Source of the DNA: Ideonella alba
GTDB taxonomy: Bacteria > Pseudomonadota > Gammaproteobacteria > Burkholderiales > Burkholderiaceae_C
DNA: 64,000 nt
NCBI RefSeq assembly: GCF_018069875.1
Contig: NZ_JAGQDF010000007.1
Span: 124,001-188,000 of the forward strand
Direction: 5' to 3'
Shown here: positions 1-64,000 of the stretch, piece after piece
How the letters are laid out: every line of letters begins with the position of its first letter
Position numbering within the stretch: the stretch's first letter is position 1
Position numbers and translations under genes: made by a program
Notes under the pieces: generated by a model
Seen by the model: the letters and a program-made list of their open reading frames with translations, nothing else
Databases searched by the model: none
Told to the model about the DNA's origin: nothing

Positions 1-1762
1 CGGTGATGACGCGCGGGCTGGAGACGATCTTGCCCTTGCCCTCGGCCTCGAGGGCCGACAGTTCCAGGTTCAGGAAGCGGTTGGCGGTGGCGCTGAACAG
101 CGTCAGCGCGATGTTGGCAGCCGCCTCGGTGCTGATCGAGCCGGTGTTGGCCGGCAGGTTCACCACCTGGGTGTTGTTGTAGCTGGTGGCGGTGTTGGGC
201 GTCTGGCCGGTCTGGATGCCGGTGTTGACGTAGTTGCCGCCGATGCTGACGTAGTTGCCACCGCCCACGCTGTAGCCGGGCACGCCACCGCGCAGGCCGC
301 GCAGATCGGCCACGCCGAGCTTGGCGCCCAGCGCACGGCCGAACTTGTCGTCGGCCTCGACGATCCGCGCCTCGATCAGCACCTGGCGCACCGGGATGTC
401 GATCTTGGCGATCATCTGCTGCACCTCCTCCAGCTTGGAGGGGATGTCGGAGACGAAGAGCTGGTTGGTGCGCTGCTCGAAGAGCACCGAGCCGCGCGGC
501 GACAGGATGCGCGTGGCGTTGTTGCCCCCGCTGCTGCCCGAGCCCGCGCCACCGCCACCGCCGGTGCTGGTGCCGATCAGCGCCTTGGCCACGTCCTCGG
601 ACTTGGTGTAGTTCAGCTGGAAGGCCTGGGTACGCAGGGGCTCGAGTTCGGCGATCTTCTTCTTCGCCTCGAGTTCGACCTGCTCCTTGGCCGCCAGTTC
701 ATCCTTGGGCGCGATCCACAGCACATTGCCGGACTTGCGCATGCCCAGACCCTTGGCCTGCAGGATGATGTCCAGCGCCTGGTCCCAGGGCACGTCTTTC
801 AGGCGCAGCGTGACGTTGCCGCTGACGGTGTCGCTGGTGACGACGTTGAAGCTGGAGAAATCGGCGATGACCTGCAGCAGCGAGCGGATCTCGATGTTCT
901 GGAAGTTCAGCGAGAGCTTGTCGCCACGGTAGCCAGGGCCCTGCGAGAGCTTGTTCGGGTCCTGCTTGAGCGGGCGCACCTCCAGCACGAACTGGGTATC
1001 GGTCTGGTAGGCGCTGTGTTCCCAGGCACCCCGGGGCTCGACCAGCATGCGCACGCGGTCGCCCGACTGCGTGGTCGACACCGACTGCACCGGCGAGCCG
1101 AAATCGGACACATCAAGCTTGCGACGCAGGCGCTCGGGCAGCGTGGAGCGCAGGAACTCGACCACCAGGTTCTGGCCCTGCTGGCGCAGGTCGACGCCCA
1201 CCTGGGTGTTGGCCAGCGACACCACCACCCGACCCGCGCCATCGGGGCCGCGGCGGAAGTCGATGTCGCGGATCGCCAGTTGCTCCTGGTTCTGGCTGGC
1301 AGCGAAGGACGGCTGGGCCGGCGTGCCGGTGGTGGTCTCGGCCGACGACATGGCCGCGCCGTCAAGCAGCACCAGCAGCGTGTTGCCCTGGACCTGGGTG
1401 CGGTAGTTGGCGGACTGCTTGAGGTGCAGCACCAGCCGGGTGCGCTCACCGGCGCTGGCCACGCTGACACTGCGCACATTGCCCTGCGCCACATCCACAC
1501 TGGAGCGGCCCAGGCCATTGCCGACGCCGGGCAGGTCGATGGCCACCCGCGGCGGCGACTGGATGACGAAGCCACCCGGGTTGCCTGCCAGGGGTTCGGT
1601 GAGCTCGATGCGGACGACGTCGCTGCCGCCCTGCTGGGAGGCGGTGATCGAGCGGACCAGGTTCTCGGCACTGGCCAGACCCGACCAGAGCATCCCTGCC
1701 ACCAGGACCAGCGCAGCGCTGAATCGACTCCTCATCTTGCGTGACTCCAACCCGTTGTTCAT
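1..1762 (-). CDS. pilQ: Type IV pilus secretin PilQ (partial, C-terminus off window)
   Basis: Outer-membrane secretin through which the type IV pilus passes. About 587 residues are visible and the reading frame is still open at base 1, so the C-terminal secretin pore domain is largely missing. An N-terminal signal peptide (hydrophobic stretch ending ...SGLASA) precedes AMIN-type repeats (roughly residues 30-230). Then come an STN-like segment (LSLNFQNIEIRSLLQVIADF) and secretin N-domains with a Gly/Ser-rich insert (GGGGGAGSGSSGG). The start ATG at 1762 overlaps the pilP stop (ATGA), as expected for the last gene of pilMNOPQ. Confidence 0.95.
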   Translation of the reverse strand, partial: MNNGLESRKMRSRFSAALVLVAGMLWSGLASAENLVRSITASQQGGSDVVRIELTEPLAGNPGGFVIQSPPRVAIDLPGVGNGLGRSSVDVAQGNVRSVSVASAGERTRLVLHLKQSANYRTQVQGNTLLVLLDGAAMSSAETTTGTPAQPSFAASQNQEQLAIRDIDFRRGPDGAGRVVVSLANTQVGVDLRQQGQNLVVEFLRSTLPERLRRKLDVSDFGSPVQSVSTTQSGDRVRMLVEPRGAWEHSAYQTDTQFVLEVRPLKQDPNKLSQGPGYRGDKLSLNFQNIEIRSLLQVIADFSSFNVVTSDTVSGNVTLRLKDVPWDQALDIILQAKGLGMRKSGNVLWIAPKDELAAKEQVELEAKKKIAELEPLRTQAFQLNYTKSEDVAKALIGTSTGGGGGAGSGSSGGNNATRILSPRGSVLFEQRTNQLFVSDIPSKLEEVQQMIAKIDIPVRQVLIEARIVEADDKFGRALGAKLGVADLRGLRGGVPGYSVGGGNYVSIGGNYVNTGIQTGQTPNTATSYNNTQVVNLPANTGSISTEAAANIALTLFSATANRFLNLELSALEAEGKGKIVSSPRVIT

Positions 1763-2292
1763 TGCGCCTTCTCCTGTAGCTGGAGGGTGCTGGTGCGCTC
1801 GATCCATTCACCCGCTGCGTCCTGCACGATCTCACGCAGCGTCACGTCTTTCTCGGTGATGCGGGTGATGCGGCCGAAGTTCTGGCCCATGTATTCGCCC
1901 GCCTTCACGTAATGCAGCAGGTTGTCGACCCGGATCAGCGCGAACGGCTTGCCGCCGCGGGTCACGCTGCCGACCATCGCCATGCTGTCCAGCGAAAAGG
2001 CTTCCAGAGGTTCCTTGCGACGGCGCATCTCGGAGGCCAGCACCGCGTTGGGTTGGCGGGTGATCTGCGAGGTGGCCGCCATCTTGCGCGGATTGAACGG
2101 CTCCAGCGCCTTGGCCGACAGGTAGGGCTGCGGCACGAACTTGGTGGGCGGCGTGATCGGCTCGACGCGCGGCCGGATCTCCTTGCGCTGCTGGTCCATC
2201 CAGGCGCTCAGTTCATTGTTGCCGTCGGAACAGGCCGACAGCAGCGCCAGCAGGCCGATGCCCAGCGGCAGGGCGGTCCAGCGCGGGCTCAT
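1759..2292 (-). CDS. pilP: Type IV pilus inner-membrane lipoprotein PilP
   Basis: Pilotin-like lipoprotein that joins the PilMNO inner-membrane complex to the PilQ secretin. The 177-residue product begins with a lipoprotein signal whose lipobox LLSAC gives a candidate lipidated Cys near residue 21. The body carries the PilP pattern, including a proline-rich linker (ITPPTKFVPQPY) and the C-terminal beta domain (GRITRITEKDVTLREIVQD). It sits between pilO and pilQ and overlaps both by four bases, so the proteins are probably translationally coupled. Confidence 0.95.
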   Translation of the reverse strand: MSPRWTALPLGIGLLALLSACSDGNNELSAWMDQQRKEIRPRVEPITPPTKFVPQPYLSAKALEPFNPRKMAATSQITRQPNAVLASEMRRRKEPLEAFSLDSMAMVGSVTRGGKPFALIRVDNLLHYVKAGEYMGQNFGRITRITEKDVTLREIVQDAAGEWIERTSTLQLQEKAQ

Positions 2293-2987
2293 GACGAGCC
2301 TCCCTTCCTCTGTTTGTCCGCGGCAGCGGCACGCTTGACCTCGGCCACCTCGGCAGCATCCAGGTAGCGGTAGGTGCGCGCGGTGGCTTCCATCACGAGG
2401 TTGCCGCTGGTGTCCTTGGTGACCGGCACCAGGCTCAGGTTGTGCAGTGTGACGATGCGCGACAGGTTGGCCACGTCGGCGGCGAAGGCGCCCACGTCGT
2501 GGTATCGGCCCATGACGCGCAGCGAGATCGGCAGCTCGGCGTAGTAGTCCTTGACCACCACCTGGCCCGGACGGAACAGCTCGAACTGCAGGCCGCGGCC
2601 AATGCCGGCCTGGTTGATGTCGGACAGCAGCGCATCCATCTCGGCCTTGCCGGGCAGCTGCTTCTCGAGCTGGGTCACGTACTCCTGGACCTGCTCCTTC
2701 TGCTTGCGCAACTCGGCCAGGTTCACGGCCTGACCCAGCTTGTTGCGGAATTCATCCTTGAGCTTGGGCTCGCGCTCGCGGGCGGCTTCCAGTTCGTCGG
2801 AAGCGCCGCTCAGCAAGGCCGGCCAGCCCAGCAGCACCACACCCAGAACGACCAGCAGCCAGACGGTGAGCTTGGGAATCAGCGGCCACTGGCCGGGCTG
2901 CTTGGGATCGAGCTCGCGGAACTGCCGGCTCAGCCCGTTCAGGCTGGCGGCGATGTCCACGCGCGAAACAGCTTGCTTGGTGGCCAT
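2289..2987 (-). CDS. pilO: Type IV pilus alignment protein PilO
   Basis: Inner-membrane component that dimerises with PilN and aligns the pilus machine in the periplasm. About 232 residues: a short cytoplasmic N-terminus, one transmembrane helix (LTVWLLVVLGVVLLGWPALL), a coiled-coil stretch (ELEAAREREPKLKDEFRNKL) and a ferredoxin-like periplasmic domain. The ATG at 2987 is preferred. It overlaps the pilN stop as TGATG, although a GTG one codon upstream is also possible. Order, size and topology match PilO. Confidence 0.94.
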   Translation of the reverse strand: MATKQAVSRVDIAASLNGLSRQFRELDPKQPGQWPLIPKLTVWLLVVLGVVLLGWPALLSGASDELEAAREREPKLKDEFRNKLGQAVNLAELRKQKEQVQEYVTQLEKQLPGKAEMDALLSDINQAGIGRGLQFELFRPGQVVVKDYYAELPISLRVMGRYHDVGAFAADVANLSRIVTLHNLSLVPVTKDTSGNLVMEATARTYRYLDAAEVAEVKRAAAADKQRKGGSS

Positions 2988-3598
2988 CACTTGCCCTTCG
3001 CGGCGTCGGAGGCAGCGGCAGCACCGGGCTTGACCGGCGACTGCGGACGCTTGATCGTGACGCGCAGATTGAAGTCGAACAGCTTGCGCTGGTCACGGCC
3101 GATCAGCACATCCACGGCCTTGATCTCGACCAGTTCAGGGCGTTCCAGCCAGGTGGAGTTGTAGGCGGTGTTGCGCAGCAGTTCGGAGACGCGCTCATTG
3201 GTCAGGGACAGACCGTTGATGGCAACCGTGGTGCCGGTCTGACGCACCGCCGTCAGGTAAACGCCCTCGGGGGTCTGCTTGGCCAGTTCGTCGAGCAGGT
3301 AGACCGGCACGTTGCGGTCGGTCTGCAGGTTCTCGACGGCCTGCTGGCGGGCCTTCAGGGCGTCGATCTCGGCGCGCAGCGTGGCGATGTCCTTGATCTG
3401 CTCGTCGAGCTTGGCGATCTCGGACTGCAGGAAGGCATTGCGGTCCTGTTGGGCAGAGGTCATCTGCTGCAGCACGCCGTACCACAGGATGACGATGCCG
3501 ACACCGATCAGCGCCGCCAGGCCCAATGCGGAATAGAACGCGCGCTTGCGCTCCTGCCGGCGGGCCTCGCGGTGAGGCAGCAGGTTGATCAGGATCAC
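2987..3598 (-). CDS. pilN: Type IV pilus assembly protein PilN
   Basis: Inner-membrane pilus assembly protein; its short cytoplasmic N-terminal tail (ILINLLPHREARRQERK) is the segment known to bind PilM. A single transmembrane helix follows (roughly residues 23-43), then a coiled coil (QDRNAFLQSEIAKLDEQIKD) and a periplasmic domain. The protein is 203 residues, normal for the family. Translation appears to start at GTG 3598, which overlaps the pilM stop (GTGA). The neighbouring genes fix the identification. Confidence 0.95.
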   Translation of the reverse strand: MILINLLPHREARRQERKRAFYSALGLAALIGVGIVILWYGVLQQMTSAQQDRNAFLQSEIAKLDEQIKDIATLRAEIDALKARQQAVENLQTDRNVPVYLLDELAKQTPEGVYLTAVRQTGTTVAINGLSLTNERVSELLRNTAYNSTWLERPELVEIKAVDVLIGRDQRKLFDFNLRVTIKRPQSPVKPGAAAASDAAKGK

Positions 3599-4674
3599 TG
3601 CACGAACCTCCGCATCGCCAGGCCGCAGGCCGTCAGGTAGGCCGGCGCCTCACGCCGCAGTCGCGACTCGCGCACCGACGGGCCCAGTTTCATGTTCTCG
3701 AAGGGATTGACGACGCGCGACGGGAAGCCGGTCACGTCCTTGACGCGCTCGCGCAGTCCGGGCATCGACGCCGTGCCACCGGCCAGCATCACCTGGTGCA
3801 CCTTGTGGTGCGGCGTGCTGGTGAAGAAGTACTGCAGGGCGCGGCCGACTTCGTGGGCCAGGCTGTCGACGAAGGGGGTCAGCAGCGTGGGCTCGTAGTC
3901 CTCGGGCAGATCGCCGGAGATCTTCTTCTGCTCGGCTTCCTCGTAGGAGAAGCCGTACTGGCGAGAGATCAGCTGGGTCAGCTGCGAGCCGCCGAAGGAC
4001 TGGTCACGGTCATAGAGCAGTTCGCCGTCGCGCAGCACCTTGAGGCTGGTGGTGTCGGCGCCGATCTCGAACAGGGCCACGAGTGCGTCCTTGCCGGTGT
4101 CAGGCATGCCGGCCAGCACCCGCTGCATGGCCATGCGCGAGGCGTGCGACTCGATGTCCAGCACCACCGGCGTCAGTCCGGCCGCCTCGGCCAGACCCTG
4201 GCGGTCCTGCACGCGGTCCTTGCGCGAGGCCGCAATCAGCACATCGACATCGCCAGGCGAGTTGGTGTTCGGGCCGATGACGCAGAAATCCAGGCTGACC
4301 TCGTCCAGCGAGAAGGGGATGTACTGGTGCGCTTCGGACTCGACCTGGATCTCCATCTCGTCCTCGCGCAGCCCGGCGGGCAGCACGATGCGCTTGGTGA
4401 TCACGGCCGACTGCGGCATGGCCATCACGACCTGCCGCGTCTTGGTGCCACTGCGGTTGACGACACGGCGCACCGCGTCGGCGACCTCCTCGAACTTCTC
4501 GACCTGGCCGTCAACGATCCAGCCCTTCTCGAAGGGCTCGCTGGCAAGCCGCTCAAGAATGGGCTCTCCAGAGGCGGTCTGTCCCAATTCCACCAGCTTG
4601 ACACTGGAGGTACTGATATCCAGGCCCACCATCGGAGGGTGCTTGCGGCCCAGCAGGCGATCAAGAAAACCCAC
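3595..4674 (-). CDS. pilM: Type IV pilus actin-like ATPase PilM
   Basis: Cytoplasmic actin-like protein that binds PilN and nucleates the inner-membrane pilus complex. It has 359 residues with the FtsA/PilM fold signature: a phosphate-1 motif (VGLDISTSSVKLVELG, residues 17-32), an acidic second phosphate motif and the C-terminal LAGGTASMPGL adenosine-binding motif. It is the first gene of pilMNOPQ and starts with GTG at 4674, so transcription of the operon should begin in the 4675-4925 gap shared with mrcA. No convincing -35/-10 pair is visible on the minus strand. Confidence 0.95.
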   Translation of the reverse strand: MGFLDRLLGRKHPPMVGLDISTSSVKLVELGQTASGEPILERLASEPFEKGWIVDGQVEKFEEVADAVRRVVNRSGTKTRQVVMAMPQSAVITKRIVLPAGLREDEMEIQVESEAHQYIPFSLDEVSLDFCVIGPNTNSPGDVDVLIAASRKDRVQDRQGLAEAAGLTPVVLDIESHASRMAMQRVLAGMPDTGKDALVALFEIGADTTSLKVLRDGELLYDRDQSFGGSQLTQLISRQYGFSYEEAEQKKISGDLPEDYEPTLLTPFVDSLAHEVGRALQYFFTSTPHHKVHQVMLAGGTASMPGLRERVKDVTGFPSRVVNPFENMKLGPSVRESRLRREAPAYLTACGLAMRRFVQ

Positions 4675-4898
4675 GAAAAGAGGCTCCAGCGACCACAGCT
4701 TGCAGCCGCAAAGTTAACAAAGCACTTCAATCCTATCAGCAAGATTGTTGTGAAACCAAGGTTTTGCAGGCGCCACGGTGGGGGGGGCGTTGCGATTCGC
4801 GCAAAGCTTCGTCAAATGTTGGCGGCTCCTTACCTCTGGTTGCAGGGGCTGGCGGGGCGCCCGCTGCTCGCTGCGCGGGTTCGGCAGGGGGCGCTTCC

Positions 4899-4904
4899 TA
4901 TAAT
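4899..4904 (+). promoter_or_regulatory. Candidate -10 element for mrcA
   Basis: A perfect TATAAT lies 21 bases before the mrcA ATG, giving a predicted leader of about 15 bases. No good -35 is visible 16-18 bases upstream, so this is a one-box call. The surrounding 4675-4925 gap separates divergent pilM and mrcA and shows no other feature. Confidence 0.4.
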
Positions 4905-4925
4905 CCCGCCGCCAACGGACACCCC

Positions 4926-7292
4926 ATGAGCGAACCAGACAGTGCCACGCCCGCCGCCAGCCCGGGTTCCACCCGGACCCGCCTCCCGCTGATCGGCGCG
5001 CTGGGGCGCCTGCTGCTGCTGCTGCTGGCACTGGGGCTGGCCGGCCTGGCCTGTGGCGGCATTGCATTGGCGCTGGCCTACCGCAACCTGCCCGACCTCA
5101 GTGCACTGACCGATTACCGACCGAAGCTGCCGATGCGGGTGTTCTCGGCCGAAGGGACCTTGCTGGGCGAGTTCGGCGACGAACGCCGGCAGTTCGTGGC
5201 CTTTGGCGACATTCCGCGGGTGATGAAGGACGCGGTGCTGGCGATCGAGGACGCCCGCTTCTACGAGCACGGCGGCGTGGACTACCGCGGCGTGCTGCGC
5301 GCCGCCGTCGAGAACCTGCGCGATGCCCACAGCCAGGGCGCCTCGACCATCACCATGCAGGTGGCGCGCAACTTCTACCTGTCGACCGAGAAGACGCTGA
5401 CCCGCAAGCTCTACGAGGTGCTGCTGGCGCTGGACATCGAGCGCCACATGAGCAAGGAGCAGATCCTCGAGGTCTACATGAACCAGATCTACCTGGGGCA
5501 GCGTGCCTACGGCTTTGCGGCCGCCAGCGAGATCTACTTCGGCAAGCCGCTGAAGGACCTGACCATCGCCGAGGCGGCGATGCTGGCCGGCCTGCCCAAG
5601 GCGCCGTCGGCCTACAACCCGATCGCCAATCCGCGTCGCGCCGCCACCCGCCAGCAGTACATCATCGACCGCATGCTGGAGAACGGCTTCATCAACGCCG
5701 AGCAGCATGCCCTGGCCAAGGCACAGGTGCTCAAGCTGCGCCGGCCCACCGACATGCCGGTGCACGCCGAGTACGTGGCCGAAACCGCACGCCAGCTGAT
5801 CTACAGCCAGTACGGGCCCGACGCCTACACCCGTGGCCTGCACGTCTACACCACGATCCGCGCCGCCGACCAGGCCGTGGCCTACCGCGCGCTGCGCAAG
5901 GGCCTGATGGACTACGAGCGCCGCCAGGTCTACCGCGGCCCCGAAGCCTTCGTCGACCTGCCCGCCGACCCCAAGGCGGTGGACGCCCGGGTGGCCGAGG
6001 CGCTGAGCGATCGCCCCGACAACGACGAGCTGCGCGCCGCGGTGGTGCTCGAAGCCTCGCCGAAGAAGGTGGTTGCCGCGCTGCAGTCCGGCGACCTGGT
6101 CACGGTGACCGGCGACGGCCTGCGCCCGGTCACCTCGGGCCTGTCGTCCAAGGCCGAGCCCAAGGTGCAGATCCGGCGCGGCGCGGTGGTGCGCGTCATC
6201 AAGGGCGCCAAGGGCGACTGGACGATGACCCAGTTGCCCGAGGTTGAGGGCGCCTTCGTCTCGATGGACCCGCGCACCGGCGCGCTGGTGGCCCTGGTGG
6301 GCGGCTTCGACTGGGGCAAGAACAAGTTCAACCACGTCACCCAGGCCTGGCGTCAGCCGGGCTCGAGCTTCAAGCCCTTCATCTACTCGGCCGCGCTGGA
6401 AAAAGGCTTCACCCCCAGCACCATCGTCAACGACGGTCCGCTGTTCTTTGACGCCGGCAGCACCGGCAGCCAGCCCTGGGAGCCGAAGAACTACGACGGC
6501 ACCTTCGATGGCCCGATCCCGCTGCGCCGCGCGCTGGCCAAGTCGAAGAACATGGTGTCGATCCGGGTGCTGCAGTCGATCGGCGTGGGCTACGCACGCG
6601 ACTGGGTGACCCGCTTCGGCTTCGACCGCGAGCGCCACGAGCCCTACCTGACGATGGCGCTGGGCGCCGGCTCGGTGACGCCGCTGCAGATGGTCACCGC
6701 CTACGGCGTGTTCGCCAACGGCGGCCACCGGATGACGCCCCTGCTGGTGTCCAAGGTCACCGACGACCGCGGCAAGCTGCTGTTCCAGGCCCCGGCGCGC
6801 GAACTGACCGAGGCCTCGCGGGCCATTGATGCGCGCAACGCCTTCCTGATGAGCAGCCTGCTGCAGGAAGTCACCCGCTCCGGCACCGCCGCCCGTGCCC
6901 AGGCCACCCTCAAGCGCAGCGACATTTACGGCAAGACCGGCACCACGAACGACTCGATGGACGCCTGGTTCGCCGGCTACCACCCCACGCTGGCCGCCGT
7001 CGTCTGGATCGGCTATGACACGCCGCGCAAGCTGGGCGACCGCGAGACCGGCGGCGGCCTGTCGCTGCCGGTGTGGATCGAGTACATGGCCACGGCCCTG
7101 CAGGGCGTGGCGGTGGCCGAGATGCAGCCGCCGGCCGGCATCGTCAACATCGGCAACGAGTGGTACTTCGAGGAGTTCGGTCCGGGCGCCGGCGTCGGCA
7201 CGCTGCGCACCGAGGATGAGGACCAGCGCGTCGTGCCCCAGGCGCCCAGCGACGACGAGCGCCGCAGCATCCTGGACCTGTTCAAACGCTGA
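4926..7292 (+). CDS. mrcA: Penicillin-binding protein 1A (bifunctional glycosyltransferase/transpeptidase)
   Basis: Class A PBP that polymerises glycan strands and cross-links peptidoglycan in the periplasm. From ATG 4926 it has 788 residues: a short cytoplasmic tail, one transmembrane helix (about 23-48) and a GT51 domain with catalytic EDARFYEHGG (Glu108) and QGASTITMQVARN. A transpeptidase domain follows with SSFK (Ser480), SKN (540-542) and KTGT (670-673). All catalytic motifs are intact. The frame is open further upstream, but the leader there lacks membrane-protein character. It lies divergently to pilM, the usual betaproteobacterial arrangement. Confidence 0.96.
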   Translation: MSEPDSATPAASPGSTRTRLPLIGALGRLLLLLLALGLAGLACGGIALALAYRNLPDLSALTDYRPKLPMRVFSAEGTLLGEFGDERRQFVAFGDIPRVMKDAVLAIEDARFYEHGGVDYRGVLRAAVENLRDAHSQGASTITMQVARNFYLSTEKTLTRKLYEVLLALDIERHMSKEQILEVYMNQIYLGQRAYGFAAASEIYFGKPLKDLTIAEAAMLAGLPKAPSAYNPIANPRRAATRQQYIIDRMLENGFINAEQHALAKAQVLKLRRPTDMPVHAEYVAETARQLIYSQYGPDAYTRGLHVYTTIRAADQAVAYRALRKGLMDYERRQVYRGPEAFVDLPADPKAVDARVAEALSDRPDNDELRAAVVLEASPKKVVAALQSGDLVTVTGDGLRPVTSGLSSKAEPKVQIRRGAVVRVIKGAKGDWTMTQLPEVEGAFVSMDPRTGALVALVGGFDWGKNKFNHVTQAWRQPGSSFKPFIYSAALEKGFTPSTIVNDGPLFFDAGSTGSQPWEPKNYDGTFDGPIPLRRALAKSKNMVSIRVLQSIGVGYARDWVTRFGFDRERHEPYLTMALGAGSVTPLQMVTAYGVFANGGHRMTPLLVSKVTDDRGKLLFQAPARELTEASRAIDARNAFLMSSLLQEVTRSGTAARAQATLKRSDIYGKTGTTNDSMDAWFAGYHPTLAAVVWIGYDTPRKLGDRETGGGLSLPVWIEYMATALQGVAVAEMQPPAGIVNIGNEWYFEEFGPGAGVGTLRTEDEDQRVVPQAPSDDERRSILDLFKR

Positions 7293-7327
7293 CCGCCTGG
7301 GCCGCGCGCCGCGCGGCGCCTGTCGAT

Positions 7328-7684
7328 TCAGTGGGCGGCGTAGCTCAGCGCCTGCCCGGCCTGCGCACTGGATTCCTGCGACAGCCGCTGCAGGAATTCC
7401 ACGCCGTCACGCGTGTCGCGCCAGACCTGGCCATCCCAGCGGAAGTGGTAGCCACCGCCGCGCGCCGCCATCCACACCTCGTGCAGCGGCGGCTGGGTGT
7501 TGAGGATGATCTTGCTGCCATTGGGGAAGGACAGTTCGAGCAAGCCACCGCTGCGGTGGGTGTCGATGTCGATCACATCCTCGTCGAGCCAGGCGTCCAC
7601 CTGGCTTTCCACCAGGGACAGCAGGGCATGGGTCAGACGGCGGTAATCGGCGTCGTTGAGCAGGGAATCGGCGGGGGCGGACAT
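7328..7684 (-). CDS. cyaY: Iron-sulfur cluster assembly protein CyaY (frataxin)
   Basis: Small acidic iron-binding protein that modulates the ISC iron-sulfur machinery. From ATG 7684 it has 118 residues, the frataxin size. It shows the acidic first helix (VDAWLDEDVIDIDTHRSGG), the central LELSFPNGSKIILNTQPP sheet and the conserved HEVWMAARGGGYHF(R)W segment. The frame runs further upstream, but that part would overlap lptM on the other strand and lacks frataxin sequence. Divergent cyaY-lptM is a common Burkholderiales pairing. Confidence 0.95.
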   Translation of the reverse strand: MSAPADSLLNDADYRRLTHALLSLVESQVDAWLDEDVIDIDTHRSGGLLELSFPNGSKIILNTQPPLHEVWMAARGGGYHFRWDGQVWRDTRDGVEFLQRLSQESSAQAGQALSYAAH

Positions 7685-7702
7685 CTCGATAAGATCGCGG
7701 TC

Positions 7703-7915
7703 ATGACTGCAATTGCTTCGAGTGTAGAGCCTTCGATTCCCCTTCGTGCGGCGCGGTGGCGTGACGCCTCGCGGTGGTGCATGGCCGCCCTGCTGGCCGC
7801 GCTGGCCCTGCTGGCGGGTTGCGGCCAACGCGGGCCGCTGCAGCGGGTCGAGGCCCGCCCGGCGGCGGCGACGGCCACGCCGGCCTCGCCCGGGGCCAGC
7901 ACGCCCAGCCGCTGA
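7703..7915 (+). CDS. lptM: LPS-assembly lipoprotein LptM (YifL-like)
   Basis: Small lipoprotein of the LptM/YifL family, which helps mature the LptD/LptE lipopolysaccharide translocon. The signature is a hydrophobic signal (AALLAALALLAG) with the Cys lipobox, followed at once by GQRGPL, the conserved motif right after the lipidated Cys. An Ala/Pro-rich tail completes the protein. The start is uncertain: ATG 7703 gives 70 residues with a basic N-region, while ATG 7781 gives a minimal signal peptide. In many relatives lysA follows; here a porin on the other strand does. Confidence 0.8.
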   Translation: MTAIASSVEPSIPLRAARWRDASRWCMAALLAALALLAGCGQRGPLQRVEARPAAATATPASPGASTPSR

Positions 7916-7930
7916 CGCCAGGACCCCATG

Positions 7931-7953
7931 AAAAAGGCCACCCGAAGGTGGCC
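7931..7953 (-). terminator. Rho-independent terminator of the porin gene
   Basis: Read on the minus strand, a perfect 7-bp stem (GGCCACC / GGTGGCC) closed by a TTCG tetraloop is followed by five T residues. It lies 46 bases beyond the porin stop codon, as expected for an intrinsic terminator. Confidence 0.9.
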
Positions 7954-7998
7954 TGGTCTTCTGTGCAGCGGGCCTGCCGGAGCAGGCCTGCAGCATGA

Positions 7999-8952
7999 TC
8001 AGAAGTTGTGCTGGATACCGAAGTCGTAGCCGGTCTTCGGGCCGACCGGTTCGCCACCGCCAACCTTGCCGTAGTCAGCGAACACCTTGGTGCGCTTGGA
8101 CAGGTTGTAGTGGTAGCCGATACCGACCTTCTTCAGCTTGCCAGCGACGGCGTCGTTGTCGCTCACAGCGTAGCCCAGCTTGAAGTCGCCAGCGCCGAAC
8201 GGCACGTTGGCGCCCAGCAGGTAGCCCTTGACGTCCACGCCAGCGACGTTGGTGCCGCGCGAGTAGCCAGCCGACAGGGTGGCGAAGCCGAAGTTGTAGC
8301 GGCCGCCCAGCGACAGGTGCTTGTCATCGGCATCGCCGCCGTTTTCGTAGGCCAGGCCGACGAACAGCGGGCCACCAGCGTAGTTGGTAGCCAGGGCGAA
8401 CGGACGCTTGGCGCGGCCACCGTTGACGGCACCGGCGTCAGCAACCTGGGCAGCGATGTTGAAGCCCGAAGCGCTGAAGTGGTACTCGATCTGCGAGTCG
8501 TAGCGGACCTTGCCGGCGCCGGCAGGGCCGGTGGAGCCGCTGATCATGCCGATGTTGCGCAGGGCGCCCTGGGTGTCGCCACCGAACGGGTCGATCTGGT
8601 TCTGCACCATCAGGAAGCCGACGACGTAGTCGCGGCCCAGACGGATGTGGCCCCAGTCGCCCATCAGGCCGACGGTGCTGTAGCCGTTCCAGAACTTGGC
8701 AGCGGCGCTGTCGCCGGTGGCCGGGTTGAAGCGGTGCTCGATGCCGAACGTGGCCTTCAGGCCGCCGCCCATGTCTTCAACACCGCGGAAGCCCAGGCGG
8801 CTGCCAGCGACGTCCAGCAGGGTCTTGTCGGTGGTGCCGATGGCCTTGCCAGCTTCAACGTTCAGCTTGCCGTAGATGGTGACCGACGATTGGGCCGAGG
8901 CGGCACCGGCGAAAGCGCCGAGCACGGCCAGAGCGAGCAGAGATTTTTTCAT
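7999..8952 (-). CDS. Gram-negative trimeric porin
   Basis: Outer-membrane general diffusion porin of the Burkholderiales type (OmpC-like, Gram_neg_porin family). 317 residues with a clear signal peptide (MKKSLLALAVLGAFAGAASA), then mature QSSVTIYGKLNVEAG. The L3-side motif GSRLGFRGVEDMGGGL is present, and the protein ends in ...GIQHNF with the terminal Phe needed for BAM recognition. It is monocistronic, with its own promoter and terminator. The length is slightly short for the family (usually 330-390). Confidence 0.93.
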   Translation of the reverse strand: MKKSLLALAVLGAFAGAASAQSSVTIYGKLNVEAGKAIGTTDKTLLDVAGSRLGFRGVEDMGGGLKATFGIEHRFNPATGDSAAAKFWNGYSTVGLMGDWGHIRLGRDYVVGFLMVQNQIDPFGGDTQGALRNIGMISGSTGPAGAGKVRYDSQIEYHFSASGFNIAAQVADAGAVNGGRAKRPFALATNYAGGPLFVGLAYENGGDADDKHLSLGGRYNFGFATLSAGYSRGTNVAGVDVKGYLLGANVPFGAGDFKLGYAVSDNDAVAGKLKKVGIGYHYNLSKRTKVFADYGKVGGGEPVGPKTGYDFGIQHNF

Positions 8953-9098
8953 TTCAACTATCTCCTAGGTTGAACAAGAGGTCCCGATCGGGAGAGAACC
9001 CGGATCACCTGGCAGGTGGGGCTGATCAGGCCAACCTCCTCATCGGAAGTTGCCGATATTGCACCAGAGGGAGCTCCGGACTGCCAAGCTTTGGCAGG

Positions 9099-9126
9099 TA
9101 AATAGAAAAACCCTGTTGTCTGGCAA
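9099..9126 (-). promoter_or_regulatory. Candidate sigma-70 promoter of the porin gene
   Basis: On the minus strand TTGCCA (9126-9121) is followed after 16 bases by TATTTA (9104-9099). The pair is flanked by two inverted repeats: CTGCCAA-GCT-TTGGCAG at 9081-9097, just downstream of the -10, and GTTGT...ACAAC around 9114-9129, over the -35. This is a plausible operator arrangement. It gives a leader of about 140 bases to the porin ATG. Confidence 0.45.
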
Positions 9127-9190
9127 CAACGTGAAACGAAGCGCCTACCACGGAATGCTCGTCCCAAGGCATCCCCAGGCGCGGGCGGTT

Positions 9191-9613
9191 TCAGGCCGCG
9201 CGCACCTCAACCGTGGTGGTGATGGTCGCCGTGCGGCCCAGCATGGCGGTGGCCGAGCAGTACTTTTCATGCGACAGCGCCACCGCGCGCTCCACCGCCG
9301 GCAGCGGCAGATCGCGGCCGCTGACGATGAAGTGCAGGTTCAGCGCGGTGAAGACCTTGGGATCGGTCGTGGCCCGCTCGGCCTGCAGCTTGACCTCGCA
9401 GCCGGTCACGGCGTGGCGGCCGCGCTGCAGGATCAGCACGACGTCGTAGGCGGTGCAGCCGCCAGCGCCCACCAGCAGCGTCTCCATCGGCCGCGGCGCC
9501 AGGTTGCGGCCGCCGCCCTCCGGCGCGCCGTCCATCGCCAGCGTGTGGCCGCTGCCGGTCTCGGCCAGCATCACCATGCCCGCATCGGCCACCCAACGCA
9601 CCGTGCATTCCAT
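9191..9613 (-). CDS. OsmC/Ohr-family peroxiredoxin-like protein
   Basis: OsmC-family thiol peroxidase fold, expected to reduce organic hydroperoxides in the cytoplasm. From ATG 9613 (AGGAG ribosome site just upstream) it has 140 residues. The conserved features are PMETLLVGAGGCTAYDVV with the first Cys and, later, HEKYCSATAML with the second Cys, which together form the active dithiol. It belongs to the YhfA-like OsmC subgroup rather than Ohr, judged from the spacing. Monocistronic on the minus strand. Confidence 0.9.
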   Translation of the reverse strand: MECTVRWVADAGMVMLAETGSGHTLAMDGAPEGGGRNLAPRPMETLLVGAGGCTAYDVVLILQRGRHAVTGCEVKLQAERATTDPKVFTALNLHFIVSGRDLPLPAVERAVALSHEKYCSATAMLGRTATITTTVEVRAA

Positions 9614-9705
9614 CGACTTCTCCTGTGTTGGCGTTCGACGCACCACCCCCGGGCGCGCGAAGCGTGAATTATGCGGGGCTAGTGGACCCCCTCTAGACAG
9701 GGATA

Positions 9706-9734
9706 TTGCAGTGCACCATGACTACCGCTAGACT
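9706..9734 (+). promoter_or_regulatory. Sigma-70 promoter of candidate small RNA
   Basis: TTGCAG (9706-9711), a spacer of exactly 17 bases, then TAGACT (9729-9734). The predicted start is near 9741, at the foot of the first RNA hairpin. The intergenic position and the strong terminator about 95 bases downstream support a short autonomous transcript. Confidence 0.6.
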
Positions 9735-9740
9735 GCGGTC

Positions 9741-9834
9741 ATGGCATCCGGAAACGTTTTCCGATGCACCGGTTGTCTCCTCCACCTCCTCCATTGGTGG
9801 ATTGGCCCGGAGCCTCACGGCTCCGGGCTTTTTT
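9741..9834 (+). ncRNA. Candidate small RNA with anti-Shine-Dalgarno loop
   Basis: Predicted transcript of about 94 nt in the osmC-ilvA gap. It shows three stems. Hairpin 1 (9744-9767) pairs GCAT..CGGAAA with TTTCCG..ATGC around a small loop. Hairpin 2 (9782-9800) pairs CCACC with GGTGG and displays TCCTCC in its loop. A 10-bp terminator stem follows. The linker carries a second CTCCTCC. Repeated CCUCC motifs in single-stranded loops imitate the 16S rRNA anti-Shine-Dalgarno tail, a design known from CU-rich trans-acting small RNAs of other proteobacteria. It could alternatively be an attenuated leader of ilvA. I do not recognise it as a named RNA. Confidence 0.55.
9805..9834 (+). terminator. 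Rho-independent terminator between candidate sRNA and ilvA
   Basis: Perfect 10-bp stem GCCCGGAGCC / GGCTCCGGGC with a 4-base loop followed by six T. It lies 95 bases before the ilvA ATG and so separates an upstream transcript from ilvA. Confidence 0.9.
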
Positions 9835-9929
9835 CTTGGGGCCCCCGGTATCATGACGCGCTGCAGCAGCGACGTCGGGCCTCCCGGCCGGGGTCGTGCG
9901 CCCACCCACCCCCCACAGGAGAGACGCCC

Positions 9930-11501
9930 ATGGCCGGCGCCCCCCGCCAGCCGCGTGCGCGCACGCGAGCGGCCACCCCGCAACGCCCCGCCCCCGCCGA
10001 CTACCTGCGCCGCATCCTGACGGCCAAGGTCTATGACGTGGCGATCGAGTCCCCGCTGGAGCCGGCCCGTGCGCTGAGCCGGCGCACCGGCAACCACGTG
10101 CTGCTCAAGCGCGAGGACCTGCAGCCGGTGTTCAGCTTCAAGCTGCGCGGCGCGTACAACAAGATGGCCCACCTGACGCCCGAGCAACTGCAGCGCGGCG
10201 TCATCTGTGCCTCGGCCGGCAACCACGCCCAGGGCGTGGCGCTGGGCGCGCGCAAGCTGGGCTGCCGCGCGGTGATCGTGATGCCGGTGACCACACCCAA
10301 GGTCAAGGTCGATGCCGTCGGTGCGCTCGGCGGCGAGGTGGTGCTGCACGGCGAGAGCTACTCCGACGCCTACGGCCACGCGGTCGAGCTGGAGAAGGCC
10401 CAGGGCCTGACCTTCGTCCACCCCTTCGACGACCCCGACGTGATCGCCGGCCAGGGCACGATCGCGATGGAGATCCTGCGCCAGCACCAGGGCCCGATCG
10501 AGGCGGTGTTCGTGGCGATTGGCGGCGGCGGTCTGATCTCGGGCGTGGCCTCGTACATCAAGGCGGTGCGCCCGGAGATCAAGGTGATCGGCGTGCAGAC
10601 GGTGGACTCCGACGCCATGATCCGCTCGGTCCAGGCCGGCAAGCGCGTGCAGCTGGCCGATGTGGGTCTGTTCGCCGACGGCACCGCGGTGAAGCTGGTG
10701 GGCGAGGAGACCTTCCGCCTGGCGCGCGAACTGGTGGACGACTACGTGCGCGTCACCACCGACGAGCTCTGCGCCGCGATGAAGGACATCTTCCAGGACA
10801 CCCGCAACGTGGTCGAGCCCTCGGGCGCGCTGGGCGTGGCCGGCATGAAGCAGTACGTGCACAAGCACCAGCTCAAGGGCAAGACCTTCGTGGCGGTGAA
10901 CTGCGGCGCCAACATGAACTTCGACCGCCTGCGCTTCGTCGCCGAGCGGGCCGAGTTCGGCGAGCAACGCGAAGCCCTGTTCGCCGTCACCATCCCCGAG
11001 GAGCGCGGCAGCTTCCGACGCTTCTGCGAGCTGGTGGGCACGCGCAGCGTGACCGAGTTCAACTACCGCATCTCCGACGCCCGTGTGGCCCACGTCTTCG
11101 TGGGCGTCAGCATCAGCAAGCGCGACGAGGCCGACAAGATCGAGCGCAACTTCGTCAAGCACGGCTTTGCCACCGTCAACCTCACCGACGACGAACTGGC
11201 CAAGGAGCATGTGCGCCACATGGTGGGCGGCCGCAGCGAGCTGGCACGCGACGAGCGCCTGTACCGCTTCGAGTTCCCCGAGCGGCCGGGGGCGCTGATG
11301 CGCTTCCTGTCGGCCATGCACCCCGACTGGAACATCAGCCTGTTCCACTACCGCAACCAGGGCGCCGATTACGGCCGCATCCTGGTGGGCATGCAGGTGC
11401 CCAAGGCCGACAAGAAGGCCTTCAAGGACTTCCTCGCGACGCTGGCCTACCCTTGTGTCGACGAGACCGACAACCCGGTCTACCAGCTGTTCCTGAAATG
11501 A
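9930..11501 (+). CDS. ilvA: Threonine ammonia-lyase, biosynthetic
   Basis: PLP enzyme converting threonine to 2-oxobutanoate and ammonia, the committed step of isoleucine synthesis. From ATG 9930 (AGGAGA ribosome site 8 bases upstream) it has 523 residues. The catalytic fold-type II domain carries the PLP lysine in FSFKLRGAYNK (Lys71) and the phosphate loop VAIGGGGLISG. Two C-terminal ACT-like regulatory domains (about 340-523) are present, so this is the isoleucine-inhibited biosynthetic form rather than the catabolic TdcB. Its stop overlaps the next gene. Confidence 0.96.
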   Translation: MAGAPRQPRARTRAATPQRPAPADYLRRILTAKVYDVAIESPLEPARALSRRTGNHVLLKREDLQPVFSFKLRGAYNKMAHLTPEQLQRGVICASAGNHAQGVALGARKLGCRAVIVMPVTTPKVKVDAVGALGGEVVLHGESYSDAYGHAVELEKAQGLTFVHPFDDPDVIAGQGTIAMEILRQHQGPIEAVFVAIGGGGLISGVASYIKAVRPEIKVIGVQTVDSDAMIRSVQAGKRVQLADVGLFADGTAVKLVGEETFRLARELVDDYVRVTTDELCAAMKDIFQDTRNVVEPSGALGVAGMKQYVHKHQLKGKTFVAVNCGANMNFDRLRFVAERAEFGEQREALFAVTIPEERGSFRRFCELVGTRSVTEFNYRISDARVAHVFVGVSISKRDEADKIERNFVKHGFATVNLTDDELAKEHVRHMVGGRSELARDERLYRFEFPERPGALMRFLSAMHPDWNISLFHYRNQGADYGRILVGMQVPKADKKAFKDFLATLAYPCVDETDNPVYQLFLK

Positions 11502-11893
11502 ACGACGAGCTCTTTGCCAAGGGTCTGGCCACGCGCCGCGAGGTGCTGGGCGCCGACTACGTGGACAACGCCATCCGCAACGCCGACCCGTTCAGCCTGC
11601 CGCTGCAGGAATTTGTCACCCAGGTCGCCTGGGGCGACATCTGGAACCGCCCCGGCCTGCCGCGGCGCGACCGCAGCCTGCTGGTGCTGGCGATGCTGGT
11701 GGCGCTGAACCGCCCGCATGAGCTGAAGCTGCACCTGCGGGGCGCACTGAACAACGGCGTCACGCGAGAGGAGATCCGCGAGGCCTTCCTGCAATCGGCC
11801 GTCTACTGCGGCGCGCCAGCGGCGATGGACGCATTCCGCACCGCGCGCGAGGTGTTCGCCGCGATCGACGCGGAAGGCCCTACGGCTGCCTGA
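11498..11893 (+). CDS. Carboxymuconolactone decarboxylase family protein
   Basis: Small helical protein of the CMD/AhpD-like family, 131 residues, closest in layout to PcaC-type 4-carboxymuconolactone decarboxylase (LGADYVDNAIRNADPF, then EFVTQVAWGDIWNRPGL and HLRGALNNGVTREEI). PcaC acts in protocatechuate catabolism, but no other pca ring-cleavage gene is nearby, so the substrate is uncertain. The ATG overlaps the ilvA stop (ATGA), implying co-transcription with ilvA, an unexpected partner. An AhpD-type CxxC redox motif is not visible. Confidence 0.85.
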   Translation: MNDELFAKGLATRREVLGADYVDNAIRNADPFSLPLQEFVTQVAWGDIWNRPGLPRRDRSLLVLAMLVALNRPHELKLHLRGALNNGVTREEIREAFLQSAVYCGAPAAMDAFRTAREVFAAIDAEGPTAA

Positions 11894-11943
11894 TCAAGCG
11901 GCCTTTGGGAAGTGGCGAAGCCGCGCAGCGGCAAGCCTGGGGG

Positions 11944-12981
11944 TCAACCGATCACGGCTTGCGCGAACTCGCGCGCGTCGAAGGTCTGCAGGTCCTCGAG
12001 CTTCTCGCCCACGCCAATGAAGTAGACCGGGATCGGCCGCTCGCGCGCGATGGCGGCCAGCACGCCGCCCTTGGCGGTGCCATCCAGCTTGGTGACGATC
12101 AGGCCGGTCAGGCCCAGCGCGTCGTCGAAGGCCTTGACCTGGGCCAGCGCGTTCTGGCCGGTGTTGCCGTCGACGACCAGCAGCACCTCGTGCGGCGCGG
12201 TCTCGTCGGCCTTGGCGATCACGCGCTTGATCTTCTTCAGCTCCTCCATCAGGTGCAACTGCGTGGGCAGACGGCCGGCGGTGTCGGCGATCACCACGTC
12301 GGCGCCGCGCGCCTTGCCGGCGGTCACCGCATCAAAGCTGACCGCAGCCGGGTCGCCGCCCTCCTGGCTGATGATCTCGACCTGGTTGCGGCCGGCCCAG
12401 ACCTGCAGCTGTTCGCGCGCTGCGGCGCGGAAGGTGTCGGCGGCGGCCAGCAGCACCTTGGCGTCATGCTCGGCCAGGTGACGGGTGAGCTTGCCGATGC
12501 TGGTGGTCTTGCCGGCGCCGTTGACGCCCACCACCATCACCACCGTCGGGTGGTGTCGGCCGACCTCCAGCGAGCGCTGCAGCGGCCGCAGCAGGTCGGT
12601 CACCGCGTCGGCCAGCAGGCCCTTCACGGCGGAGGGCTCGGTGGCCTTGGCGTCCTTGACGCGGCGCTTGAGGTCCTCGAGCAGGAACTCGGTGGCCTTG
12701 ACGCCAGCGTCGGCCATCAGCAGCGCGGCTTCGAGCTCCTCGTAGAGCGCGTCGTCGATCTTCGTGCCGGTGAAGACCTGGGCGATGCTGCTGCCGGTGC
12801 GCGCCAGGCCCTGTCGCAGCCGGCCCAGCCAGCCGGTGCGGGCTTCGGGCTTGGGCGTGGTCTCGACGACCGCGGGCAGGGCGGTCTCGACCGCCGGTTC
12901 GGGCGCCGCCACGGCAGGTGCGGACACAGGCGCCTCGGGCGGTGCGGGCGGCGGCGACTTCTTGCGAAAGAAACTGAACAT
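11944..12981 (-). CDS. ftsY: Signal recognition particle receptor FtsY
   Basis: SRP receptor GTPase that docks ribosome-SRP complexes at the inner membrane. From ATG 12981 it has 345 residues. A basic start (MFSFFRKKS) leads into an acidic/proline-rich A region, which is short here. The N domain and the G domain follow, with P-loop GVNGAGKTT, DTAGR and TKLDGTAKGG. The frame is open beyond the chosen start, but that extension would run into the divergent dehydrogenase promoter. Complete and typical. Confidence 0.95.
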   Translation of the reverse strand: MFSFFRKKSPPPAPPEAPVSAPAVAAPEPAVETALPAVVETTPKPEARTGWLGRLRQGLARTGSSIAQVFTGTKIDDALYEELEAALLMADAGVKATEFLLEDLKRRVKDAKATEPSAVKGLLADAVTDLLRPLQRSLEVGRHHPTVVMVVGVNGAGKTTSIGKLTRHLAEHDAKVLLAAADTFRAAAREQLQVWAGRNQVEIISQEGGDPAAVSFDAVTAGKARGADVVIADTAGRLPTQLHLMEELKKIKRVIAKADETAPHEVLLVVDGNTGQNALAQVKAFDDALGLTGLIVTKLDGTAKGGVLAAIARERPIPVYFIGVGEKLEDLQTFDAREFAQAVIG

Positions 12982-13069
12982 CCCCCGATTGTCGCCCGGC
13001 CCGCGGGCAAGCCCCTGTCGACCGGCTGACACGCGCGACGGGACAATCCACGCCAGGAGGAGCAACGAC

Positions 13070-14101
13070 GTGAGGGCAGCATTCATCACCGGTCACGGTG
13101 GCAACGAGGTGGTGCAGGTGGGCGAGCGTCCGTTGCCCGCCGTGGGCGAGGGCGAGGTGCGCGTGCGGCTGCAGGCCGCCACGCTGAACCGCGTGGACCT
13201 GTACATGCGTGACAGCGGCGCCGGCATCACGCACAGCCTGCCGCAGATCATGGGCCTGGACGGCGCAGGCACGGTCGATGCCGTCGGCCCCGGCGTGCGT
13301 CATTGGGGCGCAGGGCAACGCGTGATCGTGCATCCGGGCGTGGCCTGTGGCCAGTGCGCCCACTGCCTGCGCGGTGACGATGTGCTGTGCGCCGGCATCC
13401 GCTACCTGGGCGAGCACCGCGACGGCACGCTGGCCGAGTACGTCAGCCTGCCGGCGCGCAATCTGTTCGCCTGGCCCGCGCACCTGGATGCGTCCGAGGC
13501 CGCTGCGCTGGGCGTGAACCACCTCACCGCCTGGCGCATGCTGTTCACGCGCGCCCGCCTGCAGCCCTGGGAGACCGTGCTGGTCTTCGGCATTGGCGGC
13601 GGCGTGTCGCTGGCCGGGCTGCAACTGGCCAAGGGCATCGGCGCGCGGGTGATCGCCACCTCGCGCGATGCCGCCAAGCTCGAGCGCGCCCGAGCCCTGG
13701 GCGCCGACGAGGTGATCGACTCGTCACGCCAGGACGTGGCCAAGGAGGTGGCCCGCCTGACCCAGGGCCACGGCGTGGACGTGGTGTTCGAGAACGTGGG
13801 CGCCGCGGTCTGGTCCTCGGCCCTGAAATCACTGGCCCGCGGCGGTCGGCTGGTGACCTGCGGCGCCACCACCGGCGATCAGCCCGGGGCCGATCTGCGC
13901 CGCATGTTCATCCGTCAACTGCAGGTGCTGGGCTCGACGCTGGGCACGCTGAGCGAGATGCGCGACCTGGTCAGCTGGGTCGAACGCCACGGCCTGCGCC
14001 CCGTGATCGACTCGCGCTTCACGCTGGACCAGGTGCACGCTGGGCTGGATCGCCTGGAGAGTGGCCAGCAGTTTGGCAAGGTGGCGGTGGAGATCGGCTG
14101 A
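13070..14101 (+). CDS. Zinc-type alcohol dehydrogenase / quinone oxidoreductase family protein
   Basis: MDR-superfamily oxidoreductase of 343 residues, starting at GTG 13070 behind a strong AGGAGG at 13055-13060. The N-terminal GroES-like domain shows GLDGAGTVDAVG and a structural-zinc Cys cluster (GVACGQCAHCLRGDDVLC). The Rossmann domain has VFGIGGGVSLAG. The catalytic zinc position that is usually Cys is replaced in LNRVDLYMRDSG, as in quinone-reductase-like members, so the true substrate is unknown. NADPH use is likely but not certain. It reads convergently into the repeat region at 14128. Confidence 0.85.
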   Translation: MRAAFITGHGGNEVVQVGERPLPAVGEGEVRVRLQAATLNRVDLYMRDSGAGITHSLPQIMGLDGAGTVDAVGPGVRHWGAGQRVIVHPGVACGQCAHCLRGDDVLCAGIRYLGEHRDGTLAEYVSLPARNLFAWPAHLDASEAAALGVNHLTAWRMLFTRARLQPWETVLVFGIGGGVSLAGLQLAKGIGARVIATSRDAAKLERARALGADEVIDSSRQDVAKEVARLTQGHGVDVVFENVGAAVWSSALKSLARGGRLVTCGATTGDQPGADLRRMFIRQLQVLGSTLGTLSEMRDLVSWVERHGLRPVIDSRFTLDQVHAGLDRLESGQQFGKVAVEIG

Positions 14102-14127
14102 GCGGAGGACGAGAAGGACCGCTTCCT

Positions 14128-14156
14128 GCCCACAGCGGCCGTAGGCCGCTGTGGGC
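14128..14156. repeat. Self-palindromic hairpin unit, left copy
   Basis: A 13-bp arm GCCCACAGCGGCC, three-base loop GTA, and the perfect complementary arm. A near copy in the opposite orientation, 14725-14753, differs at two positions. The left copy lies 26 bases after the dehydrogenase stop and could serve as a transcript-end hairpin, but no T-run follows. Confidence 0.8.
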
Positions 14157-14180
14157 CAACGCGCTACGCCAACCGTGCCG

Positions 14181-14400
14181 CCAAGGGCTGGGCAGGCAGG
14201 CAGAGCCGGCCATCAGAGGGCGCCGAGGAGCGCAGGACTGCAGGGCAAATCTCTCTGACTTGGCCCACACTGTCTGAGCGCAGCGAACCGCAGGTGAGCG
14301 TAGCGAGTTTGGGGGCCGCCCTGCAGGCCGAGCACCACAGGGTAGTCGGCGCAGCCGACCGCCCTCGCTGGCCGGCTCTGCCTGCCTGCCCAGCCCTTGG
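14181..14400. repeat. Perfect 32-bp inverted repeat pair inside the palindrome
   Basis: Bases 14181-14212 are exactly repeated, reverse-complemented, at 14369-14400 (32 of 32). This pair does not share the symmetry axis of the other nested repeats: its second copy sits in the central loop. A third kind of pair (14446-14468 with 14671-14693, 22 of 23) also breaks the axis. Together they suggest a mosaic of several insertions or rearrangements of one repeat family. Confidence 0.85.
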
Positions 14401-14724
14401 CTCGCTCCGACCGTTGCAAGTGGTCTTCCTGCAGAGGTTGGCGCGCAGCCAAGGCCTGAGCGACCTGGTGCTGTCGTCGCAGACGGTGGCGGTCGGCTGC
14501 GCCGACTTCCCTGTGGTGCTCAACGCCCCGGGGTGGTCGACAAACTCCCTGCGCTCGCCTGCGGCTCGCTCCGGTCAAACAGTGTCGACCAAGTCAGTGC
14601 ACGAGGCGCGCCTGCGGCGCGCGCCCCGGGGCGTCTGCGCTCCTCGGCGCCCCCGACAGCGCCACCATCCCCAGGCCGCTCAGGCCTTGGCTGAATCCAC
14701 CGTTGGCGTACTGCAGCAGGCATG

Positions 14725-14753
14725 GCCCATCGCGGCCTACGGCCGCTGTGGGC
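14725..14753. repeat. Self-palindromic hairpin unit, right copy
   Basis: Inverted copy of the 14128-14156 unit, 27 of 29 bases identical to its reverse complement. It ends 16 bases beyond the stop codon of the minus-strand thiolase gene, mirroring the left copy at the end of the plus-strand gene. Confidence 0.8.
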
Positions 14754-14769
14754 AGCCAGCAGCCCGTCG

Positions 14770-15978
<1,209 letters not shown>

Positions 15979-16033
15979 GGCAGCAGGTTCCTGAAAAAGG
16001 AGTCAGACTCGAATGGCGTGGGGTGGCGCGGGC

Positions 16034-16749
<716 letters not shown>

Positions 16750-16750
<1 letters not shown>

Positions 16751-17505
16751 CAATGGGAATCCCCGAGGTAGGCCAGTTGGACGTCACGGTTGGCGCGCAC
16801 CTCGGTCGGTGCGCCACTGGCGATGACACGGCCGTTGACCATCACGGTGATGCGGTCGGCGACGCGGAACACCGCATCCATGTCGTGTTCCACCAGCAGG
16901 ATCGCGTGGCCGGCCTTGAGCTCGCCCAGCAGGGTCAGCATGCGTTCGGTCTCCTCGGCGCCCATGCCGGCCAGCGGCTCGTCGAGCAGCAGGACCTTGG
17001 GGTTGGACGCCAGGCACATCGCAATCTCCAGCTGGCGTTTCTGGCCGTGCGACAACACGCCGGCGGTCCGCTCGGCCACCTCGGCAAGGCCGGTGCGCGC
17101 CAAGGCCTCGTCGGCGGCCTGCATGGCGTCGCGGCAGGCGGTGGCGGGGGTGAGCCAGTTCCAGGGCTTCTGCCACCGTGCCTGGGCCGCCAGGCGGCAG
17201 TTCTCGCGCACGCTGAAGGGCAGGAAGATGGTGTTGCGCTGGTAGCTGCGGCCCAGACCCGCGCGGGCGCGGCGCGGCTGGGTCCAGCCGGTCACGTCCT
17301 GGCCCAGCAGTTCCACCGTGCCCGCCGAGGCGGGCAGTTCGCCCGAGAGCAGATTGATCAGCGTGGACTTGCCGGCGCCATTGGTGCCGATGACCGCGTG
17401 CAGTTCGCCCTGGCGCAGGTCCAGCGTCACGCCTTCGACCGCCTTGAGGCCACCGAAGAAGCGCGACAGGCCCTGTGCGCGCAGCAGAAGGGCATCACCG
17501 CTCAT
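16750..17505 (-). CDS. Branched-chain-type ABC transporter ATP-binding protein (LivG-like)
   Basis: Second ATPase of the same importer, 251 residues from ATG 17505. Motifs are Walker A GTNGAGKST, signature LSHGQKRQLEIAM and Walker B VLLLDEPLAGM, then LLVEHDMDAVF with the switch His. The Q-loop region SYQRNTIFLPFSV is typical of LivG. The signature LSHGQ instead of LSGGQ is common in LivG proteins. The gene overlaps the permease gene upstream (ATGA) and the LivF gene downstream. Confidence 0.92.
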
Positions 17506-18473
17506 GCGCCCTCCTTCGGCGTGACCAGGCCAATCAGGCCGCGCGGCAGCAGCGCCACGAAGGCGATGATGGCCAGGCCCAGCATCAGCTGCCAGTGCTT
17601 GGCAAACGGGCCGAACACCGCCTGCGACTGGAACAGCTCCTGCAGCAGCGTGAAGGCCAGCGCGCCGATCAACGCGCCGCGCAGATGGCCCAGGCCGCCC
17701 AGGATGATCATGATCAGCACCGCGCCGCTCTGGTGCCAGGACATCAGCTCGGGGTTCACCACACCATCCTTCACCGCGAACAGATAGCCCGCCAGCCCCG
17801 CCAGCATGGCCGAGAAGACGAACACCGCCAGCTTGTACGGGTAGGTGGCGAAGCCCGCCGCCCGCATGCGCTGTTCGTTGACCTTGATGCCGGCCAGCGC
17901 GCGGCCGAAGCGGCTGCGCAGCATCACCGACCAGAACGCCGCCACGCCCAGCAGGCAGGCCCAGACCAGCCAGTACAGCGTGTGGCCCTGGTCCAGGTCG
18001 AAGGGCTTCCAGCCGAAGATCGACGCATCGGGCTTGAAGTAGAGGTAGATGCCGTCGCTGCCGCCCACCCAATTGGTGTCGTGCGCCACGAAGAAGGCCA
18101 TCTGCGCAAAGGCCAGTGTGATCATGATGAAGTACACGCCCTTGGTGCGCAGCGACAGCGCGCCCACCAGCAGCGCATAGCCGCCGGCCGCCGCCACCGC
18201 CGCCGCCGCGGTCAGCCACAGCGAGGCCGCCTCGCTCTGCGGCGTCAGTACCGCAGCCGCATAGGCGCCGATGCCGAAGAACGCCGCCTGACCGAAGCAG
18301 ACCAGGCCGGTCTGGCCGACCAGCAGTTCCAGGCTCAGCGCGAAGATCGCCAGGATCATGATCTTCATCGCCAGCTCGGCATAGAAGGGCGGTGCCCACA
18401 GCGGCCACAGGGCCAGCAGGATGAAGGCCAGTGCCACGGGCACCGCCTTGCGAAGGAAACCGGTCTCGAACAT
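17502..18473 (-). CDS. Branched-chain-type ABC transporter permease (LivM-like)
   Basis: Membrane subunit of the importer, 323 residues from ATG 18473, mostly hydrophobic with about eight to nine predicted helices (for example LAMKIMILAIFALSLELLVG). The LivM signature GLVCFGQAAFFGIGAYAAA and the ATPase-contact loop RSRFGRALAGIKVNEQRM are present. Coupled by overlap to both livH and livG homologues. Confidence 0.93.
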   Translation of the reverse strand: MFETGFLRKAVPVALAFILLALWPLWAPPFYAELAMKIMILAIFALSLELLVGQTGLVCFGQAAFFGIGAYAAAVLTPQSEAASLWLTAAAAVAAAGGYALLVGALSLRTKGVYFIMITLAFAQMAFFVAHDTNWVGGSDGIYLYFKPDASIFGWKPFDLDQGHTLYWLVWACLLGVAAFWSVMLRSRFGRALAGIKVNEQRMRAAGFATYPYKLAVFVFSAMLAGLAGYLFAVKDGVVNPELMSWHQSGAVLIMIILGGLGHLRGALIGALAFTLLQELFQSQAVFGPFAKHWQLMLGLAIIAFVALLPRGLIGLVTPKEGA

Positions 18474-19354
18474 CAGCCTGCCTTGAACAGCCCTTCCGGC
18501 TTCCACAACAACATCACCGCCATCAGCAGGTACACCGAGACACCGGCAATGCCCGGCACCAGCACCTTGCCGAAGGTGTCGACAAAGCCCACCAGCAGCG
18601 CCGCGATCAGCGCGCCCTTGATCGAGCCGATACCGCCGATCACCACCACCACGAAGCAGATGATCAGCACGCTCGAGCCCATGCCCGGGTAGACCGAGGA
18701 CACCGGCGCCGCGATCATCCCGGCCAGCGCCGCCAGCGCCACGCCCACCGCAAACACCACGCGGTACAGCAGCCGGATGTCCACACCCATGGCCCGCACC
18801 ATGTCGCGGTTGCTGGCACCGGCGCGGATGCGCATGCCCAGCCGCGTGCGCGCCAGCACCGCCCACATCGCCAGCGCCACCGCCACGCACACCGCCGAGA
18901 TGAACAGGCGATAGACCGGGTAGGTCATCACCTCGCCCAGCGGAATGCTGCCCGACAGCCAGGCCGGCGGCTGCACGCCGTGCACGTCATCGCCCACGAT
19001 GATCGAGCGCAGTTCCTCGAACACCAGGATCAGGCCGTAGGTCATCAGCACCTGCTGCAGGTGCTCGCGCTCGTACAGGTAGCTGATGAACACCCACTCC
19101 AGCACGTAACCCAGCAGCACCGACAGCACGATGCCCACCGCCATCACCGTGAAGAAACCGCCGCCCAGCCACTGCTCCACCGCCGGCGCCAGCGCATAGG
19201 CCATGTAGGCGCCGATCATGTAGAAGCTGCCATGCGCCAGGTTGATGACGCCCATGATCCCGAAGATCAGCGTCAGCCCCGAGGCCACCAGGAACAGCAG
19301 CAGCCCGTACTGCACCGCATTCAGGCACTGGATGAGAAAAGTGGCGAGATCCAC
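18473..19354 (-). CDS. Branched-chain-type ABC transporter permease (LivH-like)
   Basis: Second permease, 293 residues with about eight membrane helices and the LivH signature GVINLAHGSFYMIGAYMAY near the N-terminus. The ATPase-contact loop ARTRLGMRIRAGASNRDMV is visible. The start is GTG 19354; no ATG is in frame nearby and the ribosome site is weak. It begins 146 bases after the binding-protein gene, with an RNA hairpin in between. Confidence 0.92.
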   Translation of the reverse strand: MDLATFLIQCLNAVQYGLLLFLVASGLTLIFGIMGVINLAHGSFYMIGAYMAYALAPAVEQWLGGGFFTVMAVGIVLSVLLGYVLEWVFISYLYEREHLQQVLMTYGLILVFEELRSIIVGDDVHGVQPPAWLSGSIPLGEVMTYPVYRLFISAVCVAVALAMWAVLARTRLGMRIRAGASNRDMVRAMGVDIRLLYRVVFAVGVALAALAGMIAAPVSSVYPGMGSSVLIICFVVVVIGGIGSIKGALIAALLVGFVDTFGKVLVPGIAGVSVYLLMAVMLLWKPEGLFKAG

Positions 19355-19424
19355 AACAGTCCATCAAGGCGCCGCAACGCCGCAGAAGAAAAGGAGGCCG
19401 GAAGGCCGACGCCCCCTCAAGTCA

Positions 19425-19459
19425 CCACCGCGGATCCGGCTATGCCGGTCCGCTGGTGG
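19425..19459 (-). other. Intercistronic hairpin between binding-protein and permease genes
   Basis: An imperfect stem of about 14-15 bp (CCACC..GCGGA..CCGGC with GCCGG..TCCGC..GGTGG) around TAT, followed by no T-run. Position and shape fit an mRNA-stabilising or attenuating hairpin of the kind that makes ABC binding-protein transcripts more abundant than those of the permeases. That role is inferred, not shown. Confidence 0.5.
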
Positions 19460-19500
19460 AGCCCCCGCGGGGGGTGGCGAGCGCCAGCGAGCCTGGGGGC

Positions 19501-20667
19501 TCAGCCCTTACAGCCACGGGCCGGATCGGCCAGCGACTTGGAGGCAATGCCCACCACCTTGTTTTCCTTGCCCACCACCTGGCGCAGGTACATGTCCTGC
19601 ACCGGGTTGTGCGCCTTGCTCAGCGTGAAGGCGCCGCGCGGGCTGTCGATCTTGGCCTTTTCCACCGCAGCGGCGAACTCGGCCTTCTTGCTGACGTCGC
19701 CCTTCACCGCATTCAGGCCGATGCCCAGGATCTGCGCCGCGTCATAGCCCTGCACCGCGTACACGTCCGGCTGCAGCTTGTAGGTCTTGGCGTAGGCCAG
19801 GCGGAAGCTCTTGTCCTTGGCGTTGTCCAGGCTGTCGCCGTAGTGCAGCGCGGTGAACAGGCCATCGGCCGAGGCGCCCTGGGCCTCCAGCGTGCCATCG
19901 GTCAGGAAGCCCGAGCCGTACAGCGGGATGCTCTTCTTCAGGCCCGCCGCGTCGTAGTCCTTGACGAACTTGACCGCGCCGCCGCCGGCGAAGAAGGTGT
20001 AGACCGCGTCGGGCTTGATGGCGGCGATCTCGGTCAGCAGGGCCTGGAACTCGACGTTCGGGAAGGGCAGCGTCAGCTCCTTCACCACCGAGCCGCCGCC
20101 CTTCTCGAAGGCCTCCTTGAAGCCCTTGACCGATTCATCGCCGGCCGCGTACTTCCAGGTGATGGTCACGGCCTTCTTGATGCCCTTCTTGGCCATCACC
20201 TCGCCGGTGGCGTAGCCCGGCTGCCAGTTGCTGAACGAGGAACGGTAGATGTTGTTGCCGCACATCGGGCCGGTCACCGCGTCGGCGCCGGCATTGGGCA
20301 CGATCAGCAGCACGTTGTTGTCCTTGGCGGCCTTGGCCATGGCCATGGCCACACCCGAGTGCACGGTGCCGATCAGCACGTCCACGCCATCGCGCTTGAT
20401 CAGCTTGTTGACGTTCTCGGTGGCCTTGGCGGGATCCGATTCATCATCGACCTTGCTGAACTCGACCTCGCGGCCGCCGATCTTGCCGCCCTGCTCGGCC
20501 AGGTACAGCCGGAAGCCGTTCTCGATGGCCACGCCCAGCGCGGCGTAGGTGCCGGTGTAGGGCAGCATCAGGCCGACCTTGAGCTTGGCCCCCTGGGCCA
20601 TGGCCGAAGCCGAGGCCAGCAGGGCCGCGGCAGCGGCCAGGGCGGTCAGCGAGGTGCGAGCGTTCAT
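19501..20667 (-). CDS. ABC transporter substrate-binding protein (aromatic acid type, LivK-like)
   Basis: Periplasmic binding protein of the HAAT importer, 388 residues with signal peptide ending ASASAMA. The periplasmic-binding fold type I is evident (KVGLMLPYTGTYAALGVAIENGF, then VDVLIGTVHSGVAMAM). The gene is part of the benzoate operon and starts inside the hydrolase stop (ATGA) with an AGGAGA site. Relatives in aromatic-acid clusters bind benzoate-like ligands, so benzoate is the likely ligand here. This is an inference from context. Confidence 0.9.
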   Translation of the reverse strand: MNARTSLTALAAAAALLASASAMAQGAKLKVGLMLPYTGTYAALGVAIENGFRLYLAEQGGKIGGREVEFSKVDDESDPAKATENVNKLIKRDGVDVLIGTVHSGVAMAMAKAAKDNNVLLIVPNAGADAVTGPMCGNNIYRSSFSNWQPGYATGEVMAKKGIKKAVTITWKYAAGDESVKGFKEAFEKGGGSVVKELTLPFPNVEFQALLTEIAAIKPDAVYTFFAGGGAVKFVKDYDAAGLKKSIPLYGSGFLTDGTLEAQGASADGLFTALHYGDSLDNAKDKSFRLAYAKTYKLQPDVYAVQGYDAAQILGIGLNAVKGDVSKKAEFAAAVEKAKIDSPRGAFTLSKAHNPVQDMYLRQVVGKENKVVGIASKSLADPARGCKG

Positions 20668-21463
20668 GCGTGTGTCTCCTGGTGAAGCAAGGGGGCAAGA
20701 AAGGCCTGGCAGGCGCGGATCACCGGCTCAGGCTGGTCACGGTGCGGCGAATGCCCGCAACCGGGCAACTTGACCAGTTGCGTGGCCGGCAGTCCATTGG
20801 CGATTCCATCGATCTGGGCCATCGTGCCGTAGGGGTCGTCCTCCCCCTGGATGGCCAGCACGGGTGCCGTGATATTCTTTAGTTCTGAAGTAATTTGCCA
20901 CTGGGGAAAGTCCGGGGCCAGCCAGATGTCGTTCCAGCCGTAGAAGGCGGAATCGACGTCGTCGTGGTAGCGGGACAGCGGTGCACGCAGCCCGCCCTGC
21001 TCGTATTGCACGCGGGCCTCGCGGATGCTCTTCAGACCGAATTCCTCGACCAGGATGTGCGGCGCCATCACGATGCAGGCATTCACCCGCTGGGGTGCGT
21101 GGGCCGCATGCAACAGCGCGATCGAGCCGCCATCGCTGTGGCCCAGCAGCGCATAAGGGCCGCGCACACCCAGCGCGTCCAGCAGCGCCGGCAAGACCTG
21201 CTGCGCCTGGCGGTGCATGAAGTCCAGGCCCCAGTGCTCATCGGCCGCGCGCGGCGTGGAACGACCATAGCCGGGGCGCGAGTACACCAGCGCCCGCACG
21301 CCGCAGGCGCGCGCCAGCCGGTCCGGGAAGTCGCGCCACATCGACACCGAGCCCAGGCCCTCGTGCAGCACCACCAGCAGCGGCGCCGCGGGGTCGTCCA
21401 CCCCGACCCAGGTGTGTTCGATGTCGACCGGCCGTCCGGCCCAGTCGATGCGCACCCGCTGGG

Positions 21464-21467
<4 letters not shown>
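20664..21467 (-). CDS. Alpha/beta hydrolase of the box cluster
   Basis: Alpha/beta-hydrolase fold enzyme of 267 residues with oxyanion region VVLHEGLGSVSMW and nucleophile elbow GHSDGG (Ser). An acid appears in AIQGEDDPYG and the catalytic His in GCGHSPHRDQPE. Similar hydrolases occur in many box clusters, and a housekeeping role such as hydrolysing dead-end CoA thioesters has been suggested, but none is demonstrated here. It overlaps both the ligase and binding-protein genes by four bases, so it is firmly part of the operon. Confidence 0.85.
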
Positions 21468-23068
<1,601 letters not shown>

Positions 23069-23103
23069 GGCGTGTCTCCTGTCGCCGATCGTTCGGGTGC
23101 CGG

Positions 23104-24657
23104 TCAGAGCCGGGTGGCCGGACCCAGGGCCGCCAGCACCTCGGGGGCCGCCTGCAGCGCGCTGCGGCGGTGGTAGAAGTTCAGGGCCCGCAGGCCGCCC
23201 AGTTCCTCGCCGCCACCGGCGCGGCCGGGGCCGCCGTGCAGCGATTGCGGCATCACATTGCCGTGGCCGGTGTGCAGCCGCGCCACCGCAGGGGTGACGA
23301 TGTGCACACGGCCGTGCAGGTCGGCCAGCTCGGTGGCGCAGGCGGCCAGCGCCGCCGGGTCGTCGCCATAGAGCGAGCAGGCCAGCGAGCCGGCACCGCG
23401 GCGCACCAGGGCCTGGGCCTGGGCCAGGTCGTCGTAGGGCATCAGCGTGGCCACCGGGCCGAAGACCTCGGTGTCGTGCACCCGTGTGGCGGTGACGGGC
23501 TGCTCGCAGCCCAGCAGCACCGGTGCCACGCAGGCCGACTCCGGCCCGGCGCCAACCAGCGGCGTGGCGCGGCCATCGTGCAGCACCGTGGCTTCGCTCA
23601 GCAGCGTGACCAGGCCCTCTTCCACATGGCGCTTCTGTTCCTGGCTGACCAGCGCGCCCATGCGCACCGTCGCGTCACGCGGGTTGCCCACCACGGTCTT
23701 GCGCAGCTGGGCGGCGATCAGTTCGGCCGCCGCGGTGTACAGCGCACGCGGCACGAAGGCGCGGCGGATCGCGGTGCACTTCTGGCCCGACTTCACGGTC
23801 ATCTCGCGCGCCACCTCGCGGGCGAACAGCGACAACGCCTCGGAGCCCTCGGCCACCGGCAGCAGCAGCGCCGAGTTCAGGCTGTCGGCCTCGATGTTGA
23901 CGCGCACCGAGTGGCGCACCACGGCCGGGTGCGAGCGAATGACGGCGGCCGTCTCGGCCGAGCCGGTGAAGCTCAGCACATCCTCGCCCTGCAGCTGATC
24001 GAGCAGGCCGGCCGAGCTGCCGCAGACCACACTGAGCGCGCCCAGCGGCAGGATGCCCGCGGCCACCACATCAGCCACCATGCGCTGGGTCAGCCAGGCG
24101 GTGGCGGTGGCGGGCTTGACGATCACCGGCACCCCCGACAGCAGCGCCGGCGCCGCCTTCTCCCACAGGCCCCAGGCCGGGAAGTTGAAGGCGTTGATGA
24201 ACAGCGCCACGCCGCGGGTGGGGGTCATCACATGCTGCGACGCGAAGGCGTTGTCCTTGGCCAGCGCCACCGGCTCGCCGTCCAGCAGCAGCCGGGCCTC
24301 ACCGAGTTTGGCGCCCCAGCGGGCGTACTGGCCCAGGGTGTAGATCGCGCCGTCGATGTCCACCGCCGAGTCACTCTTCACGGTGCCCGAGTTGCGGGTG
24401 GCGATCTCGTCGTAGGCATCACGGTTCGCGACCAGCACCTCGCCGATGCGCGACAACAGCGCGGCGCGCTCACCGTAGCTGAGCGCCCGCAGCGCGGCAC
24501 CGCCCTGCTGGCGGGCGAAGGCAAAGGCCGCGCCCAGGTCCAGCCCGGCGCTGGACACCGTCACCAGCGCCTCGCCGGTGACCGGGTCGTGCAGCGTGGT
24601 GCCGGCGCCCTGGCCCGCCACCCATTGGCCGGCCACGAAGTTCTTCAGGGATTCCAT
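23104..24657 (-). CDS. boxD: 3,4-dehydroadipyl-CoA semialdehyde dehydrogenase BoxD
   Basis: NADP-dependent aldehyde dehydrogenase that oxidises 3,4-dehydroadipyl-CoA semialdehyde, the ring-opening product, to 3,4-dehydroadipyl-CoA. 517 residues from ATG 24657, in the long, PaaZ-N-like ALDH branch. Motifs are FINAFNFPAWGLWEKAAPAL, SFTGSAETA, the catalytic-Glu region NIEADSLNSALL and the Cys nucleophile in VKSGQKCTAIRR. It follows the DUF4863 gene by one base. Confidence 0.95.
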   Translation of the reverse strand: MESLKNFVAGQWVAGQGAGTTLHDPVTGEALVTVSSAGLDLGAAFAFARQQGGAALRALSYGERAALLSRIGEVLVANRDAYDEIATRNSGTVKSDSAVDIDGAIYTLGQYARWGAKLGEARLLLDGEPVALAKDNAFASQHVMTPTRGVALFINAFNFPAWGLWEKAAPALLSGVPVIVKPATATAWLTQRMVADVVAAGILPLGALSVVCGSSAGLLDQLQGEDVLSFTGSAETAAVIRSHPAVVRHSVRVNIEADSLNSALLLPVAEGSEALSLFAREVAREMTVKSGQKCTAIRRAFVPRALYTAAAELIAAQLRKTVVGNPRDATVRMGALVSQEQKRHVEEGLVTLLSEATVLHDGRATPLVGAGPESACVAPVLLGCEQPVTATRVHDTEVFGPVATLMPYDDLAQAQALVRRGAGSLACSLYGDDPAALAACATELADLHGRVHIVTPAVARLHTGHGNVMPQSLHGGPGRAGGGEELGGLRALNFYHRRSALQAAPEVLAALGPATRL

Positions 24658-24658
24658 C

Positions 24659-25129
24659 TCAGGCCTTGGTGAATTGGATCGCGCCCTCGGGCAGCAGGTA
24701 CAGCACGTAGGCGCGGCCACCGGTCACGGTGGGGCGGTGGGCACTGCCGGGCGGGTAGACCTTCCAACCGGCGGCCTGGCCGTCAAAGCGGGCGTCGCCG
24801 TCCAGCGGCATCACCAGGTCGATCTCGCCATTCGGGTGCACGTGGTGCGGGCCCACCACATCGCGCATGTCGACCACATCGACCGAAAAGCCATTCAGCG
24901 CCGGTGTCGGTTTGATCACCCGGCCGTAGCGGATGCCGCCGTGCTCGTGCGGGCAGATCCAGCCGGCGGCGTCACCGGCCCGGCAGGCCGCGACGATGGC
25001 TTCGAACAGCGGGCTGCCGGCCGGGTGGGTGCGGTTCAGTTCGGCGGCCAGCGCCTCATCCAGCGGGCGGCCGGCCAGCGAGGCGGTCAGCGGGGCGATC
25101 AGGTCCTGGAAGGTGTCGACAGTGCTCAT
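24659..25129 (-). CDS. DUF4863 family protein (hydroxylaminobenzoate lyase-like)
   Basis: 156-residue cupin-like protein of the DUF4863 family. Characterised members such as PnbB are 4-hydroxylaminobenzoate lyases of nitrobenzoate catabolism. Metal-ligand-like residues are visible in GPHHVHPNGEIDLVMP (His/His/Glu) and GSAHRPTV. It is the first gene of the minus-strand benzoate operon, directly under the BoxR-type operator. No nitroreductase gene is near, so its job in benzoate metabolism is open: perhaps handling of a CoA intermediate or a substituted benzoate. Confidence 0.8.
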   Translation of the reverse strand: MSTVDTFQDLIAPLTASLAGRPLDEALAAELNRTHPAGSPLFEAIVAACRAGDAAGWICPHEHGGIRYGRVIKPTPALNGFSVDVVDMRDVVGPHHVHPNGEIDLVMPLDGDARFDGQAAGWKVYPPGSAHRPTVTGGRAYVLYLLPEGAIQFTKA

Positions 25130-25195
25130 TCGGTGTCTCCTGGGCCTCGCTTCCCCGGGGGTTGCGAGGCTTGTGGAAATTTAGTGCATGTACGA

Positions 25196-25224
25196 AACTT
25201 ACCCGGCCGGAGCGGCCGCGTCAA
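25196..25224 (-). promoter_or_regulatory. Promoter of the minus-strand benzoate operon
   Basis: On the minus strand TTGACG (25224-25219), a 17-base spacer, then TAAGTT (25201-25196). It drives the DUF4863-boxD-bclA-transporter-pcaF operon. The BoxR-like site 25224-25237 abuts the -35, and a further TGCA at 25185-25188 sits near the expected start of transcription. Confidence 0.6.
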
Positions 25225-25237
25225 GCACTATATTGCA
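25224..25237. promoter_or_regulatory. BoxR-type operator, site 1
   Basis: AGCA-CTATAT-TGCA, one base off the TGCA-N6-TGCA pattern known for BzdR/BoxR operators. It lies in the boxR/DUF4863 divergent region and touches the -35 of the minus-strand operon, so it could control that operon and boxR itself. Confidence 0.55.
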
Positions 25238-25260
25238 TGCTTCGGGTAATCACTGAATCC

Positions 25261-26193
25261 ATGGACGACTTTGATCCGACTCTGGCCGACCCCCCCGCCA
25301 CCGAGCGCCCCAGCGACCCGCGCGACCCCTTCCTGACCGCGCTGGGCGAGCGCGTGCGCTCCTTGCGGGCGCGCCGCGGCCTGACCCGCAAGGCCTTGTC
25401 CCAACACTCTCAGGTGTCCGAGCGCCACCTGGCCAACCTGGAGCTGGGCGTGGGCAATGCCTCGGTGCTGGTGCTGCGCCAGGTCTGCCGCGCGCTGGAC
25501 TGCCCGCTGCCCGAACTGCTGGGCGACGAGACCAGCAGTTCACCCGAATGGGCGCTGATCCGCGACCTGCTGCGTGGCCGCAGCGAGGACGAGCTGCGCC
25601 GCGGCCGCATGGCGCTGACCGATCTGTATGGCCAGTCCGGCGCACCCGATGCACGTGCCCAGCGCATCGCGCTCATCGGCCTGCGCGGTGCGGGCAAGTC
25701 CACGCTGGGCCGCCTGCTGGCCGAGTCGCTGGACGCGCCCTTCGTCGAGCTGAACACCGAGATCGAGCGCGTCGGCGGCTGCAGCCTGCCGGAGATCCAC
25801 AACCTGCTGGGCTCGGCCGCCTACCGCCGCTACGAGCGCCGGGCCCTGGAAGAAACCATCCAGCTCTACCCGGACGCGGTGATCGCCACCCCTGGCGGCG
25901 TGGTCTCTGACCCGGCCAATTTCAACCTGCTGCTGGGCCACTGCGTCACCGTCTGGCTCAAGGCCACGCCCGAGGAACACATGGCCCGCGTGATGGCCCA
26001 GGGCGACCTGCGCCCGATGGCCGGCAACCGCGAGGCGATGGACGACCTCAAGCACATCCTGGCTGAGCGCACCCCCTTCTACAGCCAGGCCGATCTGCAA
26101 CTGGAAACCGGCGGCAAGCCGCTGGAGCAGGCTTTTGCCGAACTGCGCCGGCTGGTCGAGCCGATGCACCGGGCGGCTCAGGGTATGCACTAA
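25261..26193 (+). CDS. boxR: Transcriptional regulator BoxR (XRE HTH plus shikimate-kinase-like domain)
   Basis: Benzoyl-CoA-responsive repressor of box genes. From ATG 25261 it has 310 residues: an XRE helix-turn-helix (about 25-85, LTRKALSQHSQVSERHLANL), a linker, then a shikimate-kinase-like effector domain with P-loop GLRGAGKST (140-148). This architecture is specific to the BzdR/BoxR family, in which the second domain binds benzoyl-CoA. An in-frame ATG at 25237 would add eight residues but lies inside the operator. It is divergent from the DUF4863-boxD operon and upstream of boxC. Confidence 0.93.
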   Translation: MDDFDPTLADPPATERPSDPRDPFLTALGERVRSLRARRGLTRKALSQHSQVSERHLANLELGVGNASVLVLRQVCRALDCPLPELLGDETSSSPEWALIRDLLRGRSEDELRRGRMALTDLYGQSGAPDARAQRIALIGLRGAGKSTLGRLLAESLDAPFVELNTEIERVGGCSLPEIHNLLGSAAYRRYERRALEETIQLYPDAVIATPGGVVSDPANFNLLLGHCVTVWLKATPEEHMARVMAQGDLRPMAGNREAMDDLKHILAERTPFYSQADLQLETGGKPLEQAFAELRRLVEPMHRAAQGMH

Positions 26194-26199
26194 ACTGCA
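26186..26199. promoter_or_regulatory. BoxR-type operator, site 2
   Basis: Perfect TGCA-CTAAAC-TGCA. It overlaps the last codons of boxR and lies just upstream of the boxC -35 element. Confidence 0.65.
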
Positions 26200-26207
26200 G
26201 TTTTCGC

Positions 26208-26235
26208 TTGACAAGCGGATTTTCTGCACTATGAT
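26208..26235 (+). promoter_or_regulatory. Sigma-70 promoter of boxCBA
   Basis: Consensus TTGACA (26208-26213), 16-base spacer, then TATGAT (26230-26235, one base from consensus). Predicted start near 26242, giving a leader of about 60 bases to the boxC ATG. BoxR-like sites flank and overlap it, consistent with repression. Confidence 0.8.
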
Positions 26236-26238
26236 GCC
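26225..26238. promoter_or_regulatory. BoxR-type operator, site 3, over the boxC -10
   Basis: TGCA-CTATGA-TGCC, one base off TGCA-N6-TGCA, covering the -10 hexamer TATGAT. The same arrangement recurs at 46819-46832, where 12 of 14 bases are identical. Confidence 0.65.
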
Positions 26239-26251
26239 TATCCATGGTTGC

Positions 26252-26265
26252 TGCACGATCTTGCA
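26252..26265. promoter_or_regulatory. BoxR-type operator, site 4
   Basis: Perfect TGCA-CGATCT-TGCA downstream of the predicted boxC transcription start, in the leader. Confidence 0.6.
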
Positions 26266-26302
26266 TCAACCCCTCACCCACCGCCCCTGACCCGGAGACA
26301 CC

Positions 26303-27973
<1,671 letters not shown>

Positions 27974-28070
27974 GCCCCACAGCCCACTTTCGACGTTGGG
28001 CGGCGCGGTTCCGGGTGGAGCGCGCCGCCACCGAAACACCACTCCCCCGATCCCGGCACACGGAGACACC

Positions 28071-29498
<1,428 letters not shown>

Positions 29499-29622
29499 CG
29501 CCAGGCCGGACGCCCGCCGGGCGCCGTCCCCGGCCTCGGCGGGTTCGAGACGACGGGTTTCACCCGCGCCTCAACCCGCCGACTTGCTTCGATACTTCGT
29601 CCCTCACTCCGAGGCACATGCC

Positions 29623-30909
29623 ATGAACGCTCCGCTGCCCACGGTGCTCAAGCAGCACGTCATCGATCCCGAGATCTGCATCCGCTGCAACACCTGCGAA
29701 GCCACCTGCCCGGTCGGCGCGATCACGCACGACTCGCGCAACTACGTGATCGACGTGGCGACCTGCAACTGGTGCAACGCCTGCATCTCGCCCTGCCCCA
29801 CCGGCTCGATCGATAACTACCGCAGTGTGCCGGCCGGTCGGCCCTACACGCTGGAGGAACAGTTCAGCTGGGACGAGTTGCCGGCCGAACTGAGCCCCGA
29901 CCAGTTGCAGGCCGCGGTGGCCGAGTCCGGCGGTGACGTCAGCGCCCTGGCCGCCGAGCCTGCCGCGGCCCCCGCGGCAGATCCGAGCGGCGAGACCGCC
30001 TTCCGGAGCGCCGACTGGGGCGCCACGCTGCCGCCCTGGTCGGCCGCGCACGCCTACACCAACCTGTACGGTCCGAAGGCCGCGCAGAAGACGGTCACCG
30101 CCACGGTCACCGGCAACGTCCGCGTCACCGAGGTCGGCAAGGACTACGACACCCACCACATCGTGCTCGACTTCGGCGCCATGCCCTTCCCGGTGCTGGA
30201 AGGCCAGTCGATCGGCATCATCCCGCCCGGCACTGACGCCAGCGGCAAGCCCCACCATGCGCGCCAGTACTCGATCGCCAGCCCGCGCAACGGCGAGCGC
30301 CCGGGCTACAACAACCTCTCGCTGACCATCAAGCGGGTGCTGGAAGACCACGCCGGCAAGCCGGTGCGGGGTGTGGCCAGCAACTACATGTGCGACCTCC
30401 AGGTGGGCGACACGGTGCAGGTGATCGGCCCCTTCGGCACCAGCTTCCTGATGCCCAACCACCCGCGCTCGAACATCGTGATGATCTGCACCGGCACCGG
30501 CAGCGCGCCGATGCGGGCGATGACCGAGTGGCGCCGACGCCTGCGCGCCAGCGGAAAATTCGAGAGTGGCAAGCTGATGCTGTTCTTCGGTGCCCGCACC
30601 CAGGAAGAGCTGCCCTACTTCGGTCCGCTGCAGAACCTGCCCAAGGACTTCATCGACATCAACTTCGCGTTCTCGCGCACGGCCGGCGCCCCCAAGCGCT
30701 ACGTGCAGGACGCAATGCGCGAGCGCGCCGCCGACCTGGCGGCGCTGCTGCAGGACCCGAACACCTGCATCTATGTCTGCGGCCTGAAGTCGATGGAAGA
30801 AGGCGTGGTGCTGGCGCTGCGCGACGTGGCTCAGCAGGCCGGCCTGAGCTGGGACACGATCGGCGCTGCCCTCAAGACCGAAGGCCGCCTGCACCTCGAA
30901 ACATACTGA
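29623..30909 (+). CDS. boxA: Benzoyl-CoA 2,3-epoxidase, reductase subunit BoxA
   Basis: NADPH-dependent FAD reductase that supplies electrons to BoxB. 428 residues from ATG 29623. Two 4Fe-4S clusters sit at the N-terminus ([12 protein letters not shown], Cys19-29; [12 protein letters not shown], Cys48-58), then an Ala/Pro-rich linker. A ferredoxin-NADP reductase domain follows with FAD motif [12 protein letters not shown] and NADP motif [12 protein letters not shown]. Order boxC-boxB-boxA and size are standard. A 124-base gap precedes it with no clear promoter. Confidence 0.96.
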
Positions 30910-30914
30910 CCCCG

Positions 30915-31709
30915 ATGAGCTACAGCACGCTGGATGTCACCGTCGCCCCCGTTGCCCGGGTGCGGATGAACCGCCCCCAGGTCTTCAACGCCTTTGACGA
31001 GGCGATGATCGGCGAGTTGGACCAGGCCTTCAGCGCCCTCACCGCCGACCCGTCGGTGCGGGTGATCGTGCTGGAGGGCGCCGGCAAGGCCTTCAGCGCC
31101 GGCGCCGACCTGCAGTGGATGCAGCGCGCCAGCACCGCCAGCATCGAGTGGAACGAGGCCGATGCGCGCCGTTTCGCCGGCATGCTGCACACGATCCACC
31201 GCTGCCCCAAGCCGACGATCGCGCGGGTGCACGGCGTGGCGCTGGGCGGCGGTGTAGGCCTGACCTGCGCCTGCGACATCGCCATCGCCAGCGAGGACGC
31301 CAAGTTCTCGGTCAGCGAAGCCAAGTTCGGCATCCTGCCCTCGGTCATCGGACCCTACCTGACCAACGCGGTCGGCAAGCGCCAGGCGCTGCGCCTGGCG
31401 CTGACCACGCAGCGCATCGGTGCTGCGGAAGCCCTGGCCATTGGCCTGGTCCAGCAGGTGGTGGCGGCCGATGCGCTGGACGCCACGGTGGACGCCACCG
31501 TGGCCGAACTGCTCAACGGCGGCCCGAATGCGCTGGCCGAGATCAAGGCCCTGTTCGCCCAGTTCGCGGTGGGCCCAATCAGCCCGGACGTGCGCGAACT
31601 GACCGCGCGTACCATCGCCCGCGTGCGCGGCACCGAGGAAGCCCGCGCCGGCTTCGCCGCCTTCCTCGCGAAACAACCTGCCCCCTGGGTTCCCAAGACG
31701 AATGACTGA
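30915..31709 (+). CDS. Enoyl-CoA hydratase/isomerase family protein
   Basis: Crotonase-fold protein of 264 residues, five bases after boxA. The oxyanion segments are GAGKAFSAGADLQWM and GVALGGGVGLTCACDIAIAS; a Glu follows in SEAKFGILPSVI, while the second usual acid is less clear. In this setting it probably hydrates or isomerises 3,4-dehydroadipyl-CoA or 2,3-dehydroadipyl-CoA to 3-hydroxyadipyl-CoA, bridging BoxD to the thiolase. A methylglutaconyl-CoA-hydratase-like activity is possible from sequence alone. Confidence 0.85.
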   Translation: MSYSTLDVTVAPVARVRMNRPQVFNAFDEAMIGELDQAFSALTADPSVRVIVLEGAGKAFSAGADLQWMQRASTASIEWNEADARRFAGMLHTIHRCPKPTIARVHGVALGGGVGLTCACDIAIASEDAKFSVSEAKFGILPSVIGPYLTNAVGKRQALRLALTTQRIGAAEALAIGLVQQVVAADALDATVDATVAELLNGGPNALAEIKALFAQFAVGPISPDVRELTARTIARVRGTEEARAGFAAFLAKQPAPWVPKTND

Positions 31710-33213
31710 TCTGACCAACGCCCCGGTGCTCGTGGTGGGCGCCGGCATCATGGGCGCCGGCATCGCCCAGGTGGCCGCCCAGGCCGGCCACCGCGTGTGG
31801 CTCCACGACACCCGCGAAGGCGCCGCCGCCAGCGCCAAGACCGCCCTGGCCAAGACGCTGCAGGGCCTGGTGGACAAGGGCAAGCTGGGGGCCGACGCTG
31901 CCGAGGGCGCACTGGCCCGCATCACGCCGATCAGCGCGCTGGCCGAAGCGGCTGCCGCCCGCGTGGTGGTGGAAGCCATCGTCGAGAACCTCGAGGTCAA
32001 GCGTGGTCTGTTCCGCGACCTGGAAGCGCTGCTGGCCGACGACGCGATCCTGGCCACCAACACCTCGTCTATCTCGGTCACCGCCATCGCCAACGGCCTG
32101 CGCCGGCCCGGCCGGCTGGTGGGCATGCATTTCTTCAACCCCGTGCCGCTGATGAAGCTGGTCGAGGTGGTCTCGGGCCTGCACACCGAGCCGCCGGTGG
32201 CCGAGGCCATCTTCACGCTGTCCAAGGCCTGGGGCAAGGTGCCGGTGCATGCCAAGAGCTCACCGGGCTTCATCGTCAACCGCATCGCCCGGCCCTACTA
32301 CGCCGAGACCCTGGCGCTGCTGCAGGAGCAGGCCGCCACGCCCGCGGTGCTGGACGCCTGCCTGCGCGGCGCCGCTTTCCGCATGGGCCCGTGCGAGCTG
32401 ATGGACCTGATCGGCCACGACACCAATTTCGCGGTGACGAACTCGGTCTACGGCGCCTACTTCCAGGACAAGCGCTTCGGCCCCTCGGGCGTGCAGCGCG
32501 ACCTGGTCGACGCGGGTTGGCTGGGCCGCAAGAACGGCCGCGGCTTCTACACCTACCCCCAGACCGACGCCGACAAGGCCCTGCCCGCCGCGCCGCAGGC
32601 CGCGCCGGGCGCGCTCACCGTGCACGGCCAGTGCGCCTGGGCAGCACGCATCGCCGACGCGCTCAGTGCGGCCGGCCTCAGCGTCACCCGTGACACCACG
32701 GCCGCCGCTGTGGCGATCTCGCTGGCCGAGGGCGGCGAACTGCGCCCCACCGATGGCCGGCCTGCGTCCCAGCTCGCGTTTGAAGGCGGCGCGCGCGACG
32801 TGGCCGTGTTCGACTGGAGCGTCACCGAGACCGTGGCGCCCGGCACGCCCATCGCCTTCGCGGTGGCCAGCGGCGCCAGCGACGCTTTTTCCGCCCGCGC
32901 CGCCGGCGTGCTGGCCGCGGCCGGCTGGCAACCGCTGCGCGTGGCCGATGCCGCCGGCCTGGTGGTGGCGCGCACCATCGCCATGCTCGTCAACGAAGCG
33001 GCCGACGCCGTGCAGCAAGGTGTCTGCAGCCCCGAGGGTGCCGATGCCGCGATGAAGCTGGGCGTCAACTACCCTGCCGGTCCCTTTGAATGGTTGGCCC
33101 GCGTGGGCGCCCCCGCCGTGGTGGGCCTGCTCGACCGCCTGGACACCCACTACCGCGGCGAGCGCTACCGCGTCAGCCCTTGGCTGCGCCAGCGCGTGTG
33201 GGCCACTGCTTGA
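31702..33213 (+). CDS. 3-hydroxyacyl-CoA dehydrogenase (PaaH-like, 3-hydroxyadipyl-CoA)
   Basis: NAD-dependent 3-hydroxyacyl-CoA dehydrogenase of 503 residues, the PaaH/PaaC length with a duplicated C-terminal domain. Visible motifs are GAGIMGAGIAQVAAQAG (NAD), NTSSISVTAIA, catalytic His in GMHFFNPVPLMKLVEVV and SPGFIVNRIARPYY. A second domain with a GVNYPAGPFEWLARVG motif follows near the C-terminus. Overlapping the hydratase gene by eight bases and followed by a MaoC gene, it should oxidise 3-hydroxyadipyl-CoA to 3-oxoadipyl-CoA. Confidence 0.9.
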   Translation: MTDLTNAPVLVVGAGIMGAGIAQVAAQAGHRVWLHDTREGAAASAKTALAKTLQGLVDKGKLGADAAEGALARITPISALAEAAAARVVVEAIVENLEVKRGLFRDLEALLADDAILATNTSSISVTAIANGLRRPGRLVGMHFFNPVPLMKLVEVVSGLHTEPPVAEAIFTLSKAWGKVPVHAKSSPGFIVNRIARPYYAETLALLQEQAATPAVLDACLRGAAFRMGPCELMDLIGHDTNFAVTNSVYGAYFQDKRFGPSGVQRDLVDAGWLGRKNGRGFYTYPQTDADKALPAAPQAAPGALTVHGQCAWAARIADALSAAGLSVTRDTTAAAVAISLAEGGELRPTDGRPASQLAFEGGARDVAVFDWSVTETVAPGTPIAFAVASGASDAFSARAAGVLAAAGWQPLRVADAAGLVVARTIAMLVNEAADAVQQGVCSPEGADAAMKLGVNYPAGPFEWLARVGAPAVVGLLDRLDTHYRGERYRVSPWLRQRVWATA

Positions 33214-33223
33214 AGAACACCGC

Positions 33224-33658
33224 ATGAAGTTCGCCGAGTTCCACGCCGGCCAGGTGATCGAGGCCGGCCCCTTCACGATCACCGAGCAGCAAATCCTCGA
33301 CTTCGCGACCGCCTGGGACCCGCAGTGGTTCCATACCGATCCCGAGGCTGCCGCCCTGGGCCCGCACGGCGGCCTGATCGCCAGCGGCTGGCAGACCTGC
33401 GGCATCGCGATGCGCCTGCTGGCCGAGAAGGCCCTGGCCGGCAGCGAGAGCTTCGCCTCCCCCGGCCTGCAGTACGTGAAATGGCTCAAGCCGGTGCGCC
33501 CGAACGACACGCTGCGCGTGGTCGCCACCGTGATTGAGACCCGCCGCGCCTCGGCCAAGCCGATGGGCATCCTGCGCTGGCGCTGGCAGCTCTACAACCA
33601 GGACGGCGCCGAGGTGCTGGACCTGGAGGCGACCAGCCTGTTCCAACTGGCCGCCTGA
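33224..33658 (+). CDS. MaoC-family (R)-specific enoyl-CoA hydratase-like protein
   Basis: Hot-dog-fold MaoC dehydratase of 144 residues. The hydratase motif region is FATAWDPQWFHTDPEAAALGPHGGLIASG, with the Asp and His expected for (R)-hydratases. It ends the plus-strand box operon, ten bases after the dehydrogenase. Possible roles are a second hydration route or removal of an (R)-isomer; the sequence does not decide this. Confidence 0.85.
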   Translation: MKFAEFHAGQVIEAGPFTITEQQILDFATAWDPQWFHTDPEAAALGPHGGLIASGWQTCGIAMRLLAEKALAGSESFASPGLQYVKWLKPVRPNDTLRVVATVIETRRASAKPMGILRWRWQLYNQDGAEVLDLEATSLFQLAA

Positions 33659-33664
33659 GCCCGC

Positions 33665-34426
33665 TCAGCGCACGGTACCGGTGATCGTCACCGTCACCGC
33701 GTCACCGCTGGCCGCGCTGAAGCCGCTGTCGCGGCAGTCGAAGGCGGGCTTCTTCACCTTCTTCAGGGTCACCGTCTGACCGGTGCGGCCGTTGGTGCAG
33801 CTCACCTGGTAGGGCGTGGCGGCCCAGTCGGCCTTGCCCGCCACGCCGGTGGTGGGCACGACGCGGCCGTCATGCACGGGCCAGGCGATGTTCGGGTTGT
33901 CTGACAGCGCGGTGTTCCAACCGGTGCCGTCCAGACCAAAGGTGGTGATGACGCTGCCCCAGGTCTCGCTGGTCCAGACATAGGCGCCGATCCAGTCGCC
34001 GTAGGGACGGTAGGCGCCCAGGTTCTGGAACGGTCCGCGCTCGCTCAGCACGTTGCTGGTGTGGCCCAAGGTCTGGAAGAACATCGAGCTGAACTCGGCG
34101 CGCGAGGGCAGCCGCCAGCCGCCCACGCCACCGAAGGTGGCCTCGGCGAGCCAGGCGTTGGCGCTGTCGAACTGGGTCAGCGGTGCCTTCGCATAGTTGG
34201 CGCGGTCGTCCCGCCAGGCATAGGCGCTGCGCTGCACCGCACCGGTGTCGGTCAGCCAGGTGATGCCCAGGCGGGTGTCGTAGTAGGCCTCGAAGCCCGG
34301 CTTGCCGGGATCCAGATCGATGCCTTCCAGCGTGGTGGACCAGTCGCCGGACGCGTGTGCGCCGGTCGACAGCAGGGACAGGGGCAGCAGCGCGCAGGCG
34401 GCTGCCAGCAGGTGACGTCGGATCAT
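33665..34426 (-). CDS. Exported Lcl/DUF1566-domain protein
   Basis: 253-residue secreted protein with a signal peptide (LLAAACALLPLSLLSTGAHA) and a region rich in Trp/Gly with the motif GGWRLPSRAEF, typical of Lcl (DUF1566) domains. Other visible blocks are YYDTRLGITWLTDTGAV and YGDWIGAYVWTSETWG. The C-terminal 60 residues form a separate Cys-containing segment (CTNGRTGQ, FDCRDSG) that may make one disulfide. Function unknown; such domains occur in cell-surface proteins. Strong AGGAGGT ribosome site. Possibly expressed with the next minus-strand gene upstream. Confidence 0.75.
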   Translation of the reverse strand: MIRRHLLAAACALLPLSLLSTGAHASGDWSTTLEGIDLDPGKPGFEAYYDTRLGITWLTDTGAVQRSAYAWRDDRANYAKAPLTQFDSANAWLAEATFGGVGGWRLPSRAEFSSMFFQTLGHTSNVLSERGPFQNLGAYRPYGDWIGAYVWTSETWGSVITTFGLDGTGWNTALSDNPNIAWPVHDGRVVPTTGVAGKADWAATPYQVSCTNGRTGQTVTLKKVKKPAFDCRDSGFSAASGDAVTVTITGTVR

Positions 34427-34468
34427 GGGGACCTCCTGGGGTTGAACGGCACGGCCCGACTGGCCATG

Positions 34469-34493
34469 CGAGGGCCGCAGCTTGCGGCCCTCG
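34469..34493 (-). terminator. Intergenic hairpin downstream of the 34557-35459 gene
   Basis: Perfect 11-bp stem CGAGGGCCGCA / TGCGGCCCTCG with a three-base loop, 63 bases beyond the upstream gene's stop. There is no T-run, so it may be a partial terminator or a processing hairpin between the two exported-protein genes. Confidence 0.45.
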
Positions 34494-34556
34494 TTCCCGC
34501 TCAACCTCCCCTGTTCAGAGGAGAGGTCGCGTTCACGTCATCGGTGTTGATGACGC

Positions 34557-35459
34557 TCAGGGGCTGGTGTAGTTGCCGGTGCTGCAGGCCGCCGTGGTGT
34601 TGCGGTAGAACTGGCTGACGCTGTAGGTGGCGGTGGCCGTCACCAGGCTGCCGCTGTTGCTGCACAGGTCGGCCACTTCGTAGCCATTGCTGGTGTTCCA
34701 GGCCTGCGGGTAGGCGGGGTTGCTGCCGGGCGTGGGGATGGCGTCGGTCACGGCCTCCACGAATTCGTGGGCGGCGATGAAGGTGATGGTGTTGAAGCTG
34801 TAGCCGCAATCGGGCTCGACCGAGAAGAGGATGTTGTCCGGTCGCATCCGCTTGGTCTTCGATGCGAAGTGGTAGGCGCCGAAGTGGGTGCAGGACCGCA
34901 GACCATCGATCGTGATCGTGGTGTCGGCCGGGAAGTACACCATGTACAGCGTGTCCGGGTCCTGTGGTGGCAGCACGCCGGCGGCGATCTGCCCGGTCAG
35001 CTCGGCCACCACGTCCGCGTTGCTCAGCGACTTGGACGGGTTGGCGGGCGTGATCTGCACCTGGCCCAGGTAGCTGCCGCGCTGGATGTGCTGCTTGGTG
35101 CCGCGGCGGCCATCCACGGCGCGCAGGAAGGTGTCGTATTCGGCCATCTGGTCCACATAGCTGCTGTTGACCAGGGCCGCACTGAAGCCCGGGATGCCGC
35201 TGACCGTGGTGCTGCGCACGTTGGCGCCCCACATCACCGAGACCAGCTTGACGTTGCCAATCACCGAGCCGCCGTAGTACAGCACCGAGCCGGCGGCGGC
35301 CTCGGTGGGCGCCACGCGGCCGCGCTGGGCCCAGCCCTCGGGCGTGAGGTAGGCGTGGTAGGCGCCAACGCGCTCGGCCTGCGCCGCGCCGGCCGCCAGC
35401 AGGCCAGCGGCCAGCAGCAGGCCCGGCAGGCGACGTGACGGGATCTTGGGATCGGACAT
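34557..35459 (-). CDS. Exported protein with HExxE motif, putative metallopeptidase-like
   Basis: 300 residues from ATG 35459 with a signal peptide ending GLLAAGAAQA. The mature protein has the blocks VKLVSVMWGANVRST and DTLYMVYFPADTTITIDG, two Cys (RSCTHFGAYH and EPDCGYSF) and an Ala-Ala-His-Glu stretch, AAHEFVEAVTDAIPTPG, with His231-Glu232 and Glu235. This resembles HEFxEAVTD segments in secreted zinc-dependent hydrolases, but the family is not certain. No relationship to the benzoate genes is evident. Confidence 0.65.
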   Translation of the reverse strand: MSDPKIPSRRLPGLLLAAGLLAAGAAQAERVGAYHAYLTPEGWAQRGRVAPTEAAAGSVLYYGGSVIGNVKLVSVMWGANVRSTTVSGIPGFSAALVNSSYVDQMAEYDTFLRAVDGRRGTKQHIQRGSYLGQVQITPANPSKSLSNADVVAELTGQIAAGVLPPQDPDTLYMVYFPADTTITIDGLRSCTHFGAYHFASKTKRMRPDNILFSVEPDCGYSFNTITFIAAHEFVEAVTDAIPTPGSNPAYPQAWNTSNGYEVADLCSNSGSLVTATATYSVSQFYRNTTAACSTGNYTSP

Positions 35460-35570
35460 GGGTGACTCCTCCGGGGATGGTGGTGAAGCGCGGCACCTTG
35501 GCACGCCCGGCCCACCTTGTCCAGGCGGCGCGCCCGACCTCCCCCACGAATGGCGCCGACAATAGCGGCC

Positions 35571-36617
35571 ATGAGTGCCCACCGCCCCGTCGGCGTCGAC
35601 CAGCTCGGCCGCTTCGACGCGATCATCGACGCCCGCTCGCCCGCCGAATTTGCCGAAGACCACCTGCCCGGCGCCATCAACTGCCCGGTGCTGGATGACG
35701 AGGAGCGCCGCATCGTCGGCACGCTCTACGCCACCCAGGGCGCCTTCGTCGCGCGGCGCATCGGCGGCGCGATGGTGGCGGCCAACCTGTCGCACCACCT
35801 GCGCACGCACTTCAGCGGCATGCCCGAGCGTTGGCGGCCGCTGGTCTACTGCTGGCGCGGCGGCATGCGCAGCGGCTCGATGGTCACCTGGATGCGCATG
35901 GTGGGCTGGGACGCCCAGCAGCTGGCGGGCGGCTACAAGAGCTTCCGGCGCCATGTGATCGCGCGCATCAACGACATGGCGCCCGGCCTGGACCTGCGTG
36001 TGGTCTGCGGCCCCACCGGCAGCGCCAAGAGCCGGCTGCTGCGGCTGCTGGCCGAGGAAGGCGCGCAGGTGCTGGATCTGGAGGCGCTGGCGGTGCACAA
36101 GGGCTCGGTGCTGGGCCAGGTGCCCGGTGCGCGGCAGCCCACGCAAAAGGGCTTCGAGACCCGGCTGTGGCAGGCGATCGAGGCGCTGGACACGGCGCGG
36201 CCGGTGTTTGTCGAGGCCGAAAGCCGGCGCATCGGCCAGGTGCAGCTGCCCACACCGGTGCTCGAGCGCATGCGCGCCAGCCCCTGCGTGGAGCTGCTGG
36301 CTCCGGTGCCGGCGCGCCTGGACTACCTGCTGCAGGACTATGCCTACCTGGGCGATGACCCGGCCGCGCTGGCCCGGCAGATCGGTCTGCTGCGCGGCCT
36401 GCATGCCCACGCCACGATCGACCAGTGGCAGGCCTGGGCGCTGGCGGGCGAGCTGGCGCCGCTGTTCGAGGCGCTGATGGTGCAGCACTACGACCCCGCC
36501 TACGCCCGCTCGCAGCGCGGCGATTTCCTGCGCCTGGCGCAGGCCGAGCGGCACACGCTGGCGGCGCTGGACGAGGCCTCGCTGCGCGCGCTGGCGCGGC
36601 AGCTGGCTGCGCGCTGA
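35571..36617 (+). CDS. mnmH: tRNA 2-selenouridine synthase
   Basis: Rhodanese-like/P-loop enzyme that replaces 2-thiouridine by 2-selenouridine at tRNA wobble position 34, passing through a geranyl intermediate. 348 residues. The rhodanese Cys is in LVYCWRGGMRSG (Cys94), the P-loop is GPTGSAKSRLLRLL, and the adjacent EAESRRIGQVQLP is family-specific. selD is not in the window. The stop codon directly abuts the stop of the convergent LysR gene. Confidence 0.94.
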   Translation: MSAHRPVGVDQLGRFDAIIDARSPAEFAEDHLPGAINCPVLDDEERRIVGTLYATQGAFVARRIGGAMVAANLSHHLRTHFSGMPERWRPLVYCWRGGMRSGSMVTWMRMVGWDAQQLAGGYKSFRRHVIARINDMAPGLDLRVVCGPTGSAKSRLLRLLAEEGAQVLDLEALAVHKGSVLGQVPGARQPTQKGFETRLWQAIEALDTARPVFVEAESRRIGQVQLPTPVLERMRASPCVELLAPVPARLDYLLQDYAYLGDDPAALARQIGLLRGLHAHATIDQWQAWALAGELAPLFEALMVQHYDPAYARSQRGDFLRLAQAERHTLAALDEASLRALARQLAAR

Positions 36618-37505
36618 TCAGGCGCAGCGCTCGCGCGCCAGCGTGCGCAGCAGCGCCAGCGCTGGCGGCGGGCTGCGCCCGGCCAGCGTCACCAGGCCGA
36701 AGCGTGCCACGGCCTGCAGGGGCGGCTCCACCCTCAGCTCGGCCAGCCCGGGCGCCGCGGCGCGCACCGCGATCAGCACCGCATCGCTGGCGGCGGTGGC
36801 CTCGACCAGGCCCGCCAGATCGTCGCCGCGCAGCGTGACGCAGCGCTCGGGGTGGGCCTCGGGACCGTAGCGGTCCATCAGCACCGCGGCCACCGCGTCG
36901 CTCAGCGGCGTGGCGGCGATGGGCCAGGCCTGCAGCTCGGCAAAGCGCAGCGGTCGACGCTTGCGCAGCAGCGGGTGGCCGCGGCGGCAGAGAAAGCCGC
37001 CGGGCAGTTCGCCGATGATCTCGCAGCGCAGGTCCGGTGCCGGCGGCAGCGAATAGGCGTCCACCACCAGCGCGTCCAGCGCACGTGCGCGCAGCGCGTC
37101 CACCAGCAGCGCGGTGCCGCCGCGGCGCAGCTCCAGCCGCAGCCCCTGGCCCTGGGCGGCCACACGCTGCAGCAGCGGCACGGTCAGCAGCGCCCCCGGG
37201 CCCGAGCCCAGGCCCACGCGCAGCGTGCCAGCCCGTGCGCCGCGCACCGCCTGGCCCTGCGCCACCAGCTCGTCGGCATCGGCCACCAGCTGGCGCGCGC
37301 GGGTCAGCAGCTCGCGGCCCAGCGGCGTGGGTTCGGCGCGGCGGCCGATGCGGTCGAACAGGCGGCCGCCAACCTCGTCCTCCAGCGCCGCGATGCTGCG
37401 GCTGAGCGCGGGCTGGGTGAGGTGCTGGCGCTCGGCCGCCCGGCTGAACGAGCCGGTGTCGGCCAGGCTGATCAGGTGACGCAGCTGGACCAGGGTCATG
37501 ATCAT
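36618..37505 (-). CDS. LysR-family transcriptional regulator
   Basis: About 293-295 residues (starts at ATG 37505 or 37499). The winged helix-turn-helix motif is LTQPALSRSIAALEDEVGGRLF (residues 29-50 region), followed by a substrate-binding-like effector domain with HPLLRKRRPLRF. It is divergent from the Bug protein/amidohydrolase operon, so that operon is its likely target, with palindromes in the gap as candidate binding sites. The inducer is unknown; an N-acyl amino acid such as hippurate would fit the amidohydrolase. Confidence 0.88.
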   Translation of the reverse strand: MIMTLVQLRHLISLADTGSFSRAAERQHLTQPALSRSIAALEDEVGGRLFDRIGRRAEPTPLGRELLTRARQLVADADELVAQGQAVRGARAGTLRVGLGSGPGALLTVPLLQRVAAQGQGLRLELRRGGTALLVDALRARALDALVVDAYSLPPAPDLRCEIIGELPGGFLCRRGHPLLRKRRPLRFAELQAWPIAATPLSDAVAAVLMDRYGPEAHPERCVTLRGDDLAGLVEATAASDAVLIAVRAAAPGLAELRVEPPLQAVARFGLVTLAGRSPPPALALLRTLARERCA

Positions 37506-37538
37506 GAGTAGAACTCATTGAACAGAGCATTGCAATGC
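37504..37538. promoter_or_regulatory. Candidate LysR operator sites
   Basis: Two palindromes: ATGAGT-AGA-ACTCAT at 37504-37518, which contains the T-N11-A LysR signature, and the perfect 12-mer GCATTGCAATGC at 37527-37538. They lie in the 102-base gap between the divergent regulator and Bug genes. Confidence 0.55.
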
Positions 37539-37607
37539 ATTGGACTGCCGCGAGTGCGCTGCCTAGTATCTGCCCGACACCCACCCCCCCCTGCCGGAGC
37601 CTGACCC

Positions 37608-38612
37608 ATGACTTCCCTGCTGCGTCGCATTCCCACCCTGGTCGCCACGCTGATGGCCAGCCTGTGTCTGGCCACTGGTGCCCTGGCCCAGTCGGCCGCC
37701 AAGCCGATGAACCTGATGGTGCCCTACCCCGCCGGCGGCCTGTCGGACGTGATCGCCCGCATCGTCAACCAGCCGCTGGGCAAGGCGCTGGGCCAGCAGG
37801 TGATCGTCGAGAACCTGGGCGGCGTCAGCGGCGCGCTGGGCGCGATGAAGGTGCTGGGCGCCCCCTCGGACGGCCAGTACCTGTTCCAGGGTTCGCCCAA
37901 CGAGCTGATCCTGGCTCCGCTGGCCAGCAACGCGGTCAAGTTCAAGAGCGAGGACTTCCGCCTGGTGCAGATGATCGGCGTCTCGCCGATCGCCATCCTG
38001 GCCCGCCCGGGCCTGCCGGCGAAGAACGTGGATGAGCTGGTGGCGCTGGCCCGCAAGGCCGCCGCCGACAACAAGCCGCTGACCTACGCCAGCGTGGGCA
38101 TCGGCTCGTTCTACCACGTGCTGGGCGAGCACTTCTCGCAGACCATCGGCGCGAAGATGACGCACATCCCCTACAAGGGCATCGCGCCGATCTTCCAGGA
38201 CCTGGGTGGCGAGATGGTGGACATCTCCATCATCGTCAGCGGTGCGCAGGTGGGCGGCCTGGTGGACAGTGGCCGCCTGAAGATCGTCGGCACGCTGGCC
38301 CCGGCCGGCAAGGTGGAAGCCCCGTTCCTGAAGCAGTACCCCAGCGTCAACGACAGCAAGTCGGTCAAGGACTTCGCGTTCAACATCTGGACCGGCTACT
38401 TCGTCAAGAAGGACACGCCCGAGCCGGTGGTGCAGGCCCTGCACAAGGCGCTCTCCACCGTGCTGGCCGACCCCGCCGTGCACACCCAGCTGGAGCAGCA
38501 GGCGGTGATGCCCGCCAAGCCGCTGAGCCTGGCCGATGCCTCAAGCGAATACGCCGCCCAGACCGCGCGCTTTCGCGCCATCGCCAAGGCCATCAAGCTG
38601 GAAGCGCAATGA
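37608..38612 (+). CDS. Bug-family (TctC-like) substrate-binding protein
   Basis: Periplasmic tricarboxylate-transport-type receptor, 334 residues with signal peptide ending TGALAQ. The Bug signature MNLMVPYPAGGLSDVIARIV and the ligand-loop sequence LFQGSPNELILAPLA are visible. No TctA/TctB membrane genes are nearby, as usual for the many orphan Bug proteins of Burkholderiales. It overlaps the amidohydrolase gene by four bases, so its ligand is likely that enzyme's substrate, possibly an aromatic N-acyl glycine. Confidence 0.9.
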   Translation: MTSLLRRIPTLVATLMASLCLATGALAQSAAKPMNLMVPYPAGGLSDVIARIVNQPLGKALGQQVIVENLGGVSGALGAMKVLGAPSDGQYLFQGSPNELILAPLASNAVKFKSEDFRLVQMIGVSPIAILARPGLPAKNVDELVALARKAAADNKPLTYASVGIGSFYHVLGEHFSQTIGAKMTHIPYKGIAPIFQDLGGEMVDISIIVSGAQVGGLVDSGRLKIVGTLAPAGKVEAPFLKQYPSVNDSKSVKDFAFNIWTGYFVKKDTPEPVVQALHKALSTVLADPAVHTQLEQQAVMPAKPLSLADASSEYAAQTARFRAIAKAIKLEAQ

Positions 38613-39778
38613 GTGCCGCCACGCTGGACGACTTCGTCGCGCTGCGGCGCGATCTGCACCAGCATCCGGAACTGGCCTTCGAGGAGCACCGCAGCGCCGG
38701 CCTGGTGGCCGAATGCCTGCGCGAATGGGGCTACGAGGTGGTCACCGGCCTGGGCGGCACCGGCCTGGTGGGCACGCTGCGCCGCGGCAGCGGCCCGCGC
38801 CGCCTGGGCCTGCGCGCCGACATGGATGCGCTGCCGATCAGCGAGCAGTCCGGCCGCCCCTGGGCCAGCTGCAAGCCGGGCCTGATGCACGCCTGCGGCC
38901 ACGACGGCCACACCGCGATGCTGCTGGCGGCCGCGCGTCGCCTGGCCGATGAAGGCGGCTTCGACGGCACGCTGCACCTGATCTTCCAGCCGGCCGAGGA
39001 AGGCGGCGGCGGCGCGTTGCGCATGATGGCCGACGGCCTGTTCGAGCGCTTCCCCTGTGACGCCGTCTTCGCCATGCACAACATGCCCGGCACGCCGCAG
39101 GGCCACCTGGTGTTCCGCGACGGCCCGGCCATGGCCTCCAGCGACTACGCCACGATCACCCTGCACGGCGTGGGCGGCCACGGCGCCATGCCCCAGCACA
39201 CCGCCGACCCGGTGGTGGCCGCAGCCAGCCTGGTGATGGCGCTGCAGACCGTGGTCTCGCGCAATGTGGACCCACTGCAGGCGGCGGTGGTCACGGTGGG
39301 CGCGCTGCAGGCCGGCCAGGCCAACAACGTGATTCCGGCCAGCGCCCGGCTGGAGCTGAGCGTGCGTGCGCTGGACCCGGGCGTGCGCGCCACGCTGCAG
39401 CAGCGCATCCGCGCGCTGGCCGCGGCCCAGGCCGAGGGCTACGGCCTGCGCGCCGAGGTCGACTGGCGGCCCGGCTACACCGTGCTGGTCAACCATGCCG
39501 AGCCCACCGCCTTCGCCCGCGCCGTGGGCGCCGAGCTGCGCGGCGAAGCCGGCATCACCCGCCAGGGCCCGCCGCTGACCGGCAGCGAGGACTTCGCCTT
39601 CATGCTCGAGCGCGTGCCCGGCAGCTACCTGCTGATCGGCAACGGCGGCCCGGAGTCCAGCGTGCCGGCCCATGCCTGCATGGTCCACCACCCCGGCTAC
39701 GACTTCAACGACGACAACATCGCCGTCGGCGCCGCCTACTGGACGCTGCTGGCGCGGAGGTTCCTGATTCCCGCGTAA
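38609..39778 (+). CDS. M20D amidohydrolase, hippurate hydrolase / IAA-amino acid hydrolase type
   Basis: Zinc amidohydrolase of 389 residues that splits N-acyl amino acids. The M20D hallmark HACGHDGH (residues 94-101, with the bridging Cys96 and His98) is intact. It is followed by FQPAEEGGGGALRMM with catalytic Glu and AMHNMPGTP with His. The C-terminal metal His is in VHHPGYDFND. Campylobacter HipO and plant IAA-amino acid hydrolases share this size and pattern. With hippurate it would release benzoate and glycine, which suits the flanking genes; the substrate is inferred. Confidence 0.85.
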   Translation: MSAATLDDFVALRRDLHQHPELAFEEHRSAGLVAECLREWGYEVVTGLGGTGLVGTLRRGSGPRRLGLRADMDALPISEQSGRPWASCKPGLMHACGHDGHTAMLLAAARRLADEGGFDGTLHLIFQPAEEGGGGALRMMADGLFERFPCDAVFAMHNMPGTPQGHLVFRDGPAMASSDYATITLHGVGGHGAMPQHTADPVVAAASLVMALQTVVSRNVDPLQAAVVTVGALQAGQANNVIPASARLELSVRALDPGVRATLQQRIRALAAAQAEGYGLRAEVDWRPGYTVLVNHAEPTAFARAVGAELRGEAGITRQGPPLTGSEDFAFMLERVPGSYLLIGNGGPESSVPAHACMVHHPGYDFNDDNIAVGAAYWTLLARRFLIPA

Positions 39779-39785
39779 ACTTGAT

Positions 39786-39988
39786 CCCTGGCAGGAGAGT
39801 GCTGCGGCCCTGCGCCGCAGCCACCGAAGGCGCAAACTCCCATGCACGCTCAGGTCCCGTACTGCCACCTCACACACGCCGTCTGGAGAGCCGTCAGCGC
39901 CTGTTCACACCAGGGCTGACGCACCGAAGGAGCAAGGCCCGGCCCGCAAGGCTGGCGCCGAATCTCTCAGGTACCAAGGACAGGGGGA
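39786..39988 (+). promoter_or_regulatory. Tandem glycine riboswitch
   Basis: Two successive aptamers with the conserved core: GGAGAG near 39793, then CACCGAAGGCGCAAACTCC and CTCAGGTCC (about 39822-39856); a second GGAGAG near 39885, then CACCGAAGGAGCAAGGCC and ATCTCTCAGGTACC and GGACAGGGGG (to about 39988). This is the classical double-aptamer layout. It lies 66 bases upstream of the dadA-like gene and probably turns it on with glycine. No separate expression-platform terminator is obvious; control may be at translation. Confidence 0.92.
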
Positions 39989-40054
39989 GCGGCACATCGG
40001 CAGCCTCACCGCTGCGGATGCCATTGCTGCCCATCCTTGAATGGAGACTCTCCC

Positions 40055-41338
40055 ATGCACGTCATCGTGTTGGGTGCCGGCCTGCTCGGCACCACGTCCG
40101 CCTACTACCTGCGCCAGCTCGGCCACGAGGTCACGGTCGTCGACCGCCAGGCCACGCCGGCCGCTGAAACCAGCTTCGCCAACGGCGGCCAGATCTCGGT
40201 CAGCCACGCCGAGCCCTGGGCCAACCCCGGTGCCCCCGCCAAGCTGCTGAAGTGGCTGGGCCAGGAAGACGCCCCGCTGCTGTTCCGCCTGCGCGCCGAC
40301 ATGCGCCAGTGGCTGTGGGGCCTGCAGTTCCTGCGCGAGTGCACGCCGGGCCGCACCCGCCACAACATCGAGCAGATCGTCCGCCTGGGCACCTACAGCC
40401 GCAGCGAGCTGCAGGCGCTGCGCGCCGAGCGCGGCATCGAGTACGACCAGCGCACCCAGGGCATCCTGCACTTCTACACCAGCCAGAAGGAATTCGACGC
40501 CGCCGAAGCGCCCGCGCAGCAGATGCGCGATCTGGGCTGCGACCGCCGCGTCATCAGCGCCGATGAAGCGGTGAAGCTGGAGCCCGCGCTGGCCCACATC
40601 CGCCCGCAGCTCGCCGGCGCCACCTACACCGCCGAGGACGAGTCCGGCGACGCCAACCGCTTCGCCCGCGAACTGGTCAGGCGCTGCGAGGAAGACGGCG
40701 TGCGCTTCCTGATGAGCCACACCGTCACCGCGCTGCGCACCGCCGGCGGCGAGATCGACCACGTGGAAGCCACCGACGCCGAAGGCCGCTTCCAGCGCCT
40801 GCGCGCCGACGCCTACGTGCTGGCGATGGGCTCGCTGAGCCCGGTCTATGCGCAGACACTGGGCATCTCGCTGCCGATCTACCCGGCCAAGGGCTACTCG
40901 GTGACGATGCCGGTCAAGGACGCCAGCAAGGCGCACCAGGTCTCGCTGACCGACGACGAATTCAAGCTGGTCTTCTCGAGACTCACCTCGCCGGCGCTGC
41001 CTGACGGCACACCGGGGGGCGACCGCCTGCGCATCGCCGGCACCGCCGAGCTCAACGGCTACGACCGCGACCTCAACCGCGTGCGCTGCGAAGCCATCGT
41101 GCGCCGCACCGAGGAACTGTTCCCCGGCGCCGGCGACACCGAGCAGGCCCAGTTCTGGACCGGCCTGCGCCCGGCCACGCCGTCCAACGTGCCGCTGATC
41201 GGCCGCAGCCGGGTGGGCAAGCTGTTCCTCAACACCGGCCACGGCACGCTGGGCTGGACGCATGCCTGCGGCTCGGGCAAGAGCATTGCGCGCATCGTCA
41301 GCGGCATGAAGCCGGAACTGGATTTCGCCTTCCAGTGA
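40055..41338 (+). CDS. dadA: D-amino acid dehydrogenase (DadA-like FAD oxidoreductase)
   Basis: FAD-dependent oxidoreductase of 427 residues from ATG 40055 (GGAGA site upstream). The FAD motif GAGLLG (7-12), the DadA block NGGQISVSHAEPWANPGAP and the C-terminal GHGTLGWTHACGSGKS are clear. DadA oxidises small D-amino acids at the membrane. The glycine riboswitch in its leader implies a role in glycine or glycine-derived amine oxidation here, like glycine oxidase. It directly follows the amidohydrolase gene. Confidence 0.88.
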   Translation: MHVIVLGAGLLGTTSAYYLRQLGHEVTVVDRQATPAAETSFANGGQISVSHAEPWANPGAPAKLLKWLGQEDAPLLFRLRADMRQWLWGLQFLRECTPGRTRHNIEQIVRLGTYSRSELQALRAERGIEYDQRTQGILHFYTSQKEFDAAEAPAQQMRDLGCDRRVISADEAVKLEPALAHIRPQLAGATYTAEDESGDANRFARELVRRCEEDGVRFLMSHTVTALRTAGGEIDHVEATDAEGRFQRLRADAYVLAMGSLSPVYAQTLGISLPIYPAKGYSVTMPVKDASKAHQVSLTDDEFKLVFSRLTSPALPDGTPGGDRLRIAGTAELNGYDRDLNRVRCEAIVRRTEELFPGAGDTEQAQFWTGLRPATPSNVPLIGRSRVGKLFLNTGHGTLGWTHACGSGKSIARIVSGMKPELDFAFQ

Positions 41339-41396
41339 TGGCGCGGCCGATCGGTCGGTGGCGGACCGACGGCCACCACCGCCGGCGCTGATCCGG

Positions 41397-42332
41397 CTAC
41401 ACAGCCGCACCGCGGCCCCGGCCCGACTGCCGCAAGGTGCGCAGCACCTCGTCACGCAGCAGACCGGCCAGGGCCTGCGCCGCGGTGGACAGACGCCGGC
41501 CCTGCAGCGTCACCAGGCCGATCGGGCGCTGCACCTCCGGCTCGATCAGGCGGCGCTGCACCACGTCGGCGCCGCGCGCCACCCGCGCCGCCAGCTCGGG
41601 CAGCGCCGACACGCCCAGGCCCGCCGCCACCATCGCATTGATCGACGCCAGGTGCTCCACCTCGTAGCGCGGCTCGAAGCGCTGGCCCAGTTGCAGCAGC
41701 GCCGCGTCGGCGTACTGGCGCACGCTGGTGGGCGCGGGCATCGAGATGTGCGGCAGCTCGGCCACGCGCCGCCAGGTCAGCGGCGCACGGCTGCGCGCCA
41801 GCGGGTGCCGGGCGCTCAGCAGCAGCACGAAGGGGTCGCTGGCCAGCGCAACATAGGACAGGTCGGCGTAGGCCGGATTCTCGGCCGTCAGCGCGAAATC
41901 CACCTCGCCCGAGCGGACCAGCTCGAAGGAGGCCACCGACAGCGTGTCGAGCAGGTCAAGGCGCACGCCCGGATGTTCGGCGGCGAAGCGCGCGAACACC
42001 GCGGGCACCACGGTGGCGGCCAGGGACGGCAGCGCCGCCACGCGCACCCGGCCCTGGCGCAGCTCGGCCACATCGCGCACCGCCGCCGCGGCCGCGCCGG
42101 CCTGTGCCTGCAGGCCGCGCGCATGCACCAGCAGGGCCTGGCCGGCGTCGGTCAGGCGCACCGCACGGGTGCTGCGCTCAAACAGCGCGGCGCCGAATCC
42201 GGCCTCCAGGCGCGCCACCACGCCGGACACCGCGGGCTGCGACAGGTGCATGCGCTCGGCGGTGCGCCGAAAGCTGAGCGTGTCGGCCAGCGAGAGAAAG
42301 ACCTCGATTTCGCGGATCGTCCAATTGATCAT
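41397..42332 (-). CDS. LysR-family transcriptional regulator
   Basis: 311 residues, N-terminal wHTH with LSFRRTAERMHLSQPAVSGVVARLE, effector domain of CbnR-like type with RYEVEHLASINAMVAAGLGVS. It is divergent from the dehydrogenase/BKACE/Bug operon and probably controls it. The ATG at 42332 lies directly beside a perfect palindrome, and its ribosome site is poor, a hint of autorepression through that site. Confidence 0.88.
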   Translation of the reverse strand: MINWTIREIEVFLSLADTLSFRRTAERMHLSQPAVSGVVARLEAGFGAALFERSTRAVRLTDAGQALLVHARGLQAQAGAAAAAVRDVAELRQGRVRVAALPSLAATVVPAVFARFAAEHPGVRLDLLDTLSVASFELVRSGEVDFALTAENPAYADLSYVALASDPFVLLLSARHPLARSRAPLTWRRVAELPHISMPAPTSVRQYADAALLQLGQRFEPRYEVEHLASINAMVAAGLGVSALPELAARVARGADVVQRRLIEPEVQRPIGLVTLQGRRLSTAAQALAGLLRDEVLRTLRQSGRGRGAAV

Positions 42333-42351
42333 GATGGATTATCAATCCATC
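42333..42351. promoter_or_regulatory. Candidate LysR operator palindrome
   Basis: GATGGATT-ATC-AATCCATC: two perfect 8-base arms around three bases, immediately upstream of the LysR start codon and 48 bases before the divergent dehydrogenase ATG. Confidence 0.6.
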
Positions 42352-42399
42352 GCCAAATGCGACTGGACCGGATCAGCGCGGCTTCCTAGACTGCGCCGC

Positions 42400-43350
42400 A
42401 TGAACCCAGCCCTGCCCGCCCATGCGGTGGTCATCGGTGGCGGCACGATGGGCGCCGATGTGGCCGTCGTGCTGGCGCGTGGTGGCCTGCATGTGACCGT
42501 CGTCGAGCGCGCTGCCGCCCAGTCCGAACGCGCCGCGCAGCGCATCGGCCGCGAGCTCGCCGCACTCGGCCGTCCGCATTCGCCGCGCCTGGTCGCCAGC
42601 CTTGAACAGGTCGAGTGGTCCGGTGTCGGCCTGGTCGTGGAGTGCATTGTCGAGCAGCTCGACGCCAAGCAGCAGCTCTTCGCCGAACTGGTGCGCCGCG
42701 CGCCGCCCGACGCGCTGCTCACCAGCAACAGCTCGGGCCTGCCGATCAGCCAGATCGCCCAGGGCCTGCCCACCCAGGCACGCATGTTCGGTCTGCACTT
42801 CTTCATGCCGGCGCACCTGGTGCCGCTGGTCGAGGTGGTGATGGGGCCGGCCAGCGACGAGGCCGGCGCCCAGCGCTTGATGGCCACGATGCGCCGCTGC
42901 GCCAGCGTGCCGGTGCTGGTGCGCAAGGACCGCCCGGGCTTTCTGGCCAACCGGCTGCAGCACGCGCTGGCGCGCGAGGCCTTTGCGCTGCTGGACGACG
43001 GCGTGGCCAGCGCCGAGGACATCGACGCGGCCGTGCGATTCGGCTTCGGCTTTCGCTTCCTGGCCGCCGGGCCGGTGCTGCAGCGCGAGCACGCGGGCCT
43101 GGACATCCACTGCGCCGCCGCCGCCACGATCTACCCCAGTCTGTGCAACGACAGCCAGCCCGCCCGCGTGCTGCGCGAGCAGGTGGCCGCGGGCCGCGTG
43201 GGCATGAAGGCCGGCGCCGGCTTCACCGACTGGCCGGACGAGCGCCGCGACGCCGAGCGTGCCCGCTACGACCGCCTGCTGCGCGCTGGCCTGGACCTGC
43301 TGCGGGATGAGCTGCCGCCGCTGCCCTCGTCCCCCGCTTCGCCGCCATGA
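42400..43350 (+). CDS. 3-hydroxyacyl-CoA dehydrogenase NAD-binding family protein (short form)
   Basis: 316 residues of the short beta-hydroxyacid dehydrogenase branch that includes L-carnitine dehydrogenase and lambda-crystallin/L-gulonate dehydrogenase. Visible motifs are GGGTMGADVAVVLARGG (NAD), SNSSGLPISQIA, the catalytic His in GLHFFMPAHLVPLVEVV and RPGFLANRLQHALAREAF. Coupled by ATGA to the BKACE gene, it should oxidise a 3-hydroxy acid or its CoA ester to the beta-keto acid used by BKACE. Carnitine is one candidate. Confidence 0.85.
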   Translation: MNPALPAHAVVIGGGTMGADVAVVLARGGLHVTVVERAAAQSERAAQRIGRELAALGRPHSPRLVASLEQVEWSGVGLVVECIVEQLDAKQQLFAELVRRAPPDALLTSNSSGLPISQIAQGLPTQARMFGLHFFMPAHLVPLVEVVMGPASDEAGAQRLMATMRRCASVPVLVRKDRPGFLANRLQHALAREAFALLDDGVASAEDIDAAVRFGFGFRFLAAGPVLQREHAGLDIHCAAAATIYPSLCNDSQPARVLREQVAAGRVGMKAGAGFTDWPDERRDAERARYDRLLRAGLDLLRDELPPLPSSPASPP

Positions 43351-44162
43351 CCGACCCGCTGATCCTCACCGTCGCGCCCAATGGCGCCTACAAGCAGTCG
43401 GCCGACCACCCGGCCGTGCCGCTCACCCCGGCGGCCCTCGCAGACACGGCCAAGCGCTGCCTGGACGCGGGCGCCGCCATGCTCCACCTGCACATCCGCG
43501 ATGCGCAGGGTCGCCACAGCCTGGACATCGAGGGCTACCGCGAAGCGCTGCGCGTGGTGCGCGCCGCTGTCGGCGAGGCGATGGTGCTGCAGATCACCAG
43601 CGAAGCCGCCAAGGTCTACCGCGCCGAGCAGCAGATCGCCATGGTGCGCGCACTGCGTCCCGAAGCGGTGTCGGTGGGCCTGCGTGAGATTGACCAGCCC
43701 GAGATCGGCGAGGCCGGACTGGCCGCCTTCCTGGCCGAGCTGGTCGCGCAACGCACGATGACCCAGGTGATCCTGTACGACCTGGCCGACCTGCAGCGCT
43801 GGCAGGCCTTGCGCCGCGCGGGCACGGTGCCCGACGCGCCGTGGTTTCTGCTCTTCGTGCTGGGCCGCTACAGCGCCACCCAGACCTCCGACCCGCGCGA
43901 GCTGCTTCCCTTCGTGCAGGCGCACACCGGCACCGAGCCCTGGGCGATGTGCGCCTTCGGACCCAGCGAGAACGCCTGCGTGGCCGCGGCAGCGGCACTG
44001 GGCGGCCATGCCCGCGTGGGCTTCGAGAACAACCTGCGCCTGCGCGATGGCCGTCTGGCGCCCGACAACGCGGCCCTGGTGCGCCAGGCCGCCGAAGTGG
44101 CCCATGCACTGGGCCGCCCACTGGCCACGGCCGCGCAGATCCGTGCGCGCTTCGGCGCCTGA
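43347..44162 (+). CDS. Beta-keto acid cleavage enzyme (BKACE, DUF849)
   Basis: 271-residue DUF849/BKACE-family protein, which transfers an acetyl group from acetyl-CoA while splitting a beta-keto acid, releasing acetoacetate and a CoA ester. The zinc-binding HLHIRD and the early TVAPNGAYKQ are as expected; the second metal motif appears in RVGFENNLRLRDG near the end. The protein is slightly shorter than most BKACEs (about 275-310). Substrate unknown; the linked dehydrogenase suggests a 3-keto acid made in situ. Confidence 0.9.
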   Translation: MTDPLILTVAPNGAYKQSADHPAVPLTPAALADTAKRCLDAGAAMLHLHIRDAQGRHSLDIEGYREALRVVRAAVGEAMVLQITSEAAKVYRAEQQIAMVRALRPEAVSVGLREIDQPEIGEAGLAAFLAELVAQRTMTQVILYDLADLQRWQALRRAGTVPDAPWFLLFVLGRYSATQTSDPRELLPFVQAHTGTEPWAMCAFGPSENACVAAAAALGGHARVGFENNLRLRDGRLAPDNAALVRQAAEVAHALGRPLATAAQIRARFGA

Positions 44163-44201
44163 ACCCACGGTCGACCCACAACCACTCACAGGAGACTTCC
44201 C

Positions 44202-45182
44202 ATGACGCTGTCGCGCCGCACCGCTGTATCCGCCCTGGCCCTGGGCCTGGGCCTTGGCACGCTGGCCCACGCGCAGGCGCCCTACCCCAACGGGCCGATC
44301 CGTTTCCTGGTGCCCTACCCGCCCGGCGGCCCCACCGACCTGATGGCCCGCATGCTGCAACCGGAGCTGCAAAAGCGCCTGGGCGTGCCGGTGCTGGTGG
44401 AGAACAAGGGCGGCGCCGGCGGCAACCTAGGCAGCGCGGAAGTTGCCAAGCAGGCGCCGGCCGACGGCCAGACCCTGCTGCTGGCCGCCAGCGGCCCGAT
44501 GGCGGTCAACGGCACGCTGTTCCGCAACATGCCCTTCAATGCGATCAACGACCTCGCGCCGGTGGTGCAGCTGTCAGCCTTCCCGCTGGTGCTGGAGGTG
44601 CATCCGTCGCTGAACGTGAAGACGCTCAAGGAGTTCCTGGCGGTGGCCAAGGCGCAGAAGGAGCCGTTCACCTTCGCTTCCGCGGGCAATGGCACGCCCC
44701 AGCACCTGGCGGGCGAGCTGTTCTCGCGCGCCGCGGGCGTGCCGCTGGTGCATGTGCCCTACCGGGGCGCCGGCCCGGCGCTCAACGACGTGCTGGGTGG
44801 CCAGGTCAAGGTGATGTTCGACATCCTGGGCAGCTCGCTGCCGCACATCCAGGCCGGCAAGCTCCAGCCGATCGCGGTGACCTCGGCCCAGCGCAGCCCG
44901 GCGCTGCCCAAGGTGCCCACCATGGCCGAGGCGGGCCTGGCGAATTTCGAGACCACCGCCTGGCACGGCGTGGCGGTGCGCGCCGGCACGCCGGCGCCGA
45001 TCATCGCCCGGCTCAACGCCACCTTCCTCGACATCTTCAAGGACCCGGCCTTCCGCCAGAAGTGGGAGGCGATCGGCACGCCAGTGGTGGCCGGCACGCC
45101 CGAGGCCTTCGGACAGCTGGTGCGCACCGAATCGGTCCGCCTGGGCCGCCTGGTGCGTGACACCGGCGTCACCGCCGACTGA
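44202..45182 (+). CDS. Bug-family (TctC-like) substrate-binding protein
   Basis: 326-residue periplasmic receptor with a Tat-like or Sec signal (SRRTAVSALALGLGLGTLAHA) and the Bug motif IRFLVPYPPGGPTDLMARML. The end of the first lobe carries SAGNGTPQHLAGELF. Third gene of the LysR-controlled dehydrogenase/BKACE operon, so it should bind the operon's substrate. Only the receptor is encoded here, without TctAB. Confidence 0.9.
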   Translation: MTLSRRTAVSALALGLGLGTLAHAQAPYPNGPIRFLVPYPPGGPTDLMARMLQPELQKRLGVPVLVENKGGAGGNLGSAEVAKQAPADGQTLLLAASGPMAVNGTLFRNMPFNAINDLAPVVQLSAFPLVLEVHPSLNVKTLKEFLAVAKAQKEPFTFASAGNGTPQHLAGELFSRAAGVPLVHVPYRGAGPALNDVLGGQVKVMFDILGSSLPHIQAGKLQPIAVTSAQRSPALPKVPTMAEAGLANFETTAWHGVAVRAGTPAPIIARLNATFLDIFKDPAFRQKWEAIGTPVVAGTPEAFGQLVRTESVRLGRLVRDTGVTAD

Positions 45183-45192
45183 CCGCCCACGG

Positions 45193-45224
45193 ACAAAGGG
45201 GCGCTCGCCCGGGACGCCCCTTGT
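45193..45224. terminator. Possible shared hairpin between convergent genes
   Basis: ACAAAGGGGCG pairs with CGCCCCTTGT (one bulged A) between the Bug gene stop and the convergent boxB2 stop. No proper T-run on either strand, so it is at best a weak bidirectional terminator. Confidence 0.4.
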
Positions 45225-45245
45225 TCGCTCAACGCCGCGAGGCGC

Positions 45246-46745
45246 TCAGTCGATCTTCACGTACTCGTAGTCCACCGGCTGCTGGTTGATGCCCATCCGC
45301 GGCGGGGCGATCCAGCTGGCGTACTGGCCGGCCTCGTGGTGGGGCTTCATCAGCGAGTTGATGAAGTCCAGGTCCTCGGCATTGGGCAGCCACTCGTGCT
45401 TGCTGGCCTCCCAGACCTCGGCGCTCATGACCTCGCCGCTGGGGCTGATCTTGTGGCCGGCGAACTCGCCGATGCGGCGGTTGAAGCCCTTGTGCGGCTG
45501 GGTGATCTTGAAGCTGATGCCGGCCTTCTCGATGATCTTGTTCCAGCGGTCGATGCCGCCCTGGCAGTCGGCGATGTAGTCGTCGAGCAGGCGGGAGTTG
45601 ATAGCGCGCAGCGCCGGCACGTCTTCCCACACCAGCTCGCCGCCCACCACGCGCTGCACGGGGTAGGTGGCGTCCTGCAGCTGGTGGTCGTCGCCCTCGA
45701 GCTTGGCCTCGTTGAAGCGGCCCTTCAGGCCGGTGTTGAAGGCGTCGGCGCCGTTGGAGCTGATCTCGCTGCCGAACAGGTCGCGCGTCACGCTCATGTG
45801 GAAGTTGGCCTTGCGCTGCAGCAGCGGCAGGTCGACCACGCCGAGTTTGCGGATGGCGTCGGTGTCGTACGGGTCGGTGATGCCGGCCTTGACCATGGCC
45901 GCGCAGGTGGCTTCGATCGTGCGGCCGACGCCGGTCTCGCCGACGAACAGGTGGTGCGCCTCTTCGGTGAGCATGAAGCGGCAGCTGCGGCTCAGTGGGT
46001 CGAAGCCACTCTCTGCCAGCGCGGCCAGCTGCATCTTGCCGTCGCGGTCGGTGAAGTAGGTGAACATGAAGAAGCTCAGCCAGTCGGGCGTCTTCTCGTT
46101 GAAGGCGCCCAGGATGCGCGGGTTGTCCTGGTGGCCGCTGCGGCGCTCCAGCAGGGCCTGGGCCTCTTCGCGGCCGTCCTTGCCGAAGTACTTGACCAGC
46201 AGGTAGACCATCGCCCACAGGTGGCGGCCCTCTTCCACGTTCACCTGGAACAGGTTGCGCATGTCGTACAGGCTAGGGGCCGTGGCGCCCAGCCAGCGCT
46301 GCTGCTCGACGCTGGCCGGCTCGGTGTCGCCCTGCACCACGATCAGGCGCTTAAGCAGCGAGCGGTACTCGCCCGGCACTTCCTGCCAGGCCGGCTCGCC
46401 CTTGTGCTTGCCGTGCGGGATGGTGCGGCCTTCCACCTTGGGCGCCAGCAGGATGCCCCAGCGGTACTCGGGCATCTTCACATAGCCGAACTTGGCCCAG
46501 CCGGCCGGGTCCACGCCCACTGCGGTGCGCAGGTAGACGTCGGCGTTCTGGAAGCCTTCGGGGCCCATTTCCTTCCACCAGTCGACGTAGTTGGGCTGCC
46601 AGCTCTCCAGGGCGCGCTGCAGTTGGCGGTCGCTGGACAGGTCGACGTTGTTGGGGATGCGGTCGTCGTAGTTGACCTCGACGAACTTGTCGCTCTCGAT
46701 CGATTCACGGTCCTCGACCAGCGAGTCGGTGTTCAGGGTGCTCAC
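45246..46745 (-). CDS. Second benzoyl-CoA 2,3-epoxidase oxygenase subunit, BoxB paralogue
   Basis: 499-residue BoxB-family di-iron oxygenase. Compared with the copy at 28071 it has about 20 extra N-terminal residues (LNTDSLVEDRESIESDKF) and many substitutions, yet keeps all iron-ligand motifs: QGDTEP, NVEEGRHLW, FTDRDG, LTEEAHHLF. Specific inserts such as AGITDPYDTDAIR are absent from the first copy. It starts at GTG 46745 with a GAGGAG site, divergent from a CoA ligase, with BoxR-like sites between. It may epoxidise a different aryl-CoA or serve under other conditions; BoxA must be shared. Confidence 0.93.
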   Translation of the reverse strand: MSTLNTDSLVEDRESIESDKFVEVNYDDRIPNNVDLSSDRQLQRALESWQPNYVDWWKEMGPEGFQNADVYLRTAVGVDPAGWAKFGYVKMPEYRWGILLAPKVEGRTIPHGKHKGEPAWQEVPGEYRSLLKRLIVVQGDTEPASVEQQRWLGATAPSLYDMRNLFQVNVEEGRHLWAMVYLLVKYFGKDGREEAQALLERRSGHQDNPRILGAFNEKTPDWLSFFMFTYFTDRDGKMQLAALAESGFDPLSRSCRFMLTEEAHHLFVGETGVGRTIEATCAAMVKAGITDPYDTDAIRKLGVVDLPLLQRKANFHMSVTRDLFGSEISSNGADAFNTGLKGRFNEAKLEGDDHQLQDATYPVQRVVGGELVWEDVPALRAINSRLLDDYIADCQGGIDRWNKIIEKAGISFKITQPHKGFNRRIGEFAGHKISPSGEVMSAEVWEASKHEWLPNAEDLDFINSLMKPHHEAGQYASWIAPPRMGINQQPVDYEYVKID

Positions 46746-46787
46746 GGCTGTCTCCTCGGGGGGTGTCGGTGGACTGAGGGTTTTCCA

Positions 46788-46801
46788 TGCACTTTGATGC
46801 G
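46788..46801. promoter_or_regulatory. BoxR-type operator, site 5
   Basis: TGCA-CTTTGA-TGCG, one base off TGCA-N6-TGCA, on the boxB2 side of the divergent gap. Confidence 0.5.
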
Positions 46802-46829
46802 TTAACCCTCACGGCGTATGCAGTATCAT
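46802..46829 (+). promoter_or_regulatory. Candidate promoter of the ligase/thiolase operon
   Basis: TTAACC (46802-46807), 16-base spacer, TATCAT (46824-46829). The -10 lies inside the BoxR-like site 46819-46832 in exactly the register seen at boxC. The -35 is poor. Confidence 0.5.
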
Positions 46830-46832
46830 GCC
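46819..46832. promoter_or_regulatory. BoxR-type operator, site 6
   Basis: TGCA-GTATCA-TGCC, matching the boxC site 26225-26238 at 12 of 14 bases and covering the predicted -10 of the ligase gene. Confidence 0.6.
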
Positions 46833-46912
46833 TGTCGTTCGGTCGGCACTTTGCGCTAGATCAGAAAAACAGTGCATCGCGCCGCGGCCGCCCACCGCTG
46901 CAGGAGACACCC

Positions 46913-48724
46913 ATGGCCACCTTCGTCGACGACACCGACAACGTCGCGCCGCCCCGCGCCGAACTGCTCACGCTGACCGACGGCAGCTTCGTGCTGCGCT
47001 CGCCGCAAGCGCTGGGCCCCTACGCCCGCTGCATCGGCGACTGGCTGGAGAAGTGGGCGAAGGACACGCCCGATGCGCTGGCCGTGGCCGAGCGCGCGCC
47101 CAGTGGCGACTGGCGCCAGCTGACCTGGGCGCAGCTGCGCGCCGGTGTGGGCCGGGTGGCGCAGGGCCTGCTGGGTCTGCACCTGCCGGCCGACAAGCCG
47201 GTGGTGGTGCTGTCCGACAACTCGGTCGACCACCTGGTGCTGATGCTGGCGGGCATGCACATCGGCCGTCCGGTGTGCACCGTCAGCAGCGCCTACTGCC
47301 GCCTGAGCAAGGACTACGTGAAGATCCGCGAGATCGTGCAGATGCTCGATCCGGCGCTGGTCTACGCCAGCGACGCTGCCACCTACGGCCCCGCCATCCG
47401 CGCCTGCCTGGACGGCGGCGCGCTCAAGGGCGTGGTGGTGCTGGGCACCGGCGCCGACGAGGTGCCCGGTGCCTTCCCCTGGGACACCCTGGCCAGCCGC
47501 CCCGAGGGCCCGGGCGTGATGCAGGCCTTCGGCCGCCTGCTGCCCGACACCGTGGCCAAGTACCTGCTGACCAGCGGCTCCACCGGCCACCCCAAGGTGG
47601 CCATCAACACCCACCGCATGCTGTGCGCCAACCAGCAGATGATGGCCCAGACCTGGCGCTTCCTGCGGCGCGAGAAGCCGGTGCTGCTGGACTGGCTGCC
47701 CTGGAGCCACACCTTCGGCGGCAACCACAACCTGAACATGGTGCTGTGCCACGGCGGCACGCTCTACATCGACGACGGCCGCCCGGTGCCTGGCGCGATC
47801 GAGAAGACGGTGCGCAACCTCAAGGACTGCCAGCCCAACATCCACTTCAACGTGCCCCGCGGCCTGGACATGCTGATGGGCTTCTTCGAGGACGACCTGG
47901 CCTTCGCCAAGAAGGTGCTGTCACCGCTGCGCGCCGTGTTCTACGCCGGCGCCGCGCTGCCGCAGGCCAGCTGGCAGCGGCTGCAGGCGATCGCCGCCAA
48001 GGTGCGCGAGGAACCGCTGTGGCTCACCACCTCCTGGGGCTCCACCGAGACCGCGCCGGCCGTCACCAGCGCCCACTTCATGCTGGAGGGCGCCGGCTGC
48101 ATCGGCCTGCCGCTGCCCGGCACCGAGCTGAAGTTCATCCCCAACGGCGAGAAGCTGGAGCTGCGCGTGCGCGGCGTCAACATCTTCCCCGGCTACCGCG
48201 GCCAGCCGCAGCTCAGCGCCGAGGCCTTTGACGAAGAGGGCTACTACCGGATCGGCGACGCCGGCTTCCTGGTCGATCCGGCCCACCCCGAGAAAGGCGT
48301 GATGTTCAATGGCCGCGTGGCCGAGGACTTCAAGCTGACCACCGGCACCTGGGTCTCGGTGGGCACGCTGCGGGTGAAGCTGGTGTCGGCGCTGGCGCCG
48401 CTGGCCACCGATGCGGTGATCACCGGCCATGATCGCGACGAGATCGGCGCGCTGCTCTTCCTCAGCCCCGCCGGCCAGGCGATGGAGCGCGAGGCGCTGC
48501 ACGCCAAGGTGCAGGCGGCGCTGCAGGAATTGAAGCGCGGCGGCGGCTCATCGCAGTGCCCGGCACGCGTGCTGCTGATGACCGAGCCGCCCAATGCCGA
48601 CGCCGGCGAGATCACCGACAAGGGCTACATCAACCAGCGCGCCGTGCTCAGCCGCCGCGCGGTGGAGGTGGCCACGCTGTACGCCGAGACGATCGACGCG
48701 CGCGTCGTCGCGCTGGGTCACTGA
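46913..48724 (+). CDS. Aryl-CoA ligase, feruloyl-CoA synthase-like
   Basis: 603-residue ANL-superfamily ligase from ATG 46913 (AGGAGA site). P-loop [18 protein letters not shown]5 motif [18 protein letters not shown] and A7 motif [10 protein letters not shown] are intact. The C-terminal Lys region [14 protein letters not shown] differs from the usual PRTxTGK. Length and the [16 protein letters not shown] helix resemble feruloyl-CoA synthases. No feruloyl-CoA hydratase (ech) is nearby, so a benzoate analogue or other aryl acid is as likely as ferulate. It is paired with BoxB2. Confidence 0.85.
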
Positions 48725-48736
48725 GAGGACGCCCCG

Positions 48737-49984
48737 ATGAGCACCGCCCGCGGCCAGTTCCAGGCCTTCAACGATGTCTGGATGCTCGACGGCCTCCGCA
48801 CGCCCTTTGTCGACTACTGCGGCGCGCTGGCCGATGTGAACCCGATCGACCTGGGCATCAAGGTGGCACGCGAGGTGATCGCCCGCAGCGGCCTGAGCGC
48901 CGAGCAGGTGGACTCGGTGCTGGCCGGCAACATGGCGCCGGGCGACTTCGACCAGTTCTATGTGCCGCGCCACATCGGCCTGTACGCCGGTGTGCCCCAG
49001 CACGTGCCGGCGCTGATGGTGCAGCGCATCTGCGGCACCGGCTTCGAGCTGTTCCGCCAGGCCGGCGAGCAGCTGGGCAGCGGCCTCGCCAGCCTGGCGC
49101 TGGTGGTGGGCACCGAATCGATGTCGCGCAACCCGGTGATGGCCTTCGACCACCGCCAGGGCTTCAAGCTGGGCGCGCCGGTCAACTTCCGCGACAACCT
49201 GTGGGAGATGCTGAAGGACCCGGCCGCCGGCATCACGATGATCCAGACCGCCGAGAACCTGGCCAGGCAGTACGGCATCACCCGCGAAGAGGTGGACGCC
49301 TTCGCCTCGGCCTCGTTCGCCAAGGCGGTGGCGGCGCAGGAGAGCGGCTTCCTGGCCGGCGAGATCGTGCCCGTCAGCAGCGAGAAGTTCGAGCTGAGTG
49401 GCTACAAGACCCGCGGCATCCGTCTGGCCGGCAAGGCGCCGGTGGCCGACAAGGACACCCACCCGCGCCTGTCACCGCCCGAGGTGCTGGCCAAGCTGCG
49501 CGCGGTCTACGAGGGCGGCGTGCAGACCGGCGGCAACAGCTCCGGTCTGACCGATGGCGCCGCCGCGGCGCTGGTGGCCAATGGTGCCGTCAAGGCCGCC
49601 TGGGGGCGCCCGGCACTGGCCCGCGTGGCCGCCGTGGCCGTGGTCGGCGTGCCGCCCGAGACCATGGGCATCGGCCCGGCGCCGGCGATCCAGTTGCTTC
49701 TGCAGCGCGCCGGCCTGACGCTGGACGACATCACGCTCGTCGAGGTCAATGAGGCCCAGGGCGCGCAGACGCTGGCCGTGCAGCGCGCGCTGGAACTGGA
49801 CGGCGCCAAGCTCAACGTCAACGGCGGCGCGATCGCGCTGGGCCACCCGCTGGCCGCCAGCGGCGTGCGCCTCACCATCACCGCCGCGCGCGAGCTGCAG
49901 CGCCGCGCCGGCCGCTGGGCCGTGGCCTCGGCCTGCATTGGCGGCGGCCAGGGCATTGCGGTGCTGCTGGAGAACCCGGCCTGA
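48737..49984 (+). CDS. Acetyl-CoA C-acyltransferase (thiolase)
   Basis: 415-residue thiolase, 12 bases after the ligase gene. The nucleophile is Cys99 in QRICGTGFE; NEAQGAQTLAVQ replaces the usual NEAFAAQ but keeps the Asn; GHPLAASG and CIGGGQG complete the active site. It diverges from the pcaF thiolase at 14770, so it may prefer another 3-oxoacyl-CoA, perhaps one formed after BoxB2. It ends 13 bases before a convergent LysR gene. Confidence 0.9.
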   Translation: MSTARGQFQAFNDVWMLDGLRTPFVDYCGALADVNPIDLGIKVAREVIARSGLSAEQVDSVLAGNMAPGDFDQFYVPRHIGLYAGVPQHVPALMVQRICGTGFELFRQAGEQLGSGLASLALVVGTESMSRNPVMAFDHRQGFKLGAPVNFRDNLWEMLKDPAAGITMIQTAENLARQYGITREEVDAFASASFAKAVAAQESGFLAGEIVPVSSEKFELSGYKTRGIRLAGKAPVADKDTHPRLSPPEVLAKLRAVYEGGVQTGGNSSGLTDGAAAALVANGAVKAAWGRPALARVAAVAVVGVPPETMGIGPAPAIQLLLQRAGLTLDDITLVEVNEAQGAQTLAVQRALELDGAKLNVNGGAIALGHPLAASGVRLTITAARELQRRAGRWAVASACIGGGQGIAVLLENPA

Positions 49985-49997
49985 GACACCGAGCGGC

Positions 49998-50882
49998 TCA
50001 GCCGCGCGCGGCCTCACCATGGATCCAGGCCAGGAAAGCCTCCACCGCTGGCCGCTTGGCGTGGCGCGGCGGATAGACGACGAAGTGCGCCTTGACCAGC
50101 ACCGCCATCGACGGATCAAACACGGGCCGGAGCTTGCGCTCGGCGATGTGGTGGCCGGCGATCGTGGCGCTTTCCAGCGCCACGCCCAGGCCCTGGGTGG
50201 CGGCGTCCAGCGACATCTGCGCGCGGTCGAAGCGCACCGGGAAACGCTCCGGCGCACGCAGCGCGGTGAAGCGGCCGAACCAGTCTGACCACTGCACCAC
50301 GCTGACGTTGCTCTGGATCAGGCGCACGTCCAGCAACTGCTCGGGCCGCCGCAGCCGGTGCTGCCGGATGAAGGCCGGACTGGCCAGCGGCAGGATGCGC
50401 TCCTCGAACAGCGGCTCCACCACCAGGTCGGGCCAGTTGGGCACGCCGTAGCGGATGTCGATGTCGGCCTGGCCCAGCTCGAAATCGCTGGGCGTGTGCG
50501 CCGCCGACAGGTTCAGCGAGATGTCCGGGCAGGCCTGTGCAAAGCCCTGCAACCGCGACATCAGCCACAGGCTGGCGATGCTGGGTGCCGAGTGCACGTA
50601 CAGGCTGTTGCTGACACCCTGACGCAGGTCCTCGGTGGCCGATGAGATCGCCCGCAGGGCGCCGCCCACCCGCACCAGGTAGCGGTCGCCGGCGGCGCTC
50701 AGCCGCACGCCGTGCGCACTGCGCTCGAACAGGCGTACCCCCAGCTGCGATTCCAGCCGTGCCACCTGGTGGCTGATCGCCGAGGCGGTGAGGTGCAACT
50801 CGGCCGCTGCCAGCGCAAAGCTGCGCCGACGGGCCACCGCTTCAAAGGCCTGAAGGTTGGCCACCGGGGGCAGGCTGGACAT
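49998..50882 (-). CDS. LysR-family transcriptional regulator (GcvA-like)
   Basis: 294 residues with wHTH RRRSFALAAAELHLTASAISHQVARLE and a GcvA-type effector domain (HTPSDFELGQADIDIRYG, IAGHHIAERKLRPVF). It is divergent from the SDR/TRAP/transketolase operon and is the likely regulator of it. The 121-base gap holds a LysR-type palindrome. Confidence 0.88.
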   Translation of the reverse strand: MSSLPPVANLQAFEAVARRRSFALAAAELHLTASAISHQVARLESQLGVRLFERSAHGVRLSAAGDRYLVRVGGALRAISSATEDLRQGVSNSLYVHSAPSIASLWLMSRLQGFAQACPDISLNLSAAHTPSDFELGQADIDIRYGVPNWPDLVVEPLFEERILPLASPAFIRQHRLRRPEQLLDVRLIQSNVSVVQWSDWFGRFTALRAPERFPVRFDRAQMSLDAATQGLGVALESATIAGHHIAERKLRPVFDPSMAVLVKAHFVVYPPRHAKRPAVEAFLAWIHGEAARG

Positions 50883-50900
50883 CGGGTGAACCCTGTCGTT

Positions 50901-50919
50901 AGATGACGGAATGTCATCT
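50901..50919. promoter_or_regulatory. Candidate LysR operator palindrome
   Basis: AGATGAC-GGAAT-GTCATCT, seven-base arms, containing a T-N11-A LysR signature, in the divergent regulator/SDR gap. Confidence 0.55.
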
Positions 50920-51003
50920 TAGGCTGAGAACACTTCGCTTGTCATCATCTGAGCCGGTCCCGAAGATGCGAACCCAACGCAACCCCCTTCAGGAGACTCG
51001 CTG

Positions 51004-51753
51004 ATGCTGCTGACGAACCAAGTGGCCGTGATCACCGGCGGCGCCGGGCTCAACGGCCTGGGCTTTGCCACCGCCCGCCAGATGGCGGCGCAGGGCGCCA
51101 CCGTGGTGATCCTCGACCTGGCCCGCGCTGAGCCGGCCGCTGCTGCCGCCCGCCTGGGCGAACAGCACCTGGGCCTGGTGGCCGATGTCACCGACAAGGC
51201 GGCCTGCGAGGCCGCCGCCGCCGCGGTACTGCAGCGCTTTGGTCGCATCGACGTGCTGGTGAACAACGCCGGCATCACCCAGCCGGTGAAGACGCTGGAG
51301 ATCACCGGCGCCGACTACGACCGCATCCTGGATGTCAGCCTGCGCGGCACGCTGTACATGTCGCAGGCGGTGCTGCCGGCCATGCGCCAGCAGCGTGCAG
51401 GCTCGATCGTCTGCATCTCGTCGGTGTCGGCGCAGCGCGGCGGCGGCATCTTCGGCGGTCCGCACTATTCGGCCGCCAAGGCCGGTGTGCTGGGCCTGGC
51501 CCGCGCGATGGCGCGCGAGTTCGGTCCCGAGGGCGTGCGTATCAACTGCATCACGCCGGGCCTGATCGAGACCGACATCACCGCAGGCAAGCTGTCCGAC
51601 GAGAAGAAGGCCGAGATCAACGCGACCATCCCGCTGAACCGCCTGGGCCGCGCCGACGACGTGGCCGGCGCCTGCGTCTTCCTGGCCAGCGGCCTGTCGG
51701 CCTACTGCACCGGCATCACCCTCGACGTCAACGGCGGCATGCTGATCCATTGA
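51004..51753 (+). CDS. SDR-family oxidoreductase
   Basis: 249-residue classical short-chain dehydrogenase. Visible motifs are the cofactor motif TGGAGLNGLGFA, NNAGIT, the catalytic Ser in CISSVSAQ and YSAAK. The acidic residue after beta-2 (VVILDL) suggests NAD preference. First gene of an operon with a TRAP transporter and a split transketolase, so it probably oxidises the imported polyol, sugar or hydroxy acid. Confidence 0.9.
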   Translation: MLLTNQVAVITGGAGLNGLGFATARQMAAQGATVVILDLARAEPAAAAARLGEQHLGLVADVTDKAACEAAAAAVLQRFGRIDVLVNNAGITQPVKTLEITGADYDRILDVSLRGTLYMSQAVLPAMRQQRAGSIVCISSVSAQRGGGIFGGPHYSAAKAGVLGLARAMAREFGPEGVRINCITPGLIETDITAGKLSDEKKAEINATIPLNRLGRADDVAGACVFLASGLSAYCTGITLDVNGGMLIH

Positions 51754-51789
51754 CGTCCACACACCACCACACACAGGAGACAAGCCACC

Positions 51790-52770
51790 ATGAACCGCAG
51801 CACTTTCCTTCGCTCCTTGCTGGCCACGGCCGCGCTGATGCGCGCCGTCGGCGCGCAGGCCCAGGCCGTCAAGCTGACGCTGGGCCACGGCGCCGCGATC
51901 GGCAACCCGCGCCACGAGGCCGCCGTCAAGTTTGCCGAGGTGCTCAAGGCCAAGACCGCCGGCCGCATCGAGGTGCAGGTGGCACCGGCCGCCCAACTGG
52001 GCGATGACGCCGCGATGGTCACCGCGCTGCGCACCGGCGCGCTGGACCTGAGCGCCAACTCGCAGGGTGCGGTGGCGAATGCGGTGCCCGAGTACGCTGC
52101 CTTCGGCATGCCCTTCCTGTTCTCCAGCCCGGCCGCCGCCTTCAAGGTGCTGGACGGCGCGCTGGGCAAGGAGCTGGCGGACAAGTCGGCCGAGAAGGGC
52201 CTGGTCCTGCTGGGCACCTGGGACAACGGCATCCGCCAGATGACCAACAGCAAGCGCCCGATCACCAAGGTCGAGGACATGAAGGGCCTGAAGATGCGCG
52301 TGCCACCAGACGCCACGCTGGTCGACATCATGAAGGCCCTGGGCGCCGAATCGCAGCAGATCAAGTTCGCCGAGCTGTACGTGGCGCTGCAGCAGGGCGT
52401 GGTGGACGGCCAGGAGAACCCGCTGGTCAACATCCACGCCAGCAAGCTCTATGAAGTGCAGAAGTACCTGGCGCTGACCAACCACCAGTTCCAGATGACG
52501 CCCTTCCTGATGAGCAAGCGCAGTTGGGACCGTCTCTCTGAGGCCGACAGGAAGGCGGTGCAGGAGGCCGCCGCCGAGGCCACGGCGCTGCAGCGCAAAC
52601 TTTCGGCCGAGGCCGACGAGAAGCTGCTGGCCGACCTGAAGGCCAAGGGCGTGCAGGTCAGCACGCCGGACAAGGCAGCCTTCGCCAAGGCCACCGCCGA
52701 GGTCACCGCCAAGTGGGAAGCCGGACCGATCGGTGCCTATGTGAAGAAGGTCGTGGCCGCCGGCCAATGA
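51790..52770 (+). CDS. TRAP transporter substrate-binding protein DctP
   Basis: Periplasmic receptor of a tripartite ATP-independent transporter, 326 residues with a signal peptide ending VGAQAQA. DctP features are MKGLKMRVPPDATLVDIMKALGA, with the conserved Arg that binds the ligand carboxylate, and VVDGQENPLVNIHASKLYEV. The carboxylate-binding Arg suggests an acidic ligand such as a sugar acid. Confidence 0.92.
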   Translation: MNRSTFLRSLLATAALMRAVGAQAQAVKLTLGHGAAIGNPRHEAAVKFAEVLKAKTAGRIEVQVAPAAQLGDDAAMVTALRTGALDLSANSQGAVANAVPEYAAFGMPFLFSSPAAAFKVLDGALGKELADKSAEKGLVLLGTWDNGIRQMTNSKRPITKVEDMKGLKMRVPPDATLVDIMKALGAESQQIKFAELYVALQQGVVDGQENPLVNIHASKLYEVQKYLALTNHQFQMTPFLMSKRSWDRLSEADRKAVQEAAAEATALQRKLSAEADEKLLADLKAKGVQVSTPDKAAFAKATAEVTAKWEAGPIGAYVKKVVAAGQ

Positions 52771-52828
52771 CGCGCCGCGGGCGCCCGTCAGCGTATGGCG
52801 GCGCCCGCCCACCCTGCAGGAGACAAGC

Positions 52829-53356
52829 ATGTCCACTGAACCCCGCGGACTGATCGATCGCGCCATCGGCACGCTGTGCCAGCTGGTGCTGTGGCTGTCG
52901 ACCAGCATGATCTTCGTGATCCTGGTGGCCAACACCGTGCTGCGCTACCTCACCGGCAGCAGCCTGCAATGGGCCAACGAAGTGCCCGAGCTGCTGTTCC
53001 CCTGGCTGGTCATGGCCGGCGTGGTGATTGCCGCCCAACAGGGCGCCCACATTGCCACCACCTTTCTGATGGAGGCGCTGCCAGCCACCGGCCGACGCGT
53101 CGTGGCCACCGCAGCGTGGCTGGTGGTGGCGGTGCTGTACGGCACGCTGGCCGGCGCCACCTGGCGCATGCTGGACATCGTCCACGACGAGAAGTCGCCG
53201 ATCCTGCAGCTGCCCGGCTCGATCACCTACGGCTGTGTCATGGCCGGCATGGCGCTGCTGGGCCTGCTGGCGCTGCAGTCGGCCTGGCACGCCTGGCGTG
53301 CACCACCGGCCGCCGTCGCCGATGCCGAGCCCCCCGTGCCCGCCGCGCACTGGTGA
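52829..53356 (+). CDS. TRAP transporter small permease DctQ
   Basis: 175-residue small membrane subunit with four predicted helices (for example LVLWLSTSMIFVILVANTVL) and the DctQ motif LQWANEVPELLFPWLVMAG. An Ala/Pro-rich C-terminal tail ends the protein. It sits between the binding protein and the large permease. Confidence 0.92.
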   Translation: MSTEPRGLIDRAIGTLCQLVLWLSTSMIFVILVANTVLRYLTGSSLQWANEVPELLFPWLVMAGVVIAAQQGAHIATTFLMEALPATGRRVVATAAWLVVAVLYGTLAGATWRMLDIVHDEKSPILQLPGSITYGCVMAGMALLGLLALQSAWHAWRAPPAAVADAEPPVPAAHW

Positions 53357-53377
53357 GCCATCGTCCAAGGAGTTGAC

Positions 53378-54637
53378 ATGACTGCATTGATCCTGGGGGT
53401 GTTCATGGTCGCGGCCGTCGCCGCCATGCCCATTGCCCACGCGCTGCTGGTGGCCGCGATGGCCGCCGCAGCCACCTCCGATCGGGTGCCGCTGGACCTG
53501 CTGGTGCAGCAGATGGTGGCGCAGGTCCAGAGCTTCCCGCTGATCGCGATTCCGTTCTTCATGCTGACCGGCTCACTGATGATGGGCGGCAAGCTGGGCG
53601 AGGCGCTGGTGGGCGTGCTGTCCACGCTGCTGGGGCGCTTCCATGGCGGGCCGGCGCAAGTGGGCGTGCTGTCCTCGACGCTGTTCGGCGGCGTGTCGGG
53701 CTCTGCCGTGGCCGATGCCTCGGCGATCGGCTCGCTGCTCATTCCTTGGCACAAACGCCTGGGTTACCCGGCGGCCTTCTCGGCAGCCACGCTGGCGGCG
53801 GCAGCCACGATCGACATCCTGATCCCGCCGTCGATCCCGATGATCCTGTTCGCGCTGTCGTCCAACGCCTCGATCGCCGAGCTGTTCGTGGCCGGCGTGC
53901 TGCCGGGCCTGCTGATGTGCGGCGGCTTCATGGCCGCCTGCTGGTGGGTGGGTCGGCGGCGCAACTTCCCGCGGGAAACCGCACCCTTTGATGGCCCGGC
54001 TTTTCGGCGCCACCTGGCCTATGCCTCGCCCGCGCTGGTGCTGCCAGTGCTGATCATCATCTTCCTGCGCTTCGGCATCGCCACGCCCACCGAAGTGGCG
54101 GTGCTGTCCACGCTGTATGCGGCGGTGGTGTCGATGGCGGTGTACCGCGACCTCGGCTGGAAGCGGCTGCACGACTCGGTCATCCATGCCGGCCTGGCGA
54201 CCGGCGTGGTGTTGCTGGTGATCATGGCGTCGGCCGCCATCGGCTGGCTGCTCACCTTCGACCAGATGCCGCAGAACATCGCCCGCTGGGTGCAGGACAA
54301 CGTCCACACCCAGTGGCTGGTGATCCTGCTGATGAACCTGCTGATGCTGTTCCTGGGCATGTTCATCGACCTGCCCGCCGCAGTGCTGCTGCTGACACCG
54401 GTCTTCGTCCCGCTGGCCAATGGCATTGGCATGGACATGGCCCAGCTGGGAATCATGATGGTCGTGAACCTGGCGATCGGCCTGTACACGCCGCCGGTCG
54501 GCACCACCCTCTTCATCACCAGCGCGCTGGCCAAGGTCAAGGTCGGCCAGACCGTGCGCGAGCTGGGTCCGTTCTACCTGGTGGCCTTCGGCGTGCTGGC
54601 CCTGGTGTCGTACGTTCCGGCCAGCATCATCAAGTGA
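53378..54637 (+). CDS. TRAP transporter large permease DctM
   Basis: 419-residue large permease with about 11-12 predicted helices. Characteristic DctM stretches are FPLIAIPFFMLTGSLMMGG, GVSGSAVADASAIGSLLIPW and AATIDILIPPSIPMILFALS. Complete, with an AAGGAG site before its ATG. Forms the secondary transporter with the two preceding genes. Confidence 0.94.
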   Translation: MTALILGVFMVAAVAAMPIAHALLVAAMAAAATSDRVPLDLLVQQMVAQVQSFPLIAIPFFMLTGSLMMGGKLGEALVGVLSTLLGRFHGGPAQVGVLSSTLFGGVSGSAVADASAIGSLLIPWHKRLGYPAAFSAATLAAAATIDILIPPSIPMILFALSSNASIAELFVAGVLPGLLMCGGFMAACWWVGRRRNFPRETAPFDGPAFRRHLAYASPALVLPVLIIIFLRFGIATPTEVAVLSTLYAAVVSMAVYRDLGWKRLHDSVIHAGLATGVVLLVIMASAAIGWLLTFDQMPQNIARWVQDNVHTQWLVILLMNLLMLFLGMFIDLPAAVLLLTPVFVPLANGIGMDMAQLGIMMVVNLAIGLYTPPVGTTLFITSALAKVKVGQTVRELGPFYLVAFGVLALVSYVPASIIK

Positions 54638-54657
54638 CTCCCCGAAAGGACTTCCCC

Positions 54658-55509
54658 ATGGACCACGATCTGAAAGACCTGGCTCAGGCCGCCTGGCGCA
54701 TCCGCCGCTACGCGCTGCGCATGGGCGAGGTGCAAGGCCAGGGCTACATCGGCCAGGCGCTGGGCTGGGCCGACGTGCTGGCGGTGGCCTACCGCCACGC
54801 GCTGAACCTGCGTCCCGATGAGCCCACCTGGGAGGGCCGCGATCGCTTCCTGCTGTCGCACGGCCATTACGCGATCGCCCACTACGCGGCGCTGATCGAG
54901 GCCGGTGTGATCCCCGAGAGCGAGCTCGAGACCTACGGCAGCGACGACAGCCGCCTGCCCATGTCGGGCATGGCCACCTACACGCCGGGCATGGAAATCT
55001 CGGGCGGCTCGCTGGGCCAGGGCCTGGTGATCGGCGTGGGCATGGCGCTGGGCCTGAAACAGAAGAAGAACCCGGCCTTCGTCTACAACAGCATGAGCGA
55101 CGGTGAACTGGACGAAGGCTCAACCTGGGAAGCCGCGATGTCGGCCGCCCACCACCGCCTGGACAACCTGATCTGCCTGGTCGACATCAACAACCAGCAG
55201 GCCGATGGCCCCTCGAGCCAGGTGCTGGGCTTCGAGCCGCTGGCCGACAAGTGGGCCGCCTTTGGCTGGCATGTGCAGCGCGTGCAGGGCAATGACCTGG
55301 CGGCGGTGCGCGATGCCTTTGACACCGCCCGCGCACTGACCGCCGCCCAGCCGCGCGTGATCCTGTTCAACACGCTGATGGGCAAGGGTGTGCCCTTACT
55401 GGAGCAGCGCGAGAAGAACCACTTCATCCGCGTGGACCCGCCCGAATGGCAGCAGGCGCTGCAGATCCTCGATCAATCGCTTCAGAACCCGCAAGGAGCC
55501 CTGGCATGA
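54658..55509 (+). CDS. Transketolase, N-terminal (TPP-binding) subunit
   Basis: 283-residue N-terminal half of a split transketolase. The pyrophosphate/metal-binding motif is recognisable around DGELDEGSTWEAAMSAAHHRLDNL...DINNQQADG, and SHGHYAIAHYA and GSLGQGL hold cofactor contacts. Split transketolases of this type (two ORFs about 280 and 330 long) often act on unusual sugars, such as apulose 4-phosphate or sulfosugar intermediates. No kinase is in the operon. The stop overlaps the C-terminal subunit gene (ATGA). Confidence 0.9.
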   Translation: MDHDLKDLAQAAWRIRRYALRMGEVQGQGYIGQALGWADVLAVAYRHALNLRPDEPTWEGRDRFLLSHGHYAIAHYAALIEAGVIPESELETYGSDDSRLPMSGMATYTPGMEISGGSLGQGLVIGVGMALGLKQKKNPAFVYNSMSDGELDEGSTWEAAMSAAHHRLDNLICLVDINNQQADGPSSQVLGFEPLADKWAAFGWHVQRVQGNDLAAVRDAFDTARALTAAQPRVILFNTLMGKGVPLLEQREKNHFIRVDPPEWQQALQILDQSLQNPQGALA

Positions 55510-56513
55510 ACGCCCCCGTCGCAGAGAAGAAGCGCCTGACCACCTCGGCGATGATCGCCTCGATCGCCTCCGAGGGGCAGCGCGTGCAGGCCGCGCCTTT
55601 CGGCAAGGCGCTGGTCGAGTACGCCGCCACCCACGCCGAGGTGGTGGGCCTGACCGCCGACCTGGCCAAGTACACCGACCTGCACCTGTTCGCCCAGGCC
55701 TACCCCGAGCGATTCCACCAGATGGGCATGGCCGAGCAGTTGCTGCTGGGCGCCGCCGGCGGCATGGCCAAGGAGGGCCTGGTGCCCTTTGCCACCACCT
55801 ATGCGGTGTTCGGGACCCGGCGCGCCTATGACTTCATCCACCAGGTGATTGCCGAGGAGCACCTCAACGTCAAGATCTGCTGCGCCCTGCCCGGTCTGAC
55901 CACCGGCTACGGCCCCAGCCACCAGGCCACCGAGGACCTGGCGATGATGCGCGGCGTGCCGGGCCTGACCATTGTCGATCCCTGCGATGCCCTGGACATC
56001 ACCCAGGCCGTGCCGCAGATTGCCGCCCACCCCGGACCGGTCTACATGCGTCTGCTGCGTGGTCAGGTGCCCCTGGTGCTGGACGAGATCGAGGGCTACC
56101 GCTTCGAGTTGGGCCAGGCCAAGATGCTGCGCGAGGGGGCCGACGTGCTGGTGATTTCCAGCGGCATCATGACCATGCGCGCGCTGGAGGTGGCCGCCGA
56201 CCTGGCCCAGGACCGGTTGGGCGTGGCGGTGCTGCACTGCCCGACGATCAAGCCGCTGGATGAGGCCACCATTGTCCAGGCCGTGGGCCAGGCACCCCGC
56301 CTGGTGGTGGTTGCCGAGAACCACTCGGTGATCGGCGGCCTGGGCGAGGCGGTGGCCAGCGCGCTGCTGCGCCACGGCGTGACGCCGGCCCGCTTCCGCC
56401 TGGCCGGTTTGCCCGATGCCTTCCTGGACGCCGGCGCCCTGCCCACGCTGCACGACCGCTACGGCATCAGCCGCGAGGCCTTGGGGCGGCGCATCAAGGG
56501 CTGGCTGGGCTGA
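55506..56513 (+). CDS. Transketolase, C-terminal subunit
   Basis: 335-residue C-terminal half of the split transketolase: the pyrimidine-binding domain with GMAEQLLLGAAGGMAKEG (the catalytic Glu) and the C-terminal domain (VVVAENHSVIGGLGEAVASAL). Conserved His residues appear in GPSHQATEDLAMMRGVPGL. It completes the heteromeric enzyme with the preceding gene and ends the TRAP operon, 60 bases before a tRNA gene. Confidence 0.9.
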   Translation: MNAPVAEKKRLTTSAMIASIASEGQRVQAAPFGKALVEYAATHAEVVGLTADLAKYTDLHLFAQAYPERFHQMGMAEQLLLGAAGGMAKEGLVPFATTYAVFGTRRAYDFIHQVIAEEHLNVKICCALPGLTTGYGPSHQATEDLAMMRGVPGLTIVDPCDALDITQAVPQIAAHPGPVYMRLLRGQVPLVLDEIEGYRFELGQAKMLREGADVLVISSGIMTMRALEVAADLAQDRLGVAVLHCPTIKPLDEATIVQAVGQAPRLVVVAENHSVIGGLGEAVASALLRHGVTPARFRLAGLPDAFLDAGALPTLHDRYGISREALGRRIKGWLG

Positions 56514-56532
56514 ACACGCGCGCGCGGGCGGC

Positions 56533-56562
56533 TTGGCAACCCAGAAAAACATGCGCTATACT
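56533..56562 (+). promoter_or_regulatory. Promoter of the tRNA gene
   Basis: TTGGCA (56533-56538), 18-base spacer, TATACT (56557-56562), 11 bases before the tRNA 5' end. Confidence 0.65.
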
Positions 56563-56573
56563 GATGGGCTCTT

Positions 56574-56650
<77 letters not shown>

Positions 56651-56657
56651 GAATCCC

Positions 56658-56693
56658 GGCCCGAAGTGTTCACACTTCGGGCCGTTTTGTTTT
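56658..56693 (+). terminator. Terminator after the tRNA gene
   Basis: 12-base arms GGCCCGAAGTGT / ACACTTCGGGCC (two-base apex, so effectively 11 bp) followed by GTTTTGTTTT. It ends the tRNA transcript just before the next gene. Confidence 0.85.
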
Positions 56694-56716
56694 GACCCAG
56701 CCTCTGGATCCACACC

Positions 56717-57100
56717 ATGCTCCGCTCGGTCTCTGTTCTTCTTGCGGCCACGCTGGTCGCTGCTGCACCGGCCCTGGCCCAGGTGCAGCGCCTCTTTCCC
56801 TACCAGGCCCTGCGTGGCGAGATCGCGTTCGACGCGCCGCCTACGGTGCGCCTGAACGGCCAGACCACCCAGCTGGCGCCCGGCGCGCACATCCGCGACG
56901 CACAGAACATGGGCATCGTCTTCGGCGCGCTGGAAGGCACCAAGGCCGTGGTGAACTACACCGTCGACCAGCTGGGTCAGCCCAAGGAGATCTGGGTGCT
57001 GACCGCCGACGAGGCCGCGCGCAAGCCCTGGCCCCGCACCGACGCCGAACGCCAGGCCTGGCAGTTCGACTACGTGGCCCAGACCTGGACCCGGCCATGA
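56717..57100 (+). CDS. Conserved exported protein of unknown function
   Basis: 127 residues, signal peptide ([14 protein letters not shown]), then a small beta-rich domain ([29 protein letters not shown]) and the end [25 protein letters not shown]. No enzymatic motif or Cys pair is visible. The C-terminus overlaps the miaB start by four bases, so it is co-translated with miaB. A periplasmic location is likely. Confidence 0.8.
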
Positions 57101-58440
57101 GCGGCAAGAAGGTCTACATCCGCACCTTCGGGTGCCAGATGAACGAGTACGACTCGGACAAGATGTCCGACGTGCTGCGCGCCGCCGAAGGCTACGAGCC
57201 CACCGACAACGTCGAGGAAGCCGACCTGGTGCTGTTCAACACCTGCTCGGTGCGCGAGAAGGCCGCCGAAAAGGTCTTCTCCGACCTGGGCCGCGTCAAG
57301 CACCTCAAGAGCAAGGGCGTGCTGATCGGCGTGGGCGGTTGCGTGGCCAGCCAGGAGGGCGCGGCCATCGTCGAGCGCGCCCCCTACGTGGACATCGTCT
57401 TCGGTCCGCAGACCCTGCACCGCCTGCCGCAGATGATCGCCGAGCGCCAGCGTGCGAAGCGCCCGCAGGTGGACATCAGCTTCCCCGAGATCGAGAAGTT
57501 CGACCACCTGCCCCCGGCCAAGGTGGACGGCGCCAGCGCCTTCGTCTCGATCATGGAAGGCTGCTCGAAGTACTGCACCTACTGCGTCGTGCCCTACACC
57601 CGCGGCGACGAGGTCTCGCGCCCCTTTGACGACGTGCTCACCGAGATCGCCGGCCTGGCCGCCCAGGGCGTCAAGGAGGTGACGCTGCTGGGTCAGAACG
57701 TCAATGCCTACCGCGGCCGGATGGGCGACACCGCCGAGCTGGCCGACTTCGCGCTGCTGCTGGAATACGTGGCCGAGATCCCCGGCATCGCCCGCATCCG
57801 CTACACCACCAGCCACCCCAACGAGTTCAGCCAGCGCCTGATCGACGTCTATGCCCGCGTGCCGCAGCTGGTGAACCACCTGCACCTGCCGGTGCAGCAC
57901 GGCAGCGACCGCATCCTGATGGCGATGAAGCGCGGCTACACCGCGCTCGAATACAAGAGCACGATCCGCAAACTCAAGGCCATCCGCCCCGACATCAGCC
58001 TGTCCACCGACTTCATCGTCGGCTTCCCGGGCGAGACCGACGAGGACTTCGCCAAGCTGATGAAGCTGGTCGACGACGTCGGCTTCGATGCGTCCTTCAG
58101 CTTCATCTACAGCCCGCGTCCCGGCACGCCGGCGGCCGCGCTGGCCGACGACACGCCGCATGCGGTGAAGCTGGCGCGGCTGCAGACCCTGCAGGCGCGG
58201 CTGGAAGACAACGTGCGGGCGATCAGCGCCGCCCGGGTGGGCACGGTGCAGCGCATCCTGGTCGAAGGTCCGTCGCGCAAGGACCCGAACGAGCTGATGG
58301 GGCGCACCGAGTGCAACCGGATCGTCAACTTCGCCGGCCCGGCGCGGCTGGTGGGCCAGATGATCGACGTCAGCATCACCAGCGCGCTGCCGCACTCGCT
58401 GCGCGGTGCGGTGGTGGTGGGCGAGTCGGTCAGCGCCTGA
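57097..58440 (+). CDS. miaB: tRNA-2-methylthio-N6-dimethylallyladenosine synthase MiaB
   Basis: Radical-SAM methylthiotransferase that converts i6A37 to ms2i6A37 in tRNAs reading UNN codons. 447 residues. The N-terminal MTTase domain has Cys13, Cys50 and Cys82 for the auxiliary cluster. The radical SAM CxxxCxxC is Cys156, Cys160 and Cys163 (CSKYCTYC). The C-terminal TRAM domain ([21 protein letters not shown]) is complete. Its last bases overlap a small membrane-protein gene on the other strand. Confidence 0.96.
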
Positions 58441-58708
58441 TCACAAAGCCCCGCCACCACAGCGCCAGCGCGGTGGCCGCCACCAGCAGGCCATAGGTGG
58501 CCATGCGGCCGTCGCGGCCGAAGACCACCAGCCCGGCCAAAAGCACCACCAGCCCGGCGCCGACGCTCCAGGCCAGCAGCGCGCGCCATGCGGCGCCGGC
58601 CAGTTCGCGGCGAAACAGTCCCTTGGCCAGCACGGTGGTCAGCAGGCCCACGCCCAGCGCCGGGGCGGCAAAATTCAGCAAATGCCAGAGCGCGTCCAGC
58701 GGTCCCAT
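58430..58708 (-). CDS. Conserved small inner-membrane protein
   Basis: 92 residues with three predicted transmembrane helices ([53 protein letters not shown]) and a basic C-terminus WRGFVIRR. It overlaps the miaB 3' end by 11 bases. Function unknown; a start at ATG 58708 fits the topology. Confidence 0.7.
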
Positions 58709-58817
58709 GGTGAATACGAGGTGGTGAAGGTGCTGTCCATGCGGTTCAAATCTTGATTCCCATCAAGTCAGACCACATTGACACACCTGATGTCATTCGA
58801 GCTTCAGCTGGGGATTT

Positions 58818-58823
58818 TATAAT
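58818..58823 (+). promoter_or_regulatory. Candidate -10 element of hemA
   Basis: Consensus TATAAT eight bases before the hemA ATG. A start six to eight bases downstream of it would make the mRNA nearly leaderless. A consensus TTGACA at 58778-58783 is too far (34 bases) to pair with it, so the -35 is unclear. Confidence 0.4.
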
Positions 58824-58831
58824 CCGGGACC

Positions 58832-60133
58832 ATGAGTGTCTTTGCGCTCGGCCTGAACCATCACACCGCCCCGCTGGATATCCGCGGCCGGTTCGCGTTC
58901 GCGCCTGAGCAGCTGACCCCCGCGCTGCAGGCGCTGCGTCACCAGTTGCTGCGCGCGGTGCCTGAAGCGGCCATCCTGTCCACCTGCAACCGCACCGAGC
59001 TGTACGTGGCGGCCGGCCAGGGCCGGGCCGCCGAGATCGTGCGCCCCACCATCGAGTGGCTGGCCTCGCAGGGCGGCATCAGCGGCAGCCAGCTGGTCGA
59101 CCACACCTATGTGCTCGAGAACAGGGACGCGGCGCGCCACGCCTTCCGCGTCGCCTCGGGTCTGGATTCAATGGTGCTGGGCGAGCCGCAGATCCTGGGC
59201 CAGATGAAGCAGGCGGTGCGCGGCGCCGACGAGGCCGGCACGCTGGGCACCACGCTGCACCAGCTGTTCCAGCGCAGCTTCTCGGTGGCCAAGGAGGTAC
59301 GCACCAGCACCGAGATCGGCGCCCACTCCATCAGCATGGCCGCCGCCACGGTGCGCCTGGCCGCCCAGCTCTTCGAGGACCTGCGCGAGAGCCAGGTGCT
59401 GTTCGTCGGCGCCGGCGAGATGATCGAGCTGGTCGCCACCCACTTCGCCGCCCGCGAGCCCAAGGCCATGGCCGTGGCCAACCGCACGCTGGAGCGCGGC
59501 GAGAAGCTGGCCAGCCGCTTCGGCGCGCAGGCGCTGCGCCTGGCCGACCTGACCACCCGGCTGCACGAGTTCGACATCGTCGTTTCCTGCACCGCCTCCA
59601 CGCTGCCGATCATCGGCCTGGGTGCGGTCGAGCGGGCGCTGAAGGCGCGCCGCCGCCGCCCGATGTTCATGGTCGACCTGGCGGTGCCGCGCGACATCGA
59701 ACCTGAAGTCTCGCGCCTCTCGGACATCTACCTCTACACCGTGGACGACCTCACCGAGGTGGTCAAGACCGCCGGCGAGAAGCGCCAGGCCGCGGTGGAG
59801 CAGGCCGAGGCCATCATCGACGCCGGCGTGCAGAGCTTCGCCCACTGGCTGGACCAGCGCGCCAGCGTGCCCCTGATCCAGGCCCTGAACCGCCAGGCCG
59901 ACGACTGGCGCGCCACCGAGATCGCCCGCGCCCGCAAGCTGCTGGCCAAGGGCAATGACCTGGACACCGTGCTGGAAGCGCTCAGCCGCGGCCTGACCCA
60001 GAAGATGCTGCACGGCGCGCTGGCCGAACTGCACGCGTCCGAGGGCGAGCAGCGCCACCAGACGGCCGAGGTGCTCTCGCGCCTGTTCCTGCGCACCACC
60101 ACGCGCAACCCGGCCGACGAATCCGGCCGTTAG
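58832..60133 (+). CDS. hemA: Glutamyl-tRNA reductase
   Basis: NADPH enzyme that reduces glutamyl-tRNA(Glu) to glutamate-1-semialdehyde, the first committed step of tetrapyrrole synthesis (C5 pathway). 433 residues. The thioester Cys52 lies in [25 protein letters not shown] follows, then the NADPH domain with [17 protein letters not shown] and the C-terminal dimerisation helix. Divergent from the small membrane gene; no ribosome site is evident before the ATG. Confidence 0.96.
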
Positions 60134-60199
60134 CGGCGCGCCCCTGAGCGCCGCCCGGGTGGCCTGCCGCCGCCCGCCCCTGTCCCACCGGATACACCC

Positions 60200-61282
60200 A
60201 TGAAAGACCCGCTGCGCCAGCAGCTTGACCGCCTCGCGATGCGCCTGGCCGAGCTGGACGCCAACCTGGCCGACCCCGCCGTGGTGGCCGACATGGGCCG
60301 CTACCGCCAGCTCGCCCGCGAGCAGGCCGAGGCGGCCGAGGTCACCGGCCTGTGGCGCGCCTTCCAGCAGCGCGAGCGTGACCTGGCCGCCGCCCGCGAG
60401 ATGCAGGTCGAGCCCGAGTTCGCCGAGATGGCCGCCGACGAGATCGCCAGCGCCCAAGCCGACCTGGCGCGGCTGGACGCCCAGCTGCAGACCGCGCTGC
60501 TGCCGCGCGACCCGGACGATGCGCGCAACGCCTTCGTCGAGATCCGCGCCGGCACCGGCGGCGAGGAATCCGCGCTGTTCGCCGCCGACCTGGCCCGCAT
60601 GTACCTGCGCCACGCCGAGACCCAGGGCTGGCGCTGCGAGGTGATGAGCGAGAACGCCTCTGACCTGGGCGGCTACAAGGAAATCGTCATCCGCGTCGAG
60701 GGCGACGGCGTCTACGGCCGGCTGCGCTTCGAGTCCGGCGGCCACCGCGTGCAGCGGGTGCCCGCCACCGAGGCCCAGGGCCGCATCCACACCAGCGCCT
60801 GCACCGTGGCGGTGATGCCCGAACCCGACGAGGCCGCCGAGGTCACGCTCAACCCGGCCGAGCTGCGCATCGACACCTTCCGCGCCAGCGGCGCCGGCGG
60901 ACAGCACATCAACAAGACCGACTCGGCGATCCGCGTCACCCACCTGCCCACCGGCTTGGTGGCCGAGTGCCAGGACGACCGCAGCCAGCACCGCAACAAG
61001 GCCAAGGCCCTGGCCGTGCTGCAGGCCCGGCTGCGCGACAAGGAGGCGCAGGAGCGCGCCGCCGCCGAGGCCGCCACGCGCAAGGCGCTGGTCGGCTCGG
61101 GCGACCGCAGTGACCGCATCCGCACCTACAACTTCCCCCAGGGTCGGGTGACCGACCACCGCATCAACCTGACGCTGTACAAGCTGGGCGCGGTGATCGA
61201 CGGCGACCTGGGCGAGCTGATCGGCGCGCTGCAGGCCGCCCGCGCGCAGCAGCAGCTGGCAGCGCTGGAGACCGGCCAGTGA
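60200..61282 (+). CDS. prfA: Peptide chain release factor 1
   Basis: Release factor for UAA/UAG, 360 residues, the standard RF1 length. The codon-recognition segment contains [13 protein letters not shown]; the catalytic loop is [18 protein letters not shown] with GGQ, which PrmC methylates. hemA-prfA-prmC is a classic conserved order. It overlaps prmC by four bases. Confidence 0.97.
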
Positions 61283-62112
61283 GCACCACCGTGGCCCAGG
61301 CGCTGCAGGACGCGCGCACGGCCGGTCTGGACCGGGTGGACGCCTTCGTGCTGCTGGGCGCGCTGCTGCAACGCAAGCGCGGCTGGCTGATCGCCCACGA
61401 CGAGGCGCGGCTCGACACCGCCCAGGCCGCGCGCTGGGCCGACTGGTGCCGCCGCCGCGCCGCCGGCGAGCCGGTGGCCTACCTGTTGGGCGAGCGCGAG
61501 TTCCACGGCCTGCGGCTGGCGGTGTCACCGGCGGTGCTCATCCCGCGGCCCGACACCGAGGTCCTGGTCGACTGGGCGCTGGAGCGCCTGGCCGCCACAG
61601 CGCTGCCCGCGCCGCGGGTGCTGGACCTGGGCACCGGCAGCGGCGCGATCGCACTGGCCGTGAAGCACCGGCATCCGGCGGTGCGGCTCACCGCGGTCGA
61701 TGCCAGCGCCGCCGCGCTGACCCAGGCCCGGGCCAACGGCGATCAGCTCGGCCTGGACGTGGACTGGCGCCTGGGTGACTGGTGGCAGGGCCTGGCGGGC
61801 CAGCGCTTCGACCTGGTGCTGTCCAACCCGCCCTATATCGCCCAGGACGACCCGCACCTGCAGGCGCTGGCGCACGAACCGCTGTCGGCGCTGGCCTCGG
61901 GCGCCGACGGGCTGGACGACATCCGGTGTCTGCTGGCCGGCGCCCCGGACCATCTGGCGCCGGGCGCCTGGCTGCTGCTGGAGCACGGCTGGGACCAGGC
62001 GCCGACGGTGCGCGCGTTGCTGTCCCACCACGGGTTCACCGAGGTGCAGTCGCGGCAGGACCTCGCCGGTCATGCGCGCTGCAGCGGCGGCCGCTGGCCG
62101 GCTACAGACTGA
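61279..62112 (+). CDS. prmC: Release factor glutamine methyltransferase PrmC
   Basis: SAM-dependent enzyme that methylates the GGQ glutamine of RF1 and RF2. 277 residues starting at GTG 61279, which overlaps the prfA stop (GTGA). Motifs are [18 protein letters not shown] motif [12 protein letters not shown] and catalytic NPPY ([10 protein letters not shown]). Coupled expression with prfA fits its role. Confidence 0.96.
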
Positions 62113-62218
62113 CACCGACGCTCACGTCGATGCACGCAACAGCAATGTCTCCTGTGCGTTTTTCCGCGCACGCGCTGAACTCATCGGAGTAGCATGGGTC
62201 AGACCAAGGAGGTGTCCC

Positions 62219-62782
62219 ATGCGTGCGAACCGCTCCATCACGGTCTGTCTGGCGGCCCTGGCCGCGCTGTCGTCGGCCCAGGCGGCGCCTGTGGGTGACG
62301 GTCTGCAACTGACCGAGCCCAGCAGCTGGACCTCCTGGCAAACCCACCTGTCCATCGTCACGGTGTCGCCGCCGGTGCCGGCCAGCCTGGTCAACACGCC
62401 GGTGCTGGGCGCGGCGCGTGTCTCCTCCGACCTGTTCTTCGACCTGGGCCGCCTGGGCGACGGGGGCGGTCTGCGCGCCACCGGCGCACTGCTGCTGGGT
62501 TCGCGCAGCCTGGCCCTGGGCGCCGCCAGCACCACCACGTTGTGGCGCAGCGTGGGCCTGCCGGACAACCCGGCGGACTCGGCCGCCACGCCCTATGTCG
62601 GCGTGGGCTACAGCGCCTGGTGGACGCGCGCTGGCGTGGGCCTGAGCGCCGACCTGGGCCTGATGGCGCAGCGCCCCGGCCAGGGCCTGCGCGCACTGAC
62701 CGGCGGCTCCGGCCTGGACAACACGGTGCGGGCCATGCAGCTCTCGCCGGTGTTCCAACTGAACCTGTCCTACGCCTTCTGA
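62219..62782 (+). CDS. Small exported protein, outer-membrane beta-barrel-like
   Basis: 187 residues from ATG 62219 with an AGGAGG site about seven bases upstream. The signal peptide ends LSSAQA. The mature part has alternating hydrophobic strands (GGLRATGALLLGSRSLALG, TPYVGVGYSAWWTRAGVGLSAD) and ends QLNLSYAF; a terminal Phe preceded by alternating residues is the outer-membrane-protein signature. Family unrecognised. It sits between prmC and grxD. Confidence 0.75.
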   Translation: MRANRSITVCLAALAALSSAQAAPVGDGLQLTEPSSWTSWQTHLSIVTVSPPVPASLVNTPVLGAARVSSDLFFDLGRLGDGGGLRATGALLLGSRSLALGAASTTTLWRSVGLPDNPADSAATPYVGVGYSAWWTRAGVGLSADLGLMAQRPGQGLRALTGGSGLDNTVRAMQLSPVFQLNLSYAF

Positions 62783-62919
62783 GCCCCTCAAGCGCAGGCG
62801 CGCACAGCGGCGGGTCTCAGACCGTCCGGGCGCAGCCGCGTGAAGCCTTGCCACCGCCGCGGGCTCGGCGGATGTCGGACAATCCAGGGATTGCTCCAAC
62901 TCCCCCGAAAGGCTCCCGC

Positions 62920-63231
62920 ATGAGCGACGTCCAGCAGCGCATCGACCAGATCGTCAAGGGCCACAAGGTGGTCCTGTTCATGAAGGGCACGGCCCAGTTC
63001 CCGATGTGCGGCTTCTCGGGCCGTGCGGTCCAGGTGCTGAAGGCCTGTGGCGTGAACCAGCTCCACACCGTCAACGTCCTCGAGGACGAGGAGATCCGCC
63101 AGGGCATCAAGGAATACGCCAACTGGCCGACCATCCCGCAGCTCTACATCAACGGCGAGTTCGTCGGCGGCTCGGACATCATGATGGAGATGTACCAGGC
63201 GGGCGAGTTGCAGCAGGCCCTGGCCGCCTGA
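62920..63231 (+). CDS. grxD: Monothiol glutaredoxin Grx4/GrxD
   Basis: 103-residue CGFS-type monothiol glutaredoxin that carries iron-sulfur clusters with BolA/IscA partners. The active motif CGFS is in GTAQFPMCGFSGRAVQVL; the glutathione-binding segments WPTIPQLYINGEFVGGSD are complete. Typical size and location next to prmC in betaproteobacteria. Confidence 0.96.
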   Translation: MSDVQQRIDQIVKGHKVVLFMKGTAQFPMCGFSGRAVQVLKACGVNQLHTVNVLEDEEIRQGIKEYANWPTIPQLYINGEFVGGSDIMMEMYQAGELQQALAA

Positions 63232-63235
63232 TCCC

Positions 63236-63817
63236 ATGAGTGAGCGCGCCGGCCGCCCGGCCCGGGTGATCGTCGGCCTGACCGGCGCATCCGGGGCCGT
63301 CTATGGCGTGCGGCTGCTGCAACGCCTGAAGGCCCTGGGGGCGCAGACCCATCTGGTGTGCACGCCGGCCGGTCTGCTCAATGTCCACCATGAGCTGGGT
63401 CTGGACCGCGAGGCGCTGTCGGCGCTGGCGCACCAGAGCCATGGCATCGGCGAGGTGGGGGCCTGCATCGCCAGCGGCAGCTTCGCCGTTGATGCCATGG
63501 TCATCGCGCCCTGCACGATGAAGACGCTGGCCGCGGTGGCGCATGGCTTCGGCGACAACCTGCTGACCCGCGCCGCCGATGTCACGTTGAAGGAGCGCCG
63601 CCGACTGGTGCTGATGGTGCGCGAAACGCCCTTCAACCTGGCCCACCTGCGCAACATGACCGCCGTCACCGAGATGGGCGGCATCATCTTCCCGCCGCTG
63701 CCGGCCTTCTACCACCGGCCCGCCAGCATCGATGAGCTGGTGGACGACACGGTGGAGCGGGCGATCGAGCTGCTGGCGCTGGACCTGGCCGCGCCCAGGC
63801 GCTGGGCCGGGCTCTGA
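63236..63817 (+). CDS. ubiX: Flavin prenyltransferase UbiX
   Basis: Makes prenylated FMN, the cofactor of UbiD decarboxylases, from FMN and dimethylallyl phosphate. 193 residues. Motifs are VGLTGASGAVYGVRLL, IASGSFAVDAMVIAPCTMKTLAAVAHG and RLVLMVRETPFNLAHLRNM. Four bases after grxD, so probably co-transcribed. ubiD is not in the window. Confidence 0.95.
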   Translation: MSERAGRPARVIVGLTGASGAVYGVRLLQRLKALGAQTHLVCTPAGLLNVHHELGLDREALSALAHQSHGIGEVGACIASGSFAVDAMVIAPCTMKTLAAVAHGFGDNLLTRAADVTLKERRRLVLMVRETPFNLAHLRNMTAVTEMGGIIFPPLPAFYHRPASIDELVDDTVERAIELLALDLAAPRRWAGL

Positions 63818-64000
63818 TCAGGCCGGCAGCAGCCACTGGCGGCGTGCCGCCATCACCATGTCCGGGTACTCGGCGCGGCCGCGGCTGCCGTTGTAGCGGC
63901 CCAGCGCGAAGAACAGGTCGCCCTGCTCGCGCTCCAGGTAGTGGCGCAGGATCACGCAGCCAAAGCGCAGGTTGACCTGCATATGGAAGAGCTTGGCCAC
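63818..64000 (-). CDS. Lytic transglycosylase (SLT domain), C-terminal part
   Basis: The last 60 residues of a longer protein that enters from the right edge; the frame is open at base 64000. The sequence MQVNLRFGCVILRHYLEREQ, GDLFFALGRYNGSRGRAEYP and MAARRQWLLPA match the end of the soluble-lytic-transglycosylase-like domain, whose NGS and LRxxYNG motifs bind peptidoglycan. The catalytic Glu would lie outside the window. Convergent with ubiX with no gap. Confidence 0.8.
   Translation of the reverse strand: MAKLFHMQVNLRFGCVILRHYLEREQGDLFFALGRYNGSRGRAEYPDMVMAARRQWLLPA

Follow-up and report, generated by a model that had tools for sequence, protein, structure and literature searches.

The 64-kb window (the whole stretch of DNA that was analysed) contained a gene encoding a LysR-type regulator (36618–37505, minus strand; Pfam HTH_1 and LysR_substrate), which was divergent from a gene encoding an orphan Bug/TctC-type solute receptor (37608–38612, plus strand; Pfam TctC, 130 bits). 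The end of the Bug gene was overlapped by 4 bases by the start of a gene encoding an M20D amidohydrolase, a candidate hippurate (N-aroylglycine) hydrolase (38609–39778, plus strand). This gene was followed on the same strand by the two aptamers of a glycine riboswitch (39782–39868 and 39873–39993) and by a gene encoding a DadA-like FAD oxidoreductase, a candidate glycine dehydrogenase (40055–41338). The dadA-like gene was read from the ATG at 40055, with a GGAG upstream at 40043–40046; the mechanical open reading frame opens at a TTG at 40037. The original prediction had placed the regulator, the receptor, the amidohydrolase, the riboswitch and the oxidoreductase at these coordinates, and every one of them was found there.

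Encoded enzymes, riboswitch and promoter motif

The M20D protein matched TIGR01891 over its full length (349.8 bits, cut-off 153.75), a match that it shares with known M20D enzymes, namely IAA-amino acid hydrolases, YxeP and acylglutamine aminoacylase. Its closest solved structure was 1ysj (E 1.6e-69), and further PDB relatives included 1xmb, 6slf, and 4ewt. Residues C96, H98, E130/E131, H157, and H360 were invariant across 20 aligned M20D members from the cassettes described below, and this set of Cys, His, Glu, His, and His is presumably the M20D metal site. HipO-type hippurate hydrolase is an M20D amidohydrolase; an NCBIfam scan of the window protein reported no model specific for hippurate hydrolase.

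The DadA-like protein was assigned to the PRK00711 subfamily (NF001933, 484.5 bits against a cut-off of 383) and scored below the cut-off of the ThiO equivalog (TIGR02352, 115.8 bits against 250.8). As PRK00711 is a D-amino acid dehydrogenase subfamily, the M20D enzyme might instead deacylate N-acyl-D-amino acids and the DadA-like protein oxidise the D-amino acids, with the riboswitch reporting general amino-acid status. This is very improbable, given that a pair of glycine aptamers precedes dadA, that a 54%-identical DadA paralogue of the same genome (G000:C30:34721-35980) has no riboswitch, and that the alternative partner of the cassette is the glycine cleavage system. The aptamers of this genome were found on contigs C1 and C34 only. 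The window protein thus shares its subfamily with DadA, but differs in belonging to a riboswitch-controlled group that is apart from the 54%-identical copy.

In the window, the Rfam model RF00504 matched the second aptamer only (39873–39993, 50.3 bits, E 2.4e-7, gathering threshold 32) and did not report the first. A covariance model that was built from 24 aptamers of the family, with the first aptamer of the window left out, scored 39782–39868 at 43.3 bits (E 6e-10) and 39873–39992 at 56.0 bits. Both aptamers were therefore recovered, and the earlier description of the riboswitch as tandem is correct. The first aptamer starts 3 bases past the M20D stop codon, so the riboswitch of the window is probably an intra-operon gate. 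The distance from the M20D stop to the first reported aptamer was 3–31 bases at 19 of the 21 measured loci, and the remaining gaps were 92 and 182 bases. Folding of the leader gave no clear expression platform and no switch direction. The lowest-energy fold appeared to pair GGAGAG of the second aptamer with CUCUCC just 5' of the start codon; this pairing was rejected as an expression platform because the motif was absent from most of the related dadA leaders examined, and no ON or OFF claim is made from folding.

Upstream of the Bug gene, a putative LysR operator, AATGCATTGGAC (37534–37545, plus strand; exact match), contains the palindrome AATGCATT and overlaps a −35-like box, TTGGAC. A putative −10 hexamer, TAGTAT (37564–37569, plus strand), lies 18 bases past this box, the best of four spacings tried. 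In the window alone, the operator motif was not above chance when two mismatches were allowed. With at most one mismatch, it occurred in 59 of the 71 LysR-divergent intergenic regions of the cassettes (the same sequences in which it was first spotted by eye and then counted), at 4 other sites on the two strands of these loci (2.49 Mb), and at 1 site in the non-cassette loci (3.74 Mb). In the 71 regions, a TA-T hexamer (at least four of six matches) followed the −35-like box at a spacing of 18 bases or, rarely, 19. A generic sigma-70 scan of 37450–41450 gave no promoter-like site, and the classical T-N11-A dyad was discarded because nothing consistent was seen across the cassette intergenic regions.

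Recurrence of the cassette and its glycine partners

The genes for the LysR regulator, the Bug receptor, and the M20D enzyme recur together as a conserved cassette, downstream of which a glycine riboswitch and a gene for a FAD amino-acid oxidoreductase are often found. Relatives of the M20D protein (E ≤ 1e-155) were identified in 46 of 141 genera sampled from the family to which the window belongs, and the gene order is thus not confined to this genome or its closest strain. A LysR and/or transporter homologue adjoined M20D at 80 of the 89 places that held such relatives; these architectures rest on tblastn, as the gene caller missed or mis-stranded some M20D genes. In most related cassette loci a LysR homologue lay next to M20D (tblastn), and the Bug receptor was swapped for an MFS transporter in some relatives and for a TRAP transporter in locus L104. 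Unlike the known M20D enzymes, the M20D proteins of these loci constitute a distinct group that is marked by the LysR-transporter cassette and the promoter motif.

A glycine riboswitch was located within 10.5 kb of M20D in 38 of the 80 cassette loci of the family, which represented 26 genus codes in a tally by hand. Over the same distance, a riboswitch was found at 39 of 88 cassette M20D loci, whereas the 99 M20D loci outside the cassette had none (Fisher p 5e-16, uncorrected for relatedness). The other 49 cassette loci showed no riboswitch in the stretch examined, and six of these stretches were shorter than 12 kb. In a FastTree tree of M20D, all 39 riboswitch loci fell within one group of 96 rows, and the riboswitch state needed 20 changes on the tree, at least 11 of which were forced by well-supported branches.

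The oxidoreductase partner in the 38 family riboswitch loci was of the DadA type in 17 and of the PRK12409 type in 19 (36–40% identical to the DadA type; one is a contig-end fragment), and gcv genes alone were the partner in two. gcvP was present within 9 kb in 8 of the 38, seven of which also contained sdaA, and gcvH of locus L114 was confirmed by scan. The riboswitch almost always preceded genes of either oxidoreductase family, whether M20D was present or not (29 of 30 DadA loci and 12 of 13 PRK12409-type genes). The riboswitch together with these varied glycine partners strongly supports, from gene context, one half of the logic of the predicted hippurate module, in which glycine released by the M20D enzyme would trigger the riboswitch and feed the oxidoreductase.

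The riboswitch and dadA could also be a separate glycine detoxification system that lies downstream by chance of an M20D gene with an unrelated substrate. Riboswitch-DadA without M20D was found in most of a 100-genome sample, in which 29 of the 30 DadA loci examined had an upstream riboswitch but the cassette lies beside riboswitch-DadA only in G000, G009, G011, G058, G091, and, rearranged, in G012. However, the cassette is found in addition with another family of oxidoreductases and with gcvTHP plus sdaA, other M20D loci are never near a riboswitch (0 of 99), the aptamer begins within 31 bases of the M20D stop at nearly all measured loci (19 of 21), and in L224, L226, L229, and L232 DadA adjoins M20D although no riboswitch was detected. 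Such an accidental arrangement is therefore improbable.

Benzoate genes near the cassette

The window contained an aerobic benzoyl-CoA (box) cluster with all members above cut-off, including a benzoate-CoA ligase family protein (21464–23068, minus strand; TIGR02262, 812 bits), a 3,4-dehydroadipyl-CoA semialdehyde dehydrogenase of the box pathway (23104–24720, minus strand; NF008868, 860 bits), a box-type benzoate regulator (25162–26193, plus strand; NF006015, 433 bits), and boxC, boxB, and boxA (26303–27973, 27996–29498, and 29584–30909, plus strand; TIGR03222, TIGR03225, and TIGR03224, respectively). Box clusters are not usually known to include a step by which N-acylglycines enter the pathway. 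The original prediction described a full benzoyl-CoA pathway next to the unit; the cluster is indeed complete (21464–30909), but its end lies approximately 5.7 kb from the LysR gene. A second boxB paralogue (45246–46745, minus strand; TIGR03225, 890.9 bits) is located 3.9 kb downstream of dadA.

Linkage of the cassette to box genes was identified in two genera (the window with its sister genome G259, and G373) and was not significant alone (0.5 genera expected, p 0.09). Of the 64 M20D-positive genomes that carry boxB, only g1 and g59 had this gene at most 15 kb from M20D. Genes of the ben-cat route were near the cassette in three other genera. In G238, the M20D-MFS-riboswitch-DadA genes run on into pcaIJFD-benE-catBCA-benABCD on one strand; G217 harbored pcaIJF-catBA-benABCD, and G011 harbored pcaD-benE-catBCA-benABCD (by similarity to G238). 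A scan confirmed benB, catC, pcaD, catA, catB, pcaI, and pcaJ of G238 and benB of G217. Three benA-cassette pairs within 13 kb were seen versus approximately 0.09 expected (rough p 1e-4), and the ben linkage was stronger only in wider stretches, from genomes picked by benA position. The distances used to score linkage were chosen post hoc. Probes for box, ben, or pob matched 4 of 88 cassette loci versus 3 of 99 non-cassette M20D loci, so at equal stretch width the aromatic neighbours do not differ between the two. At least two ben, cat, or pca genes were present in cassette loci L234 (the G238 locus) and L269 (the G217 locus) and in non-cassette loci L187 and L198.

At the genome level, boxB was present in 64 of 80 M20D-positive genomes versus 146 of 319 others, and pobA in 70 of 80 versus 195 of 318 (overlaps read from tables by eye). 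The excess of pobA was as strong as that of boxB; therefore, the co-occurrence is not specific to benzoate and was set aside as evidence for it. benA was also absent from 9 of the 16 box-negative M20D-positive genomes. As judged from gene neighbourhoods, the benzoate half of the predicted logic is supported in fewer cases than the glycine half, with box linkage in two genera, ben-cat linkage in three others, and no benzoate gene in most of the cassette stretches examined.

The unit may alternatively free glycine from another N-acylglycine, possibly differing by genus, with short-chain, phenylacetyl, furoyl, and hydroxybenzoyl groups as candidate acyls and the nearby benzoate genes incidental. 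Glycine and serine genes are the commonest recurring partners at the cassette loci examined besides LysR and transporters, the transporter types differ among cassettes, and benzoate genes are close in five genera only. pobA abuts the cassette in G076, and the cluster approximately 10 kb away in G268, a rejected candidate for a fourth ben neighbour, proved to be an anthranilate dioxygenase cluster with catA and catB. On the other hand, ben-cat genes lie within 13 kb of M20D in three genera, in one of which they are on the same strand right after DadA, and the unit of the window has a box cluster on one side and a second boxB on the other. We regard this alternative as rather unlikely.

Proposed function of the unit

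The predicted parts, the tandem riboswitch, the common putative promoter motif, and the recurrence with varied transporters and glycine-degrading partners were all shown at the sequence level. We consider that the unit probably, although by no means certainly, functions in the utilization of N-aroylglycines, hippurate foremost. Among the major excretion products of animals are hippurate and other conjugates of glycine. LysR, acting at the AATGCATTGGAC promoter, would have the conjugate, or the acid derived from it, as its signal and would switch on the Bug receptor and M20D. The M20D hydrolase would then cleave the conjugate into benzoate and glycine, and the benzoate would enter the box pathway nearby. 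The transcript would continue past M20D into the tandem glycine riboswitch, where rising glycine may open expression of the DadA-like flavoprotein, and this enzyme would oxidise glycine, presumably to glyoxylate and ammonia. More tentatively, with doubt slightly outweighing confidence, this may be a widespread and undescribed unit, with one transcript gated twice (by LysR and then by a product-sensing riboswitch), and its cassette may have been combined repeatedly with glycine-degrading genes of unrelated kinds.

Glycine riboswitch targets in the main texts of regulon surveys include gcv, glcB, serC, sdaA, glyA, and transporters (PMC3766115, PMC12452182, PMC2211319). The term "hippurate" does not occur in these three main texts, "D-amino acid" is absent from those of PMC3766115 and PMC12452182, and "D-amino" and "dadA" are absent from that of PMC2211319; the sole mention of "glycine oxidase" in the main text of PMC12452182 refers to thiO under TPP. 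In the open-licence literature, mostly at the level of titles and abstracts, neither such a unit nor an environmental bacterial operon for hippurate or glycine conjugates was found. If the proposal is true, it provides a case of a riboswitch within an operon that responds to what the enzyme of the preceding gene releases, and a testable function for a sizeable set of M20 peptidases, Bug receptors, and "D-amino acid dehydrogenases". The tandem aptamers are a feature shared with the classical RF00504-gcvT system, but here these are located between amidohydrolase and flavoprotein genes. The genome of the window also contains a classical tandem riboswitch before gcvT.

Components of the unit in the window

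The five features of the original prediction, namely the LysR regulator gene (36618-37505, minus strand), the Bug receptor gene (37608-38612, plus strand), the M20D amidohydrolase gene (38609-39778, plus strand), the glycine riboswitch, and the DadA-like oxidoreductase gene (40055-41338, plus strand), were all found in place, and each component on its own is an ordinary member of its family. An Rfam search of the window reported one glycine aptamer; with a covariance model derived from 24 aptamers found in the window's family, two were detected (39782-39868 and 39873-39992), and thus the riboswitch is tandem, as had been proposed. The genome also contains a classical tandem glycine riboswitch 5' of gcvT. 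In 21 loci picked because the riboswitch lies directly 3' of M20D, the distance from the M20D stop to the first reported aptamer was 3-31 bases in 19 and larger in two, each with only one aptamer reported (92 bases in L097 and 182 in L095). Since a gap of 3-31 bases has hardly any promoter space, either the M20D transcripts enter the riboswitch or the M20D gene has an internal promoter. The plus strand of 37450-41450 yielded no intrinsic terminator with a T run, which tentatively argues for translation as the candidate level of riboswitch control.

The presence of the box cluster for the aerobic benzoyl-CoA pathway (21464-30909) and of a second boxB (45246-46745) was confirmed. The second boxB lies on the opposite strand within a downstream cluster (41397-49984) that contains genes for a LysR regulator, a 3-hydroxyacyl-CoA dehydrogenase-like protein, BKACE, another Bug-like protein, an acyl-CoA synthetase-like protein, and a thiolase, and whose substrate may be a substituted benzoyl-CoA. 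Rfam also reported a Betaproteobacteria toxic small RNA (RF02278, 9774-9835, 67.8 bits).

Recurrence of the cassette and its regulatory elements

The coordinates of the riboswitch, DadA, and M20D coincided in several genomes of a 100-genome sample of the window's family. Across the family, M20D was found at E<=1e-155 at 89 places in 80 of 399 genomes and 46 of 141 genera. These 89 places (the window and fetched stretches) made up the family set along with 18 M20D homologues from the 100-genome sample that were more distant, and the best 80 M20D loci from named genomes formed the named-genome set. Homologues of LysR, Bug, MFS, TRAP, DadA, the PRK12409-type oxidoreductase, GcvP, and SdaA were located by tblastn, and a locus was defined as cassette-bearing by a LysR, Bug, or MFS homologue adjoining M20D. 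The cassette was present at 80 of the 89 close places, and the gene order therefore extends beyond this genome and its closest strain; it occurred at none of the 18 distant homologues and at eight of the best 80 named-genome loci. No earlier account of the LysR-Bug-M20D-riboswitch-oxidoreductase arrangement was found in the open-licence papers searched, and as far as that literature goes the arrangement is new.

A riboswitch was counted if no more than 10.5 kb separated it from M20D, within the limits of the fetched stretch. It was present in 38/80 cassette loci vs. 0/27 others in the family set, and in 1/8 vs. 0/72 among the best 80 named-genome loci (pooled, 39/88 vs. 0/99; Fisher p = 5e-16, ignoring relatedness). 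The 38 family loci were spread over 26 genus codes by hand tally. A FastTree tree was built from 165 M20D proteins; the other 22 of the 187 were excluded because they were short or, for named-set proteins, below 50% identity. In this tree, all 39 riboswitch loci fell inside one 96-row group with an SH-like support of 96, and riboswitch presence needed 20 changes, at least 11 of them forced by starred branches.

The putative LysR operator AATGCATTGGAC (37534-37545 in the window) was spotted by eye in the very sequences later used for counting; among 71 cassette loci compared over their divergent LysR intergenic regions, it was exact in 46, and 59 had it with at most one mismatch; a TA-T hexamer usually followed 18 bases past it (the best of four spacings tried). 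Further sites with at most one mismatch numbered four elsewhere in these loci and one in non-cassette loci. Because the motif is common in these cassettes and rare elsewhere, they are probably driven, riboswitch or not, by one orthologous regulator. Two Limnohabitans-type loci carried an extra AATGCATTGGAC-like site beyond the LysR intergenic region (L137 near 11391, minus strand; L265 near 8630, plus strand), possibly marking a second regulon member.

Transporters and genes behind the riboswitch

The transporter of the 38 family riboswitch loci was Bug in 32, MFS in four (best model TIGR00883, with a score under its cut-off), and TRAP in L104. The oxidoreductase was of the DadA type in 17 and of the PRK12409 type in 19, including a contig-end fragment in L103, and gcv genes alone were found in two. 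gcvP was located within 9 kb in eight of these loci, seven of which also contained sdaA; family models confirmed gcvT, gcvH, and gcvP in L114 and sdaA in L114 and L247, and calls at other loci were based on tblastn similarity. L247 and L248 combined sdaA, a riboswitch-oxidoreductase pair, Bug, M20D, LysR, and a riboswitch-gcv pair. DadA adjoined M20D with no riboswitch detected in L224, L226, L229, and L232.

The riboswitch was found 5' of DadA even without M20D (29 of 30 fetched DadA loci, except L054) and, by coordinates, 5' of PRK12409-type genes, also without M20D (12/13, except G080). Since both families lie under the riboswitch even where M20D is missing, unlike the 54%-identical DadA paralogue of the window's genome, which has no riboswitch, they are best read as candidate glycine-oxidising enzymes; the ThiO model scored under its cut-off on the DadA-like protein. 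The gene context makes it very probable that the cassette releases glycine.

On one contig of G064 (C23:42273-47140), a riboswitch-DadA pair was located about 2 kb from boxB, with no M20D match there. Six riboswitch-free M20D loci (L108, L113, L270, L275, L278, and L279) had an amidase in common, along with as many as three further neighbour families, and their M20D probably acts on a different substrate.

Benzoate genes and the substrate of the cassette

boxB was present in 64/80 M20D-positive vs. 146/319 other genomes, and the control gene pobA in 70/80 vs. 195/318. Because the boxB excess was accompanied by a pobA excess, this shows that M20D-positive genomes are general aromatic degraders and not box users in particular. 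Among box-negative genomes, benA was found in 7/16 M20D-positive ones vs. 2/24, five of the seven being from one genus.

A box cluster and a second boxB flank the unit both in the window and in the sister genome G259, whose M20D is 95% identical, and in G373 box genes, a ligase, and an aldehyde dehydrogenase lie at least 12 kb from M20D. Clusters of ben and cat genes lay near the unit in three genomes. G238 carried M20D, MFS, riboswitch, DadA, pcaI, pcaJ, a thiolase gene (pcaF), pcaD, benE, catB, catC, catA, benA, benB, benC, and benD on one strand, in a run broken by one opposite-strand gene; in G217, pcaIJF, catBA, and benABCD adjoin the riboswitch-oxidoreductase unit; and in G011, pcaD-benE-catBCA-benABCD, identified by similarity to G238, lies upstream of LysR-Bug-M20D-riboswitch-DadA. 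Of the 80 M20D-positive genomes, 15 contained benA, in about 18 copies; three benA-cassette pairs within 13 kb were observed vs. 0.09 expected from these numbers (p ~1e-4, with the width picked post hoc). Equal-width stretches revealed no excess of aromatic genes (4/88 cassette vs. 3/99 other M20D loci), and a second such comparison gave two cassette and two non-cassette loci. Hippurate or a close N-aroylglycine is the best reading of the substrate, and we favor it with moderate confidence.

Among the matches listed, pobA abuts the cassette only in G076, where it is convergent to the M20D cassette (L094, 6402-8758), which hints at hydroxyhippurate use in this species. In G268 (L296, 12000-18900), about 10 kb separate an anthranilate dioxygenase-catA-catB cluster from a cassette in which no riboswitch was detected. 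In Marinomonas hwangdonensis (L187, 1243-12200), a non-cassette M20D gene lies about 4 kb from benE-benDCBA and is perhaps a candidate for an independent hippurate hydrolase.
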